This document shows, one piece after another, positions 1 through 56,756 of a stretch of DNA of 56,756 bases. Both the position numbers and the translations under genes were made by a program. The stretch's first letter is position 1; each line of letters starts with the position of its first letter. The notes beneath the pieces are model-generated. The model did no database searches, was not told the DNA's origin, and saw nothing but the letters and a program-made list of their open reading frames with translations. Source of the stretch: Alphaproteobacteria bacterium (GTDB lineage: Bacteria > Pseudomonadota > Alphaproteobacteria > VGDZ01); assembly GCA_016869515.1 (NCBI GenBank), contig VGDZ01000013.1, forward strand, positions 1 to 56,756. The letters run 5' to 3'.

Positions 1-692
1 AAAACCGCGTCCGCATGACGCGCTTGCGCAAGCGCATCGCCGAACGCCTCAAGGCGGCGCAGAACACCGCCGCCATGCTGACCACCTTCAACGAATGCGA
101 CATGTCGGCGCTGATCAAGCTGCGCGACCGCTATCGCGACGGCTTCGAAAAGCGCCACGGCGTGCGGCTCGGCTTCATGAGCTTCTTCGTCAAGGCCTGC
201 ATCGCCGCGCTGAAGGAGATTCCGGCGGTCAACGGCGAGATCGACGGCGAGGAACTGGTCTACAAGAACTACTACAACGTCGGCGTCGCCGTCGGCACGC
301 CGCAGGGCCTGGTGGTGCCGGTGCTGCGCGACGCCGACCGCATGGGCATCGCCGACATCGAGAAGGCGATCGGCGATTTCGGCCGCCGCGCCCGCGACGG
401 CAAGCTGCAGCTCGACGAGCTGCAGGGCGGCACCTTCACCATCTCCAATGGCGGGGTCTACGGCTCGCTGATGTCGACCCCGATCCTCAATCCGCCGCAA
501 TCCGGCATCCTCGGCATGCACAAGACCCAGCCGCGGCCGATGGCGATCGGCGACAAGGTTGAGATCCGGCCGATGATGTACCTGGCGCTGAGCTACGACC
601 ATCGCATCATCGACGGCCGCGAGGCGGTGACCTTCCTGGTGCGGGTCAAGGAATGCATCGAGGACCCCGATCGCCTTCTGATCGACATGTGA
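1..692 (+). CDS. odhB: Dihydrolipoyl succinyltransferase (2-oxoglutarate dehydrogenase E2), C-terminal part
   Basis: The reading frame is open from the window edge, so only the C-terminal acyltransferase domain (about 230 residues) is present. It transfers the succinyl group from lipoamide to CoA in the cytoplasmic 2-oxoglutarate dehydrogenase complex of the TCA cycle. The domain begins with the usual [12 protein letters not shown] core motif and ends with [13 protein letters not shown], which carries the catalytic His (codon 600-602) and Asp. The lipoyl and E1/E3-binding domains lie upstream of the window. The lipoamide dehydrogenase gene follows after 13 bases, the standard alphaproteobacterial sucA-sucB-lpdA order. 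That order favours the succinyl rather than the acetyl or branched-chain enzyme. Confidence 0.93.
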
Positions 693-705
693 GCGAGGCC
701 GGGCG

Positions 706-2115
706 ATGAGCGACGACAGCTTCGATGTGGTGGTGATCGGCGCCGGGCCGGGCGGCTATGTCTGCGCCATCCGCGCGGCGCAGCTGGGTATGCGCGTGGC
801 CTGCGTCGAAAGCCGCAAGACGCTGGGCGGCACCTGCCTCAATGTCGGCTGCATCCCGTCCAAGGCGCTGCTGCATTCCTCGGAGGCCTTCGCCCACGCC
901 GCCCACGGGCTCGAAACGCTGGGCGTCAAGACCGGCAAGGTGACGCTCGATCTCAAGCGCATGCTGGCGCACAAGGACGGCATTGTCGAGCAGACCACCA
1001 AGGGCGTCGACTACCTGTTCAAGAAGAACAAGATCGAGCGCGTGCTGGGCAAGGGCCGCCTGGCCGGGCTCGACACCGTGCATGTCGATCTCGAAGGCGG
1101 CGGCACGCGCATCCTTAAGGCCAAGCGCATCGTGCTGGCCACGGGTTCGGTGCCGGCCGGCCTGCCCAACGTACCGATCGACGAGGAGCGCATCGTCACC
1201 TCGACCGGCGCGCTCGCCTTGGCCGAGGTGCCCGAGACGCTGATCGTCATCGGCGGCGGCTATATCGGGTTGGAAATGGGCTCGGTGTGGGCGCGCCTCG
1301 GGTCCAAGGTGACGGTGGTCGAGTTCCTCGACCGCATCGTCCCGGGCATGGATGGCGAGGTGGCCAAGGCCTTTCAGCGCGTGCTGCAGAAACAGGGTTT
1401 CGAATTCCGTCTCGGCACCAAGGTCACCGGCGCCAAGGCCGGCAAGGACGGCGTTTCGCTGACGGTCGAAGCGGCCGCCGGCGGCAAGGCCGAGACCCTG
1501 AAGGCCGCGGTGGTGCTAGTGGCGGTCGGCCGCAAACCCTATACCGACGGCCTCGGACTGGCCGAGGCCGGGGTCAAGCTCGACAAGCAGGGCCGGATCG
1601 AGGTCAACGAGCATTACCAGACCGCGGTGCCCTCGATCCTGGCGATCGGCGACTGCATCAAGGGTCCGATGCTGGCGCACAAGGCCTCGGACGAGGGCGT
1701 GGCGGTGGCCGAGCTGATCGCCGGCCAAGCCGGACACGTCAACTATGACGTCATTCCGGGCGTGGTCTACACTTGGCCCGAGGTGGCTTCGGTCGGCAAG
1801 ACCGAGGAGGAACTCAAGGCCGCCGGCATCGCCTACAAGGTCGGCAAGTTCCCGTTCTCGGCCCATGCCCGCGCCCGCGCCTCGGGCAACACCGAGGGCT
1901 TCGTCAAGGTGCTGGCCGACGCCGCCACCGACCGCGTGCTGGGCGCGCACATGATCGGGCCCGACGTCGGCACCATGATCGTCGAGGCGGCGACGGTGAT
2001 GGAGTTCGGCGGCTCGGCCGAGGATATCGCCCGCATCTGCCACCCGCATCCGACCCTGACCGAAGTGGTGCGCGAAGCGGCACTGGCGGTGGGCGGAGGC
2101 GCGATCCATATCTAG
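706..2115 (+). CDS. lpdA: Dihydrolipoamide dehydrogenase (E3)
   Basis: A 469-residue flavoprotein disulfide reductase that reoxidises dihydrolipoamide with NAD+ for the 2-oxoacid dehydrogenase complexes. The N-terminal FAD site VIGAGPGGYV is at residues 10-19. The redox disulfide is in GGTCLNVGCIPSK (Cys44/Cys49). A second dinucleotide-binding motif (VIGGGYIGLE) lies mid-protein, and the C-terminal interface motif HPHPTLTE supplies the catalytic His. The length is normal for the family. It sits 13 bases after odhB and is almost certainly co-transcribed with it. Confidence 0.97.
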   Translation: MSDDSFDVVVIGAGPGGYVCAIRAAQLGMRVACVESRKTLGGTCLNVGCIPSKALLHSSEAFAHAAHGLETLGVKTGKVTLDLKRMLAHKDGIVEQTTKGVDYLFKKNKIERVLGKGRLAGLDTVHVDLEGGGTRILKAKRIVLATGSVPAGLPNVPIDEERIVTSTGALALAEVPETLIVIGGGYIGLEMGSVWARLGSKVTVVEFLDRIVPGMDGEVAKAFQRVLQKQGFEFRLGTKVTGAKAGKDGVSLTVEAAAGGKAETLKAAVVLVAVGRKPYTDGLGLAEAGVKLDKQGRIEVNEHYQTAVPSILAIGDCIKGPMLAHKASDEGVAVAELIAGQAGHVNYDVIPGVVYTWPEVASVGKTEEELKAAGIAYKVGKFPFSAHARARASGNTEGFVKVLADAATDRVLGAHMIGPDVGTMIVEAATVMEFGGSAEDIARICHPHPTLTEVVREAALAVGGGAIHI

Positions 2116-2140
2116 CCGTCCCGCGACGCGCGGCGTCGCG

Positions 2141-3316
2141 TTGATCGCCGCGATGTGCCTGGCCGAGATCGTTGGCATGACGGGCTTTGCGACATTCACC
2201 GCGTTGATCCCGCAGTTCCAGGCGCTGTGGTCGCTGTCCAATGCCGATGCCGGCTGGATCTCGGGCATGTACCATGGCGGCTACGCCGTGGCGGTGCCGC
2301 TGCTGGTCAGCCTGACCGACCGCGTCGATGCGCGGCGGATATACCTTTATGGCCAGGCGCTGGCGGCGGTTTCGGCGCTGGACTTCGCCTTGCTGGCCGA
2401 TGGCTTCTGGTCGGCGGTGCTGTGGCGCACCGTCGCCGGGATCGGCATGGCCGGCACCTACATGACCGGCCTGCGCGCCATGAACGACCGCCTGCCGGTC
2501 GACCTGCACAGCCGCGCCACCGCCTGGTACACGGCGCTTTACGGCGTCGGCTCGGGGCTGTCGGTCTATCTCACCGGCGCGATCGAGGCGTCATGGGGCT
2601 GGCAATGGGCGGCGGGCGCGGCGGTGGCGGGGCCGATCGCCGCCATTGCCATCGCCCGCATCGCGCTGGCCAGCCCGGTCACGCCGCCGGCGCCCAGCGG
2701 CGCGGTGCTCGATTTCCGGCCGGTGCTGGGCAATCGCCGTGCCATGGGTTTCATCGGCGGCTATGGCGCGCACAGTTTCGAACTGTTCGGCTATCGCTCC
2801 TGGCTGGTGGCGTTCCTGGTCTACCTCGAAGCGCGCGATCCATCGCCGTTTCCGCTGACGCCCTTCGTCATTGCCGCGCTGATTCAGCTGGTTGGGGTGC
2901 CGTCCTCGATCATCGGCAACGAGATGGCGCAGCGCTGGGGGAGGGTGCGGGTCGCGGTGTGGGTGATGAGCGCGGCCGCGGTGCTGGGACTGGTGGTGGG
3001 CGCGGGGCCATGGCTGCCCTATGCCGTGACCGTCGCCGCGATCGCGATCTACGGCTGGTTCGTCGGCATGGATTCCTCGACCCTGACCGGGGGCACGGTG
3101 CTGGCGGCCGAGCCCGACAAGCGTGGTGCCACCATGGCGCTGCATTCGACCGTCGGCTTCGCCTTCGCCTTCCTCTCGCCGCTCTGCTTCGGCGTAGTCC
3201 TCGATCTCTCGGGCGGAGCGAATCAGCCCATGGCCTGGCTGTGGGCCTTCGTCGTCATGGGCATCGGCGCCATGATCGGCCCGCTCTGCCTGTGGTGGGC
3301 GAACCGGGGGAAGTAA
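2141..3316 (+). CDS. MFS transporter
   Basis: About 391 residues, strongly hydrophobic, with the spacing of roughly 12 membrane segments, a loop-2-like basic stretch (DRVDARR) and the symmetrical two-half arrangement of the major facilitator superfamily. The substrate cannot be told from sequence. The start is uncertain: a TTG at 2141 gives MIAAMCLAEIVG, and an in-frame ATG at 2153 would remove four residues. It follows lpdA after 25 bases on the same strand and may be read through from it, but a functional link to the dehydrogenase complex is not implied. Confidence 0.85.
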   Translation: MIAAMCLAEIVGMTGFATFTALIPQFQALWSLSNADAGWISGMYHGGYAVAVPLLVSLTDRVDARRIYLYGQALAAVSALDFALLADGFWSAVLWRTVAGIGMAGTYMTGLRAMNDRLPVDLHSRATAWYTALYGVGSGLSVYLTGAIEASWGWQWAAGAAVAGPIAAIAIARIALASPVTPPAPSGAVLDFRPVLGNRRAMGFIGGYGAHSFELFGYRSWLVAFLVYLEARDPSPFPLTPFVIAALIQLVGVPSSIIGNEMAQRWGRVRVAVWVMSAAAVLGLVVGAGPWLPYAVTVAAIAIYGWFVGMDSSTLTGGTVLAAEPDKRGATMALHSTVGFAFAFLSPLCFGVVLDLSGGANQPMAWLWAFVVMGIGAMIGPLCLWWANRGK

Positions 3317-3329
3317 AGACGGGTCTCGG

Positions 3330-3722
3330 TCAGCGTCTCTCCTCGGCGGAAAAGTCGATTTCCAATCGCAAACGAGATGCCAAGAGACGAGGAAAACGGC
3401 GCCGCCCTTGGCCCTTCACGAAATCGACCAAGCCGGCACGCGCCATTCGTTTCAAGGTCCGCGATAAATTGGATGGTTTGCGTCCGCTGCGCCGAGCAAG
3501 CGTTGTCATGGAGTCCGGCCGCTCGTTTCCAATCAGCCGCAGTAGCCGGATGTTTTTGGCGTTCAGCAATTTGACCAGGGACTCTGCCTTGACGGGCGGT
3601 GCCGACCTTGAGGCTTTTTCCATCCAGTGCTTCGGCACACCGCGCGCAGCGCTGGCATTGCGGACGACTTGGCGGGTCCAGGATGCGAACTCGCCGATGC
3701 TGCCGGACTTTCTAGAGGTCAT
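3330..3722 (-). CDS. TumA-type antitoxin (HVO_A0114-like winged helix DNA-binding protein)
   Basis: A 130-residue protein. Residues about 50-110 form a winged helix-turn-helix: a segment reading LLRLIGNERPDSMTTLAR, followed by SGRKPSNLSRTLKRMARAGL and a basic wing. This matches the HVO_A0114 family that serves as antitoxin/regulator to TumE (DUF6516) toxins. The ATG (3720-3722) lies inside the last codons of the toxin frame, whose ancestral stop is at 3712-3714. This 11-base overlap is typical of translational coupling. The gene is intact although the toxin upstream is broken, so it is an orphan antitoxin and may still act as a repressor. Local base composition is low for this genome: 31 of 60 bases are G or C in 3421-3480, which suggests acquisition by transfer. 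The family assignment is from recalled motifs, not a search. Confidence 0.75.
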   Translation of the reverse strand: MTSRKSGSIGEFASWTRQVVRNASAARGVPKHWMEKASRSAPPVKAESLVKLLNAKNIRLLRLIGNERPDSMTTLARRSGRKPSNLSRTLKRMARAGLVDFVKGQGRRRFPRLLASRLRLEIDFSAEERR

Positions 3723-4212
3723 GCGCGATCCCTTTCAATTCCAGGGCCCGTTTCACGGCCCTCCAAAAGTCATCCAGCAACTGTGCCGGTCCCAGGGCAT
3801 GATCGATCTGTCTTGAACCATGTGGTTCAAGACAGGTCGTGAATCATGCCCTCGCGTCCCGCTCTGGACCGCGATTCACGGTTTGCATGGAATAGCGTCT
3901 GCGATTCCATGCAAACCGATCGCGGTCTTGGTATTTGTAGGGACGGCCCGGATCGGTCGCCGTGCGATGCCAATGGTCGAACGCGAGTCCGCGCTTGCCG
4001 CGCTTGGCGCCATCTGGAGCGTGGGCATTGTCGAAACGGACCAGAACATCGCCGTCGGCCTCGCGCATGACCAGGGAGTATTTGATGCCATGCGGGCGCC
4101 CAGGGAAGACGACAGCCCGCTTGACCTTGAACTCGACCACGTATCCCGACGCGGCGTCGAACCTCGCCCCATCCAAGGACAACAAGGCTTCCAACTCATG
4201 CGTGTCTGACAT
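3712..4212 (-). pseudogene. TumE-type toxin (DUF6516), interrupted by a palindromic insertion
   Basis: Translation from the ATG at 4210-4212 gives MSDTHELEALLSLDGARF and then a typical TumE core with VRFDNAH, AFDHWHR and PYKYQD. The frame then enters a double-hairpin element and stops at TGA 3844-3846, giving a 122-residue product with an aberrant tail. In the same frame, after the element, the expected C-terminal helix resumes (AQLLDDFWRAVKRALELKG, codons from 3786 downward) and ends at TAG 3712-3714, overlapping the antitoxin start. Removing about 135-138 bases restores a roughly 120-residue toxin of normal family length. The toxin is therefore probably inactive or altered. An alternative is that the truncated 122-residue form still folds. 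That the C-terminal helix belongs to the family is recalled knowledge; the shared frame and the overlap are seen directly. Confidence 0.8.
3792..3927. mobile_element. Double-hairpin palindromic element (RIME/REP-like) inserted in the toxin gene
   Basis: Two large inverted repeats stand side by side. Hairpin A (3867-3927) has a 15-bp perfect inner stem (3879-3893 with 3904-3918), a 3-base bulge (3876-3878) and a 9-bp outer stem (3867-3875 with 3919-3927), with a 10-base loop. Hairpin B (3794-3852) has a 12-bp perfect inner stem (3809-3820 with 3823-3834), a 5-bp stem with one G-T pair, a 3-base bulge (3840-3842) and a 10-bp outer stem, with a 2-base loop. The arms facing each other across the 14-base linker both contain GATTCACG, in opposite orientation. 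No ORF is carried. The design recalls rhizobial RIME/REP doublets and Rickettsia palindromic elements. That class assignment is inference. Confidence 0.75.
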
Positions 4213-4228
4213 TATCCGATCCGGATAA
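4211..4228. promoter_or_regulatory. Candidate operator of the toxin-antitoxin pair
   Basis: An inverted repeat TTATCC-N5-GGATAA (4212-4228) overlaps the toxin start codon in the short AT-rich gap between the toxin and xerC. Autoregulated toxin-antitoxin operons usually carry such a site at the promoter. The placement is suggestive, but the arms are only 6 bp. Confidence 0.35.
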
Positions 4229-4237
4229 GATAGTAAA

Positions 4238-5209
4238 TCACCCCCGCGCGCGGGGGTGGGCGCGGTCGTAGACCGCCAGCAGCTGCTTGGTGTCGACGTC
4301 GGTATAGCGCTGGGTGGTGGACAGGCTGGCATGGCCGAGCAGTTCCTGGATCGCGCGCAGATCGCCGCCCGCCGCCAGCAGATGGGTGGCGAAGCTATGG
4401 CGCAGCGCGTGCGGCGTGGCGCTTTCCGGCAGGCCGAGGCGCCGGCGCAGGCTCCGCAGGCGGCCTTGCACGATCGCCGGATCGAGCCGCTTGCCGCGCG
4501 CGCCCAGGAACAAGGGCCCGTCGGACTCGACCGCAAAGGGCAGCTCGGCCAGATAGGCCGCCACCGCCTCGCGCACCACCTGCAACACCGGCACTTGGCG
4601 CTGCTTGTTGCCCTTGCCGGTGACGGTCAGCAGGTCCTTGAGCGGCGCATCGCCGCGGCTGAGGCCGAGCGCTTCCGAAATGCGCAGCCCGCAGCCGTAA
4701 AGCAAGGCCAGCACGGCCGCGTCGCGCTTGCCGATCCAGCCGGGTTCGGATTCGAACTCGATCCGATCCAGCGCCGTCAGCGCGTCGTCGGCGGTCAAGG
4801 CCCGCGGCAGGGGCGGTTTGACACGCGGCGCGCGGATGGCGCCGATCGCCGCGCAATGGCACAGCTTCTGGCGATCCAGCCAGGCGAAAAAAGCGCGCAG
4901 CGAGGACAGCGTGCGCGCGATCGAGCTGTTCTCGGGCTGGCTTTCGCGACGCTGCGCCAGGAAGGCGCGGAAATCGGCCGGCGCGAGCTTGGCGAGTTCG
5001 GCCAATCCCGGCGGCCCGCCCAGATGCGGCGCCAGGAAGCGGAAGAAGAAGCCGAGGTCGCGGCCATAGGCCTCGACGGTGTTGGCCGACAGCCGCCGCT
5101 CGGCCGCGATCCAATGTTCGAAGCGGCCCAGCGCCGCGGCCAGGTCGGCCGCGACCGGCAGGTCAGAGAATCGACTGGCCGGTCTTTTTCCAGTCGGCGA
5201 GGAAGGCAT
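4238..5209 (-). CDS. xerC: Tyrosine recombinase XerC
   Basis: A 323-residue site-specific recombinase of the chromosome dimer resolution system acting at dif with XerD. The N-terminal SAM-like core-binding domain spans about residues 25-110. The catalytic domain carries the full set: Arg176 (CGLRISEA), Lys199 (GKGNKQR), His267 and Arg270 (HALRHSF), His293 ([10 protein letters not shown]) and the nucleophile Tyr302 (RYTDVD). Length and order fit XerC rather than a phage or integron integrase. It lies directly downstream of fsa on the same strand. The ATG used here overlaps the end of fsa by 47 bases; no later canonical start is obvious before the core-binding domain. Confidence 0.93.
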
Positions 5210-5819
5210 CGAGGCCCTTGTCGGTCAGCGGATGGTTGGCCAATTGACGCAGCACGTTGGGCGGCAGGGTGCAGACATGCGCCCCCAGCTTGGCCGCCTG
5301 GACGACATGGATCGGATGGCGCACCGAGGCCACCAGCACTTCGGTGGTCAGCGCCGGATAGTTGCGGTAGATGGCGACGATGTCGGCGATCAAGGCCATG
5401 CCGTCTTGGCCGATATCGTCATGCCGGCCGACGAAGGGCGAGATGAACGTGGCGCCGGCCTTGGCCGCCAGCAGGGCCTGCGGCGCCGAGAAGCACAGCG
5501 TGACGTTGACCTTGGCGTCGGCGGAGCTGAGCGCGCGGCAGGTCTTGAGCCCGTCCCAGGTCAGCGGCACCTTGACCGCGATGTTGGGCGCCAGCCCGGC
5601 CAGTTTCTGGCCTTCCTTCAGCATGGTCGGGAAATCGGTGGCGGTGACCTCGGCCGAGACCGGGCCGGGCACGACCTGACAGATCTCCTTCACCACGTCG
5701 AGGAACTTGCGGCCGCTTTTCGCGACCAGCGAGGGATTGGTGGTCACGCCGTCGACCAAGCCGGTTTCGGCCAGATCGCGGATTTCCTTGATGTCGGCGC
5801 TGTCGACGAAGAACTTCAT
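5163..5819 (-). CDS. fsa: Fructose-6-phosphate aldolase / small transaldolase
   Basis: A 218-residue class I aldolase. It begins [13 protein letters not shown], has the TTNPSLV motif near residue 26, and has the Schiff-base lysine at Lys83 in [10 protein letters not shown] further motif FVGRHDDIG occurs mid-protein. It has the short transaldolase-family length and belongs to the TalC/FSA clade. The exact activity (transaldolase in the pentose phosphate pathway or fructose-6-phosphate aldolase) cannot be separated by sequence alone. The start at 5817-5819 was chosen over an in-frame upstream ATG at 5849 because the family begins MKFF. It is divergent from priA with a 57-base gap, and xerC follows. 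Confidence 0.9.
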
Positions 5820-5876
5820 GGCTCGGGTCCGTGGTTCGCGTTGTGCCAAGGGCGAATCGCCGCCACAGTGTAGCCC

Positions 5877-8033
5877 ATGCCCGCCCCGCGCATCGCCGTG
5901 CTGCTGCCCAGGCCCCTGGACGGGACCTACGACTACCTGCCGCCCGCCGGCGCGAATCTGGCGCCGGGCGACATCGTCCGCGTGCCCTTCGGTCGCGGCC
6001 AGGCGATCGGCGTGGTCTGGGGCGAGGGCGAAGGACAGATCGACGAGGCGCGGCTGAAGCCGGTCGGCGAGCGGCTAGACATGCCGCGCCTGCCGGAGGA
6101 ACTGCGGCGCACCATCGCGTTCACGGCGCGCTATACGCTGGCGCCGTTGGGTGCAGTCTTGCGCATGGCGCTGTCGGTGCCCGAGGCGCTGGAACCGCGC
6201 CGCATCGCCTGGGTCTATCGCGCGGGTGCCGCCGATCGCGCCAGGACTCCCAGCCAACGCAAGGCGCTGGCTGGGCTTGGCGATGCGCGCATGACGGCCG
6301 CCGAATTGGCGCGCAGCGCAGGGGTCGGAGCGGCTGTGGTCAAGGCGCTGATCGCGTCCGGGGCTTTGGTCGCGGAAGCCTTGCCGGAAGCGGTGCCCGA
6401 GGCGCCCGATCCGGATCACCCCGGCCCGGATCTGGAAGCCGAGCAGAAGATCGCCGCGGCGGACTTGGCGGCAAGGGTGGAGCGCGGCGGCTTCGGCGTG
6501 GTGCTGCTGGACGGCGTCACCGGTTCGGGCAAGACCGAGGTCTATTTCGAGGCCATCGCCGCCGCCCTGCGCGCGGGCAAGCAGGCGCTGGTGCTGGTGC
6601 CCGAGATCGCCTTGACCGCGCAATGGCTGGACCGATTCCGCCGCCGCTTCGGACAGGCACCGGTGCCCTGGCATTCCGACCTGACCGCCGCCCGGCGCCG
6701 CGATCTGTGGCGAGCGATCGCCCGCGGTCAGGCGCCGGTGGTGGTCGGTGCGCGCTCGGCCCTGTTCCTGCCGATGCCCAATCTGGGCGTGGTTGTGGTC
6801 GACGAGGAACACGATCAGGGTTTCAAGCAGGATGACGGCGTGATCTATCACGCCCGCGACATCGCCATTGCGCGGGCGCGCGAGGCCGGCGTGCCGGCGG
6901 TCCTGGCTTCTGCCACGCCTTCGCTCGAGACCTTGGCCAATGTCGATTCCGGCCGCTATGCCCGGCTGACGCTGTCGCGGCGCTATGGCGCGGCGGCGAT
7001 GCCCGCTTTGGCGGCGATCGATCTGCGGCGCGATCCGCCCGAGCGCGGGCGCTGGCTGTCGCCGGTGCTGATCGAGGCCTTGCGGCGGACTCTGACCGAG
7101 GGGCAGCAGGCGCTGTTGTTCCTCAATCGGCGCGGCTATGCGCCGTTGACCCTGTGCCGAACCTGCGGCCACCGCCTGCAATGTCCGCAGTGCAGCGCTT
7201 GGCTGGTCGAACATCGCCGCCGCGGCCGGCTGCAATGCCATCATTGCGGCACGGAATCCGCCAAGCCGACGCGCTGTCCGGAATGCGGGGCCGAGAACAA
7301 TCTGGTCGCCTGCGGCCCCGGTATCGAGCGCGTGGCGGAAGAGGCGGCGGAACTGTTCCCGACCGCGCGCATCGCCGTGGTGTCCTCGGACACGCTGACC
7401 GGACCCGATAGCGTACGGGCCTTGATCGCGCGCATCGAGCGGCGCGAGATCGACCTGCTGATCGGCACGCAGCTTCTGGCCAAAGGCCATCATTTTCCGG
7501 GATTGACGCTAGTCGGCGTGGTCGATGCCGATCTTGGCCTGGCCGGCGGCGATCTCAGGGCGGCCGAACGGACCTTCCAGCTTCTGACTCAGGTCGCGGG
7601 TCGCGCCGGCCGCGCCGAGTCGGCGGGCAAGGCGCTGCTGCAAAGCTGGCAACCCGAGCATCCGGTTCTGGCGGCCTTGGTCTCGGGCGATCGCGACCGT
7701 TTCATCGCCGCCGAATCGGCCGAACGCCGTCGAGCCACCATGCCGCCCTATGGACGCTTGGCAGCGCTGATTCTGTCGGGCCCGGTCGAGGCCAGAGTAG
7801 CCGAGGCGGCGCGGTCGCTCGCCCGCGCCGGGCCGCGCATCGTGGGCGTGCATGTCCACGGTCCGGCGCCGGCACCCCTCAGCCTGCTGCGCGGCCAGTA
7901 TCGCTATCGGCTATTGCTGCAGGCGCCGCGAGACGTAGCCATTCAGCCGCTGTTGCGGGAATGGCGCGATCGGAACGCCCTGCCAAATGGCGTCACGTTG
8001 CGGATCGACGTCGACCCCTATCATTTCCTGTGA
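5877..8033 (+). CDS. priA: Primosomal replication protein N' (PriA helicase)
   Basis: A 718-residue 3'-5' DNA helicase that restarts stalled replication forks. The N-terminal DNA-binding region is followed by Walker A GVTGSGKT (residues 213-220) and DEEH (309-312). A cysteine-rich zinc-binding insert has paired CxxC motifs (LCRTCGH, LQCPQCS, QCHHCG, RCPECG). Helicase C-terminal motifs follow, including [11 protein letters not shown] and the Q-x-x-G-R-A-G-R motif (QVAGRAGR). The length is normal. The ATG at 5877 follows the divergent fsa gene; no strong ribosome-binding site is visible ahead of it. Confidence 0.96.
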
Positions 8034-8061
8034 CGGCACGGTGCCGCGACGGCGGAGCTTA

Positions 8062-8090
8062 TTGCGCCCCGAGGGGGGCTATGCTAATCA
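8062..8090 (+). promoter_or_regulatory. Candidate promoter of the atp operon
   Basis: In the 172-base priA-atpH gap, TTGCGC (8062-8067) and TAATCA (8085-8090) are separated by 17 bases. The overlapping TATGCT (8080-8085) is a better -10 box but has only a 12-base gap. The same ATTGCGCCCC start occurs in the pgm promoter at 26699. The rest of the gap holds no ORF I can support. Confidence 0.4.
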
Positions 8091-8205
8091 CCCGGCCGCC
8101 TGACCAGCGGTTCGGAAACGGGCCGCGAATGAGCAAAAAACGGCGGCTGGGGGGTCGGATTTCCGGTCTCGAATAGCCGCCAAGGATCGACAGGGAACGC
8201 CAGTC

Positions 8206-8765
8206 TTGCCAGCCGAAGCTTCGATCGTTTCCGGTGCCGCTGGGCGTTACGCCACGGCGCTGTTCGACTTGGCCAAGGAACGCCGCCAGCTCGATGCGGT
8301 CGCGTCCGATCTTGACGGGTTGGCGCGGGCGATCGAACAAAGCGCGGACTTGGCGCGGCTGATCCGCAATCCGCTGATCGACCGCCGCACCCAGGGCAAG
8401 GCGATGGCGGCGCTGGGCGCCAGGATGGCGCTGTCGCCGCTCAGCCAGCAATTCCTGGGCCTGGTCGCGGCCAAGCGCCGACTGCAGGCCTTGCCGGCCA
8501 TGATCCGCGCTTTTCGTGCGCTGCTCGCCCAGCATCGCGGCGAGGTGATCGCCGAAGTGGTCTCGGCCACGCCGCTGAGCGCGGCTCAGTTGGAGGCGGT
8601 CAAGGCCGCCGTTACCCGCGTCGCCGGCAAGGCGACGCAGCTTACCGCCGCGGTCGATCCGGCTTTGATCGGCGGGCTGGTGGTGACGCTGGGTTCGCGT
8701 CGCTTCGACGCTTCGTTGCGCGGCAAGCTGCGCAATCTCGAAATCGCCATGAAAGAGGTAGCCTA

Positions 8766-8766
<1 letters not shown>
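8206..8766 (+). CDS. atpH: ATP synthase F1 subunit delta
   Basis: 186 residues. The N-terminal helical domain begins [14 protein letters not shown] and the C-terminal segment ends with a [20 protein letters not shown] motif, diagnostic of F1 delta/OSCP. Delta sits on top of the alpha3beta3 hexamer and joins it to the peripheral stalk. Translation appears to start at TTG (8206) a few bases after a GGGAA stretch; no ATG fits the domain start. The stop TAA shares one base with the atpA ATG (TAATG), so the two are coupled. It is the first gene of the F1 operon; F0 genes are absent here, as usual in alphaproteobacteria. Confidence 0.95.
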
Positions 8767-10295
<1,529 letters not shown>

Positions 10296-10327
10296 GCCCG
10301 CCGACGGTCGAGACCTAGACCCCCGAC

Positions 10328-11215
10328 ATGCCCAGCCTCAAGCAATTCCGCGTCCGCATCGCCAGCGTCAAGGCGACGCAGAAGATCACCAAGGCGATGA
10401 AGATGGTGGCGGCTTCGCGCCTGCGCCGGGCGCAGGAGCAGGCCGAGGGCGCGCGGCCCTATGCCGAGCGCATGGAACGCATGCTGGCCTCGGTGGCGAC
10501 GTCGATGCGCGGTTCGGCCGGCGCGCCCCGGCTGATGGTCGGCACCGGCAAGGACCAGGTCCATCTGCTGGTGGTGGCGACCTCGGAACGCGGCCTGTGC
10601 GGCGCGTTCAATTCCTCGATCGTACGGCTGGCGCGGCGCCACATCGTCGAATTGGAAGCCAAGGGCAAGACGGTCAAGATCCTGACCGTCGGCAAGAAGG
10701 GCCGCGACCAGCTGCGCCGCGACCACGGCGCCAAGATGATCCAGCACGTCGAACTGGCGCGCATCAAGCGCCTGGCCTTCTCCAACGCCAAGCCGATCGC
10801 CGACGCGGTGCTCAAGCTGTTCGAGGAGGGCGGGTTCGACGTCTGCACGCTGTTCTTCAGCCGCTTCAAGTCGGTGGTCAGCCAACTGCCGACCGCGCAG
10901 ACCCTGATCCCGGCCGCGGCGCCGGCGGCGGCCGAGACCGGGGCCGCGGGCGGCGCCAAGGCGATCTACGAATTCGAGCCCGAGGAAGAGGAAATCCTGG
11001 CCGACCTGCTGCCGCGCAATCTGGCGGTCCAGGTGTTCCGCGGCCTGCTCGAGAACCAGGCCTCGGAGCAGGGCGCGCGCATGTCGGCGATGGACAGCGC
11101 GACGCGCAACGCCGGCGACATGATCGGCCGCCTGACGCTGCAGTACAACCGCACGCGTCAGGCCGGCATCACCAAGGAACTGATCGAAATCATCTCCGGC
11201 GCCGAGGCGCTGTAG
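10328..11215 (+). CDS. atpG: ATP synthase F1 subunit gamma
   Basis: 295 residues. The central rotor shaft of F1. The N-terminal coiled-coil helix ([22 protein letters not shown]) and the C-terminal helix around [22 protein letters not shown] are the two conserved signatures of the family. An alanine-rich stretch near residues 195-210 ([15 protein letters not shown]) is a variable surface insert of the sort seen in alphaproteobacterial gamma subunits. It is followed by atpD after 15 bases. Confidence 0.97.
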
Positions 11216-12661
<1,446 letters not shown>

Positions 12662-12662
12662 C

Positions 12663-13070
12663 ATGGCGACGGCCGGCAAGCTGAGCTTCGATCTGGTCAC
12701 GCCCGACCGGCTGTTGCTGTCGGTCGGCGCCGACATGGTCGTGGTGCCGGGAGCGGAAGGGGATTTCGGCGTGCTGCCGGGCCATGCGCCGCTGATTTCC
12801 AGCCTGCGGCCGGGCGTGGTCGACGTGCATCAGTCGGGCAAGGTCGACGGCCGCTATTACGTCGCCGGCGGCTTCGCCGAGGTCAACGCGGCGGGGTTGA
12901 CGGTGCTGGCCGAGGAGGCGATCGCCATCCAGGGCCTCAAGCGCGCCGATCTCGAACAGAAGATCAAGAACGCCCAGGAAGACCTGACCGACGCCAAGAC
13001 CGACGAGGCCAAGGCCAAGGCCCAGGCGCAACTGCGCCAACTCAACGACCTGCTCAGGGCGGTGGGATAG
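12663..13070 (+). CDS. atpC: ATP synthase F1 subunit epsilon
   Basis: 135 residues. The beta-sandwich domain (MATAGKLSFDLVTPDRLLLS, then GAEGDFGVLPGHAPLISSLRPG) is followed by a C-terminal alanine- and lysine-rich helical region (residues about 90-135). Epsilon couples the rotor and inhibits ATP hydrolysis. The ATG one base after the atpD stop is preferred because the frame upstream overlaps atpD and does not match the family. It ends 8 bases before the convergent hydrolase gene; no terminator hairpin is obvious in that gap. Confidence 0.95.
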   Translation: MATAGKLSFDLVTPDRLLLSVGADMVVVPGAEGDFGVLPGHAPLISSLRPGVVDVHQSGKVDGRYYVAGGFAEVNAAGLTVLAEEAIAIQGLKRADLEQKIKNAQEDLTDAKTDEAKAKAQAQLRQLNDLLRAVG

Positions 13071-13078
13071 GGAACCGC

Positions 13079-13846
13079 TCAATCCCCGACCGTGGCGTCG
13101 ATCCAGTCGCAGACGCCGTCGACGATCTTTTCCCAGCCCGGTTCGCCGATCAGCCAATGGCCGAAGCCTGCCAGCACGCGGGTCTCCAGCAGCGGCTGAT
13201 ACTTGCGCGCCAGCGCGCCCAGCCCTTCGGGCGGGCTGACGCGATCCTCGGCCCCGGTCAGTCCCAGCATGCGACAGGGGATGTCGCGAGCGTTGACGTC
13301 GCTGGCGCGGGTGACGTCGAACGGCCAGAACAGGGTTTCGAACAGGGCGCGGCCGGACTCGGCGGTGAACTGGGAGAAGATCCGGCGCTGCTCTCCCGGG
13401 TTCAGCATATTGAGGGAATTGGCGGCAGCGACTTCGAACACCGGAAACAGGCTCTTGGTCCAGAACTCGCCGAGCCGCGCCAAGCCGAGGGCGGCGGCCA
13501 CCTGGTCGGCGGTTTGCGGCACTACCCCCCAGGGCGTGGCCGGCGCCAGCAGCACCGCCGCCTTGACCAGGCTTCGCGCCGCCAGCATCTGCGCCAGCAG
13601 CCCGCCCAAGGAATGGCCGATCACCACCGGCGGCTCGGCCATGGCACGGATCAGGGTCTCGAGATCGGCGGCGTAGTCGGTGACCGATGTCGTCGCCAGC
13701 CCGGCATCGGGCTCGCTGCCGACGGCGTGATGGCGCAGCGTCGGCGTGACGCAGACATGGCCGCGCGCCTCGAGCAAGGTCTTCCAGCCGGCCAGGCTAC
13801 GGCCGGTGCAGAACGCGCCATGGATCAGGACGATCGCTTCAGCCAT
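13079..13846 (-). CDS. Alpha/beta hydrolase
   Basis: 255 residues. Begins AEAIVLIHGAFCTGRS, where the HGAF turn forms the oxyanion hole. The nucleophile elbow is GHSLGG with Ser79. An Asp (LTGAEDRVSPP) and a late His (GFGHWLIGEPGWE) complete a plausible triad. Small-molecule esterase, lipase or lactonase activity is possible, but the substrate is unknown. Its 5' end overlaps the 3' end of rppH by 8 bases, so it is the last gene of the envC-ctpA-rppH transcription unit. Confidence 0.88.
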   Translation of the reverse strand: MAEAIVLIHGAFCTGRSLAGWKTLLEARGHVCVTPTLRHHAVGSEPDAGLATTSVTDYAADLETLIRAMAEPPVVIGHSLGGLLAQMLAARSLVKAAVLLAPATPWGVVPQTADQVAAALGLARLGEFWTKSLFPVFEVAAANSLNMLNPGEQRRIFSQFTAESGRALFETLFWPFDVTRASDVNARDIPCRMLGLTGAEDRVSPPEGLGALARKYQPLLETRVLAGFGHWLIGEPGWEKIVDGVCDWIDATVGD

Positions 13847-14318
13847 CTGGCATCTGCCTGACCTGCGGCCGAAATTCGGCCACCACCAGCCGATAGACGT
13901 CGCGCTTGAACGGCACGATCAGGGATTCGAGTTCGTCGAGCTCGGCCCAGCGCCAGGCATCGAACTCGGGCGGACGGTGCGCGCGCAGATCGATCTCGCT
14001 CTCGGGACCTTCCAGCCGCATCAGGAACCATTTCTGGATCTGGCCCTTGAAGCGGCCGCGCCAGGTGCGGCGTGCCAAGCGCGGCGGCAAGTCGTAGCTC
14101 AGCCATTCCGGATGCTCGGCCAGAATCGAGGCATGCACCACGCCCACCTCCTCGCGCAGTTCGCGCCGCGCGGCCGCGGGCGGCGCCTCGCCCTTGTCGA
14201 TCCCGCCCTGCGGCATCTGCCAAGCGGCATCGGCGATGCCGGCACGCCGGCCGACGAACACCTGTCCTTTCAGGTTGACCAGCATGACGCCGACACAGGG
14301 CCGATAGTCGCCGCTCAT
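13839..14318 (-). CDS. rppH: RNA pyrophosphohydrolase (Nudix)
   Basis: 159 residues. Removes pyrophosphate from the 5' end of mRNAs (or hydrolyses diadenosine polyphosphates), opening the way for RNase E decay. It starts SGDYRPCVGVMLVN and has the WQMPQGGID lead-in. The Nudix box runs over about residues 38-60 (GGIDKGE, then RRELREEVG). The C-terminal part (YDLPPRL, FKGQIQKWFL, FDAWRWAE) is the typical RppH/IalA pattern. The ATG (14316-14318) overlaps the stop of the upstream deacetylase-like gene (ATGA). Confidence 0.94.
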   Translation of the reverse strand: MSGDYRPCVGVMLVNLKGQVFVGRRAGIADAAWQMPQGGIDKGEAPPAAARRELREEVGVVHASILAEHPEWLSYDLPPRLARRTWRGRFKGQIQKWFLMRLEGPESEIDLRAHRPPEFDAWRWAELDELESLIVPFKRDVYRLVVAEFRPQVRQMPDG

Positions 14319-15703
14319 GACTCCCGGGGCGCCATGACCATGGCGCTGGCCGGCGCCAGCAAGATGCCCTTGTCCTCCAGCGTCTCGGCCCAGGCGGCGA
14401 CGGCCGCAATCGTCACCGGCAACGGGGTGGCGGCAAATCCCAAGGCGAACCCGTCCTTGCGGGCAAGCGCTTCCAAAGCAGCCAAGGCGCGATCGATCTC
14501 GGCCCGCGACGGCGTGCGATCGATCATGAGATCGACCACCGCCACCGGCAATCCGACTTGACGCGCCTGCAGGAAGGCCCGGTTGTCTCCGGTTGGCCGC
14601 GTATCGAGCATCATCAAGCCGCGGGATTTCAGGGCTTCCATCACGAACTGGGCGTCCTTGGGCTGACCCAGAAAAAGATCGGCACCCACCGGCAATACGC
14701 CGATATGGGCGCCGAAGCGCGACAACACCCAATTCAGCCGCAGCATGTTGTCGTCCGCCGGAAGCCGCGACAACAGCGTATGCGGGCTGGGGTCGACACG
14801 CGGGAACTCGGTCGGCTCCAGCGGCAGTTCGACGATGGCCTCGTGCCCGGCGGCACGCGCATTCTCGACCCAGCGGTCCAGATCCTTGGCCGCGGTCGAG
14901 AACGCCAACGTCACCTCCTGCGGCAGCTTCTGGATGGCGGCTTCGGTATTGGCGTGGTGAAGCCCGAGACGGCCGATCACGACGGCGATGCGCGGCTTCG
15001 ACTCGGGATTCTGAAACGGCCGGGCGTAGTGCCGCCAGGCCTTGCGGCCGTCGTCGGCGATACGCGGCAGCGGGCCCAGCGGATGGTCTTCGGTCAGGTC
15101 GGGATCGATGGTCGCAAGCAGCGTGACTTCGGCCGGCTTGGGAACGCCAGGCGCGCCTTGCTGGCCGACCCAACCCGCTCCCAAAACCGGCATGTCGAAT
15201 TCGACCACGTGGCCGGCCGGGGGTTCGGGTGGCTCGAGCGTGGTGAGGTAGCCCGTGCCGCCGCCCAAGATCGACAGGACCAAGAAGGCCGAGGCGCCCT
15301 GGAGCAGGATTTGCAGCCGGAACTTGCGCGTGCGCAGCCTTTCCGCGGCGGCGGCGGCGATGGCCGCCTCTTCGTCGGCGGTCAGGTCGACGGTCTTGCG
15401 GGTCGGTTCGGGTACTTTGCCGCCGCCATGGGCGATCGAGCCCTTGGCGCTCTTTTCGGCTGCGGCGCGCGCCTTGGCGATCGCGGCCGAAGTGGCGTCG
15501 AACTTCTCGTCCTCTGGCGTAGCGTCGTCGACTACGATCTTGGTCGGGTCGAGTTTGGGTTCCTCGACCGCCGCCGCAGCCGCCGGCGCCGCGGCCTCGG
15601 TTTTCTCCTCCGGCGGCGCTTCGGCTGCAACTTCGGGGACGGGTTCGGGCTCGGGCTCGGCGCGTTTGCCGAAGCGGAAGAGCCTTTTCAGGAAGCCGAA
15701 CAC
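14315..15703 (-). CDS. Divergent polysaccharide deacetylase family protein (YibQ/DUF610-like)
   Basis: 462 residues. A cytoplasmic N-terminal part rich in Glu, Pro and Ala (about 1-130) is followed by one membrane segment (LQGASAFLVLSILGGGTGYL) and a periplasmic domain of the divergent polysaccharide deacetylase type (IAVVIGRLGLHHANTEAAI, VTLAFSTAAKDLDRWVENA, GLMMLDTRPT). Such proteins are usually encoded next to envC and ctpA and are assumed to act on cell-wall sugars. The deacetylase metal ligands are not all evident, so catalysis is uncertain. It lies between ctpA (21-base gap) and rppH (overlap). Confidence 0.85.
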   Translation of the reverse strand: MFGFLKRLFRFGKRAEPEPEPVPEVAAEAPPEEKTEAAAPAAAAAVEEPKLDPTKIVVDDATPEDEKFDATSAAIAKARAAAEKSAKGSIAHGGGKVPEPTRKTVDLTADEEAAIAAAAAERLRTRKFRLQILLQGASAFLVLSILGGGTGYLTTLEPPEPPAGHVVEFDMPVLGAGWVGQQGAPGVPKPAEVTLLATIDPDLTEDHPLGPLPRIADDGRKAWRHYARPFQNPESKPRIAVVIGRLGLHHANTEAAIQKLPQEVTLAFSTAAKDLDRWVENARAAGHEAIVELPLEPTEFPRVDPSPHTLLSRLPADDNMLRLNWVLSRFGAHIGVLPVGADLFLGQPKDAQFVMEALKSRGLMMLDTRPTGDNRAFLQARQVGLPVAVVDLMIDRTPSRAEIDRALAALEALARKDGFALGFAATPLPVTIAAVAAWAETLEDKGILLAPASAMVMAPRES

Positions 15704-15724
15704 CGGACGGCCTCCGCCGATGCC

Positions 15725-17071
15725 TCAGTTGCCCGACTTGGGCGCAAGCCGCGCCTGGCCGCGCAGGTGCTCGATCGCGCGCTGCAGTTGGACATCGACC
15801 GCGGGATCGGCGCCGGCCCGCGACTCGCTGTCTTCGCTGCTGCCGGGCGGCGGCGCGACGGGGCGCGCGTCCGTCGGCGCGGGCGCGGCATTGGCCGGGG
15901 CGTTGGGATTGGCGATGTGTCCGCGGAGTTGCGACTCGCTGCGCAGCGGGCGGCCCTGCCCGCCCGGCCGCACCGGTTCGACCGTGACGTCGGGTTCGAT
16001 GCCGGTCTCCTGGATCGAGCGGCCGGACGGCGTGTAGTAGAGCGCCGTGGTCAGCCGAATGGCGCCGCTCTGCCGGCCGAAGGGGATCACGGTCTGCACC
16101 GAGCCCTTGCCGAAGCTCTTGACCCCCATCACCGTGGCGCGGCGATGGTCCTGCAGCGCGCCGGCGACGATTTCGGCCGCCGATGCCGAACCGTCGTTGA
16201 CCAGCACGACGATCGGTTTGCCTTCGGTGATGTCGCCCTTGCGCGCCGAATAGCGTTGGATGTCGTCGGTGCGGCGACCGCGGGTCGAGACGATTTCGCC
16301 CTGATCGAGGAAAAGGTCCGACACCGAAACCGCCTGATCGAGCAGGCCGCCCGGGTTGTTGCGCAAATCCAGCACCACCCCGACGATGCCGTCCTTCATC
16401 TCGTTCTTGAGGCGCTCATAGGCGCGACGCACCGACTGATCGGCCTGGTCACTGAACGAGGTGATGCGGATGTAGGCGACATTGCCTTCGGCGCGTTGGC
16501 GCACCGGCACGACCTTGATCACGGCGCGGCGCAAGGTGACGTCGAAGGGCTGCTCGCGGCCTTGGCGCAGCACGGTCAAGGTGATGTCGGAATCGACCGG
16601 GCCGCGCATCTTGTCGACCGCTTCCTGCAGGCTCAGGCCGAGCACCTGCTCGCCGTTGAGATGGCTGACCAGATCGCCCGGCTGGAGGCCGGCGCGCGCC
16701 GCCGGCGTGTCGTCCATCGGCGTCACCACCTTGACCAGGCCGTTTTCCATCGTCACTTCGATGCCGAGGCCGCCGAATTCGCCCCGGGTCTGGACCTGCA
16801 TTTCGCGGTAGTTCTTGGGATTGAGGTAGGCCGAGTGCGGATCGAGCGAGGACAGCATACCGTTGATCGCGGACTCGACCAGGTTGGTGTCCTCGACCGG
16901 CTTGACGTAATCCTGGCGCACGCGCTCGAAGATGTCGCCGAACAAGGACAGCATGCGATAGGTCTCGTTGCCCTGGGCCTGGGCCATGACGCCGATCGGC
17001 GTCGTGAAAACGCCCACCGCGCCGGCGCCCAGCAGGGCCCCGACCGCGGCCGAAATCAGGTACTTGCGCAT
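15725..17071 (-). CDS. ctpA: Carboxyl-terminal processing protease, S41 family
   Basis: 448 residues. Periplasmic serine protease. An N-terminal signal or anchor segment (MRKYLISAAVGALLGAGAVG) is followed by a PDZ domain (GGLGIEVTMENGLVKVV to about residue 175) and the S41 domain with a Ser/Lys dyad: Ser in NDGSASAAE (about residue 297) and Lys in VKSFGKGSVQT (about 318-322). The C-terminal tail after residue 380 is Pro/Ala-rich and probably disordered. The start at 17071 is preferred to the in-frame 17107 because it begins the signal peptide and overlaps the envC stop (TGATG). It probably processes envelope proteins or cell-wall hydrolases. Confidence 0.94.
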   Translation of the reverse strand: MRKYLISAAVGALLGAGAVGVFTTPIGVMAQAQGNETYRMLSLFGDIFERVRQDYVKPVEDTNLVESAINGMLSSLDPHSAYLNPKNYREMQVQTRGEFGGLGIEVTMENGLVKVVTPMDDTPAARAGLQPGDLVSHLNGEQVLGLSLQEAVDKMRGPVDSDITLTVLRQGREQPFDVTLRRAVIKVVPVRQRAEGNVAYIRITSFSDQADQSVRRAYERLKNEMKDGIVGVVLDLRNNPGGLLDQAVSVSDLFLDQGEIVSTRGRRTDDIQRYSARKGDITEGKPIVVLVNDGSASAAEIVAGALQDHRRATVMGVKSFGKGSVQTVIPFGRQSGAIRLTTALYYTPSGRSIQETGIEPDVTVEPVRPGGQGRPLRSESQLRGHIANPNAPANAAPAPTDARPVAPPPGSSEDSESRAGADPAVDVQLQRAIEHLRGQARLAPKSGN

Positions 17072-18222
17072 CAGCCGCCGACCTTCCTTTTGCCGGACGC
17101 CAACCACGGCAGCGGGTTGACCGGATCGCCCTGCCGCCGAAGCTCCAAGTATAGCACGGGCGCCTTGCCCGATTCGCTCGGCATCACCCCGACCGGCTCG
17201 CCCGAGAGCAGCGACTGGCCGGGTTCGACGTCGATCCGGCCGAGACCAGCCATCAGGCTATGATAGGCGTCGGCGTGAGCCAGGATCAAGACCAGGCCGA
17301 AACCGCGGAACGGGCCGGCAAACTGGACCTCGCCGTCGAACGGGGCGACGACTTGGCCGCCGGTGCGGGCGGCGATCGACATGCCGCGCTCGACATGGCC
17401 GACATCGTTGGTCTGCCCGAACCGCCGGGTGATCTGGCCACGCACCGGCAGCGGCAGGGCGCCCTTGGGCAGGACGAAGTCGCGTTCCCGCGGGGGCGCG
17501 ATTCGGGCCGATTCGAGTCGCGCCACCAGCGCCCGCAGATCGCCCGACTGGGCCGCCAGCGCCGCCACCCGCTTGGCCTCGACCTGGGTTTGCTGTTGGC
17601 TTGCGGCCTGTTCGCGCGTCTTGCGCTCGAACAGACGCGCCAGCACCAGTTGCTGGCGATCGAGCGCTTGAACCGCGGCGCCGAGACGAGCGCGCTCGGC
17701 CTCGACTTCGGCCCGCAGTTCGGCCAATTCGGCCAGTTCGCCCCGCAGGGTCTCGGCGTCGGCTGCCAGAGCCGGGACCACGGCCTTCAGCAGCATCGCC
17801 GTGCGCACGACGTCGACCGCGGTGCCGTCGGCCAGGACCAGCGCCTCGGGCGGGCGTCGCGCTAGGCGCTGCAGTGCGCCCAAGGTGCCCGCGGTCTCGG
17901 CCCGCCGCCGGTCGAGCTGGTTGAGCAGTTCGCGCTCGAGTTCGGACAGATGGGCGATGCGATCCTCGTATTGCGCGATCTCGTCCTCGCGCTGCTGGGC
18001 CTCGCCGGCAGCCGCGATCAGGGCCTGGCGCAGCTCGCCCAATTCGCCGCCCAGTTCCTGGGCGCGGCGTTCGGAGGCATCCTTGCGCCCGCGACTGGCT
18101 TCGAGTTCCTTCTCGACCCGCTCCAGCCGCTTGGCGGCGTCGTCGCCGGTCTCGGCCGATCGCGGCGATCCGCCGGCCAGTGCCGAAGCGACGATCAGGA
18201 CGACGGCCAAATGCAGGCGCAT
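17071..18222 (-). CDS. envC: Murein hydrolase activator EnvC-like protein
   Basis: 383 residues. A signal peptide (MRLHLAVVLIVASALAGG) is followed by a long coiled coil (about residues 27-240, rich in Glu/Arg/Leu heptads) and a C-terminal LytM/M23-like domain (from about residue 255). The metal-binding residues of active M23 peptidases are missing: the H-x-G-x-D position reads ERGMSI, and the usual HLHFE reads YLELRR. It is therefore a non-catalytic activator of cell-wall amidases, as EnvC is. The last base of its stop is shared with the ctpA start. Confidence 0.9.
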   Translation of the reverse strand: MRLHLAVVLIVASALAGGSPRSAETGDDAAKRLERVEKELEASRGRKDASERRAQELGGELGELRQALIAAAGEAQQREDEIAQYEDRIAHLSELERELLNQLDRRRAETAGTLGALQRLARRPPEALVLADGTAVDVVRTAMLLKAVVPALAADAETLRGELAELAELRAEVEAERARLGAAVQALDRQQLVLARLFERKTREQAASQQQTQVEAKRVAALAAQSGDLRALVARLESARIAPPRERDFVLPKGALPLPVRGQITRRFGQTNDVGHVERGMSIAARTGGQVVAPFDGEVQFAGPFRGFGLVLILAHADAYHSLMAGLGRIDVEPGQSLLSGEPVGVMPSESGKAPVLYLELRRQGDPVNPLPWLASGKRKVGG

Positions 18223-18278
18223 GGGGCGAATCCTCGACCCTAGGGAATCACGCCACGCCCGGCGGGTAAAGCCGCGCA

Positions 18279-18722
18279 TCACCCCTGGATCAGCGCTTCG
18301 GCCAGCGACAGGATGTCGCCCTCGAGCTGATCCTTGACCGCCCGATAGAGATCGCGGATCGAGACGATGCCGATCAGCCGGTCGCCGTCGACCACCGGCA
18401 GATGCCGATAGCCGTAGCGCGACATCAAATCGAGCGCCTCGTGCACCGGCGTGTCGGGCCGGATGGTGTCGGGTCCCGGCGTCATGACGTCGGCCAGGGT
18501 CAGGTCCTTGGGATTCTTGCCCTTGGCCAGCACGCGGGTCATGGCGTCGCGCTCGGTGAAGATTCCCACCAGGCGGCCGCGCTCGGTCACCATCAGCGCG
18601 CCGATGGCGCGGCCGGTCATCAACTTGACCGCGGCGGCGACGCTGTCGCGCGGGCCCAGCGTCGCCAGCTTCTGCGGGCTGATGACGTCGGGGACGATGG
18701 TGCGTTCGATCGGGGCGGCCAT
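18279..18722 (-). CDS. CBS-domain protein (tandem CBS pair)
   Basis: 147 residues consisting almost only of two CBS motifs: one at about residues 12-70 (VAAAVKLMTGRAIGALMV, then GRLVGIFTERDAMTRV) and one at about 78-135 (VHEALDLMSRYGYRHLPVVD, then RLIGIVSIRDL). Stand-alone CBS pairs bind adenosine nucleotides and regulate partners. The partner here is not evident. It is 6 bases downstream of the patatin gene and 56 bases upstream of envC on the same strand. Confidence 0.9.
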   Translation of the reverse strand: MAAPIERTIVPDVISPQKLATLGPRDSVAAAVKLMTGRAIGALMVTERGRLVGIFTERDAMTRVLAKGKNPKDLTLADVMTPGPDTIRPDTPVHEALDLMSRYGYRHLPVVDGDRLIGIVSIRDLYRAVKDQLEGDILSLAEALIQG

Positions 18723-18728
18723 CGGTGT

Positions 18729-19793
18729 CTAGAAAAACAGGGTTTGCAGATCGGCCGTGGTCTCGGTGCCGAGCCGGTCGAAATTGGACGCAAGCCAAGC
18801 TTCGGCCGTGTCGCGGCCGAGCTTGTGCAGGGATTGCAGGAAGGGCAGGTCGATGTTGAATTTCGAGGTCACGCCCAGCGCCGCCATCTGCTTCTCGGCC
18901 TGGACGATGTGGAAGAAGATCTGGCGCAGATGCGAGCGGCCGGTCAGGCGATGACGCTGCAAGAGCTGGGTGACGAAGGCGATGTTGCGCATCTCGCGCA
19001 TCATGGTGGCGTTGAAGCTGATGGTGTTCATGCGATCGAGGATGGCGCGCGCCGAAGTCGGCACTTCGTCGATCCGGATCGGATTGACCGCGACCAGCAT
19101 CAGATCCGACGCGGCGCATTGGTAGATCAGCGGGAACATGGCGGGATTGCCCATGAAGCCGCCGTCCCAATAGGCCTCGCCCTCGACCTCGACCGCGCGA
19201 TGCAGATGCGGCAGGCAGGCCGAGGCCAGCAGCACCTCGGGCGACAGCTCCTGGCCGCGGAAGACCCGGATCTTGCCGGTCTTGACGTTGGTGGCGCAAA
19301 CGAACAGCTTGACCTCGCTGTAGGCGCGCATGGCTTCGAAATCGATCAGGTCGTCGAGGATGTCGCGCAAGGGGTTGATGTCGCCCGGGTTGAGTTGATA
19401 GGGCGAGAGCACGCGCGTCATCAGATCGAAGAAGGCGAAGCTGGGCGAATGGTCGAGGCTGGTGCCGCCGTTGAACATGCGATCGAACGGGCTGGGCCGG
19501 AAGATGCTGTGCCGGCCGCCATCGGCGACCCGGGTCCAGAATTCGGCCAGCAGCTTGCGCGCCGCCTTGCGGCCGCCGGCCATCATGCCCTGGACCAGGA
19601 TGGCGCCGTTCATGGCGCCGGCCGAGGTGCCCGAGACGCCCTCGATCTTGAGCCGCTTGTCCTCGAGCAACCGGTCGAGCACGCCCCAAGTGAAGGCGCC
19701 ATGGGCGCCGCCGCCCTGCAACGCCAGCGTCACGCGCTTGCGTTCCGGGGCGGGTGCGGGGGTCGGTCCGGCTTCTGCCGAAGACTGGGACAT
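18729..19793 (-). CDS. Patatin-like phospholipase
   Basis: 354 residues from the ATG at 19791-19793. A GTG further up (19832) is in frame, but the added residues look unlike the family. The patatin fold is clear: oxyanion-hole LALQGGGAHGAF, nucleophile GTSAG (Ser57), and the catalytic Asp in YWDGGFMGNP. It belongs to the serine-Asp dyad lipid acyl hydrolases of the RssA type and is probably cytoplasmic or membrane-associated. The gene is divergent from the DMT transporter, and the CBS-domain gene follows after 6 bases. Confidence 0.92.
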   Translation of the reverse strand: MSQSSAEAGPTPAPAPERKRVTLALQGGGAHGAFTWGVLDRLLEDKRLKIEGVSGTSAGAMNGAILVQGMMAGGRKAARKLLAEFWTRVADGGRHSIFRPSPFDRMFNGGTSLDHSPSFAFFDLMTRVLSPYQLNPGDINPLRDILDDLIDFEAMRAYSEVKLFVCATNVKTGKIRVFRGQELSPEVLLASACLPHLHRAVEVEGEAYWDGGFMGNPAMFPLIYQCAASDLMLVAVNPIRIDEVPTSARAILDRMNTISFNATMMREMRNIAFVTQLLQRHRLTGRSHLRQIFFHIVQAEKQMAALGVTSKFNIDLPFLQSLHKLGRDTAEAWLASNFDRLGTETTADLQTLFF

Positions 19794-19849
19794 GATCGGA
19801 CTCTGCAAGGTTTTCCCGCCACCGTCCAGCACAGGGCTAGGATGGCGGC

Positions 19850-20722
19850 ATGACCAAAGCGCTGCTGCTGGTGATCGCGGTCGGCACGATCCTGGGCTTC
19901 TGCCCGCCCCTGGCCAAGATCGCCGCCGGGCGCGGCGTCGATGCGCTGTCGTTCGCGTTCTGGCAGTCGCTGGGCGCGGGGATAGGATTGACCTTGCTCT
20001 GCGGCGCGCGGGGCGTCCGCGCGCCGGTCGACGCCCGGCATCTGCGTTATGCGCTGATCGGCGGGTGCCTGACCCTGGCTGCGCCCCATGTCCTGGCCTA
20101 CAGCGCCGTGACCCGGATCGGTTCGGGCCTGCTAGGCATCGTCTATACCCTGCCGCCGATCGTCACCTACGCCATGATGCTGGCCCTGCGGCGCGAGCGG
20201 TTCGAGGCGATGCGGGCCGCCGGCATCGCGCTCGGCCTGATCGGCGCCGTGCTGATTGTCGGCCTGCGCGGCGGGCTGCCCGATCCGGCGATGTGGTCGT
20301 GGATGCTGGCGGCGCTGGGCGTGCCGGTGCTGCTGGCGATGGGCAACGTCTATCGCACGGTCGATTGGCCGGTCGGCGCCTCGGGGCAGGCGCTGGCGGC
20401 GGCGACGCTGCTGGGATCGAGCGCGATCTTGGCGGCGGCGGCGCTGGCGGGCGGCCATCCGATCCATCGCCCGGGCCTCGACGATTGGCCGATCGCGGCC
20501 GTGGTCCTGCTGACCGGTCTCGGCTATCTGCTCTATTTCGAATTGCAGCGCGTGGCGGGACCGGTCTATCTCAGCTTCATCGGCTATCTGATGATCCTGG
20601 TCGGGGTCGGTTTCGGGCACGCCGTCTGGGACGAACGCCTGCCGCCGCTGACCTGGCTTGCGATCGGCGTCATCGCCGCTGGGCTGCTGCTGGTCAATCG
20701 GCGGAAGCCGTCCGCGGCCTGA
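19850..20722 (+). CDS. DMT-superfamily (EamA) transporter
   Basis: 290 residues with about ten hydrophobic segments in two EamA repeats. The first repeat runs to about residue 135; the second ends with the ELQRVAGPVYLSFIGYLMILVGV segment, and the final helix ends LLLVNRRK. It is probably a small-metabolite exporter of unknown substrate. Its 3' end overlaps the convergent lipid-kinase gene by 29 bases (20694-20722). Confidence 0.88.
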   Translation: MTKALLLVIAVGTILGFCPPLAKIAAGRGVDALSFAFWQSLGAGIGLTLLCGARGVRAPVDARHLRYALIGGCLTLAAPHVLAYSAVTRIGSGLLGIVYTLPPIVTYAMMLALRRERFEAMRAAGIALGLIGAVLIVGLRGGLPDPAMWSWMLAALGVPVLLAMGNVYRTVDWPVGASGQALAAATLLGSSAILAAAALAGGHPIHRPGLDDWPIAAVVLLTGLGYLLYFELQRVAGPVYLSFIGYLMILVGVGFGHAVWDERLPPLTWLAIGVIAAGLLLVNRRKPSAA

Positions 20723-21584
20723 TCATGCCCAGCGGCGCCGGGGCGACGCCGATCTCGACCGGCAGTCGCGCCAGGATGTCGCCGTCGAGTTGGACGGGCT
20801 CGTCGAGCGGCCCTTCGATCGTCAGGCGCTCGACCGTCAGCGCCGAGACTCCCGGCCAGTGATCGAGCCGTTTGAGCATCAGGCCGATGATCGACCAGAA
20901 AAGCGCGAGCCGCCCGCTCGAATCGGCCGTTACCAACCGCAATTCCGGCCGTTCGGGCGATGCCAATCGGCTGATCACGAACGGCCCGCCATAGCGTCCG
21001 GACTTGGCGGCCACGGCCGAGCCGACCGTCATGACCCGGTCGTTCAGCCGGACGCGATAGGTTCGGCCCCGCCAGCCGACGACCCTGATGACCGCATCGC
21101 AAACATAGGCCGCGGGACCAAGCATGCGTTTTACCCGCGGCGAGACATGGGCCACGACATGAGCATCGAAACCCACCCCGGCCATCAAGGCGAAGGCACG
21201 GCCATTGGCGATTCCGGGCCAGAACGGGCGAATCGGGCCCAGCGCCAAAGTATCGGCGATCGACTCGGGATCGCGCTTCTGGCCGATCTCGAAACTCAGC
21301 GCATTGGCGGTGCCGATCGGCATCAGCCCAAAGGGCATGGCACCGCCGATCAGCCCGTTGACGACCTCGTTGACGGTGCCGTCGCCGCCGGCGGCGACGA
21401 CGGCATCGAACCCCTCGTTCCGCGCCTGCCGCGCTCGGTCCGTGGCGTCGCCGGGACCGGAGGTGACGTGGATCGAAATCGGGCAGCCGCGCGCTATCAG
21501 CGCGGCGGACGCGGCTTCGAACAGCCGGCGTCCGCTTCCCCCGCCCGAGGTCGGATTGCGGATCACCAGCAATCGCCGCGCCAT
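20694..21584 (-). CDS. Diacylglycerol kinase-like lipid kinase (DAGK catalytic family)
   Basis: 296 residues. Starts ARRLLVIRNPTSGGGSGRRL. It has the DAGK nucleotide motif VVAAGGDGTVNEVVNGL (about 62-78) and the GLMPIGTANALSFEIG segment, then a C-terminal beta-sandwich domain with the LDGDI motif. Such enzymes phosphorylate diacylglycerol or sphingoid-type lipids at the inner membrane face (YegS/DgkB family). The large upstream extension of the open frame is shadow of antisense sequence; the ATG at 21582-21584 fits the family start. Confidence 0.9.
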   Translation of the reverse strand: MARRLLVIRNPTSGGGSGRRLFEAASAALIARGCPISIHVTSGPGDATDRARQARNEGFDAVVAAGGDGTVNEVVNGLIGGAMPFGLMPIGTANALSFEIGQKRDPESIADTLALGPIRPFWPGIANGRAFALMAGVGFDAHVVAHVSPRVKRMLGPAAYVCDAVIRVVGWRGRTYRVRLNDRVMTVGSAVAAKSGRYGGPFVISRLASPERPELRLVTADSSGRLALFWSIIGLMLKRLDHWPGVSALTVERLTIEGPLDEPVQLDGDILARLPVEIGVAPAPLGMIRPRTASAD

Positions 21585-21662
21585 GCGGCTTTCTCGCCCA
21601 TCGGACGGCCGCGGGCAAGCGGGCTGGAAATGGCGGCGCCGATCGGCGATGGTGGGCGGCCG

Positions 21663-21854
21663 ATGATCGAACTGATGATCGAATGCTGGTCCTATCCCGA
21701 CGGACGCTCCGATTTCCTGTGGTCGGTGTGGCGCGAGGGCCATCGCCTGCAGATGGGCGGCAAGCACGCAAGCGTCGAGGCCGCCGAGGCCGAAGGCCTG
21801 GCCTTCTGCCGCAAGGCCCTCGGCCGACCGCCCGATCGCGTGACGCGCTTGTGA
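21663..21854 (+). CDS. Small conserved-looking protein, 63 residues, function unknown
   Basis: The ATG at 21663 gives MIELMIECWSYPDGRSDFLW, and the protein ends in KALGRPPDRVTRL. Its composition is soluble, with four aromatic residues in the first 25 and a basic C-terminus. No known domain is recognised; it reads as a compact alpha/beta protein. It lies between the divergent lipid-kinase gene and the first TPR-glycosyltransferase, 42 bases upstream of the latter. The coherent protein-like sequence, placed between two genes and not antisense to one, supports it as real. Confidence 0.55.
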   Translation: MIELMIECWSYPDGRSDFLWSVWREGHRLQMGGKHASVEAAEAEGLAFCRKALGRPPDRVTRL

Positions 21855-21896
21855 TCTCGAGTCGCGCTTCGTGCCCCAGCTTGCCTCGGCTGCGCC

Positions 21897-24338
21897 GTGA
21901 GTGATCGGGCGCTGATCGCAGCCGCGGAGTTGGCCAAGGTCGGGCGGCTGGACGAGGCGGCGGCGGCGGCGCGCGATCTGGCGCGGGCCGGCGATGCGCG
22001 CGCGACCCAGCTTTGGCACCATGTCGAGACTTCGCGCGGCGACGACATGGGATCGTTGGCGGCCGCAAGCCTATGGACCGAACAGCGCCCACGGGCGGCC
22101 GAGGCCTGGTGCGCCCTGGCCGCGGCCAGGCAGGCGATCGGAGTCGATGCCGAGGTCGCGCTTGCGCGGGCGCTGGCGATCGATCCGGACTGCCGCCATG
22201 CCTTGCACATGATGGCCGATCGCCATTTCGATGCGGGTCGACCGGCCGACGCCGAACCGTTCTATCGGCGCGTCGCCGAAGCCGCCGAAGACGAACCCGC
22301 CGGACGGGCGCGGATTCGTCTGTCGCTGTGCCGCCAAGCGGCCGGGCGGCCGCAAGAGGAGCTGGCCGAACTCGATCACGCCATGCGCCTGCTCGGCAGC
22401 CATCCCGATTTGCAAGTCTCGGCCGGAATGGCGCTGACGGCCATCGGACAGCACGACATGGCCGAGGCGCGGTTTCGTGCTGCCCTCGACTCGAATCGCG
22501 ACCTGATCGAGGCGCGGGTCGGGTTGGGCATAGCGTTGGTCAATCAGGAACGTTTTGCCGCCGCTGTCCCCGAGTTGGAGCACGCACTCGAAGCCGCTCC
22601 CGGGAATCCGACCGCGCGCTACTACTTGGCGGTGGCGCTGGGCTCGATCGAGCGATACCGGGAGTCGCTCGACCAAGTTTCCGCGGTGCTGCGGGCCAAC
22701 CCGGACGACGTGCCGGCCCTGGTATGGGCCGGCCATTGCTGCCTTCAATTGAAGCGTGCCGACGAGGGAAAACGGCACTTCGGTCGGGCGCTGGAGCTGA
22801 ATCCGGAAGATCGGCCGGTCCGGCTTCGTATCGCACGGTCTTGGGAGCAAGGACAGGCTCCCGAGGAAGTGGCGGCGATCCTGGCTCCTTGGTTGGCAAG
22901 GCATCCCGACGACGACGAGGCCTTGATCGCGCTGGCCAATGCAAGGATCCAGGCCTGCGACTGGACCGACTACGAAGCGACCAAAGGAAAAATCGTCGCG
23001 GCGGTGGACCGGGTCGCCGGATTGCTGGAACGGAGTCGAATCGGATTGGCGGCGGCGATGGACATGGCCAAGCTGCTAGCGACCTATGGCGTCGATTACG
23101 GTCCGGCGATGACGCTGGCCCGCGCCTTGGCGAACGCCATCGCAGCGCCGCGCGCGGCCGATAGGGCGGCGATACGCTTCGGGTCGCGTCCGTCGGGCAA
23201 GATTCGAATCGCCTATCTGGTGGCCGCGGCGGTGTGGCACTCGACCCAGCTGGCGGTCAAGAACCTGGCCGAACGCCATGATCGGTCGCGTTTCGAGGTC
23301 GGCTGCTACGTCTTGCGGCGCAAGAAGGACCCTCATGGCGATGGGCGCTTTGCCGAGCGTTTCGCCGCGGCCTTCGACCGCTTCGCCTATCTCGACGACG
23401 TTGCCGAAGCCGAGGCGGCGGCGCGCATTCGCGGCGATGGCATCGACATCGTCGTCGAGATGCACGGGCTGCACACCGAGACCGGACTCTATCTTCTGGC
23501 CAGGCGCGTGGCGCCGATCCAGTGCCACTATTACGGCTGGGCCTATTCGACCGGGGCCGATTGGGTGGACTACTTGCTGGTCGATCGGGTCTACATGCCG
23601 CCTCGGCTCGCCGTGCAGTGCAGCGAAAAGACCGTCTACCTTCCCGACAGTTTCATGGCGCCGACCCTGGGGACGATGTCGGACAAGCCGTTGACCCGCG
23701 CCCAACTCGATCTGCCGGAAGGCGCTTTCGTGTTCTGCGACTTCAACCATCCTTGGAAGCACGAACCGGAGACGTTCGCGCAGTGGATGGCACTGCTGCG
23801 CGACGTGCCCGGTTCGGTGCTGTGGCTGGGAACGTGGCGGGGCGACGCCAAGCGCAATTTGTTGGCCGAGGCCAAGCGCGCCGGCATCGACCCGGCACGT
23901 CTGGTTTTTGCGCCCATCGCCGACCATCCCGACCATTTGCGGCGGCTAACGTTGGCCGACTTAGCGCTCGACAATCTTCATACCCAGGGCGGGGTGACGA
24001 CCCAGGACGCGCTTTACGCCGGCCTGCCGGTGCTGACGGCGGTGGGCGTGGCGAACACGCCATCGGCTCGTCTAGGCGCGTCCCTGATCTCGGCTGCGGG
24101 TCTGCCCGAACTGATCGCGGCCGGCCGGTCCGACTATGCCGCCAAGGCCCTGGCCTTGGCGCGCGATCGCGGGCGGCTGGCCGCACTGCGGCGGCGCCTG
24201 GTCGAATCTAGGGCTACGGCGCCCTTGTTCGACATCGCCGGCGCGACCCGATCGCTCGAGGCCGCCTATACGGGCATGGTCGAACGCTGGCGCGCGGGGC
24301 TGCCGCCCGAGTCCTTTGCGGTCGATCGATCGCCATGA
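21897..24338 (+). CDS. TPR-containing OGT/SPINDLY-like glycosyltransferase (GT41-type), first of tandem pair
   Basis: 813 residues starting at GTG (21897). Residues about 1-380 are tetratricopeptide-like helix pairs; about 425-800 form a GT41/OGT-like two-lobed catalytic domain. Landmarks are His448 in WHSTQL (position of the OGT catalytic-site His), the STGADWVDYLLVD strand, DFNHPWKHEPETF with Lys621 (position of the UDP-contacting Lys) and LDNLHTQGGVTTQDALYAGLPVL. In canonical OGT the last motif reads His-Thr-Thr; here Val700 replaces the His, while Thr701 and Thr702 remain. Such proteins put sugars on Ser/Thr of target proteins bound by the TPRs. Acceptor and donor are unknown. The stop overlaps the next paralogue (ATGA). 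Confidence 0.82.
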   Translation: MSDRALIAAAELAKVGRLDEAAAAARDLARAGDARATQLWHHVETSRGDDMGSLAAASLWTEQRPRAAEAWCALAAARQAIGVDAEVALARALAIDPDCRHALHMMADRHFDAGRPADAEPFYRRVAEAAEDEPAGRARIRLSLCRQAAGRPQEELAELDHAMRLLGSHPDLQVSAGMALTAIGQHDMAEARFRAALDSNRDLIEARVGLGIALVNQERFAAAVPELEHALEAAPGNPTARYYLAVALGSIERYRESLDQVSAVLRANPDDVPALVWAGHCCLQLKRADEGKRHFGRALELNPEDRPVRLRIARSWEQGQAPEEVAAILAPWLARHPDDDEALIALANARIQACDWTDYEATKGKIVAAVDRVAGLLERSRIGLAAAMDMAKLLATYGVDYGPAMTLARALANAIAAPRAADRAAIRFGSRPSGKIRIAYLVAAAVWHSTQLAVKNLAERHDRSRFEVGCYVLRRKKDPHGDGRFAERFAAAFDRFAYLDDVAEAEAAARIRGDGIDIVVEMHGLHTETGLYLLARRVAPIQCHYYGWAYSTGADWVDYLLVDRVYMPPRLAVQCSEKTVYLPDSFMAPTLGTMSDKPLTRAQLDLPEGAFVFCDFNHPWKHEPETFAQWMALLRDVPGSVLWLGTWRGDAKRNLLAEAKRAGIDPARLVFAPIADHPDHLRRLTLADLALDNLHTQGGVTTQDALYAGLPVLTAVGVANTPSARLGASLISAAGLPELIAAGRSDYAAKALALARDRGRLAALRRRLVESRATAPLFDIAGATRSLEAAYTGMVERWRAGLPPESFAVDRSP

Positions 24339-26698
24339 GCGGCAGCGAACTTGTGCAGGCGGTCTCGCTGATCCGGGAGGGCGATTTCGCGCAGGCCGCC
24401 GCCCTGCTGCGCCAAGCCATCCGCGACGGCGGGATCGATCCACGCGTCGCCGGATTGCTGTACGGGCTGGAACGGCAGCGCGGCGATACCGAAGCGGCGC
24501 GCGCGGCTGCGGCGCGCTGGACCGACCTGGCGCCGGCCTCGGCCGAGGCTTGGACCGAGCGCGGAACAATTGAATCGATCGCGGGCGGAGACGCCGAGAC
24601 CTGCTGGCGCAAGGCGCTGGCGTTGGAGCCTGACCGGCGCGACGCCGCCCTGGGCCTTGGTCTTCGGTTGCAGGCGCGCGGCGAGCATGAGGCCGCGCTG
24701 GCGCTGTGGGCCAAACTGGAACCCGAAGCGGCGCTGGCGGTATCGGCAGGGTATTCGCTGCTGGCGCTCGGCCGTTCGGTCGAGGCCGAAGCCGAATTCC
24801 GCCGCGGGCAAAAGCTGGGCGCCGACGATGAGGTGGCGTGGCTCGGCCTCGGCATCGCGCTCGCCAATCAGCGCCGCGGCCACCAGGCCCTCGAGGCCTT
24901 GGCCCGGGCGTTGGCGCGCGAGCCGAAAAACGACTCCGCTCTCTACTACCAGTCGGTCGCTTACGATCAGATCGGGCAAGTCGAGCAGGCCCTGGCTTCG
25001 GCCGAGGCCACGATCGCCGCCAATCCCAGGCACTTCGCGGCGATGGTATGGGCCGGGCATTGCTGCCTTCACCTCGGTCGCCAAGCGGAGGCCGAGGTAC
25101 ATTTCCGGCACGCAACCGAAGGCCGTCCCTATGACCGCGCCGTGCAGCTAAGCATCGCCCAGGCCTGGGATCACGGACAGGACGCCTCGCGGGTGTTGGA
25201 GGCCCTGGCACCCGTCCTTGCCGCCGATCCGAACGATCATGCCGCGTTGATTTCGGCCAGCGAGGCCTGCGTGCGCGGCTGCCAATTCGCGCAATACGAA
25301 GCGATGCGCACGCGGCTGATCGAGGGCGTTCCGGGCATGGCCGAAGCGGTGCGCTTGGGCGCGCTCGGCTTGAACAACGCGATGGACGGCTTGACCCAAT
25401 TGGTCAGTTTCGGTGCGCCCTATGGCGCCCTGGTCGGTCTGGCGACGGCGATTTCCGAACGCATCGGCCGGCCCGGCGCCGAAGATCGCGCCGCGCATCG
25501 CCAATTTGCGGTCCACGGCCGCGGGCGCATCCGTATTGCCTACATCTCCGCGACCGCGACATTCCATTCCACGCAGCTCTTGGTGCGCAACCTTGCTCGA
25601 CGGCATGACCGGGAGCGGTTCGAGGTCTATGGCTATGCCGTGCATCGCCGGCCCGATCTTTATGGCGACGGGCGATTTGCGGAAACCTTCGCGGCCGCGT
25701 TCGACCGCTTTCGGTTCTTGGACGATCTCGACGAGATCGCGGCGGCAGAAAGCATCCGTCGGGACGGCATCGATATCGCCATCGAAATGCAAGGCCTGCA
25801 CGCGGAGACCGGCATGCATTTGCTGGCGCGTCGCGTGGCGCCGGTACAATGCCATTATGCCGGTTACTGCATTTCGACCGGCGCGGATTACGTCGATTAT
25901 CTGCTGCTCGACGATGTCTTCATGCCGCCTCGCCATGCGCGCCTTTGCCGGGAGCATGTCGTGCTGCTGCCGGACTGCTTCGCCGCCGCCAGTGCCGGGG
26001 CAATCGATCCCTCGCCGGTGATGCGGCCCGATTTTGGCCTGCCCGAGGACGGCTTCGTATTTGCGGCTTTCAATCATCCTTGGAAGCTCGATCCCGAGAC
26101 GTTCGATCTGTGGATGTCGTTGCTGGTCGAACTGCCCGGATCGGTGTTGTGGCTGGGGGCGTGGCGCAAGGACGCGATCGCGGCGATGGCGCGCGAGGCC
26201 GAAGCCCGTGGTGTCGACCGCCGGCGGCTGGTGGTGGCGAAACTCGCTACCCATCACGGCCATCTCCGGCGGCTGTCGCTGGCCGATTTGGCGCTCGACA
26301 CGGGGTATACCCAGGGCGGCGTCACCACCATGGATGCGCTTTGGGCCGGGCTGCCGGTTCTGACCGCGATCGATCTGGCCGACTCGCCGCACGCCCGTTA
26401 TGGCGCCTCGATCCTGCGTGCGGCCGAATTGGGCGAGCTGGTGGCGGCGGACCGCGGCGACTATCGGCGGATTGCGCTCGAGCTGGCGCGAAATCCCGGC
26501 CGAATGGCCGAGTTGCGGGGGCGCCTGCAGGCAAGGCGGGGCCTGGCGCCTCTGTTCGACCTGGAGCGTTCGGCCCGGCACCTCGAGCAGGCCTATTCAC
26601 GAATGGTTGAACGCTGGCGGGAAGGCAAGGCGCCGCAAGGCTTTGCGGTCGAACCGCTGCCGCCGCGCACGGCCTCATGGAGCGATCCCGCGGACTAA
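24335..26698 (+). CDS. TPR-containing OGT/SPINDLY-like glycosyltransferase (GT41-type), second of tandem pair
   Basis: 787 residues, a paralogue of the preceding protein and translationally coupled to it by a 4-base overlap. TPR-like repeats occupy about 1-365. The catalytic domain has His411 (FHSTQL), the STGADYVDYLLLDDVFMPPR segment, FNHPWKLDPETF with Lys584, and TQGGVTTMDALWAGLPVLTA with Val663 in place of the OGT His. The two C-terminal halves are very alike while the TPR halves diverge, suggesting duplication followed by change in the target-binding part. pgm follows after a 37-base gap that contains its own promoter-like sequence. Confidence 0.82.
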   Translation: MSGSELVQAVSLIREGDFAQAAALLRQAIRDGGIDPRVAGLLYGLERQRGDTEAARAAAARWTDLAPASAEAWTERGTIESIAGGDAETCWRKALALEPDRRDAALGLGLRLQARGEHEAALALWAKLEPEAALAVSAGYSLLALGRSVEAEAEFRRGQKLGADDEVAWLGLGIALANQRRGHQALEALARALAREPKNDSALYYQSVAYDQIGQVEQALASAEATIAANPRHFAAMVWAGHCCLHLGRQAEAEVHFRHATEGRPYDRAVQLSIAQAWDHGQDASRVLEALAPVLAADPNDHAALISASEACVRGCQFAQYEAMRTRLIEGVPGMAEAVRLGALGLNNAMDGLTQLVSFGAPYGALVGLATAISERIGRPGAEDRAAHRQFAVHGRGRIRIAYISATATFHSTQLLVRNLARRHDRERFEVYGYAVHRRPDLYGDGRFAETFAAAFDRFRFLDDLDEIAAAESIRRDGIDIAIEMQGLHAETGMHLLARRVAPVQCHYAGYCISTGADYVDYLLLDDVFMPPRHARLCREHVVLLPDCFAAASAGAIDPSPVMRPDFGLPEDGFVFAAFNHPWKLDPETFDLWMSLLVELPGSVLWLGAWRKDAIAAMAREAEARGVDRRRLVVAKLATHHGHLRRLSLADLALDTGYTQGGVTTMDALWAGLPVLTAIDLADSPHARYGASILRAAELGELVAADRGDYRRIALELARNPGRMAELRGRLQARRGLAPLFDLERSARHLEQAYSRMVERWREGKAPQGFAVEPLPPRTASWSDPAD

Positions 26699-26726
26699 TT
26701 GCGCCCCATCGCCGTTCCCCTATAGT
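26699..26726 (+). promoter_or_regulatory. Candidate promoter of pgm-pgi
   Basis: TTGCGC (26699-26704), a 16-base spacer and TATAGT (26721-26726), ending 9 bases before the pgm ATG. If used, the mRNA would be leaderless or nearly so. The first ten bases match the atp candidate promoter (ATTGCGCCCC). Confidence 0.45.
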
Positions 26727-26735
26727 GCGCCCGCC

Positions 26736-28376
26736 ATGATCGAACGCGTCATCTCGGTTCCGGCTCAGCCGTTCCACGACCAAAGACCCGGAACTTCGGG
26801 ACTGCGCAAGCGAACCGCAATCTTCTCCCAGCCGCACTATCTCGAACTCTATCTCCAAGCGGTGATCGACGCGCTCGGCAATCTGCGCGGCAAGACCGTG
26901 GTGATCGGCGGTGACGGCCGCTACCACAACCGTCCGGCGATCGAGACCGCGATCCGCATGCTGTCCGCGGCCGAGGTCAGCCGCGTCCTGGTCGGGCGCG
27001 ACGGGTTGATGTCGACCCCGGCCTTGTCGCTGATGGTGCGGGCGAAGAACGCCTATGCCGGGCTGCTGTTCACCGCCAGCCACAATCCCGGCGGCCCGCA
27101 GGGCGATTTCGGCGTCAAGCTCAACCTCGGCAACGGCGCGCCGGCGCCGGAACGCGTGACCGAGGCGATATTTCAACACAGTCGGCGGCTGACCGGATAT
27201 CGCACGCTGGACCGCGTTGCGATCGATCTGGCCAAGCCCGGCGCGCAGCTCTGCTTCGAGACCCTGGTCGAAGTGGTCGACCCGGTGACCGACTATGCGC
27301 GGGCGATGGAGAAGCTGTTCGACTTCGCCGCGCTCGAAAAGTTGATCGGCTCGCGCGATTTCCGCTTTCGTTTCGATGCCATGAACGCCGTCACCGGGCC
27401 CTATGCCCGGGAGATCTTCGAGAACCGCCTGCGCGCGCCGGTCGGCAGCGTCGTCAACGCGGTTCCGCTGGAGGATTTCGGCGGGCTTCACCCCGATCCG
27501 GGGCCGAGCTATGCCAAGGACCTGTTCGCCGCCATGGCCGAGGATACCGGCCCCGATTTCGGCGCCGCTTCGGACGGCGATGGCGATCGGCACGTCGTAT
27601 TGGGTCGGGACCTGGCGGTGGCGCCTTCGGACAGCATCGCCATCCTGGCCGCCAATCATCAGGCCGCGCCCGGCTATGCCAAGCGGGTCAACGGCGTGGC
27701 GCGGTCGATGCCGACCAGCCGCGCGCTCGACGCCGTGGCCAAGCATTTGGGCGTGCCCTGCTACGAGACGCCGACCGGTTGGAAGTATTTCACCAGCCTG
27801 CTCGATTCCGGCCGCATCGTCCTGTGCGGCGAGGAAAGCGCCGGCGCCGGTTCCGACCATGCCCGCGAGAAGGACGGATTGTGGGCGGTGCTCTATTGGC
27901 TCAATATCCTAGCGGTACGGCGGATGTCAGTCGGCGCGCTGGTGCGGACGCATTGGCGGGCGTTCGGGCGTCATGCCTTTCAGCGTTTGGACTATGTCGG
28001 CCTGGAGGAAGACGGGGCGCGAGCCATGATGCAGGACCTGCGTGCGCGGCTGCGCGACATAGAGGGCCGGCGCGTGCATGGGCTGCTGATCGACACCGCC
28101 GACGAGTATTCCTATGTCGACCCGGTCGACGGCACCACCGCCGATCGCCAGGGCATCCGCATCGTCACCGCCGATCACGCCCGCATCGTCTATCGCCTGT
28201 CCGGCACCGGCACCAGCGGCGAGACCCTGCGGATATATGTCGAACGCCTGGTGCGGGAGGGAGACATGCTTGATGCCTCGGCCGGCAGGCTGGTCGCGGG
28301 GCTGCCGGGCGCGGCCGCGCTTCTGGCCGACATACCCCGCTATACCGGACGGAGCGCGCCCGATGTCGTCAGCTAG
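26736..28376 (+). CDS. pgm: Phosphoglucomutase (alpha-D-glucose 1,6-bisphosphate dependent)
   Basis: 546 residues, the usual length of bacterial Pgm. Interconverts glucose-1-phosphate and glucose-6-phosphate. Features in order: GTSGLRKRT near the N-terminus, the phosphoserine loop TASHNPGG, the metal loop SDGDGDRHV, the sugar-binding GEESAGAG motif and the C-terminal phosphate-binding RLSGTGTSGETLR. The ATG at 26736 fits the family start, and the longer open frame is shadow. It overlaps pgi by 14 bases, so the two sugar-phosphate enzymes are coupled; together they link fructose-6-phosphate to glucose-1-phosphate and nucleotide sugars or glycogen. Confidence 0.96.
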   Translation: MIERVISVPAQPFHDQRPGTSGLRKRTAIFSQPHYLELYLQAVIDALGNLRGKTVVIGGDGRYHNRPAIETAIRMLSAAEVSRVLVGRDGLMSTPALSLMVRAKNAYAGLLFTASHNPGGPQGDFGVKLNLGNGAPAPERVTEAIFQHSRRLTGYRTLDRVAIDLAKPGAQLCFETLVEVVDPVTDYARAMEKLFDFAALEKLIGSRDFRFRFDAMNAVTGPYAREIFENRLRAPVGSVVNAVPLEDFGGLHPDPGPSYAKDLFAAMAEDTGPDFGAASDGDGDRHVVLGRDLAVAPSDSIAILAANHQAAPGYAKRVNGVARSMPTSRALDAVAKHLGVPCYETPTGWKYFTSLLDSGRIVLCGEESAGAGSDHAREKDGLWAVLYWLNILAVRRMSVGALVRTHWRAFGRHAFQRLDYVGLEEDGARAMMQDLRARLRDIEGRRVHGLLIDTADEYSYVDPVDGTTADRQGIRIVTADHARIVYRLSGTGTSGETLRIYVERLVREGDMLDASAGRLVAGLPGAAALLADIPRYTGRSAPDVVS

Positions 28377-29940
28377 GACCCTGCCGCTGCGCGAAGTCGA
28401 GCAGTGCCGCCGGGCGCTGTCGGCGCATCGTTTGCGCATGAGCGAGACAGTCTTGCTGGATCTGTTCGCGGCCGATTCGGATCGCTTCCGGCGACTGTCC
28501 TGGCGCGCTGGGCCATTGACGCTCGATCTGTCGAAAATGCCGATGACCGACCGCACCGTCGCACTGCTGCTCGATTTGGCAGCGGCGGCTGGGATCGACC
28601 AGGCGCGGCGCGACATGTTCGAGGGCAAGGCGGTCAACGTCACCGAACGGCGCGCCGCCTGGCATGTCGCCTTGCGCGGCGGCGCCGATCGGCCGGCGCC
28701 CGAGGTCGATGCCGCGCGCGAGGCCATGCTGCGCTTCGCGGCCGGGGTGCGGGCCGACGCCAAGGTCACCGACGTGGTCCATATCGGCATCGGCGGATCG
28801 CTGCTGGGCCCGACCTTGGCGGTCGACGCGCTGACCGCCTATGCCGACGGGCCCCGCATCCATTGGCTGGGATCGGTCGACGGCGGCACGGTCGCTCAAT
28901 TGATGCGCAAGCTCGATCCGGCCCGCACGCTGGCGATCGTCGCCTCCAAGTCCTTCACCACCCAGGAGACCCTGGTCAACGCCAAGGCCATGCGCGGCTG
29001 GTTCGGCGCCGATGCCCAGAGCCGGATGGTGGCGGTGACCGCCCGGCCGGACCGCGCGCACGACGCTGGTTACGGCACGGACCGCATCCTGCCCTTCGCC
29101 GAATGGGTCGGTGGACGGTTCAGCCTGTGGTCCGCGGTCGGCGTGCCGATCGCCATTGCCATCGGTCCCGAGCGCTTCCGCGAAATGCTGACCGGTGCGG
29201 CGGCGCTGGATCGGCATTTCCGCGAAGCGCCGGCGGACAAGAACCTGCCCTTGCTGCATGGCCTGGCGTGGCTTTGGAACACGGCTTTCGGCAGCTCGGG
29301 CGCGGTGGCGGTGTTGCCCTATGACCGCCGGCTGGCGCGGCTGGTCGATCATCTTCAGCAGCTGGTGATGGAGAGCCTCGGCAAGAGCGTCGATCGCGAA
29401 GGCCACCCGGTCGAATTGCCGACCGCGCCGGTGGTCTTCGGCCAGGCCGGCACCGACGGTCAGCACGCCTTCATGCAAGTCATACACCAGGGGCCGCGCA
29501 CCATCCCGGTCGAGTTCATCGCCGCGATCACGCCCGAACACGACCTGATCGACCACCACCGCCACTTGCTGGCCAATTGCTTCGCCCAAGGCGCCGTGCT
29601 GATGCGCGGCCTGTCGGCCAGCCAGGCAATAGCCGATCTGCGGGCGCGGGGCTTCGACGAGGCCACCGCTCGCAGCCTGGTGCCGCATGTCGTCTGCCCG
29701 GGCAACCGGCCATCGAGCACGATCTTGGTCGAGCGCATCGATCCGGCCGGGCTTGGGGCGCTGATCGCGTTCTACGAGCACAGCGCGTTCGCCCAGGGCG
29801 TGGTGCTGGGCATCAATCCCTTCGATCAATGGGGAGTCGAGCGCGGCAAGCGCGTCGCCGCGGAAGTTCTGGCTGGGCACGCCTCCGACCCTTCGACCGC
29901 AGGATTGTTGGCCGCCACCGGACTCGATCGGCCGCGCTGA
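28363..29940 (+). CDS. pgi: Glucose-6-phosphate isomerase
   Basis: 525 residues. Interconverts glucose-6-phosphate and fructose-6-phosphate. It has HIGIGGSLLGP, the phosphate loop VASKSFTTQETL, signature 1 VGGRFSLWSAVG and signature 2 GINPFDQWGVERGK. In the usual motif GEPGTNGQHAF the Glu is the catalytic base; here the stretch reads FGQAGTDGQHAF, with Gln361 at that place. The helix His (DHHRHLLANCF) is kept. Either this clade uses another residue or activity is changed. The start at 28363 is inside the end of pgm. Confidence 0.93.
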   Translation: MSSARTLPLREVEQCRRALSAHRLRMSETVLLDLFAADSDRFRRLSWRAGPLTLDLSKMPMTDRTVALLLDLAAAAGIDQARRDMFEGKAVNVTERRAAWHVALRGGADRPAPEVDAAREAMLRFAAGVRADAKVTDVVHIGIGGSLLGPTLAVDALTAYADGPRIHWLGSVDGGTVAQLMRKLDPARTLAIVASKSFTTQETLVNAKAMRGWFGADAQSRMVAVTARPDRAHDAGYGTDRILPFAEWVGGRFSLWSAVGVPIAIAIGPERFREMLTGAAALDRHFREAPADKNLPLLHGLAWLWNTAFGSSGAVAVLPYDRRLARLVDHLQQLVMESLGKSVDREGHPVELPTAPVVFGQAGTDGQHAFMQVIHQGPRTIPVEFIAAITPEHDLIDHHRHLLANCFAQGAVLMRGLSASQAIADLRARGFDEATARSLVPHVVCPGNRPSSTILVERIDPAGLGALIAFYEHSAFAQGVVLGINPFDQWGVERGKRVAAEVLAGHASDPSTAGLLAATGLDRPR

Positions 29941-29986
29941 AGCGGCTCTTTGCAGCCGATAGCGAATTGTGTAGGGTCCTGCCGTC

Positions 29987-30685
29987 ATGTCTTTCGAAGC
30001 AGGCCAGAAGGCACTGAAGCGAGGCGATCATGCCGCTGCGGCGGCGGAATTCGCCGCTGCGGCCGAAGGAGGCGATGCGCAATCGCAATATTTCCTCGGC
30101 CTGCTATATGGCAATGGCGACGGTGTCCCGACCGACCTCGCCCGCGCCCGCGAGTTATTCCAGAAAGCCGCCGAAGCCGGATCGGTCGAGGCCCAATACA
30201 GCCTTGGCGTCATCTATGCCGAAGGCCGTGGCGTCAGCGCCAACAAGGCCGAGGCCGCCTATTGGTACGGCAAGGCGGCGGAGAAGGGCTACGCCCCGGC
30301 GCAGAACAATTTGGGCAGCCTGTACGAGGCCGGCGAGGGCGTGACCCGCGACTATCTCAAGGCGGTCGAGCTTTACGGGCAGGCCGCCGCTCAGGGTTTC
30401 ACCGTGGCCTATTTCAATTTGGCGCTGATGTGCGATGGCGGCATCGGCATGGAACGCGATTACGACAAGGCCGCGCAGCTTTATGGGGTTGCGGCAAAGG
30501 CGGGCCTCGACGAGGCGCAGTACAATCTCGGCCTGCTCTATTCTTCGGGGCAGGGCGTTCCGTTCGATCTCGACGCCGCCCAAATGTGGCTGGAAAAGGC
30601 CGCCAGCCAGGGGCATGGCGGGGCGGTCGAGGTGCTCAAGAAATTGCGTGCCAACATGGCGCGGCATCTGGGATCTGCCGGCTAA
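29987..30685 (+). CDS. Sel1-repeat protein
   Basis: 232 residues built of about six Sel1-like repeats of 36 residues, each with the A-x-x-x-Y-x-L-G-x-x-Y-x-x-G-x-G-V pattern (for example SQYFLGLLYGNGDGVPTDLA and AQYNLGLLYSSGQGVPFDL). No signal peptide is seen, so it is probably cytoplasmic. Sel1 proteins act as scaffolds in signalling or assembly. It sits 46 bases after pgi, with a promoter-like TTGCAG-N16-TAGGGT ahead of it, and upstream of the flagellar genes; a role with either is only a possibility. Confidence 0.88.
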   Translation: MSFEAGQKALKRGDHAAAAAEFAAAAEGGDAQSQYFLGLLYGNGDGVPTDLARARELFQKAAEAGSVEAQYSLGVIYAEGRGVSANKAEAAYWYGKAAEKGYAPAQNNLGSLYEAGEGVTRDYLKAVELYGQAAAQGFTVAYFNLALMCDGGIGMERDYDKAAQLYGVAAKAGLDEAQYNLGLLYSSGQGVPFDLDAAQMWLEKAASQGHGGAVEVLKKLRANMARHLGSAG

Positions 30686-30739
30686 GCGGAATCCTGTTAA
30701 CATATTGAATTGGTTGAATTTTGACGACTCGGTGCGGGG

Positions 30740-30755
30740 TGGCACCGGGCTTGCA
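30740..30755 (+). promoter_or_regulatory. Sigma-54-type promoter upstream of flgK
   Basis: TGGCAC-CGGGC-TTGCA has the invariant GG and GC doublets exactly ten bases apart and matches the RpoN consensus in 11 of 11 defined positions (TGGCAC and TTGCA). Transcription would begin near 30767, leaving a leader of about 190 bases before flgK. Sigma-54 control of late flagellar genes is known in Caulobacter-type hierarchies. The 271-base gap between the Sel1 gene and flgK is otherwise described by the leader ORF and hairpin entries. Confidence 0.75.
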
Positions 30756-30795
30756 GCAGTTCTGGGCAAAATCAGTCCAGGAGTTCGCAAACCCC

Positions 30796-30936
30796 ATGTC
30801 CCGGTCTCCCGATATCGACTTGAAAACCAGCCCGATCAAAGGGTTGGACGCGATGTCGCGACCCGGAAGCAAGCGGCAAGTCCTGCCTTGCATGGCGGTT
30901 TTCGGCCTTCACCCGGCAGAAATTGCCGGGGTTTGA
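30796..30936 (+). CDS. Possible 46-codon leader ORF in the flgK 5' region
   Basis: An ATG 29 bases after the predicted sigma-54 start opens a 46-residue frame (begins MSRSPDIDLKTSPIKG, ends AEIAGV) that stops 21 bases before flgK. An AGGAG lies 12 bases upstream, rather far for a ribosome site. No family is recognised. It may be a real small protein, a translated leader or chance. Confidence 0.25.
   Translation: MSRSPDIDLKTSPIKGLDAMSRPGSKRQVLPCMAVFGLHPAEIAGV
30912..30930 (+). other. Stem-loop in the flgK leader
   Basis: CCCGGCA, a GAAAT loop and TGCCGGG form a perfect 7-bp stem, followed by a G and only three T residues. It lies just ahead of the flgK ribosome-binding site (GGAGGAG, about 30945). 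It could be a weak attenuator or an mRNA-stability element; it is too T-poor for a confident terminator. Confidence 0.45.
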
Positions 30937-30957
30937 GGAGCGCGGAGGAGAGCCGCC

Positions 30958-33123
30958 ATGTCGATCAACGGAATTCTGAACACTTCGATTTCGGGCCTGC
31001 TGACCAGCCAGGAAGCCCTGCGCAACACCTCGGTCAACATCACCAACGTCAATACGCCGGGCTATGTGCGCAAGGTCATCCAGCAGCGCACCCAGGTCGT
31101 CGCCAATGGTACGGGCGGCGTCGAAATCGCCTCCATCCAGCGCAACATCGATGCCTTCCTCGAGCGCGAATCGCGCTTGGGTTCGGCCCAGGCAGAACGC
31201 TACAAGGAAATGAGCGCGCTGCACGCCGCCCTGCAGGGTTCGCTCGGCAGCCCCGATCTCGCCACCGGGCTGGGCGGACGCCTCAACGCCATCTTCACCT
31301 CGCTGTCCGATCTCGGCATCGAGCCCGACGCCGCCGTGCGGCGCTTTGCGGTGATCGACGATCTCAAGTCCTGGGGCAACGAGGTCACCCGCCTGGCGAC
31401 CGAAATTCAAAGCTATCGAGCCGACGCCGAAGCGCGCGTCGCCGACTACACGCTGACCATCAACGAGGAACTGCACAAGATCCACCAGCTGTCGCTGTCG
31501 ATCGTCCGCGCCAAGGGCAGCGGCCAGGAAACCTCCGCGATCGAGGAAGAGCGCGCCCGTTCGATCGCCGAGGTGGCCAAGTACATCGACATCCGCGTGA
31601 TCGAAAAGGACAACGGCTTCGTGACGGTCGACACCGTCTCGGGCATTACCCTGGTCGACGAGATCGAACGCAACCTGGTCTACACCCAGACCTCGACCGT
31701 CACCTCGGCCAGCCGCTTCAGCCAGATCTCGGTCAACAAAGTCAACCCGGTCAGCGGCGTCGTCGCAACGACCGGCCAGGCGCTCGATCCGGTGCTCTAC
31801 GGCGGCGCGCTGCGCGGCCTGCTCGACATGCGCGACACCGTGCTGCCCAACGCCGCAGCCCAGCTCGGCGAGTTGGCCCGGCGCGTGGTCGACAAGCTGA
31901 ACGAAGTGCACAACGACAACGTCGCCATGCCGCCGCCGACTTCGCTCGCCGGTCGCAATACCGGTCTGCTCGGTACCGGGCCGCACAACTTCACCGGCAC
32001 CGCCAATTTCACGTTGATCAACACCACCTCGGGGGCGGTGGCACGCAACGTTCAGGTCAACTTTACCGCCGGCACCTACGCGATCAACGGCGGCGCCGCG
32101 ACCGCCTTCTCGGGCACGACGCTGTCCGCGGTGGTGTCGGACATCAACACCGCGTTGGGCGCCAACGGCTCGCTGACCTTCTCGGCCGGCGTGATGACCA
32201 TGACCGGCAGCAACGGCAATGGCGCCGCCATCAGCCAGGATGCGACCACGCCGTCGAGCCGAGGCGGGCGCGGGTTTTCGCATTTCTTCGGCATGAACGA
32301 CCTGATGCAGGCCAACGTGGCGCCGCATTTCGATACCGGCGTGGCCTCGGGCGATACCCACGGCTTCACCGCCGGCGGGACGATCAGCTTCGAAGTGCGC
32401 GGACCCAACAACGAAGTGCCGAGCACCTACACCTACACCGTCGCCGCCGGCACCTATGCCAACATCGTCACCGCGCTCAACACCAACCTCGGCACCTATG
32501 CCACCTTTTCGCTGGGCACCAACGGCAACCTGGTGATGACGCCGACCAGCAGCTACTCGAAATACAAGATCCAGGTCACCAACGACACTACCGCCGCCGG
32601 CGCCACCAACGTGACGATGTCGGACTTCTTCGGCATCGGCCCAAAGTACCAGGCCAACGCCGCGCTGTCGGTCGACGTCGTCGGCCGGATCGGCGGATCC
32701 ACCACCCAGACCGGCAACAACGCGTTGCTGGCGGTCGGCAATGTGCGGTCGACCACGGTCGGCCAGACCGCGACCGGCGCCGCCGACTCGAACGGCGTCA
32801 CCGACTTCATCGCCATGTCGATCGGCACCACCAGCTTCGCCGCCGCCGGCGATCTGTCCTCGACCAGCGCGTCGCTGGCCGACTACACCGGCGCCATGCT
32901 GCAGCGCGTCGCGCTCAACGCCCAGACCGCCAAGAGCTTCCAAGAACACCGCGTCGCGCTGTTCGACGAGATCTCGGCCCGCCGTTCGGCCGCCTCGGGC
33001 GTCAACCTCGACGAGGAGCTGTCCAACATCGTCGTCTTCCAGAACGCCTACAACGCCTCCGCGCGCATGATGACCACGGCGCGCGAGATGTACGACACCC
33101 TGTTGGCCCTGACCGGCCCGTAA
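30958..33123 (+). CDS. flgK: Flagellar hook-associated protein 1 FlgK
   Basis: 721 residues. Forms the hook-filament junction with FlgL. The N-terminal rod-type motif SINGILNTSISGLLTSQEAL and the NITNVNTPGYVRKV segment, and the C-terminal NLDEELSNIVVFQNAYNASARMMTTAREM helix, are the conserved export and assembly ends of FlgK. The middle (about 340-600) is a Thr/Gly/Asn-rich, low-charge surface domain typical of outer-domain sequences. A strong GGAGGAG ribosome site precedes the ATG. flgL follows after 19 bases. Confidence 0.95.
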   Translation: MSINGILNTSISGLLTSQEALRNTSVNITNVNTPGYVRKVIQQRTQVVANGTGGVEIASIQRNIDAFLERESRLGSAQAERYKEMSALHAALQGSLGSPDLATGLGGRLNAIFTSLSDLGIEPDAAVRRFAVIDDLKSWGNEVTRLATEIQSYRADAEARVADYTLTINEELHKIHQLSLSIVRAKGSGQETSAIEEERARSIAEVAKYIDIRVIEKDNGFVTVDTVSGITLVDEIERNLVYTQTSTVTSASRFSQISVNKVNPVSGVVATTGQALDPVLYGGALRGLLDMRDTVLPNAAAQLGELARRVVDKLNEVHNDNVAMPPPTSLAGRNTGLLGTGPHNFTGTANFTLINTTSGAVARNVQVNFTAGTYAINGGAATAFSGTTLSAVVSDINTALGANGSLTFSAGVMTMTGSNGNGAAISQDATTPSSRGGRGFSHFFGMNDLMQANVAPHFDTGVASGDTHGFTAGGTISFEVRGPNNEVPSTYTYTVAAGTYANIVTALNTNLGTYATFSLGTNGNLVMTPTSSYSKYKIQVTNDTTAAGATNVTMSDFFGIGPKYQANAALSVDVVGRIGGSTTQTGNNALLAVGNVRSTTVGQTATGAADSNGVTDFIAMSIGTTSFAAAGDLSSTSASLADYTGAMLQRVALNAQTAKSFQEHRVALFDEISARRSAASGVNLDEELSNIVVFQNAYNASARMMTTAREMYDTLLALTGP

Positions 33124-33142
33124 TCGATCGGGAGTAGCCGCC

Positions 33143-34120
33143 ATGCCCTTCAGCCGCGTCTCGACGCTGTCGACCCACACCACGCTGTTGAGCGGACTGC
33201 TCAACAACCAGAACGATGTCTTCATTCGCCAGCAGCAGGTGACGACCGGTCTCAAAGCGCCCGACTTCGCCGGCATCGCCCGCGACGTCGCGCCGCTGAC
33301 TTCGGCCAAGGCCAACGCCGCCTCGATCGAGCATTACCAGCGCAACATCAACGAGCTCGACCGCCGCCTCAAGCTCTACGCCACCACCCTCGATCAGATG
33401 CGGGATATCCAGATGGAGCTGCGCACCGCGGTGATGAACGCCCGCGGCAGCCGCGACGGCAGCGGCCTGGCGGCGACGGTCGATCGCCTCTACGAGGCCT
33501 ATGCCGGCCTGCTCAACACCCAGGACAACGGGCGCTACATTTTCGGCGGCACCAAATCGACCACGGCGCCGATCTCGCAGGTCACCGCCTCGGGGTTCCA
33601 GGCGCTGGCGACCTCGGGCGGCGTGTTCGCCAACGACACCAACGCGCTCAAGATGCAGGTCGACGACACGCTCAACATCGACTTTGGCATCAACGCCTCG
33701 AGTTTCGCCACCGACACCATGGATCTGTTCCATCAGCTGATGAACTACGACGGCGGCACCGTGCCGGCCGGTCCGCCGGCGCCGCCGGCGGCTGCCTCGC
33801 CGGCCGCGGCCTTCGGCACCCCGTTGGCCGACAACCAGATCGCGTTTCTCGACCACATCCTGACCAACGTCCGTTCGCTCAACATCTTCGACGACACCGA
33901 CCAGAAGATCACCAATAACGGCCTCAACCAGCGCCGCATCACCGAAACCATGAACCGCCACGAGGCGCGATTGGTGACGATGCGGTCCTTCATCGGCAAC
34001 ATCCAGGACGTCGATGCCGCCGAAGCTGTGAGCAGGCTCAACCTCGATCAAGTGTCGCTGCAGGCCTCGATGCAGGTGATGGCGCGGGTCGGACAATTGT
34101 CGCTGCTGCAGTTCATCTGA
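33143..34120 (+). CDS. flgL: Flagellar hook-associated protein 3 FlgL
   Basis: 325 residues. Flagellin-related junction protein. The N-terminal coiled coil runs over about residues 1-140 (RVSTLSTHTTLLSGLLNNQN, the QQQVTTGLKAPDFAG motif, INELDRRLKLYATTLDQM, LLNTQDNGRYIFGGT). The C-terminal helix is RLNLDQVSLQASMQVMARVG ending LSLLQFI. A Pro/Ala stretch near 205-225 is a variable loop. Co-transcribed with flgK. Confidence 0.93.
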   Translation: MPFSRVSTLSTHTTLLSGLLNNQNDVFIRQQQVTTGLKAPDFAGIARDVAPLTSAKANAASIEHYQRNINELDRRLKLYATTLDQMRDIQMELRTAVMNARGSRDGSGLAATVDRLYEAYAGLLNTQDNGRYIFGGTKSTTAPISQVTASGFQALATSGGVFANDTNALKMQVDDTLNIDFGINASSFATDTMDLFHQLMNYDGGTVPAGPPAPPAAASPAAAFGTPLADNQIAFLDHILTNVRSLNIFDDTDQKITNNGLNQRRITETMNRHEARLVTMRSFIGNIQDVDAAEAVSRLNLDQVSLQASMQVMARVGQLSLLQFI

Positions 34121-34134
34121 TCCGCCGCAGTTAG

Positions 34135-34986
34135 GTGAGCAATCTCGCCATCGGCCTGGAGCTTCTGAAGGCGCTGTCCCCGGCCGATCCGGTTCGACCG
34201 AAACCGGCGCCGTTCGTTTGGCCGCCGCCGATGACGGCGCAACCGGGGGCGGCACGGGACGTCCTCGTCTCTCCCCGAGCTGAGGACGCCGAGTCGGCCG
34301 TGCCCGCCGACCCCGCTGGTCCGGTGCCGCTTCCGCCGGCGCCGCCACTGCCGGCCGAGAGCGAACGCAAGGAACCGTCCTGGCCGCCTGAAGTCGCATC
34401 GACCGGGCCGCGATCGCCCCTGCTGCGATCCGTGCTCAAGGGTAGCGAGAGCAAGGATCACGGCCTGCTGCCTGAACCGCCGCCAGGCCGGCCGCATTTG
34501 CCTCCGGTCTTGCGCGCGACCCTGGCCGGTAACAGCCTGCGCGCCGTGCCCAGCCTGGTGGAGGCCTGGTCGCAAGCCGTGGCCGGCGGCATGCAGGCGG
34601 TCGCGGCGTACGAAAAAGGCAAGGCCACGTCGGAAGCGAGCGACAGCGGATGGCTGCCGCCGGCGTCCTTGTCGACACCCGCCTCGGCCAACATCCTGCC
34701 GGCGCTCAAACCGCCTGGTCCGATTCGTGACACGTCGGCCATCGAGGCATCGATCGCGGCATCTCAAGCATCGGTGTCGCTGGTCGCATGCACAAGCGTT
34801 CCGGTGCCGCCCGAAGCTGCATGTCCGCTCGCGGTCGAAGCCTCGCCGAGAGCGTGCAATTCGAGCCTGCCGCCCTTGCTTCAAGTCCTGTTGGCCGGCA
34901 CCGCCCAACAGCCGCGGCGCGAGCCCGCGATCGTCAAACGACCTGCCGAAAAGCGACTGGACGATCGACGCAACCGCCGGCGCTGA
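34135..34986 (+). CDS. Proline-rich protein of unknown function, downstream of flgL
   Basis: 283 residues from a GTG start 14 bases after flgL. The sequence is rich in Pro, Ala and Ser (for example PLPPAPPLPAE) and looks intrinsically disordered, apart from a possible helical part at about 110-165 (PPVLRATLAGNSLRAVPSLV and AWSQAVAGGMQAVAAYEKGK). The C-terminus is highly basic (KRPAEKRLDDRRNRRR). No signal peptide and no family is recognised. Spacing and strand suggest it belongs to the flgKL transcript. The disordered, Pro-rich build faintly recalls FliK-type hook-length proteins or export substrates, but nothing diagnostic is seen. It is convergent with the M81 gene (3-base gap). Confidence 0.6.
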   Translation: MSNLAIGLELLKALSPADPVRPKPAPFVWPPPMTAQPGAARDVLVSPRAEDAESAVPADPAGPVPLPPAPPLPAESERKEPSWPPEVASTGPRSPLLRSVLKGSESKDHGLLPEPPPGRPHLPPVLRATLAGNSLRAVPSLVEAWSQAVAGGMQAVAAYEKGKATSEASDSGWLPPASLSTPASANILPALKPPGPIRDTSAIEASIAASQASVSLVACTSVPVPPEAACPLAVEASPRACNSSLPPLLQVLLAGTAQQPRREPAIVKRPAEKRLDDRRNRRR

Positions 34987-34989
34987 AGA

Positions 34990-36459
34990 TCAGGAATCGA
35001 GCGGCCAGATCGGCCGCCGGAGCTTCCCGTAGGAAAAGCGACGATAGTCGGGGCTGCAAAGCGCGCCGGAATCGACCACGATCACGGCGCGGGCGGTGGG
35101 CTGGTAGGCGGCGCGGAAATGCTGCGCCGATTTGACCGCGACCGTGTCCAGGGAGCCGGGCTCGACGCCGAACAGGCGGAAGACGTTGCGGTCGGTGATC
35201 TGGACGCGGTGGCTGGCGACGACCACTCGTACGCCGCCGATGCGGATCAAGGCGCTATCGCCGAGCGAAATCGGCAGACCTTTCCACATCGGACCTTCGC
35301 AGACGAAGGTTCCTTCCGACAGCTTTTCGACGACCGCCGCGACCGAGAGCGGTTCCCCAAAGCTGGGATCGATCTTGCCGCCGAGGCGGAGGTCGATCGT
35401 CGCCCCTTGGCCGGCGGCGCGGCAGGCGGCCACACAAGCGGGATCGGCGATGCTGGCCAAGGCGGCGTTTTCAAGCTTGGCCTCGATCATGGCGCCCAGC
35501 AGGCGCGTGGCGTCGCCATAGGCGCCGCCGCCCGGATTGTCGGTCATGTCGGCCAGAACCGTCGGCCGGCCCGAACCCTGATGACGTTTCGCCTCGGCCA
35601 CGGCATCGGCGACAGGAACCAGGCGCACCGTGGTCTCCTCCCGGGTTCGGTACATGTCGTCGGCCAATTCGTCGGCGATGCGGCGGCAGGCGACAGGGTC
35701 GCCGCCGCTGACCGCGACCGAGGGTCCGACTTCGGCGAAGTCGGCCCAGGCGAAGCCGGCGTGCAGGCTGACGACGTCGACCCCGGGTTTGCCCTCCGCG
35801 CCGGCAGCGCGCGCCAGCATGCGGGGCATGATCGCGCCCGGCGTGGTGGTGCGGCCGTGGTCGAATCCGTCCAAGGTCGCGCGGCGGGCGACATGGCAGC
35901 GCGGCCGTTCGCCCGATGCCAGCCAGCGATCGACCAGCGCCGCCGCCTGGCCGGCGCGTTCGTGCTGGTCGACATGGGGATAGGTGCGATACGCGATCAG
36001 CGCATTGGCCGCGGCGGCCATGCGGTCGGTGACGTTGGCGTGCAAATCGAGCGTGGCGACGATCGGCGTGCGCTCGCCCAACAGCGCACGCAGCTCCGAC
36101 AGCAACTCGCCCTCGGCGTCGTCGCACTCCTCGGTCATCATCGCCCCGTGCAAGGCCAGGACGACAGCGTCCGGCTTGCGTTCGGCCGCGGCCATGACCT
36201 TGCCCTTGAGATAGCCCCAGCAGGACGTCTCCACTTTGCCCGAGGGCGTGGCATTGGCGGCGATCGGGTGGTCAAGCGTCCACCCGAAGCGCGGCGCGGC
36301 CTCGAGCAAGGCGCCGATCTCGGTGCTGGTGCCCTTGAAATGCCCCGGGATCGCGTCGCCCTCGAGCAGATAGCGCGCGCGATAGGATTCGAGCGTGGTC
36401 GGCAGGCGCGAAAAGCCGTTGGTCTCGTGCATGATCTGGGCGATCAGGACGCGGGTCAT
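34990..36459 (-). CDS. M81 family metallopeptidase (MlrC-like)
   Basis: 489 residues. Starts TRVLIAQIMHETNGFSRLPT, the hallmark metal-binding N-terminus of MlrC-type proteins. Further conserved parts are VVLALHGAMMTEECDDAEGE, ATLDLHANVTDRM (metal ligands Asp and His), ADMTDNPGGGAYGDATRLL and the C-terminal domain VKSAQHFRAAYQPTARAVIVVD. These enzymes hydrolyse small peptide-like or amide substrates; MlrC opens linearised microcystin. The gene follows the M20 peptidase after one base, so the two are co-transcribed, and both probably act on an imported peptide-like compound. Confidence 0.92.
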   Translation of the reverse strand: MTRVLIAQIMHETNGFSRLPTTLESYRARYLLEGDAIPGHFKGTSTEIGALLEAAPRFGWTLDHPIAANATPSGKVETSCWGYLKGKVMAAAERKPDAVVLALHGAMMTEECDDAEGELLSELRALLGERTPIVATLDLHANVTDRMAAAANALIAYRTYPHVDQHERAGQAAALVDRWLASGERPRCHVARRATLDGFDHGRTTTPGAIMPRMLARAAGAEGKPGVDVVSLHAGFAWADFAEVGPSVAVSGGDPVACRRIADELADDMYRTREETTVRLVPVADAVAEAKRHQGSGRPTVLADMTDNPGGGAYGDATRLLGAMIEAKLENAALASIADPACVAACRAAGQGATIDLRLGGKIDPSFGEPLSVAAVVEKLSEGTFVCEGPMWKGLPISLGDSALIRIGGVRVVVASHRVQITDRNVFRLFGVEPGSLDTVAVKSAQHFRAAYQPTARAVIVVDSGALCSPDYRRFSYGKLRRPIWPLDS

Positions 36460-36460
36460 G

Positions 36461-37858
36461 TCACCGATCCTTGCCCAGCGGCACGCCGCCCTCGCCGATG
36501 TCCCACCAGATTCCGGCCATCATCGCCAAGCCCTCGCGCAGGATCGGGCCCAGCACGTGCTCGTTGGGGGCGTGCTGCGAGCAGCTGGCATAGGAATGCG
36601 GTACCCAGATCGTCGGCAGGCCGAGGACATCGGCGAAGACGTCATTGGGCAGCGAGCCGCCGAGATTGGGCAGCATGGCGGGCTTGCGGCCGGTGGTGCG
36701 CTCGACAGAGGCGGCAGCGAACTGGGCGATGGGGTGATCGGGATCGAGTCGCGTCGCCTTGAAGAAGCCGTGACCGGCCGCGGTCACCTTGACCGGCAGT
36801 CCTTGCGCATCGAAATGGCGCTGCAGCGCTGGCAGGAAGGCCGCCGGGTCGGTGTCGATTGTGTAGCGAATCTGGCAATGGGCCGAGGCGCGCGGCGGCA
36901 CGGCATTGACCGGGCGCTCGGGATTGCCGGTGCGGAAGGCCAGCACCTCGAAGGTGTTCCAGCCGAATACCTTTTCCGCTGCGGTCAAGCCGGGCTCGCC
37001 CCACCAATGATCGATCTGCGGGCCTTCGGGGCCGCCATCGACCGGCAGGTCGTGAATCGCGTTGCGTACCGAATTGGGCATGGCACGCGGCTTGAGATCG
37101 GGCAGCAACACCTTGCCCTTGACATCGATCACGCTGGCAATGGCGTGGGCCAAGAGCACGCCGGGGTTGGCCAGCAGCCCGCCCCAATTGCCCGAGTGAT
37201 GCCCGCCCGGGCGCAGGTCGATGGTCAGATCGAAGTTCAACGCACCGCGCGTGCCCATGTAGATCGTCGGCCGGTCGGGCGTCAGCCGCGGCCCGTCCGA
37301 GGCCACCAGGAAATCGGCCTTGAGCAGGTCGCGGTGCAGCTCGGCCACTTCGCGCAGGCCGGGCGAGCCGATCTCCTCGCCGACCTCGATCAGGGCGACG
37401 ACGTTGAATCCGAGCCGGCCGCGGGTCTCGATCACCGCCTGCATCGCCGCCAGGTTGATCGAATGCTGGCCCTTGTTGTCGGCGGTGCCGCGGCCGTAAT
37501 AGCGATCGCCCTCGCGCTTCAGCACCCAGGGCGACAGGCCCTGGCGCCATTGCTCGTCGAGGCCGCGGATGACGTCGCCGTGACCGTAAGTAAAGACGGT
37601 CGGCAGCTTGGGGTCCTCGACCCGGTGGCCGACCAGCATCGGCGCCTGGGGCGCGGCCGGATTGTCGAGCAGCCGCCAGGTAAAGCCGAGCTTGGCCAGG
37701 CTTGGTCCCATCTCCTCGGTCAGGTAGGCGCGCAGCGCCGGCGCCTTGTCGGGTTCCTGCGCGGTCGAGGGAATGGCGACCCGGCGCGCCAGGTCAGCGA
37801 TGAAGGCGCCGGAATCGAAATGGGCCTCAACTTTGGATATGGCTTGGGCGCGAGTCAT
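36461..37858 (-). CDS. M20 family metallopeptidase
   Basis: 465 residues from the ATG at 37856-37858. Dinuclear zinc hydrolase of dipeptides or N-acyl amino acids. It has YGHGDVIR (first ligand His and Asp), the RGTADNKGQHSINLAAM segment (bridging Asp), EVGEEIGSPGL (catalytic and ligand Glu), a dimerisation insert with RPGGHHSGNWGG, and the late PHSYASCSQHAPNEH (ligand His). The longer open frame upstream is a shadow of the truncated ABC gene. Its ATG overlaps the stop of that gene (ATGA), so translation is coupled to a broken reading frame. Confidence 0.93.
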   Translation of the reverse strand: MTRAQAISKVEAHFDSGAFIADLARRVAIPSTAQEPDKAPALRAYLTEEMGPSLAKLGFTWRLLDNPAAPQAPMLVGHRVEDPKLPTVFTYGHGDVIRGLDEQWRQGLSPWVLKREGDRYYGRGTADNKGQHSINLAAMQAVIETRGRLGFNVVALIEVGEEIGSPGLREVAELHRDLLKADFLVASDGPRLTPDRPTIYMGTRGALNFDLTIDLRPGGHHSGNWGGLLANPGVLLAHAIASVIDVKGKVLLPDLKPRAMPNSVRNAIHDLPVDGGPEGPQIDHWWGEPGLTAAEKVFGWNTFEVLAFRTGNPERPVNAVPPRASAHCQIRYTIDTDPAAFLPALQRHFDAQGLPVKVTAAGHGFFKATRLDPDHPIAQFAAASVERTTGRKPAMLPNLGGSLPNDVFADVLGLPTIWVPHSYASCSQHAPNEHVLGPILREGLAMMAGIWWDIGEGGVPLGKDR

Positions 37859-38100
37859 GACGGCTCCGTTTCCGAGGGATGAAGGCGGGATTCGAGGATG
37901 CGACTGCTCCGGCGTGCTCGGCGCTTGGCGGCGTGTCCGACCCGCTCCGGCATCCCGGCCACGCTGCGGCGCGAGTCGCCGGCCGGGCCGAGGGTCTCGC
38001 CGCGGTTCAATTCGAAGCTCACGCCGCGCACCGCGTGCAGCGTGCCTTCGGCCAGCGGAATCTCGACCGAAAGGCCGGAAACGGACAGCAAGTGGGCCAT
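37855..38100 (-). pseudogene. Remnant of a peptide ABC transporter ATP-binding protein (DppD/OppD type)
   Basis: The ATG (38098-38100) has a good upstream GGGAGGAG and gives MAHLLSVSGLSVEIPLAEGT followed by LHAVRGVSFELNRGETLG, a normal start for a dipeptide/oligopeptide ABC ATPase. At residue 38, where the Walker A loop (G-x-x-G-E-S-G-S-G-K-S) should come, it reads GPAGDSRRSV, and the frame ends after 81 residues, against over 300 in intact proteins. Signature, Walker B and H-loop motifs and the permease genes are absent. It is a 5' stub left by a deletion, still coupled to the M20 gene. Confidence 0.72.
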
Positions 38101-38145
38101 GCGAAAAGCAACTCCTCCCGGCCGGCAGCATAGCAAAATTGAGGC

Positions 38146-38173
38146 TTGGGTAAGCCCGCAGCCGGGCTATGCT
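38146..38173 (+). promoter_or_regulatory. Candidate promoter of the C45 acyltransferase gene
   Basis: TTGGGT (38146-38151), a 16-base spacer and TATGCT (38168-38173). The spacer contains most of an AGCCCG/CGGGCT inverted repeat. The ribosome site AAGGAG (38188-38193) lies 9 bases before the ATG at 38203. Confidence 0.45.
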
Positions 38174-38202
38174 CGGTCCCGGTTCGTAAGGAGTTCGAAT
38201 TC

Positions 38203-39300
38203 ATGGCGACGATCCCTCTGCTCGACCTGGGTGCAGAGCCTTTTGAACGGGGCGTGATCCATGGTCGGCGCCTGGCGGCCGAAGTCCGGGCGGTGATCGA
38301 GACCTATCTGGCGCGCTTTGCGCTGAACGGCCTGTCGGCCGACGAAGCGCGGCGGCGCGGCGCGGCGGCCGCGACCATGATCGGGCGACGCACGCCCGAT
38401 TACGGCCGCGAGATGGAAGGCATCGCCCAAGGCGCGGGGCTGCCTTTGGCCGATATCGGCCTGCTCAATGCGCGCTACGAGATCAGCTATGGCGTGTTCG
38501 GATCGGAGATCCGGACCGCCGCCGGCTCGGCCGATGGCTGTACGGCTTTTGCGCTGATGCCCGAGCACACCAAGTCGGGCGAGGTGACCATCGGCCAGAA
38601 TTGGGATTGGCTGGAAGGCCTGCGCGGCAATCTGGCGGTGTTGCGGGTGCGTCCCGAGCGGCGCCCGGCCTTTTTGGTGGTGACCCAGGCCGGCATTGCC
38701 GGCGGCATGATGGGCCTGAACCAGGCCGGCATCGGCCTAGCTGTCAACGGGCTGACCACGGCCGAGGACGGCAAGCATCCCTCGGATCGCCCGTTCCATG
38801 TCCGGGTGCGACAGATCCTGGAAAGCCGCAGCTACGAGGAGGCGCTGAATCAGGTGATCGGCGAGGATCGCACCTGCTCAAGCCATTTCTTGATCGCGCA
38901 CGCCGAAGAGGAGGCCATGGGCATCGAGGCGGCGCCGCGGCGGGCGCACTATCTGCATCCGACCGACGGCATCTACACCCATGCCAATCACTTCGAGGTC
39001 GGGCCCGATGACGGCATGGGCATGGAGCGCCTGGGCGCCAATACGCTGTATCGGCCCCGGCGGTTGGAGCGCCATTTGCGGCGCGCCAACCGCCCGCACG
39101 ATCTCGCGACCATCCGCGCCGGTCTGACCGATCACTTTTCGGCGCCGCGGGCGATTTGCCGCCACGCCGATCCCGAGGATGTGCCGGCGCGGCGGCTGAT
39201 CACGGTGGCGTCGGTCGTCCTGCAGTTGAAAAGCCGGACCATGCATGTCAGCGACGGTCCGCCCTGCGACAACGCCTATCAAAGCTTCACGCTCAACTGA
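38203..39300 (+). CDS. C45 family autoproteolytic acyltransferase/hydrolase
   Basis: 365 residues, related to isopenicillin N acyltransferases. These Ntn-hydrolases cut themselves to expose an N-terminal Cys; the likely residue is Cys113 in SADGCTAFA. Other family marks are IGQNWDWLEG, GMMGLNQAGIGLAVNGLTT and THANHFEV. The start at ATG 38203 is set by the AAGGAG 9 bases upstream; an in-frame TTG at 38146 is not needed. It is divergent from the M20/M81 pair across the ABC stub, suggesting a shared theme of acylated or modified peptide breakdown. Confidence 0.9.
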   Translation: MATIPLLDLGAEPFERGVIHGRRLAAEVRAVIETYLARFALNGLSADEARRRGAAAATMIGRRTPDYGREMEGIAQGAGLPLADIGLLNARYEISYGVFGSEIRTAAGSADGCTAFALMPEHTKSGEVTIGQNWDWLEGLRGNLAVLRVRPERRPAFLVVTQAGIAGGMMGLNQAGIGLAVNGLTTAEDGKHPSDRPFHVRVRQILESRSYEEALNQVIGEDRTCSSHFLIAHAEEEAMGIEAAPRRAHYLHPTDGIYTHANHFEVGPDDGMGMERLGANTLYRPRRLERHLRRANRPHDLATIRAGLTDHFSAPRAICRHADPEDVPARRLITVASVVLQLKSRTMHVSDGPPCDNAYQSFTLN

Positions 39301-39315
39301 GCGCGGAAACATAAA

Positions 39316-40251
39316 GTGACGACGCGTCAGCCGGCGCTGGGGTCGGCCGCCCTGGTCGCCTGCATGGTGTTGTGGGGGACGTTGATCCCGGCGACCAATT
39401 TTCTGTTGGCCTGGTTTGACGCCGTCGGCGTGTCGGTGATCCGCTTCGCGCTGGGCGTCGCCGCGTTGTGGCTGGCGGTGCAGCTGTTCGACCGGGCCTC
39501 GACGCCGATACCTTGGAGGAAGAGTTGGGCGCTGGGCCTCGGCATCAGCCTGTTCGCGACCTGCTACACGCTCGGCATCGCCAACGCCAATCCGATCAAC
39601 GCCGCGGTGATCGCCTCGATCGGCCCGCTGACCACGTCGATCCTGGCTTGGCTGCTTTATCGCACGCCGCCGGCGCCGGGTTTGGGCTTGGCGGTGGTGC
39701 TGGCGGTCGGCGGCAGTCTGGTCGTGTCGCTGGGAGGCAAGCTGGGAAGCGACGCGAGTTGGGATTTTCGCGGCGGCGAAATCATGCTGCTGATCGGGCA
39801 GGCGATGTGGTCGTGGTATTCGCTGGCCTCGGTGCGCTGGTTGGTGGGCCACAGCCAGCTCCGCATCTCCTATTCGACCATGCTGCCGGCCATGGTCTAT
39901 CAGGCGCTGCTTTGGGCTTTGCTATGGGCGCTGGGTTGGGCGCGCGGCGCAACTCCGGCCGACCTGCCCGAAGCCGCGTTGTGGGTGTTTCTGGTCATCG
40001 GCCCGGTCGTCACCGCGGGCGGAGTCTATTTCTGGAATTTCGGGGCATCGCAGCTGGGCGCGCCGGTTGCCGCGCTGTTTCTCAACCTGATACCGCTGGT
40101 CGCGATCGGCATCAGCATGGTCGCGCTGGGCGAGCGCGTAATGACCTATCAAATCCTGGGCGGCGTATTGGTGATCGCCGGCGTGGCGTCGATGCAGATT
40201 CGCATGCTCAGCGGAGCAAATCCAAAAGCGGCCCCAGCGAACGCTGGTTGA
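39316..40251 (+). CDS. EamA/DMT-family transporter
   Basis: 311 residues with about ten hydrophobic segments and two EamA repeats (LVACMVLWGTLIPATNFLLA for the first; the second ends GGVLVIAGVASMQIRM). Translation starts at GTG (39316), 15 bases after the C45 gene on the same strand, so the two may form an operon and the transporter may export or import the C45 product; this is inference. The 3' end overlaps the convergent exported-protein gene by 44 bases. Confidence 0.87.
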   Translation: MTTRQPALGSAALVACMVLWGTLIPATNFLLAWFDAVGVSVIRFALGVAALWLAVQLFDRASTPIPWRKSWALGLGISLFATCYTLGIANANPINAAVIASIGPLTTSILAWLLYRTPPAPGLGLAVVLAVGGSLVVSLGGKLGSDASWDFRGGEIMLLIGQAMWSWYSLASVRWLVGHSQLRISYSTMLPAMVYQALLWALLWALGWARGATPADLPEAALWVFLVIGPVVTAGGVYFWNFGASQLGAPVAALFLNLIPLVAIGISMVALGERVMTYQILGGVLVIAGVASMQIRMLSGANPKAAPANAG

Positions 40252-41599
40252 CCGTCCAATTGCCGTCGCGATCGAGACGGATCTTGAACAGCAGCGAAGC
40301 CGGCGGCTCCGGCTGGCCGAGGCCGCGCAGGCTGAGCAGCAGTGCGGCGGCCGTGGGCGATCCGCCGGCCAAGCCGACGGCGCGCGCCAGGGCGTCGAAC
40401 CCCGAAATGCGCAGATCGAGCGCGACCAGCATCTGCAGGGCGGCGCGCGGATCGATCGATATCTTGCCGTCCCCGGCAAGGGCGCTTTGCTCCGAACTCA
40501 GGCCGATTTCGCGGATGGCGAGGTCGGCACCGGCCAAGCGCGCGATCACCGCCGGATCGGGTTCGCGACCCTGTCCGGCCTGATCGACCCCTTCCCAAAA
40601 CGCCGGCATGTCGAGCGGACCAAGCCTGAGCGAAAGGCGTGCGCGGCGCGGCAAGGCCGGGCGCAGTTGCTGGGGCAACTGGCCCAAGGCCGGGGCGATG
40701 CCCGAAGCGGCGAGGTCCATCTCCATGCCGCCGCGCTCGGACGCCATGCCGGAAATGCGAAAGCGCGAATTGAGGCGTTCGATCGCCACTACCGGCCGGT
40801 CGTCGCGCACCAATTCCAGGCCCTGCGCGGCAGCCTCGATCGTCACCTCTTCGGCTGGCAGACCGGTGGTTTTGACCCCCAAGCGGCCGAGCACTTCGAC
40901 CAGGCGATCGCTCATCGGTCCGGCTGCGGCCGGACGGCTGGCGGCATTGACCGCGAGCGAGCCGAGCAAGACCTGTCCCGGCATGACAAGGCTGCCCACC
41001 GCGACCGACACGACTTCGCTGCCGTCGGCGGCATGGCGGGCCTCGGCCGAAAAATTGCTGATGCTGAGCGCCTCGGCATCGTTGGAGTCCCTGAGGCCGA
41101 GACCGTCGATCCTGGCGCGCAGGGTCTGATAGCGACCCGAGGCGATATCGTAGAGTCCGGCAAACTCGCGTCGCCCCAGAAGTATCCGGCCGACGGCACC
41201 GCCTGGCGTGCACAGGTGGAGGACTTCGTCGATCTCGAAGGCGACATTGACGCGGCCGGGCCCCGCGCTCGCGACCCGGATGCCGAGATCGCCGATCCCA
41301 AGGCGCAGCGGATCGAGGCCGACGCGAAAGTCGCGGATGACGATGCGGAAACCGCCGCTGGTATCGACCCGCAAGACGAAATGGGCCGCATCGCCGGTCG
41401 CCGCGCGGCCGCGAAAATCGAGGAAGTCGTATTTTCCGAGTTCGGATCGCAGAGCATCGGCGAAGGCCGCCGCATCCGGATTGGCGACGCGTCCAGCCAG
41501 CGTCGTCAGATCGCGTTCGGCGGCGGGAATCGGTTCGCATTGGGCATGCGCCGTCGCCGCGGCGAGGCACAGTCCCAAGGCGATGGCATGGCGCGACAT
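40208..41599 (-). CDS. Exported protein of unknown function, 463 residues
   Basis: A signal peptide (SRHAIALGLCLAAATAHAQC, cleavage likely after AHA) is followed by a long beta-rich sequence with repeating polar/hydrophobic alternation and little else. Cys20, just after the signal, is not in a good lipobox. Segments such as LSLRLGPLDMPAFWEGVDQA and LAGADLAIREIGLSSEQSAL resemble the repeated strands of AsmA-like or lipid-transfer barrel-groove proteins, but no diagnostic motif is seen. The gene is flanked by convergent (EamA) and divergent (thiolase-like) neighbours and stands alone. Confidence 0.65.
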   Translation of the reverse strand: MSRHAIALGLCLAAATAHAQCEPIPAAERDLTTLAGRVANPDAAAFADALRSELGKYDFLDFRGRAATGDAAHFVLRVDTSGGFRIVIRDFRVGLDPLRLGIGDLGIRVASAGPGRVNVAFEIDEVLHLCTPGGAVGRILLGRREFAGLYDIASGRYQTLRARIDGLGLRDSNDAEALSISNFSAEARHAADGSEVVSVAVGSLVMPGQVLLGSLAVNAASRPAAAGPMSDRLVEVLGRLGVKTTGLPAEEVTIEAAAQGLELVRDDRPVVAIERLNSRFRISGMASERGGMEMDLAASGIAPALGQLPQQLRPALPRRARLSLRLGPLDMPAFWEGVDQAGQGREPDPAVIARLAGADLAIREIGLSSEQSALAGDGKISIDPRAALQMLVALDLRISGFDALARAVGLAGGSPTAAALLLSLRGLGQPEPPASLLFKIRLDRDGNWTVNQRSLGPLLDLLR

Positions 41600-41726
41600 C
41601 GGGCGACGACAGCCGCCCCAAGGTCTTCTGTCAAGCCTGGAACGCGAATCGTGATCCAGGCCGGATGCGAGGGCGAGGCCGCCTTCCCTAGTGACGTGGC
41701 CGCGCGAGCCTTGCTAGCGTCGTATC

Positions 41727-42920
41727 GTGACGATTCCGGTTGCCATCATCGGCGCCGCCGGCCTGCCGGTGGGACGCCATCAGGCGCGCAAAGGCGAGAC
41801 GCCGCAAGCCTTGGAGCACGAACTCCTGGCCGAGGTCGTGATCGACGCCGTGGCCGGCGCCGGCATCGGCAAGGACATGATCGATGCGCTGGTTTTCGCC
41901 ATACCGCGCGCCTATACCCAGCAGCTCTATTACTGCACCTTCATCGCCAATTTCCTGCGCCTGGCGGTGGACGGCATCGTCGGCGAGGTCCAAGGCAACG
42001 GCATGACCGGCGGCCTTGCCTTCGACCAGGCGGCGATGATGATCGCCTCGGGCCGCGCCAAGGTGGCGTTGGCGCTGGGCTCGTCCTTCGAGACCGCAGT
42101 CGACAGCGCCGAACACATGAACCGCTCGATGCGCGCCACCGGCGATATCGACTTTCACACCCCGTTCGGCTTCACGCCCATCGCTTGGTACGCCATGGAT
42201 GCGATGCGCTATCTCCACGACAGCGGGGCCAGTCGCGCCGACTTGGCCAGCGTCGCGGTCAAGAACCGACGCCACGCCGGGCTCAACCCGTTGGCCCAGT
42301 ACCGCGACCCGATCACGCTTGCCGATGTCCTGGCGCAAAGACCGATCGTGGCCCCGCTCGGACTCTACGAGGTGCCGCCGCGCTCCGACGGCGCAGTCTG
42401 CTTGGTGCTGGCGCGGGCCGATCTGGCCAAGGATTTGGGCCGGCCTCACGCCATCGTCAAGGGGCGCGGCTTCCATCACGAAGGCGCACACCAGATCAAC
42501 GAGCGCCCATCGGACATGACGGCATTCCAGGCCTGCCGGCGTGCCGGCCAAGCGGCCCTGGGCGAGGCCGGACTGGCGGCCGCGGACATGGATCTGGCCG
42601 AACTTTACGCCCCATGCACCATCGTCGAGGTTCTGGCGGCCGAGGCGCTGGGCCTGGTGCCGCGCGGGCGCGGCGCATTTGCGTCTCGGGACGGCGAGAC
42701 CGCCTTGGGTGGGCGCATTCCGATCTGCACTTCGGGCGGCTGCCTCAGCCGCGGCCACCCGCCGATGGTGACGCCGCTCTACGGCTATCTCGAAATCTTC
42801 GAGCAATTGACCGGGCGGGCCGGCGCGCGCCAAGTCGCCGATGCCGAACATGCCATCGCCTCCTGCGAACTCGGCAACTACAATGCCGCGATGATCCATG
42901 TCTTCGAGGGCCGGGCGTGA
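41727..42920 (+). CDS. Thiolase-like protein (SCPx/Ltp2-type), catalytic Cys absent
   Basis: 397 residues, GTG start. Thiolase fold with paired halves and the late motifs HEGAHQINERPSDMTAFQAC, ELYAPCTIVEVLAAEALGL and TSGGCLSRGHPPMV (conserved GHP His). The first nucleophilic Cys of thiolases, expected around residue 90 in a C-A-S-G motif, is missing; the stretch reads EVQGNGMTGGLAFDQA. With a DUF35 gene directly downstream (GTGA overlap), this resembles the Ltp2/ChsH2-type retro-aldolases of steroid or branched side-chain breakdown rather than a true thiolase. It is the first gene of a four-gene operon with acyl-CoA synthetase and dehydrogenase. Confidence 0.82.
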   Translation: MTIPVAIIGAAGLPVGRHQARKGETPQALEHELLAEVVIDAVAGAGIGKDMIDALVFAIPRAYTQQLYYCTFIANFLRLAVDGIVGEVQGNGMTGGLAFDQAAMMIASGRAKVALALGSSFETAVDSAEHMNRSMRATGDIDFHTPFGFTPIAWYAMDAMRYLHDSGASRADLASVAVKNRRHAGLNPLAQYRDPITLADVLAQRPIVAPLGLYEVPPRSDGAVCLVLARADLAKDLGRPHAIVKGRGFHHEGAHQINERPSDMTAFQACRRAGQAALGEAGLAAADMDLAELYAPCTIVEVLAAEALGLVPRGRGAFASRDGETALGGRIPICTSGGCLSRGHPPMVTPLYGYLEIFEQLTGRAGARQVADAEHAIASCELGNYNAAMIHVFEGRA

Positions 42921-43336
42921 CCCTGCCGATCGTCGACCGGCCCGGCGCCCGGCCCTGGCCGCCGCGGGTTTCGAGTTTCACTCGACCGTTTTGGGAAGCC
43001 CTAGCCCAAGGCCGGCTGCTGACCACGCGCGGCAAGACCGGCCGGCAGTTGACCTTCCCGCCCAAGCCGTTCTGTCCGCACAGCTGGGAGCGCGAGGTCG
43101 AATGGGTCGAACTGTCGGGGCGCGGCACGCTCTATTCCCGCACCGTGGTGCACGCGGCGCCGGCTTTGTTCGCGGCCGAGGCGCCCTATCAGGTCTGCAT
43201 CGTCGATTACGACGAGGGCATCCGCGTCGCGACGCGGCTGATCGAGGCGCCCGAGGACATCCGGCTCGACAGCCGGGTCGAGACCGTGGTGCTGCGCTAT
43301 AGCGATGGTCCGTTGTTCGCAGTGAGGCCGGCATGA
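42917..43336 (+). CDS. DUF35 / OB-fold partner protein of the thiolase-like enzyme
   Basis: 139 residues from GTG (42917), overlapping the thiolase-like stop. It follows the DUF35 plan: an N-terminal helix (FTRPFWEALAQGRLL), a rubredoxin-like zinc ribbon region, and an OB fold (ELSGRGTLYSRTVVHAAPA to the end, YQVCIVDYDEGIRVATRLIE). In most relatives the ribbon has two CxxC pairs; here only the Cys in FPPKPFCPHSWER remains and the other ligand positions read TTRGKTGRQ, so zinc is unlikely to bind. It probably forms a complex with the upstream protein and helps acyl-CoA binding. Confidence 0.82.
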   Translation: MTLPIVDRPGARPWPPRVSSFTRPFWEALAQGRLLTTRGKTGRQLTFPPKPFCPHSWEREVEWVELSGRGTLYSRTVVHAAPALFAAEAPYQVCIVDYDEGIRVATRLIEAPEDIRLDSRVETVVLRYSDGPLFAVRPA

Positions 43337-45459
43337 ATCGAAGACAAGGCGTCTACGGTCGGGCGGAACTGGGCCGCCTGCTGGCGCCGAAATCGGTGGC
43401 CGTGGTCGGTGCATCGCCGACCGAAGGCGCCTTCGGCCGCCGCACGATCGAGAACCTGGCCGGATTCCAGGGCCAGGTCTGGGCGGTCAATCCGAAATAC
43501 GACCAGGTCGCGGGACGGCCATGTTTTCCCAGCCTCGATCGGCTTCCGGCCGCGCCCGATGCGGTGGTGATCGTCGTGCCGCGCGAGCGGGTCGAACCTC
43601 TGATCGAACAGTCGGCGCGGATCGGGGCGGGGGGCGCCATCGTCTACGCCTCGGGCTATGCCGAGACCGGGCGCGAGGATCGTCGGCGCGAACAGGAACG
43701 CCTGGGCGAGATCGCCATCGCCGGCCGGCTGCCGATCATCGGCCCGAACTGCCTGGGCGTCATCAACCAGGGCCTGCGCGCCGGCATGACCTTCATGCCG
43801 GACTATCCCGACGTGCCGCCGGTCTCGGGCGGCCTCGGTATCGTCTCGCAATCCGGCGCCATGGGATATTTGTTCGTCCAGCTGCCCGAACGCGCCATCG
43901 GCATCACGCATTATTTGGCGGCCGGGAACTCCTGCGATGCCGATGTCTGCGACTTCATAAGCTATTTGGCGGAAGATCCGGCCACGACCGCGATCGCCTG
44001 CCTGTTCGAAGGCGTGCGATCCGGGCCGCGGCTGATCCTGGCGGCCGAGAAGGCGCGCGCCGCCGGCAAGGCGGTGGTGGCGTACAAGATGGCGGTGGGC
44101 GAGGCCAGCCGGAAGGCGGCGATGTCGCATACCGGAACGCTGGTCGGCACCGACGCGGCCTATCGCGCCGCCTTCGCCCGGGCCGGGATCGTGCCGGTCT
44201 CGGACATGGAGGCGATGGTCGAGACGGCGTCGTTCCTGGCCAAGGCGGGACCGCCCAGCGGAAGGGGGCCGGCGGTGATCGTGACTTCGGGTGGCGCTGG
44301 CGTGATCGCCGCCGACAAGGCGGAATTGGCGGGCGTGGTTCTGCCCCAGCCGGCGCCCGAATTGCGCCAGGCTTTGCTGGCCGAGATTCCGGAATACGGT
44401 TCGGCCGCCAATCCCTGCGACGTCACCGCCCAAGTCCTCAACGTTCCGGAAAGCTTCACCCGCGTGATCGACGGTTTTCTCGGCCGGCAGGAATATGGCG
44501 CGCTGGTCTATCCCATGGTCTACGCCCATCCCAGCGTTACCCAGCGCCGCCTGCCGCAATTGCGAAAATTCGCTGCCGATCACGGCAAGCCGGTTTGCGT
44601 AGTCTGGATGACCGAATGGCTGGAAGGTCCCGGCGCCAAAGATTACGAGGGCGATCCGCGGCTGTGCCTGTTCCGCTCGATGGCGCGCTGCATGGCGACA
44701 CTCGCCTCATGGTATCGACGCGATGCGAGCAGCCCGAAGCCGGTCCGGCGATCCGATCCCGCGGCGCGCGGCAAGGCGCTGGGGATCCTGGACGCGGCGG
44801 TGCCCGGGCGGACGCTGACCGAACGCGAGTCGAAAGCGCTGTTGGCGCTGTACGGGATTCCGGTGTCGCCCGAGGCCTTGGCCAAGACCAAGGCCGAGGC
44901 CGTCGCCATCGCCGCGCGGCTGGGCTATCCGGTGGCGCTGAAACTGGAATCGCCCGATCTCGGCCACAAGACCGAGGCCGGCGTGGTCAGTCTCGGCCTG
45001 GCCGACGCGGCGGCGGTCGAGGCGGCCTATGACCGCATCATGGCCAAGGCCGACACCATGGTCGATGCGCGCATCAACGGGGTCCTGGTCGCGGCCATGG
45101 CCAAGCCGGGGGTGGAACTGGTTCTTGGCGCCAGCGTCGATAACCAGTTCGGCCCGCTGGTCGCGGTCGGCCTGGGCGGCGTTCTGGTCGAGGTGCTGAA
45201 GGACACTGCGGTCGGGCTGGCGCCGGTAGCGGACAGCGAAGCGGCGCGGCTGATCGACGGGCTCAAGGGGCGGGTGCTGCTTGAGGGCTATCGCGGCATG
45301 CCTAAGGTCGAGCGCGCGGCGGTGCTCGATCTGGTGATCCGACTCAGCGAGTTGATCGGCGATCTGTCCGATCGCATAGCCGAAGTCGACGTCAATCCGG
45401 TGATCTGCGGCCCGGCCGGGCCGGTGGCGGTCGATGCCCTGGTGGTGAAGGCGCCGTGA
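43333..45459 (+). CDS. Acyl-CoA synthetase, NDP-forming (acetate-CoA ligase family, fused alpha-beta)
   Basis: 708 residues. CoA-binding Rossmann domain at the N-terminus (LLAPKSVAVVGASPTEGAFG), succinyl-CoA-ligase-like domains with the phospho-accepting His in AAMSHTGTLVGTD (about residue 267), and a C-terminal ATP-grasp domain from about residue 490 (ESKALLALYGIPVSPEALAK, ALKLESPDLGHKTEAGVVSL, DVNPVICGP). It makes an acyl-CoA from a carboxylic acid with ATP, forming ADP. ATG overlaps the previous stop; its own stop overlaps the dehydrogenase GTG. Substrate unknown. Confidence 0.93.
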   Translation: MNRRQGVYGRAELGRLLAPKSVAVVGASPTEGAFGRRTIENLAGFQGQVWAVNPKYDQVAGRPCFPSLDRLPAAPDAVVIVVPRERVEPLIEQSARIGAGGAIVYASGYAETGREDRRREQERLGEIAIAGRLPIIGPNCLGVINQGLRAGMTFMPDYPDVPPVSGGLGIVSQSGAMGYLFVQLPERAIGITHYLAAGNSCDADVCDFISYLAEDPATTAIACLFEGVRSGPRLILAAEKARAAGKAVVAYKMAVGEASRKAAMSHTGTLVGTDAAYRAAFARAGIVPVSDMEAMVETASFLAKAGPPSGRGPAVIVTSGGAGVIAADKAELAGVVLPQPAPELRQALLAEIPEYGSAANPCDVTAQVLNVPESFTRVIDGFLGRQEYGALVYPMVYAHPSVTQRRLPQLRKFAADHGKPVCVVWMTEWLEGPGAKDYEGDPRLCLFRSMARCMATLASWYRRDASSPKPVRRSDPAARGKALGILDAAVPGRTLTERESKALLALYGIPVSPEALAKTKAEAVAIAARLGYPVALKLESPDLGHKTEAGVVSLGLADAAAVEAAYDRIMAKADTMVDARINGVLVAAMAKPGVELVLGASVDNQFGPLVAVGLGGVLVEVLKDTAVGLAPVADSEAARLIDGLKGRVLLEGYRGMPKVERAAVLDLVIRLSELIGDLSDRIAEVDVNPVICGPAGPVAVDALVVKAP

Positions 45460-46610
45460 TCGCGCCGTTCAACGATTTCGGATTGACCGAGCAGCAGAAG
45501 CTGATTCGCGAAAACGTGCTGGGATTGGTGCGGCGGGTGCTGCCCGACGACAAGATCCGCGCGCTGGACGCCGCCGGCGAATTCCCGTTCGAGGCCTTTG
45601 CCGCCTTGGCCGAAGCCGGATGGATGGGGCTGCCCTACGCCGCCGAACATGGCGGCATGGGCGGCTCGGCCAAGGATCTGGCGGTGTTCGTCGAGGCCGT
45701 GGCCGAACATTATTCGAGCCTGGCATCGGCCTGGTTGACCACCACCATCTATGCCGGCAAGCACATCGAGTTGTTCGGCACCCCCGAACAGCGAGCCCGC
45801 TTCCTGCCGGGAGTTATCGCCGGCCGGACGCGGCTGGCGTTGGCGCTGTCCGAACCCGAGGCGGGTTCGGATGCGGCGTCGATCCGGACTCGAGCCGAGT
45901 TGCGCGACGGGCGCTATGTCGTCACCGGCCAAAAGCTCTACATCACCTGCGCGCATGTCGCGCATCATCTGGTGACCGTGGTCAAGACCGATCCGGGCGC
46001 CGGGCGGCGGGGAATCTCGATCCTGATCGTCGATGCCGACGCCAAGGGCGTGACCGTCCGGCCGATGGAAACCCTCGGCCGCCGCACCACCCGAGCCTGC
46101 GAAGTGTTCTTCGACGGCGTCGAAGTGGCGCTGGATCGGCGCATCGGTCCCGAGAACGGGGCCTGGCGCAATCTGGTGAGATGCCTAAACCTAGAGCGAC
46201 TGTGCCTGGCCGCGGCCGGAGCCGGCAATCTGCGGCACGTGCTGGCCTATGCGCTGGACTACGCCCAGGGGCGCAAGGCCTTCGGTCGCACCATCACCGA
46301 ATACCAGGCGGTTTCGCACAAGCTGGCGGATATCCGCATCATGGCAGAGACGGCGCGGCTTTGCGCCTATCGCGCCGCCGAAATGCTGGATGCCGGGCTG
46401 GAACCCGATCTCGAAACCTCGATCGCCAAGGTGGTCGCGACCGACAACGACTTCCGCGGCGCCGATCTCGGACTGCAGATCATGGGCGGCGCCGGCTACA
46501 CCATGGCGCACGACATGCAACGCATGTTCCGCGACAGCCGCGTCGGCACCATCGGCGGCGGCTCGAACGAAATTCAGCGCAACATCATCGCCCGACTGAT
46601 CGGCGCCTGA
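45456..46610 (+). CDS. Acyl-CoA dehydrogenase
   Basis: 384 residues, GTG start in a 4-base overlap. FAD-dependent alpha,beta-desaturase of acyl-CoA esters. It has the N-terminal helical domain (LTEQQKLIRENVLGLVRRVL), LALSEPEAGSDAASI (FAD/substrate signature), LKLYITCAHVAHH-type middle strands, and the C-terminal signature LGLQIMGGAGYTMAHDMQRM and GTIGGGSNEIQRNIIARLI. It completes a set of acid activation, desaturation and thiolase-like C-C cleavage; no enoyl-CoA hydratase is in the operon. Confidence 0.94.
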   Translation: MIAPFNDFGLTEQQKLIRENVLGLVRRVLPDDKIRALDAAGEFPFEAFAALAEAGWMGLPYAAEHGGMGGSAKDLAVFVEAVAEHYSSLASAWLTTTIYAGKHIELFGTPEQRARFLPGVIAGRTRLALALSEPEAGSDAASIRTRAELRDGRYVVTGQKLYITCAHVAHHLVTVVKTDPGAGRRGISILIVDADAKGVTVRPMETLGRRTTRACEVFFDGVEVALDRRIGPENGAWRNLVRCLNLERLCLAAAGAGNLRHVLAYALDYAQGRKAFGRTITEYQAVSHKLADIRIMAETARLCAYRAAEMLDAGLEPDLETSIAKVVATDNDFRGADLGLQIMGGAGYTMAHDMQRMFRDSRVGTIGGGSNEIQRNIIARLIGA

Positions 46611-46616
46611 GTCGGG

Positions 46617-47171
46617 CTATTTTTCCCAGGTAAACCGCAGCGTGCTGTTGGCGCTGGCGCGCATCGCGCTTGGGCGCAGATCCTCGTTTGCGGAACGGCA
46701 CCACAGCGCGGTCGGCACCAGCGCCACGCCGACCGTATCGTGGTCCACGACCGCGACCGGTCCAAGAGCGACGCTGCGGGTCGAGAGACCGCGTCCGGGC
46801 GCGGCGGTCTCGGCGATCTCGGTCGAGCGGTGGGTCGGGCGGGGCTGGCTGGCAAAACTGACTTCGCGGGTGAAGACCTGGAAATGGACCGAGACATGCC
46901 GGCTGCGGCCGGCGGAATCGCAATCGCCCAGAAGCTGAAAATTGCCGTCGAACGTCGCCGTCACGCGCCCGGCGCCGAACACGCCGCAATAAAGCGGCAG
47001 CACCGGCGGCGGCAATGTCGCTTCGGTGAACGGTCCTTCGACGCGGCAGGACGTGTCGAAACCGGTCCGAGCGTCGCGCTCGCATTTGCACAGATTAAGC
47101 AGATCGTCGGCAGCCAATGCCGGCGCGATCCAACCCAGGACCAGAACCAGGACCGATACCGGAAACCTCAT
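46617..47171 (-). CDS. Secreted cysteine-containing protein of unknown function
   Basis: 184 residues. A clear signal peptide (MRFPVSVLVLVLGWIAPALA with AxA cleavage) is followed by a mature part with six Cys (LCKCERD, TSCRVEG, LYCGVFG, GDCDSAG, LWCRSAN), probably forming disulfides in the periplasm. It is beta-rich, with no known domain. Convergent with the acyl-CoA dehydrogenase gene (6-base gap) and 18 bases downstream of the ModA-like gene on the same strand. Confidence 0.65.
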   Translation of the reverse strand: MRFPVSVLVLVLGWIAPALAADDLLNLCKCERDARTGFDTSCRVEGPFTEATLPPPVLPLYCGVFGAGRVTATFDGNFQLLGDCDSAGRSRHVSVHFQVFTREVSFASQPRPTHRSTEIAETAAPGRGLSTRSVALGPVAVVDHDTVGVALVPTALWCRSANEDLRPSAMRASANSTLRFTWEK

Positions 47172-47189
47172 GCCGCGTACTCCTCCGCG

Positions 47190-47942
47190 TCAGCGCGGCG
47201 ATAGCATGCCCTTGGCCTGAAAGACTGCCACAGCGGCCGGCGCTGTCAAATAGGCGATCAGGGCCCGAGCCGCGGTCGGGTCACCCGATGCATGGCCGAC
47301 GCCGGCCGAGAACACGGTATAGCGCTGCAGTTCGGGCGGAAAGGGGCCGACCAGCTCGGTGCCCGGTGTCGAGAGTAACTCACTGACCTGCTGCACCGAA
47401 TACTGCGCCTCGCCGCGCGCCACCAAAGCGGCGGTGCGGCCGCTGGGGATGGTGCGCGCCTTGGGTTTCATCTCTTCGGCGATGCCCAAGCGCTCGAGCA
47501 CGGTCAGGAAATAACGGCCGCTGGTGCCCTCGGTGGTGTAGGCGACGGATTGGGCCGCCTGCATGGTGCGCTTGAAGGCCTCGGCCGTGGAAATATCGGG
47601 CTTGGGCGCGCCGGCACGCGCCAAAAGACCCACACCCGAACGCGCGATCAGGGCCTGGCTTTCGGCCAGGACCTTGCCCGACTTGGCCAGTTCCTCGGTC
47701 AAGGCCTGGGTCAGGATGGCGACATCGAAAGCGGCCCCGCCGTCGATCGCCTGCTTGTGCAGGTTGGCGGCGGTGAAGGCGATCGACAGCTTGTGGCCGC
47801 TGCTGCGCTCGAACGCCGGGCCGAGATCCGCCATCGAATCGGTGACGGCGTTGGTGCTCAGCACCTTGATTTCCGCCGCGGCAGCCGATTCGGCTGCCAG
47901 CAGCGCGGCCACGGCCGCAACTATCGTCCGCAATCCGATCAT
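47190..47942 (-). CDS. ModA-like periplasmic substrate-binding protein
   Basis: 250 residues. A signal peptide (MIGLRTIVAAVAALLAAESA) precedes a type II binding-protein fold: IKVLSTNAVTDSMADLGPAF, KLSIAFTAANLHKQAIDGGA, FDVAILTQALTEELAKSG, SVAYTTEGTSGRYFLTVLER and a C-terminal FQAKGMLSP. It resembles the molybdate-binding family, but no ModB or ModC neighbour is present, so the ligand may differ (many such orphans occur). The start at 47940-47942 is preferred to an in-frame ATG at 47963 because a GGGGGGAA stretch precedes it. It follows the RidA gene on the same strand. Confidence 0.83.
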   Translation of the reverse strand: MIGLRTIVAAVAALLAAESAAAAEIKVLSTNAVTDSMADLGPAFERSSGHKLSIAFTAANLHKQAIDGGAAFDVAILTQALTEELAKSGKVLAESQALIARSGVGLLARAGAPKPDISTAEAFKRTMQAAQSVAYTTEGTSGRYFLTVLERLGIAEEMKPKARTIPSGRTAALVARGEAQYSVQQVSELLSTPGTELVGPFPPELQRYTVFSAGVGHASGDPTAARALIAYLTAPAAVAVFQAKGMLSPR

Positions 47943-47964
47943 GGTTCCCCCCGAGGTCCTCATT

Positions 47965-48354
47965 CTAGGCCTTGGCGGCGACGCCTTCGATCTCGATCAG
48001 CATCTTGGGGTCGGCCAGGCCCGATATCACGACCAAGGTCGAGGCCGGGCGGTGGGTGCCGAGATGCCGAGCGCGGACTTCGCGCGCGCCCTGGATATAA
48101 CGCGGATCGATGACGTAGGTGACGATCTTGACCAGATCGGTCGGCGCCATGCTGGCCGAGGCCAGGATGGCCTCGATGTTGCGCCAGGCCTGCTCGGCTT
48201 GGTCCTCCAGCGTCGCGCCCAGCTTGCCGTCGGGCGCCAGGCCGACCTGACCGGCGATGTAAAGCGTGCGGGCGTTGGCCGGAACTTCCAGGCCGTGGCT
48301 GTAGGTGCCGCCGATGGGTTGGGCGATGGCGGGCGGGTTATGGGCCTTGTTCAT
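47965..48354 (-). CDS. RidA family protein (reactive enamine/imine deaminase-like)
   Basis: 129 residues. YjgF/YER057c/UK114 fold: the segment GGTYSHGLEVPANARTLYIA, GQVGLAPDGKLG, QAWRNIEAILASASM, VKIVTYVIDPRYI and a C-terminal PKMLIEIEGVAA. In RidA proper an Arg near residue 105 binds the carboxylate; here RPASTLVVISGLA is at that place, so an Arg (HRPAS) is present but shifted, and activity is uncertain. It lies downstream of trpE(G) on the same strand (35-base gap). Confidence 0.9.
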   Translation of the reverse strand: MNKAHNPPAIAQPIGGTYSHGLEVPANARTLYIAGQVGLAPDGKLGATLEDQAEQAWRNIEAILASASMAPTDLVKIVTYVIDPRYIQGAREVRARHLGTHRPASTLVVISGLADPKMLIEIEGVAAKA

Positions 48355-48389
48355 GACGGGTCTCCCTTGTCGACGGCCGATACTAGCAA

Positions 48390-50558
48390 TTAACGCCCGG
48401 TCAACGCGCGCATGACGTTGGCGACGATCTGCGGTCCGGCCTCGCCGCCCAACGTCATCAGCGATTCGGGGTGGAACTGCACCGCCATCAGCGGCAGCGT
48501 GCGGTGTTCGATCGCCATCGCCACGTCGTCCTGGCTGCGGGCGACGACCTTCAGTTCGGGCGGGATGCGCTCGGCCAGGGCGTAGAGCGAATGATAGCGG
48601 CCGGCGGCGAAGCGTTCGGGCAGGCCGCGGAACAGCCGCGACTGCGCGTCCTGCACGACGATCTGCGAAGGCTTGCCGTGATAGGGCAAGGGCAGGACTC
48701 CGAGAGCGCCGCCGAAGGCCTCGACCATGCCCTGGAATCCGAGGCAGACGCCGAAAGCGGGTCGGCCGGACGCGGCCAAGGCGCGGACCATGTCCGGCAC
48801 CCCGAACTGCTCGGGCCTGCCGGGTCCGGGCGACAGCACCACCAGATCGTTCTCGGGCGCCAACAGCGCCGCGCGGGGAAGCCCGTGGCGGCGGGTTTCG
48901 ACCATCGCTCCGGTGCGGCGAAAATAATCCGCCAGCATGTGGACGAAGCTGTCCTCGCAATCGACCAGCAGCACGCGCTTGCCGGCGCCGGGTCGTTCGT
49001 CACTGGCAGCACGCACCGCCGGCCCGGCCAGTCCGCCGCGCTCGGCCAGTTCGATGGTGCGCATCGAGGCCGCGGCCTTGACCTCGCATTCGCGCTCTTC
49101 CTCGGCCGGAATCGAATCGTGCAGCAAGGTCGCGCCGACGCGGATTTCCGCGATCTGGTCCTTGAGCCGGATGGTGCGCAAGGTGAGGCCGGTGTTGAGC
49201 CCGCCGTCGAAGCCGATCTTGCCGACCGCGCCGCCGTACCAGCGCCGCGGCGTCGCCTCGTGCCTTTCGAGATAGGCGATGGCGGCGGGCTTGGGCGCGC
49301 CGGTCACGGTCACCGCCCAGCAATGGGTCAGGAAGGCGTCGAGCGCGTCGAACTCGGGCCGCAACACGCCCTCGACATGGTCGACGGTGTGGATCAGATG
49401 GCTGTACATCTCGATCTGGCGGCGGCCGAGGACACGGACCGAGCCCGGTTCGCAGATCCGCGCCTTGTCGTTGCGGTCGACGTCGGTGCACATGGTCAGC
49501 TCGGCCTCGTCCTTGGCCGAGTTGAGCAGGGTCTTGATGCGTTCGGCGTCCTCGATGGCGTCGCGGCCGCGGGCAATGGTGCCCGAGATCGGGCAGGTCT
49601 CGACCCGGCGTCCCTCGACGCGGACATACATCTCGGGGCTGGCGCCGATCAGATATTCGCCCTCGCCGAGATTGAACAAAAAGCCATAGGGGCTGGGGTT
49701 GATCTGACGCAAGGTGTCGAACAGAAGGCGCGGCGCGGCGCTCGACGGCCTGTAATAGGTCTGCGACAGCACGGTCTCGAACATGTCGCCGACTCGGAAG
49801 CGCTCCATCACCGTCTCGACCTGCTTGGCGTAGCCGCCGGGCGGAAGGTCGGATGCCGCGTTGGGTTTCAGAGCGCTGCCCTGCCAATCGACACTCGCTC
49901 CGTCCCGAGCGCGGCCGATGGTGGTTCCGGCCGGGGTGGTGAAGTCGTAGGCCAGGCGAAAGGCCGCCTGGCGGTGATAGTCGATGATGGTCAAGGTGTC
50001 GGGCAGATAGACCACCAGGTCGCGCTGGTCGTCGGCCCGCGGCTTGGATTCGGGAACCGGTTCGAATTGATGCACCAGGTCGTAGCCGAAGGCGCCGTAA
50101 AGCCCGAGATGTTCGTCCTCGGCCGAGAACAAGACCTCGCGCACCGCGCGAAGCAGCGAGAACACCGAAGGCTGGCGCGAGCGCTGTTCCTCGGCGAACA
50201 CCTCGGTCGAGGGCCGGATGCGTCCGTCGATGCGGTCGGGGGCGCGCTCGACCTCGACCAGGTCGGGATGGGCCGACAGCGTTGGCGCCAGGGCTCCGAC
50301 CAGCAGCCGGCCGCGCGCGTTCAGCGCCCTGACCGTGAATTTCAGTCCGCGGCTTTCGATCGTCAGCGGCGGATCGACGAAGCCCATCGACCAGCGCTTG
50401 TAGCGGCCGGGAAATTCGTACGAGGACACCAGCAGCGCGCCGCGCCGCCGATCGATCGCCGCCAGCAGCGGCTCCATGGCATCGGCGAGATTGGCGGTTT
50501 CGGCGTGGCGGGCGACGGCGATGCCGCCGCGGGTGACGTAACGCAAGGAAGTGGTCAT
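48390..50558 (-). CDS. trpE(G): Anthranilate synthase, fused components TrpE(G)
   Basis: 722 residues. The first step of tryptophan synthesis, chorismate plus glutamine to anthranilate. The N-terminal TrpE part includes the regulatory VSSYEFPGRYKRW region (tryptophan feedback site), GEYLIGASPEMYVRVEG, CPISGTIARGRDAIEDA, LTMCTDVDRNDKARIC and YGGAVGKIGFDGGLNTGL. The C-terminal TrpG glutaminase (from about residue 530) has VLLVDCEDSFVHMLADYF, PGPGRPEQFG, the nucleophile Cys in FGVCLGFQG and the final HPES. Fusions of this order are known in rhizobia and Azospirillum. The ATG at 50556-50558 starts the family-like TTSLRYVTRGG; an in-frame ATG at 50585 is less likely. Confidence 0.95.
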   Translation of the reverse strand: MTTSLRYVTRGGIAVARHAETANLADAMEPLLAAIDRRRGALLVSSYEFPGRYKRWSMGFVDPPLTIESRGLKFTVRALNARGRLLVGALAPTLSAHPDLVEVERAPDRIDGRIRPSTEVFAEEQRSRQPSVFSLLRAVREVLFSAEDEHLGLYGAFGYDLVHQFEPVPESKPRADDQRDLVVYLPDTLTIIDYHRQAAFRLAYDFTTPAGTTIGRARDGASVDWQGSALKPNAASDLPPGGYAKQVETVMERFRVGDMFETVLSQTYYRPSSAAPRLLFDTLRQINPSPYGFLFNLGEGEYLIGASPEMYVRVEGRRVETCPISGTIARGRDAIEDAERIKTLLNSAKDEAELTMCTDVDRNDKARICEPGSVRVLGRRQIEMYSHLIHTVDHVEGVLRPEFDALDAFLTHCWAVTVTGAPKPAAIAYLERHEATPRRWYGGAVGKIGFDGGLNTGLTLRTIRLKDQIAEIRVGATLLHDSIPAEEERECEVKAAASMRTIELAERGGLAGPAVRAASDERPGAGKRVLLVDCEDSFVHMLADYFRRTGAMVETRRHGLPRAALLAPENDLVVLSPGPGRPEQFGVPDMVRALAASGRPAFGVCLGFQGMVEAFGGALGVLPLPYHGKPSQIVVQDAQSRLFRGLPERFAAGRYHSLYALAERIPPELKVVARSQDDVAMAIEHRTLPLMAVQFHPESLMTLGGEAGPQIVANVMRALTGR

Positions 50559-50629
50559 GGGGAACCCCGAAAACTTGCCTGGCACTGGGACCGCGCGCGC
50601 GGTCGAGCGGAATCGGGACCGATCAGGTC

Positions 50630-50674
50630 CTAGTCGCGCGCGTCACGCCATCGCCGGGCAAAGGGTTCGGTCAC
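50630..50674 (-). CDS. trpL: Probable trp leader peptide (14 residues, one Trp)
   Basis: GTG at 50672-50674 reads MTEPFARRWRDARD and stop, 71 bases before trpE(G). It has a strong AAGGAG (50683-50688) with 8-base spacing and starts about 16 bases after the expected transcription start. One Trp codon (position 9) precedes five codons and the stop. Downstream RNA can form GGACC-N5-GGTCC (about 50611-50629) and the palindrome GACCGCGC/GCGCGGTC (about 50589-50604), and the latter can also pair with the GCGCGCG in the leader itself. This suggests ribosome-mediated attenuation. Known trpE(G) leaders have several Trp in a row, so a single one is unusual. Confidence 0.5.
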   Translation of the reverse strand: MTEPFARRWRDARD

Positions 50675-50697
50675 CGGAAGCTCTCCTTACCGCCGCT

Positions 50698-50726
50698 TTC
50701 CTAGACCCCGCCCCACGGACGGTCAA
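50698..50726 (-). promoter_or_regulatory. Candidate promoter of trpE(G)
   Basis: On the minus strand, TTGACC (50726-50721), a 17-base spacer and TAGGAA (50703-50698). Transcription would start near 50690, just ahead of the leader peptide's ribosome-binding site. Confidence 0.5.
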
Positions 50727-50733
50727 GCGCGGC

Positions 50734-50762
50734 TTGGCGCTCGGGGCGAAGCTCGCTATATC
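50734..50762 (+). promoter_or_regulatory. Candidate promoter of gpmI
   Basis: TTGGCG (50734-50739), a 17-base spacer and TATATC (50757-50762), ending 6 bases before the gpmI ATG. This implies a leaderless or very short-leader transcript, as for pgm. It lies back to back with the trpE(G) promoter. Confidence 0.5.
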
Positions 50763-50768
50763 AAGCCC

Positions 50769-52328
50769 ATGTCCGCGCCCCCGATTCCCCCGCGACCGCG
50801 GCCGGTTGTGCTGTGCATCCTGGACGGCTGGGGCGAGCGCGAGGCCGCGCCCGACAACGCCATCGCCTTGGCGCGAACGCCCAATTACGACCGCTTCCGC
50901 CGCGACTATCCGCGCGCCCTGATCGACGCCTCGGAACTGCATGTCGGATTGCCGGAAGGCCAGTTCGGCAATTCCGAAGTCGGGCACATGAACCTGGGCG
51001 CGGGCCGCGTGGTGATGCAGGACTTGGTGCGCATCGACCGGGCGGCGCGCGACGGCAGCCTGGCGCGGCATCCGGCGCTGGCCAAGCTCGCATCGCGGCT
51101 GCGCGCCAGCGGCGGGACCGCCCATGTCATGGGCCTGATGTCGCCGGGGGGCGTGCATTCGCACCAGGTCCATATCCGCGCCTTGGTCGATGCGCTGCGG
51201 GCGGCCGGAGTCGAGGTCGCGGTTCATGCCTTCCTCGACGGCCGCGACACCCCGCCGCGCAGTGCGGACGGGTTCCTGGCCGAATTCGGAAGGCCGGTCG
51301 CCACCCTGTGCGGGCGCTATTACGCCATGGATCGCGACAAGCGTTGGGAGCGCGTCGCCAGGGCCTACGAGTTGCTGGTCGACGGACGCGGCGCGCGGCA
51401 TGGCGATGCGCGGGCGGCGCTGGCCGCGGCCTATGCCGAGGACCAAAGCGACGAATTCGTGACTCCGCGAGTCATCGGCGGCTATGCCGGCATGCGCGAG
51501 GGCGATGCGATCGTCATGGCCAATTTCCGCGCCGATCGGGCGCGCGAGATCCTGACCGCGCTGTTGGTGCCGGAATTCGACGGCTTCAAGCGCGGCCGGC
51601 TGGTCACGTTCGCGGGCGCGGTCGGCATGGCGTCGTACTCGGCTGCCTTGGACGGATTCCTCGACACGCTGTTTTCGCCCCAGCCTTTGTCCAACAGCTT
51701 GGGCGAGATCGTGGCCGATGCCGGCATGCGCCAACTGCGCATCGCCGAGACCGAGAAATACGCCCACGTCACCTTTTTCTTCAACGGCGGCGAGGAGCGC
51801 GTGTTCACGGGCGAGGAGCGCATCCTGGTGCCCTCGCCCAAGGTCGCGACCTACGATCTCAAGCCCGAGATGGCCGCGCCCGAGGTGACCGATCGCCTGG
51901 TCGCGGCGATCGAATCGGGTCGCCACGACCTGATCGTGGTCAATTACGCCAATGGCGACATGGTCGGGCACACCGGCGTGCTGCCAGCCGCGATCCAGGC
52001 GGCCGAGACGATCGATGCCTGCCTCGGGCGGCTGGAAGCGGCGCTGCGCCGCGCCGGCGGCGTGATGTTCCTGACCGCCGATCACGGCAATGCCGAGCAG
52101 ATGCACGATCCGACCAGTGGCCAGGCGCATACCCAGCACACCACCAACCGGGTGCCGGCGATCCTGGTCAATCCGCCGGCGGCGGGCTTGACCTTGGTCG
52201 ACGGTCGACTGGCCGATGTCGCGCCGACGCTGCTGGGATTTCTCGGTCTGACGCAGCCGGCCGAGATGACCGGCCGGTCGCTGCTGCGCGCCGGCTCGGC
52301 CAAGGCGCGCGATCGCGCCGTGGCGTGA
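50769..52328 (+). CDS. gpmI: Phosphoglycerate mutase, 2,3-bisphosphoglycerate-independent
   Basis: 519 residues. Interconverts 3- and 2-phosphoglycerate through a phosphoserine. VVLCILDGWGERE (metal Asp) is near the N-terminus and the active Ser69 lies in GQFGNSEVGHMNLGAG. HAFLDGRDTPPRS is in the transferase insert. NYANGDMVGHTG and FLTADHGNAEQM carry the second metal set. Length is normal. The stop overlaps a possible GTG start of the next gene. Confidence 0.96.
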   Translation: MSAPPIPPRPRPVVLCILDGWGEREAAPDNAIALARTPNYDRFRRDYPRALIDASELHVGLPEGQFGNSEVGHMNLGAGRVVMQDLVRIDRAARDGSLARHPALAKLASRLRASGGTAHVMGLMSPGGVHSHQVHIRALVDALRAAGVEVAVHAFLDGRDTPPRSADGFLAEFGRPVATLCGRYYAMDRDKRWERVARAYELLVDGRGARHGDARAALAAAYAEDQSDEFVTPRVIGGYAGMREGDAIVMANFRADRAREILTALLVPEFDGFKRGRLVTFAGAVGMASYSAALDGFLDTLFSPQPLSNSLGEIVADAGMRQLRIAETEKYAHVTFFFNGGEERVFTGEERILVPSPKVATYDLKPEMAAPEVTDRLVAAIESGRHDLIVVNYANGDMVGHTGVLPAAIQAAETIDACLGRLEAALRRAGGVMFLTADHGNAEQMHDPTSGQAHTQHTTNRVPAILVNPPAAGLTLVDGRLADVAPTLLGFLGLTQPAEMTGRSLLRAGSAKARDRAVA

Positions 52329-52381
52329 ATCGCAAGGACCGTCAACGCCAAGGGACATTGGGGCAGGGGCGCGGCCCGGCC

Positions 52382-54544
52382 ATGCGCCAGGCGGTGGAAC
52401 GCGCTTTGGCCTTGCATCGCGCGGGGTCCTTGGCCGAGGCCGAGGCCGGCTATCGGGCGGCGGTCGAGCGCTGGCCCGACAGCGCCGATGGCTGGCAATT
52501 GCTTGGCGTCTTGCTGTTGCAGCGCGGCGATCCCGCTGCCGCGGTCGCGGCACTCGATCGAGCGATCGGCCTGCGCGGCGACCAGCCGGGCTGGCATCTC
52601 AATCGCGGCGAGGCGCTGCGCAGGCTCGGGCGCCTAGCCGAGTCCGAAGCCGCATTCCGTCGGGTCTTGGTCCTGCGGCCAGACCACGTCGATGCGGCGA
52701 TCAATCTTGGCCTGACCTTGCATCAGGCGGGGCGGTTCGAGGACTCGCTGGCGGTACTCGAGCCGCTGCGTGCCCGGCGTCCCGGCCAGATCGAGGTGCT
52801 GCAGCCGCTGGCCGGTTCGCTGCTCAATCTGCGCCGCGGTCCGGAAGCGGTGGCGCTGTTCCGCGAGGCGGCGGCGTTGGCGCCCAACGACGCCCGCGTC
52901 CTGTCCAATCTCGGCAATGCGTTGACCATGACCGGTCAAGCGGCCGAGGCCGAGACCGTGCTCAAGCGCGCCGTGAGCTTCGATCCGCGCCTGGTGCCGG
53001 CGTGGTGCAATCTCGGCAATGCGCTGCGTTCGCAGGGGCTTTCGGCCGAGGCGATCGAGGCCTTCCGCAAGGCGCTGGCCCTGGTGCCGGCATTCTTCGA
53101 GGCCTGGCTCAATCTCGGCACCGCCTATCAGGATCAGGGCGATTTGCCGGCTGCGGTCGAGGCCGCCGAGAAAGCGATTGCGCTTCGCCCCGAGGCGACG
53201 GCGGCGTGGAACAATCTCGGCAGCGCAAAGCAGGATCTGGGCGATCTTGACGGCGCCACCGCGGCGTTCCGCAAGGTGCTGGAGCGCGAACCCGACAACG
53301 CCATTGCCCACACCAATCTGATCTTCACCCTCGACTTCGATCCGCGCCGCGACGCCGAGGCCTTGCAAGCGGAGCGGAAGGCCTTTGACCGGGCCCATTG
53401 CGCGCGGTTCGCTTCCGCCATCGCCCCGCACGACAACGCTCGCGATCCCGAGCGCAAGCTGCGGATCGGCTATGTCTCTCCCTTCTTCCGGCGCCATTCG
53501 TCGGCGCTGGCTTTTGCGCCGGTGATCTTCGCCGCCGATCGCTCCCGCTACGAGACCGTGTGCTATTCCGGCACCGTGGTCGAGGACGCCATGACCCAGC
53601 GTTTCAAAGACTGCTCGGCGCTGTGGCGCTCGACCGTGGGCGTATCGGACCAAGCCCTGGCCGATACCGTCCGCGCCGACGGAATCGACATCCTGGTCGA
53701 TTGCGTCGGCCATATGGGCGGCAATCGCCTGCCGGCGTTCGGCCGCAAGCCGGCGCCGGTGCAGATCACCGCCTGGGGCCAATGCAACGGCACCGGGCTG
53801 GCAGCGATCGATGCCCTGTTCGTCGATCCGATCCTGCTGCCGGCCGAGGAGCGGCATCACTACGCCGAGCGGGCGGTCGATTTGCCCTGCTGCATCGCCT
53901 ATCTGCCGCCGGATGACGCACCCGATCCGGTGCCGCCACCGGCGGCAAAAGAGGGCGCCATAACCTTTGGTGTGTTCAATCGCCTGTCCAAGGCGACGCC
54001 CGATGCGCTGGTGTTATGGGCCGAAGTGCTGAAGGCGGTGCCGGGCTCGCGGCTTGTGCTCAAATCGCGCGGCATGGACTCGCCGCCGATCGTGGATCGG
54101 CTGCGCGGCGTATTCGCGGGCCACGGCGTCGATCCCGACCGGCTTTCCTTCCGCGGCGATACCCCGCCGGCGGACCATCTGGCGGCGCATGGCGCGATCG
54201 ACATCGCGCTCGATCCGGTGCCGCAGGGCGGCGGCATTTCCAGCATCGATGCGCTGTGGATGGGCGTGCCGGTGGTGACGCTGATGGGGCGCTCGATCGC
54301 CGGACGGCCAACGGCGGCGATCCTGGCGACGCTGGGCCTTGGCGAATGGATCGCCAAGGACGCGGCGGGCTATGTGGCGATTGCCCGGGACTTGGCCGAG
54401 GATCGCGACCGGCTGGCAGCGCTGCGGCAATCCTTGCGGCCCCGGCTCCAGGCCCATCCGCTGTGCAATCCGCCGCTCTATGCGCGCGCGGTCGAGGCGG
54501 CCTATCGCGATCTCTGGCGCGGATGGTGCATCGGCCCGACTTAG
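52382..54544 (+). CDS. TPR + SPINDLY/OGT-like glycosyltransferase (GT41-type), third copy
   Basis: 720 residues from ATG 52382. An in-frame GTG at 52325 would overlap the gpmI stop and add 19 residues, and is also possible. About nine TPRs fill residues 1-320, including canonical units such as AWCNLGNALRSQGLSAEAIE and AWNNLGSAKQDLGDLDGATA. The catalytic part begins LRIGYVSPFFRRHSSALAF (His372) and has DILVDCVGHMGGNRLPAF, FGVFNRLSKATPDALVLW and GGGISSIDALWMGVPVVTL. The usual N-G-(H/T)-T-T reads Gly-Gly-Ile-Ser-Ser (Ile619 to Ser621). It is nearer to typical bacterial SPINDLY proteins than the tandem pair at 21897-26698. Acceptor unknown. Confidence 0.85.
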   Translation: MRQAVERALALHRAGSLAEAEAGYRAAVERWPDSADGWQLLGVLLLQRGDPAAAVAALDRAIGLRGDQPGWHLNRGEALRRLGRLAESEAAFRRVLVLRPDHVDAAINLGLTLHQAGRFEDSLAVLEPLRARRPGQIEVLQPLAGSLLNLRRGPEAVALFREAAALAPNDARVLSNLGNALTMTGQAAEAETVLKRAVSFDPRLVPAWCNLGNALRSQGLSAEAIEAFRKALALVPAFFEAWLNLGTAYQDQGDLPAAVEAAEKAIALRPEATAAWNNLGSAKQDLGDLDGATAAFRKVLEREPDNAIAHTNLIFTLDFDPRRDAEALQAERKAFDRAHCARFASAIAPHDNARDPERKLRIGYVSPFFRRHSSALAFAPVIFAADRSRYETVCYSGTVVEDAMTQRFKDCSALWRSTVGVSDQALADTVRADGIDILVDCVGHMGGNRLPAFGRKPAPVQITAWGQCNGTGLAAIDALFVDPILLPAEERHHYAERAVDLPCCIAYLPPDDAPDPVPPPAAKEGAITFGVFNRLSKATPDALVLWAEVLKAVPGSRLVLKSRGMDSPPIVDRLRGVFAGHGVDPDRLSFRGDTPPADHLAAHGAIDIALDPVPQGGGISSIDALWMGVPVVTLMGRSIAGRPTAAILATLGLGEWIAKDAAGYVAIARDLAEDRDRLAALRQSLRPRLQAHPLCNPPLYARAVEAAYRDLWRGWCIGPT

Positions 54545-54933
54545 TTTTCGAAGTCAAAACCCTCGTCGGCCCAGCCGGTCATGCCGCCGAGCATTTTCTT
54601 GACCGGTCGCCCAAGGCGGGCGAGGCGCAACGCGGCCTGGTCGGCGCCGTTGCAATGCGGGCCGGCGCAATAGACCACGAACAAGGTGTCGTCCGGCCAT
54701 CGCTTCATGCGCGTTGCTTCGATGTCGCGATGCGGCAGGTTGATTGCACCAGGGACATGCGAACGGGCGAACGCTGTCGGTCCGCGCACGTCGAGCAGGA
54801 CGAAGCCGGGCGGACCCTGACGAAAGGCGGCATGGACGTCGGCGCAGTCGGTCTCGAACGCCAGCAGGCCCGCGAAATGGGTGATGGCCTCGCCCGAGGG
54901 GGCGGCGGGGGTTCCGGTGACGGCATTGGTCAT
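54541..54933 (-). CDS. Rhodanese-like domain protein
   Basis: 130 residues. A single rhodanese domain: FVLLDVRGPTAFARSHVPGA, then INLPHRDIEATRMKRWPD and the active-site loop VVYCAGPHCNGADQAALRL with the likely catalytic Cys in YCAGPHC, ending MLGGMTGWADEGFDFEN. Rhodanese genes of this type are often divergent from an FtrA-type regulator, as here. It probably handles sulfane sulfur or acts as a redox enzyme. A GGAG precedes the ATG. Its stop overlaps the convergent glycosyltransferase stop by 4 bases. Confidence 0.9.
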   Translation of the reverse strand: MTNAVTGTPAAPSGEAITHFAGLLAFETDCADVHAAFRQGPPGFVLLDVRGPTAFARSHVPGAINLPHRDIEATRMKRWPDDTLFVVYCAGPHCNGADQAALRLARLGRPVKKMLGGMTGWADEGFDFEN

Positions 54934-54989
54934 GGCAGGCTCCGATTTGGCCGAGCCGGATATTGCCGTCGGACGGCCCTTCGTGGTAG

Positions 54990-55003
54990 TGGCGTAAACG
55001 CCA
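54990..55003. promoter_or_regulatory. Candidate operator abutting the ftrA-like start codon
   Basis: The inverted repeat TGGCGT-AA-ACGCCA ends at the base before the ATG of the regulator, in the 70-base divergent gap with the rhodanese gene. There is no ribosome-binding site between. It may be a binding site for the regulator itself. Confidence 0.4.
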
Positions 55004-55990
55004 ATGATCGCAAAAACTCCGCCAAAATCGAACTTGGTCGTGGCGCTGGCCTACGATCGGCTGTGCACTTTCGAGTTCGGCATCGCGGTCGAGGTCTTCG
55101 GATTGTCGCGGCCGGAAATGGGACCGGGCTGGTATCGGTTCGCGGTGGCGGCGATCGAACCCGGTCCGCTGCGCGCGACCGGCGGCGTCACCGTAGAGGC
55201 CCAGGGCGGGCTCGAACTGCTGCGGCGGGCCGGGACCGTCATCGTTCCGGGATGGCGTGGCGTCGACCAGCCGGTTCCGGATCGGGTCAAAATGGCCTTG
55301 CGGGCGGCGCATCGGCGGGGCGCGCGCCTCCTGTCGTTCTGCTCGGGCGTGTTCGTGCTGGCGGCGGCGGGCCTGTTGGACGGCCGCCGCGCGACCACGC
55401 ATTGGCGCTATGCCGCGACTTTGGCCGAACGCTATCCGACCATCCGGCTGGCGCCCGACGTGCTGTACGTCGACGAGGGCCAAATCCTGACCGCCGCCGG
55501 CAGCGCCGCCGGGATCGATCTCTGCCTGCATTTGATTCGGCGCGATTACGGCGCGGCGGCGGCCAACACCGTGGCAAGGCGCCTGGTGGTGCCGCCGCAT
55601 CGCGAGGGCGGCCAGGCGCAATTCGTCGAACGTCCGGTGCTGCCGCCGCATGAGGGTGCGCGGCTCGGGCCGCTGCTGGATCGGTTGCGGTCGCGCCTGG
55701 ATCGCTCCTGGCGGGTGGCGTCGATGGCGGCGGCGGCCGGCATGAGCGAGCGAACCTTTCTTAGACGCTTCAAGGCCGCTACCGGGCTCGCGCCTGCTTC
55801 ATGGCTTTTGGCGGAGCGGTTGGCCCGCGCCCGCGAGCTGCTGGAGGCGTCGAGCCGCCCGATCGAGACCGTCGCCCGGGCCAGCGGCCTCGGCAGCGGC
55901 GCCGGGCTGCGTCACCATTTCCGGCGCGCGCTGGGCACCAGCCCGCGGGCCTATCGTGCGCGCTTCGCGCGCCGCGCTGCCGTGGCCTGA
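55004..55990 (+). CDS. ftrA: GlxA/FtrA-type AraC family transcriptional regulator
   Basis: 328 residues. An N-terminal DJ-1/PfpI-like domain (VVALAYDRLCTFEFGIAVEV, TVIVPGWRG, LLSFCSGVFVLAAAGLLDGR with the conserved Cys, TTHWRYAATLAERYP) is followed by an AraC DNA-binding domain with two helix-turn-helix units (VASMAAAAGMSERTFLRRFK and ETVARASGLGSGAGLRHHFR, ending GTSPRAYRARF). The opening sequence is very FtrA-like. It is divergent from the rhodanese gene, which it probably controls. The following exonuclease begins 20 bases after its stop. Confidence 0.88.
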   Translation: MIAKTPPKSNLVVALAYDRLCTFEFGIAVEVFGLSRPEMGPGWYRFAVAAIEPGPLRATGGVTVEAQGGLELLRRAGTVIVPGWRGVDQPVPDRVKMALRAAHRRGARLLSFCSGVFVLAAAGLLDGRRATTHWRYAATLAERYPTIRLAPDVLYVDEGQILTAAGSAAGIDLCLHLIRRDYGAAAANTVARRLVVPPHREGGQAQFVERPVLPPHEGARLGPLLDRLRSRLDRSWRVASMAAAAGMSERTFLRRFKAATGLAPASWLLAERLARARELLEASSRPIETVARASGLGSGAGLRHHFRRALGTSPRAYRARFARRAAVA

Positions 55991-56010
55991 GCTGGCGGGC
56001 GGAGGTTTCG

Positions 56011-56505
56011 ATTCGCTTCGTCGCGATCGATTTCGAGACCGCCGACCATGGCTCGGACTCGGCCTGTGCCGTGGGCCTGGTGCGGGTCGAGGGGCGCGAG
56101 ATCGTCGACCGGCGCTACGGACTGATCCGGCCGCCGCGGGCGGCCATGCCGTTCTCCTGGATTCACGGCATCCGCTGGTCGGACGTTTGCGATCAACCAA
56201 CCTTCGGCGAGGTCTGGCCCGGCATGGCCGACATCCTCGACGATGCGGATTTCCTGGTCGCCCACAATGCCGGTTTCGATCGCAAGGTGCTGACCAGCTG
56301 CTGCGCCAAGGCCGGTCTGGCGTCGCCCGCCTTGCCCTGGCGCTGCACGGTGCGCACGGCGCGCGATGTGCTGCGCATCCGTCCGGCCAATCTCAAGAAC
56401 GTCTGCCGCGTGCTGGGCATCGCCCTGCGCCATCATCACGCGCTGTCGGACGCCGAGGCCTGCGCGCGCATCGCGCTGGCGGGCGCGCGCGCCGAAACCG
56501 CCTGA
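56011..56505 (+). CDS. DEDDh 3'-5' exonuclease (DnaQ/RNase T-like), apparent ATT start
   Basis: 164 residues if translation begins at ATT (56011), which is 5 bases after a GGAGG (56001-56005) and exactly where relatives have the Met of M-x-F-V-A-I-D-F-E-T-A. No ATG, GTG or TTG in frame fits: the only others are a CTG at 55987 overlapping the ftrA stop, and an ATG deep inside ftrA. Motifs: Asp7 and Glu9 (AIDFETAD), FLVAHNAGFDRKVL and the final H-x-A-x-x-D (His142 to Asp147). It is probably a single-strand DNA or RNA trimming exonuclease. Confidence 0.82.
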   Translation: MRFVAIDFETADHGSDSACAVGLVRVEGREIVDRRYGLIRPPRAAMPFSWIHGIRWSDVCDQPTFGEVWPGMADILDDADFLVAHNAGFDRKVLTSCCAKAGLASPALPWRCTVRTARDVLRIRPANLKNVCRVLGIALRHHHALSDAEACARIALAGARAETA

Positions 56506-56575
56506 ACGCTATACCGCGCGCCGGCGCATGGCGGCGAGGGTGCCGGCGGTCAGTCCCTCCGCGCCAGCAAAGCCG

Positions 56576-56756
56576 TCATGACCGGTAGCGTATCACCTGC
56601 CGTGCCGCCAGATCGTCGATCTCGGCGGCGGAGATACCGTACCGTTCCAATGCCGCGCGGCCGCCTTGGCCGATGCCGGGGCTGGGGGCAAGATCGCCCG
56701 CGGGCGGGGGCGCGAGGCCGGGCAAGGCCAGCGCCGGCTGGCGGCCCATGGCGCCG
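56576..56756 (-). CDS. C-terminus of a probable CaiB/BaiF-type CoA-transferase, partial
   Basis: An open minus-strand frame runs in from the window end and stops at 56576-56578. The last 59 or so residues include SPGIGQGGRAALERYGISAA and EIDDLAARQVIRYRS. The pattern of a Pro-x-x-Gly-Gln segment, a short helix with an (L/I)S-x-A-E-I-D-x-L motif and a final hydrophobic turn is what class III CoA-transferases end with. The assignment rests on this tail only. The 70 bases between it and the exonuclease gene show no other feature. Confidence 0.5.
   Translation of the reverse strand, partial: GAMGRQPALALPGLAPPPAGDLAPSPGIGQGGRAALERYGISAAEIDDLAARQVIRYRS

Follow-up and report, generated by a model that had tools for sequence, protein, structure and literature searches.

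Two overlapping genes upstream of flgK and flgL encode large proteins (P1 and P2) combining TPRs with a glycosyltransferase domain, and the question arises whether these enzymes modify proteins of the flagellum. The genes lie in the window analyzed here, the 56,756 nucleotides of contig VGDZ01000013.1 from a draft genome of an alphaproteobacterium (GCA_016869515.1). According to the first-pass annotation they are followed by pgm, pgi, a Sel1 gene, flgK and flgL, and this order was borne out by Pfam and curated profiles (Table 1). The range it assigned to the locus (21897-29940) covers the glycosyltransferase genes, pgm and pgi but ends before sel1, flgK and flgL at 29987-34120. P1 and P2 share four nucleotides (ATGA). 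FlgL narrowly missed the TIGR02550 cut-off (116.7 against 127.2), and its assignment is based on this near miss together with the position of the gene after flgK.

Table 1. Features of the window discussed in the text
Feature	Position	Strand	Evidence
P1, TPR + GT41 glycosyltransferase, 813 aa, group A	21897..24338	+	PF13844 3.7e-65; AlphaFold model; tree
P2, TPR + GT41 glycosyltransferase, 787 aa, group A, sister of P1	24335..26698	+	PF13844 9.8e-58
pgm, alpha-D-glucose phosphate-specific phosphoglucomutase	26736..28376	+	NF005737 765 bits, exceeds curated cut-off
pgi, glucose-6-phosphate isomerase	28438..29940	+	NF001211 595 bits, exceeds curated cut-off
Sel1-repeat protein	29987..30685	+	PF08238 5.5e-46, exceeds cut-off
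Candidate sigma54 (-24/-12) promoter of flgK, TGGCAC-N5-TTGC	30740..30754	+	exact consensus
flgK, hook-associated protein 1	30958..33123	+	TIGR02492 237 bits, exceeds cut-off
flgL, hook-associated protein 3	33143..34120	+	TIGR02550 1.5e-33, Flagellin_C, directly 3' of flgK
P3, third GT41 + TPR protein, SPINDLY-like, different clade, after gpmI	52382..54544	+	

Both proteins matched the PF13844 (Glyco_transf_41) profile, with 220.6 bits for P1 and 196.1 bits for P2 at a cut-off of 25, and Pfam detected TPRs in each of them. The AlphaFold model of P1 (mean pLDDT 91.8) has a two-lobed GT-B fold and a TPR superhelix. Every top PDB match listed for this model is a GT41 enzyme (OGT, XcOGT or SPINDLY), XcOGT ranking first by the target-normalised score (TMt 0.85), while the best solved relatives by sequence are human and Drosophila OGT, XcOGT, SPINDLY and the 5djs protein. 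With OGT and XcOGT the pair shares, besides the TPR solenoid and the two-lobed GT41 domain, the equivalents of H558, K842 and H901. With SPINDLY it shares the His-Ser pair at H495-S496, N661, K665 and H728, residues known to be important in SPINDLY (PMC9715652) or OGT. The essential histidine (H558 in OGT, H495 in SPINDLY) and the essential lysine (K842, K665) are thus kept, as is the second histidine (H901, H728). By profile, predicted fold and essential residues, P1 and P2 are members of GT41 (CAZy) and PF13844. Their catalytic parts are indeed alike (60% identity), as had been proposed, but the TPR halves, described as different, are so only by degree (39% identity, approximately 43 gap columns). 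The alignment indicates that these halves are homologous and have diverged faster than the catalytic parts.

At the donor site the pair departs from both well-studied enzymes. The residues corresponding to C917, H920 and T921 of OGT are Thr, Gly and Val in P1 and P2, and Y744, required for fucose transfer by SPINDLY, and T748 are likewise replaced by Thr and Val. It should therefore not be assumed that UDP-GlcNAc or GDP-fucose is the donor. The position of C917/Y744 is occupied by His in 40 of the 43 members of the flagella-linked clade described below; within its group A, the 20 of 23 members other than P1, P2 and a further paralogue of the same genome (contig C17), which carries Ser, have His. 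At the D554 position, Tyr prevails among group A members, whereas the sister group B has Asp and the pair Ala or Thr. The asparagine ladder of the OGT TPRs was not detected in P1 and P2, in which few repeats were scored. Since the pair has lost the His typical of the clade and apparently the ladder as well, its function may have drifted.

The relationships of these enzymes were studied in 385 genomes of one class, supplemented by named GTDB loci; genus, family or order mates of the host were absent from the sampled genomes. Trees were computed with 159 catalytic domains and, more carefully, with 55. In the 55-domain tree, a clade of 43 flagella-linked GT41 proteins was recovered (UFBoot/SH-aLRT 96/93), which splits into two sisters. 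Group A, with 23 rows and a support of 99/96 (found in 100% of 200 bootstrap trees), holds the flgKL-linked proteins including P1, P2 and the C17 paralogue; group B comprises 20 rows (96/91). Both groups occur together in several genomes, among them this one, G001, G159, G358, G186, G280 and G077. The tandem pair P1/P2 is taken to have arisen by duplication within its own lineage.

The two groups have different neighbors. Group A adjoins flgK-flgL at six loci (the window, L068, L069, L071, L117 and L079), at a distance of approximately 6 kb in L079, and at four of them (the window, L068, L069 and L117) the same Sel1 gene lies upstream of flgK. In L069 the group A genes also form a tandem pair, and in G358 a group A gene lies 22 kb from flgK-flgL. 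Group B adjoins flagellin-flbT-flaF and includes a tandem pair on contig C117 of the host genome; this pair lies at the flagellin-flaF-flbT genes, the window pair at flgK-flgL. Among the GT41 matches listed in genomes with a listed flgK, flgK was found within 25 kb of a GT41 gene in 12 genomes (the window being one of them), compared to an expected number of at most 1.15. Because the queries came from group A, the fraction of loci that it contributes may be biased as a rate; moreover, of its 23 rows, 14 are more than 10 kb away from every flagellar marker used, some of the contigs being short.

Nucleotide-sugar genes were also found beside the clade. The C17 paralogue, the closest relative of P1 and P2 in the genome, adjoins five of them, a heptose-kinase-like, a nucleotidyltransferase, an Fcl-like, an SDR and an aminotransferase gene, which score below the curated cut-offs. 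Four of the five are 45-72% identical to a cluster in G095 that adjoins flagellin-flbT-flaF-flgK-flgL, and related GHMP kinases occur in L117 and L074. A survey of gene neighbors had been suggested as a check on the proposed glycosylation locus, and flgK-flgL and nucleotide-sugar genes do recur beside the clade in other genomes. These neighborhoods indicate that the flagellar link of this GT41 branch is real and repeatedly conserved. Of the flagellar role put forward by the first-pass annotation, the link of the branch is therefore supported by the survey, whereas coupling to pgm and pgi and homology to FlmG are not. The Ser/Thr content of FlgK and FlgL, considered as a possible mark of modification, was the same as in species without the glycosyltransferase and was rejected as a sign.

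An exact sigma54 -24/-12 sequence is located 218 bp upstream of the flgK start, and sites with one mismatch were found upstream of flgK in L068, L069, L117 and L079, while the pattern (chance rate approximately 0.02 per 350 bp) was absent upstream of any tested glycosyltransferase or sel1 gene. Judged by sequence, flgK and flgL probably form a separate sigma54-driven unit that excludes the glycosyltransferase genes. Because of this candidate promoter and the position of pgm-pgi-sel1 between the pair and flgK, co-transcription is not indicated.

Regarding the function of the pair, P1 and P2 probably attach sugars to flagellar proteins before export, a role suggested by the repeated proximity of the group A branch to flgK and flgL. 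More precisely, we consider it somewhat likely that they are soluble protein glycosyltransferases of the flagella-linked group A acting on flagellar axial subunits prior to export. According to this proposal, the TPR solenoid at the N-terminus would capture an axial subunit in the cytoplasm while the latter is unfolded or partly helical; FlgK and FlgL of the hook-filament junction, or flagellin, are the most likely candidates. The C-terminal GT-B domain would then use a nucleotide-bound sugar to glycosylate Ser/Thr, and the sugar-bearing subunit would leave the cell through the flagellar type III apparatus. P1 and P2 probably divide the work between different subunits, different sites or successive sugars. 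We infer the protein acceptor, the flagellar target and the order of events; that the locus represents a protein glycosylation system is plausible.

Two other readings start from features highlighted by the first-pass annotation, the neighboring pgm and pgi genes and the likeness to FlmG. The short gaps of 38-62 bp between P2, pgm, pgi and sel1, all on the same strand, might be taken for a carbohydrate-metabolism operon that makes storage or surface polysaccharide. This is very unlikely, since pgm lies beside the glycosyltransferase genes in the window and at none of the other surveyed loci, pgi is present in single copy in the host genome (97% complete) and the nearest families of known function are protein glycosyltransferases. 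A pgi gene near a GT41 gene was encountered at one other locus, 4.4 kb away, and pgm is one of three phosphohexomutase matches in the genome. In view of the marker survey and the single-copy pgi, the two genes were rejected as a conserved partner of the enzymes, and the proposed coupling into one system is unsupported; pgm and pgi are probably housekeeping genes that stand in line with the pair in the host lineage. As to FlmG of Caulobacter, its TPR half binds flagellins and its other half is of the GT-B type (PMC7591256). P1 and P2 share this plan, the flagellar gene setting and likely cytoplasmic action, and the genome possesses two NeuB synthases. Nevertheless, orthology of the pair to FlmG, with pseudaminic acid as the sugar, is most unlikely. 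The slot at flbT-flaF contains, in eight genomes that represent seven families, a TPR protein of 570-621 aa, whose orthology to FlmG is deduced from length, domain plan and position. None of seven such proteins matched PF13844 in the Pfam scan (one gave a weak Glyco_transf_9 match), and when the profile of the FlmG-like proteins is compared with GT41 proteins, P1 and P2 included, the alignment is essentially confined to the TPRs. The C-terminal part of FlmG (283 aa according to the published figures, 596 minus 313) is also shorter than a GT41 catalytic domain (approximately 365-380 aa), and the host encodes a separate FlmG-like protein on contig C4, which also carries the NeuB genes. Orthology was rejected on these grounds: FlmG-like proteins have a different, GT9-like C-terminal domain, which P1 and P2 lack, and their catalytic half is probably not homologous to that of the pair. 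FlmG is thus probably an analogue and not an orthologue of the pair. In other families the flbT-flaF slot is taken by a GT41 gene (L253 and L254), which suggests that GT41 and FlmG-like GT9 proteins, unrelated types of TPR-glycosyltransferases, have been recruited to one flagellar gene slot.

More weight has to be given to the choice of substrate. The pair might modify flagellin only, as group B and FlmG may do, its proximity to flgK-flgL merely reflecting the clustering of flagellar genes. Flagellin is the substrate of known flagellar glycosyltransferases (PMC7591256; PMC4481668), group B is located at flagellin genes, and other contigs of the host carry several genes for flagellin. On the other hand, the two sister groups are distinct, differ in their neighbors and coexist in the same genomes, and the host already possesses the group B pair at flaF-flbT and the FlmG-like protein, so that we regard a restriction to flagellin as a minor though serious possibility. 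Somewhat less probable, but still to be reckoned with, is that P1 and P2 modify a glycan or proteins of the cytoplasm or surface unrelated to the flagellum, and that flgKL is nearby by accident here. The draft genome encodes 11 GT41 proteins (the three of the window included), most of them away from flagellar genes, and the divergence of the pair at the donor site and the asparagine ladder as well as its alignment with pgm-pgi would fit such a role; the repeated linkage of the same clade to flgKL in unrelated genomes argues against it.

Glycosyltransferase genes in comparable positions have been described. GT41 enzymes are encoded among flagellar genes in enterobacterial flagellin glycosylation islands (PMC4875605), but in Enterobacteriaceae the islands are found between fliC and fliA/flgL; the likeness drawn here concerns domain and gene setting. 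In Plesiomonas shigelloides, the gene for Gt (691 aa) directly adjoins flgL-flgK near nonulosonate/legionaminic genes, and the flagellins were shown by mass spectrometry to carry legionaminic acid; Gt itself was neither tested nor assigned to a family in that study, and the likeness drawn here concerns gene position (PMC4481668). In the open-access literature, we found no paper on glycosylation of FlgK or FlgL by a dedicated enzyme. Hence, flagellin islands with GT41 genes have already been published, as has a glycosyltransferase gene beside flgL-flgK, whereas a dedicated flgKL-linked group of GT41 paralogues is new.

It is tempting, albeit speculative and in our view rather doubtful, to go further and propose that two GT41 paralogue groups of ancient origin serve a single flagellum in many alphaproteobacteria, with flagellin assigned to group B and FlgK/FlgL to group A, and that the changed donor pocket of group A (His, or Thr in the host lineage, at the position that selects the sugar) accommodates a sugar new to GT41. 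If this were true, group A would be the first enzyme group specialized on hook-filament junction proteins. In any case, the OGT/SPINDLY family now includes a bacterial branch that is linked to flagella and has a distinctive active site. Should the substrates be confirmed, the paralogue pairs would provide a clean natural system for studying how TPRs choose targets in OGT-like enzymes, which is a long-standing question for human OGT too.

The window contains one more gene of this type, missing from the first-pass listing. Judged by the sequence of its product (P3), it falls outside the flagellar group.

The genes of a nucleotide-sugar cluster in genome G095 (locus L260), which adjoins flagellin-flbT-flaF-flgK-flgL, are 45-72% identical to genes at the GT41 locus on C17, a contig of the window's genome. 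The third GT41 protein of the window, P3, is SPINDLY-like and has retained the asparagine ladder, and five further proteins from the same genome belong to its clade. Its gene is immediately preceded by gpmI.

Coordinates of the features
Feature	Sequence	Position	Strand
Proline-rich ORF (283 aa), immediately 3' of flgL	window	34135-34986	
gpmI	window	50808-52328	
P3 (GT41+TPR)	window	52382-54544	+
Nucleotide-sugar cluster	L260 (G095:C22:168000-185000)	2-3768	

Searches of the proline-rich ORF against Pfam and NCBIfam yielded no matches; ORFs of similar look also follow flgL in L259 and L260. On a single contig of the window's genome, C4 (L214, L215, L266), two GT41 proteins and one FlmG-like protein are encoded together with two nonulosonate synthases of the NeuB type.

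Divergently from flbT-flaF, some families possess a gene for an FlmG-like (GT9-like) TPR protein (L246-L249, L251, L252, L258, L264), other families one for a GT41 TPR protein (L253, L254, L143). At L137 (G193) and L145 (G286), three GT41 genes of group B flank arrays that comprise approximately seven flagellin genes each, with several flaF paralogues in between.
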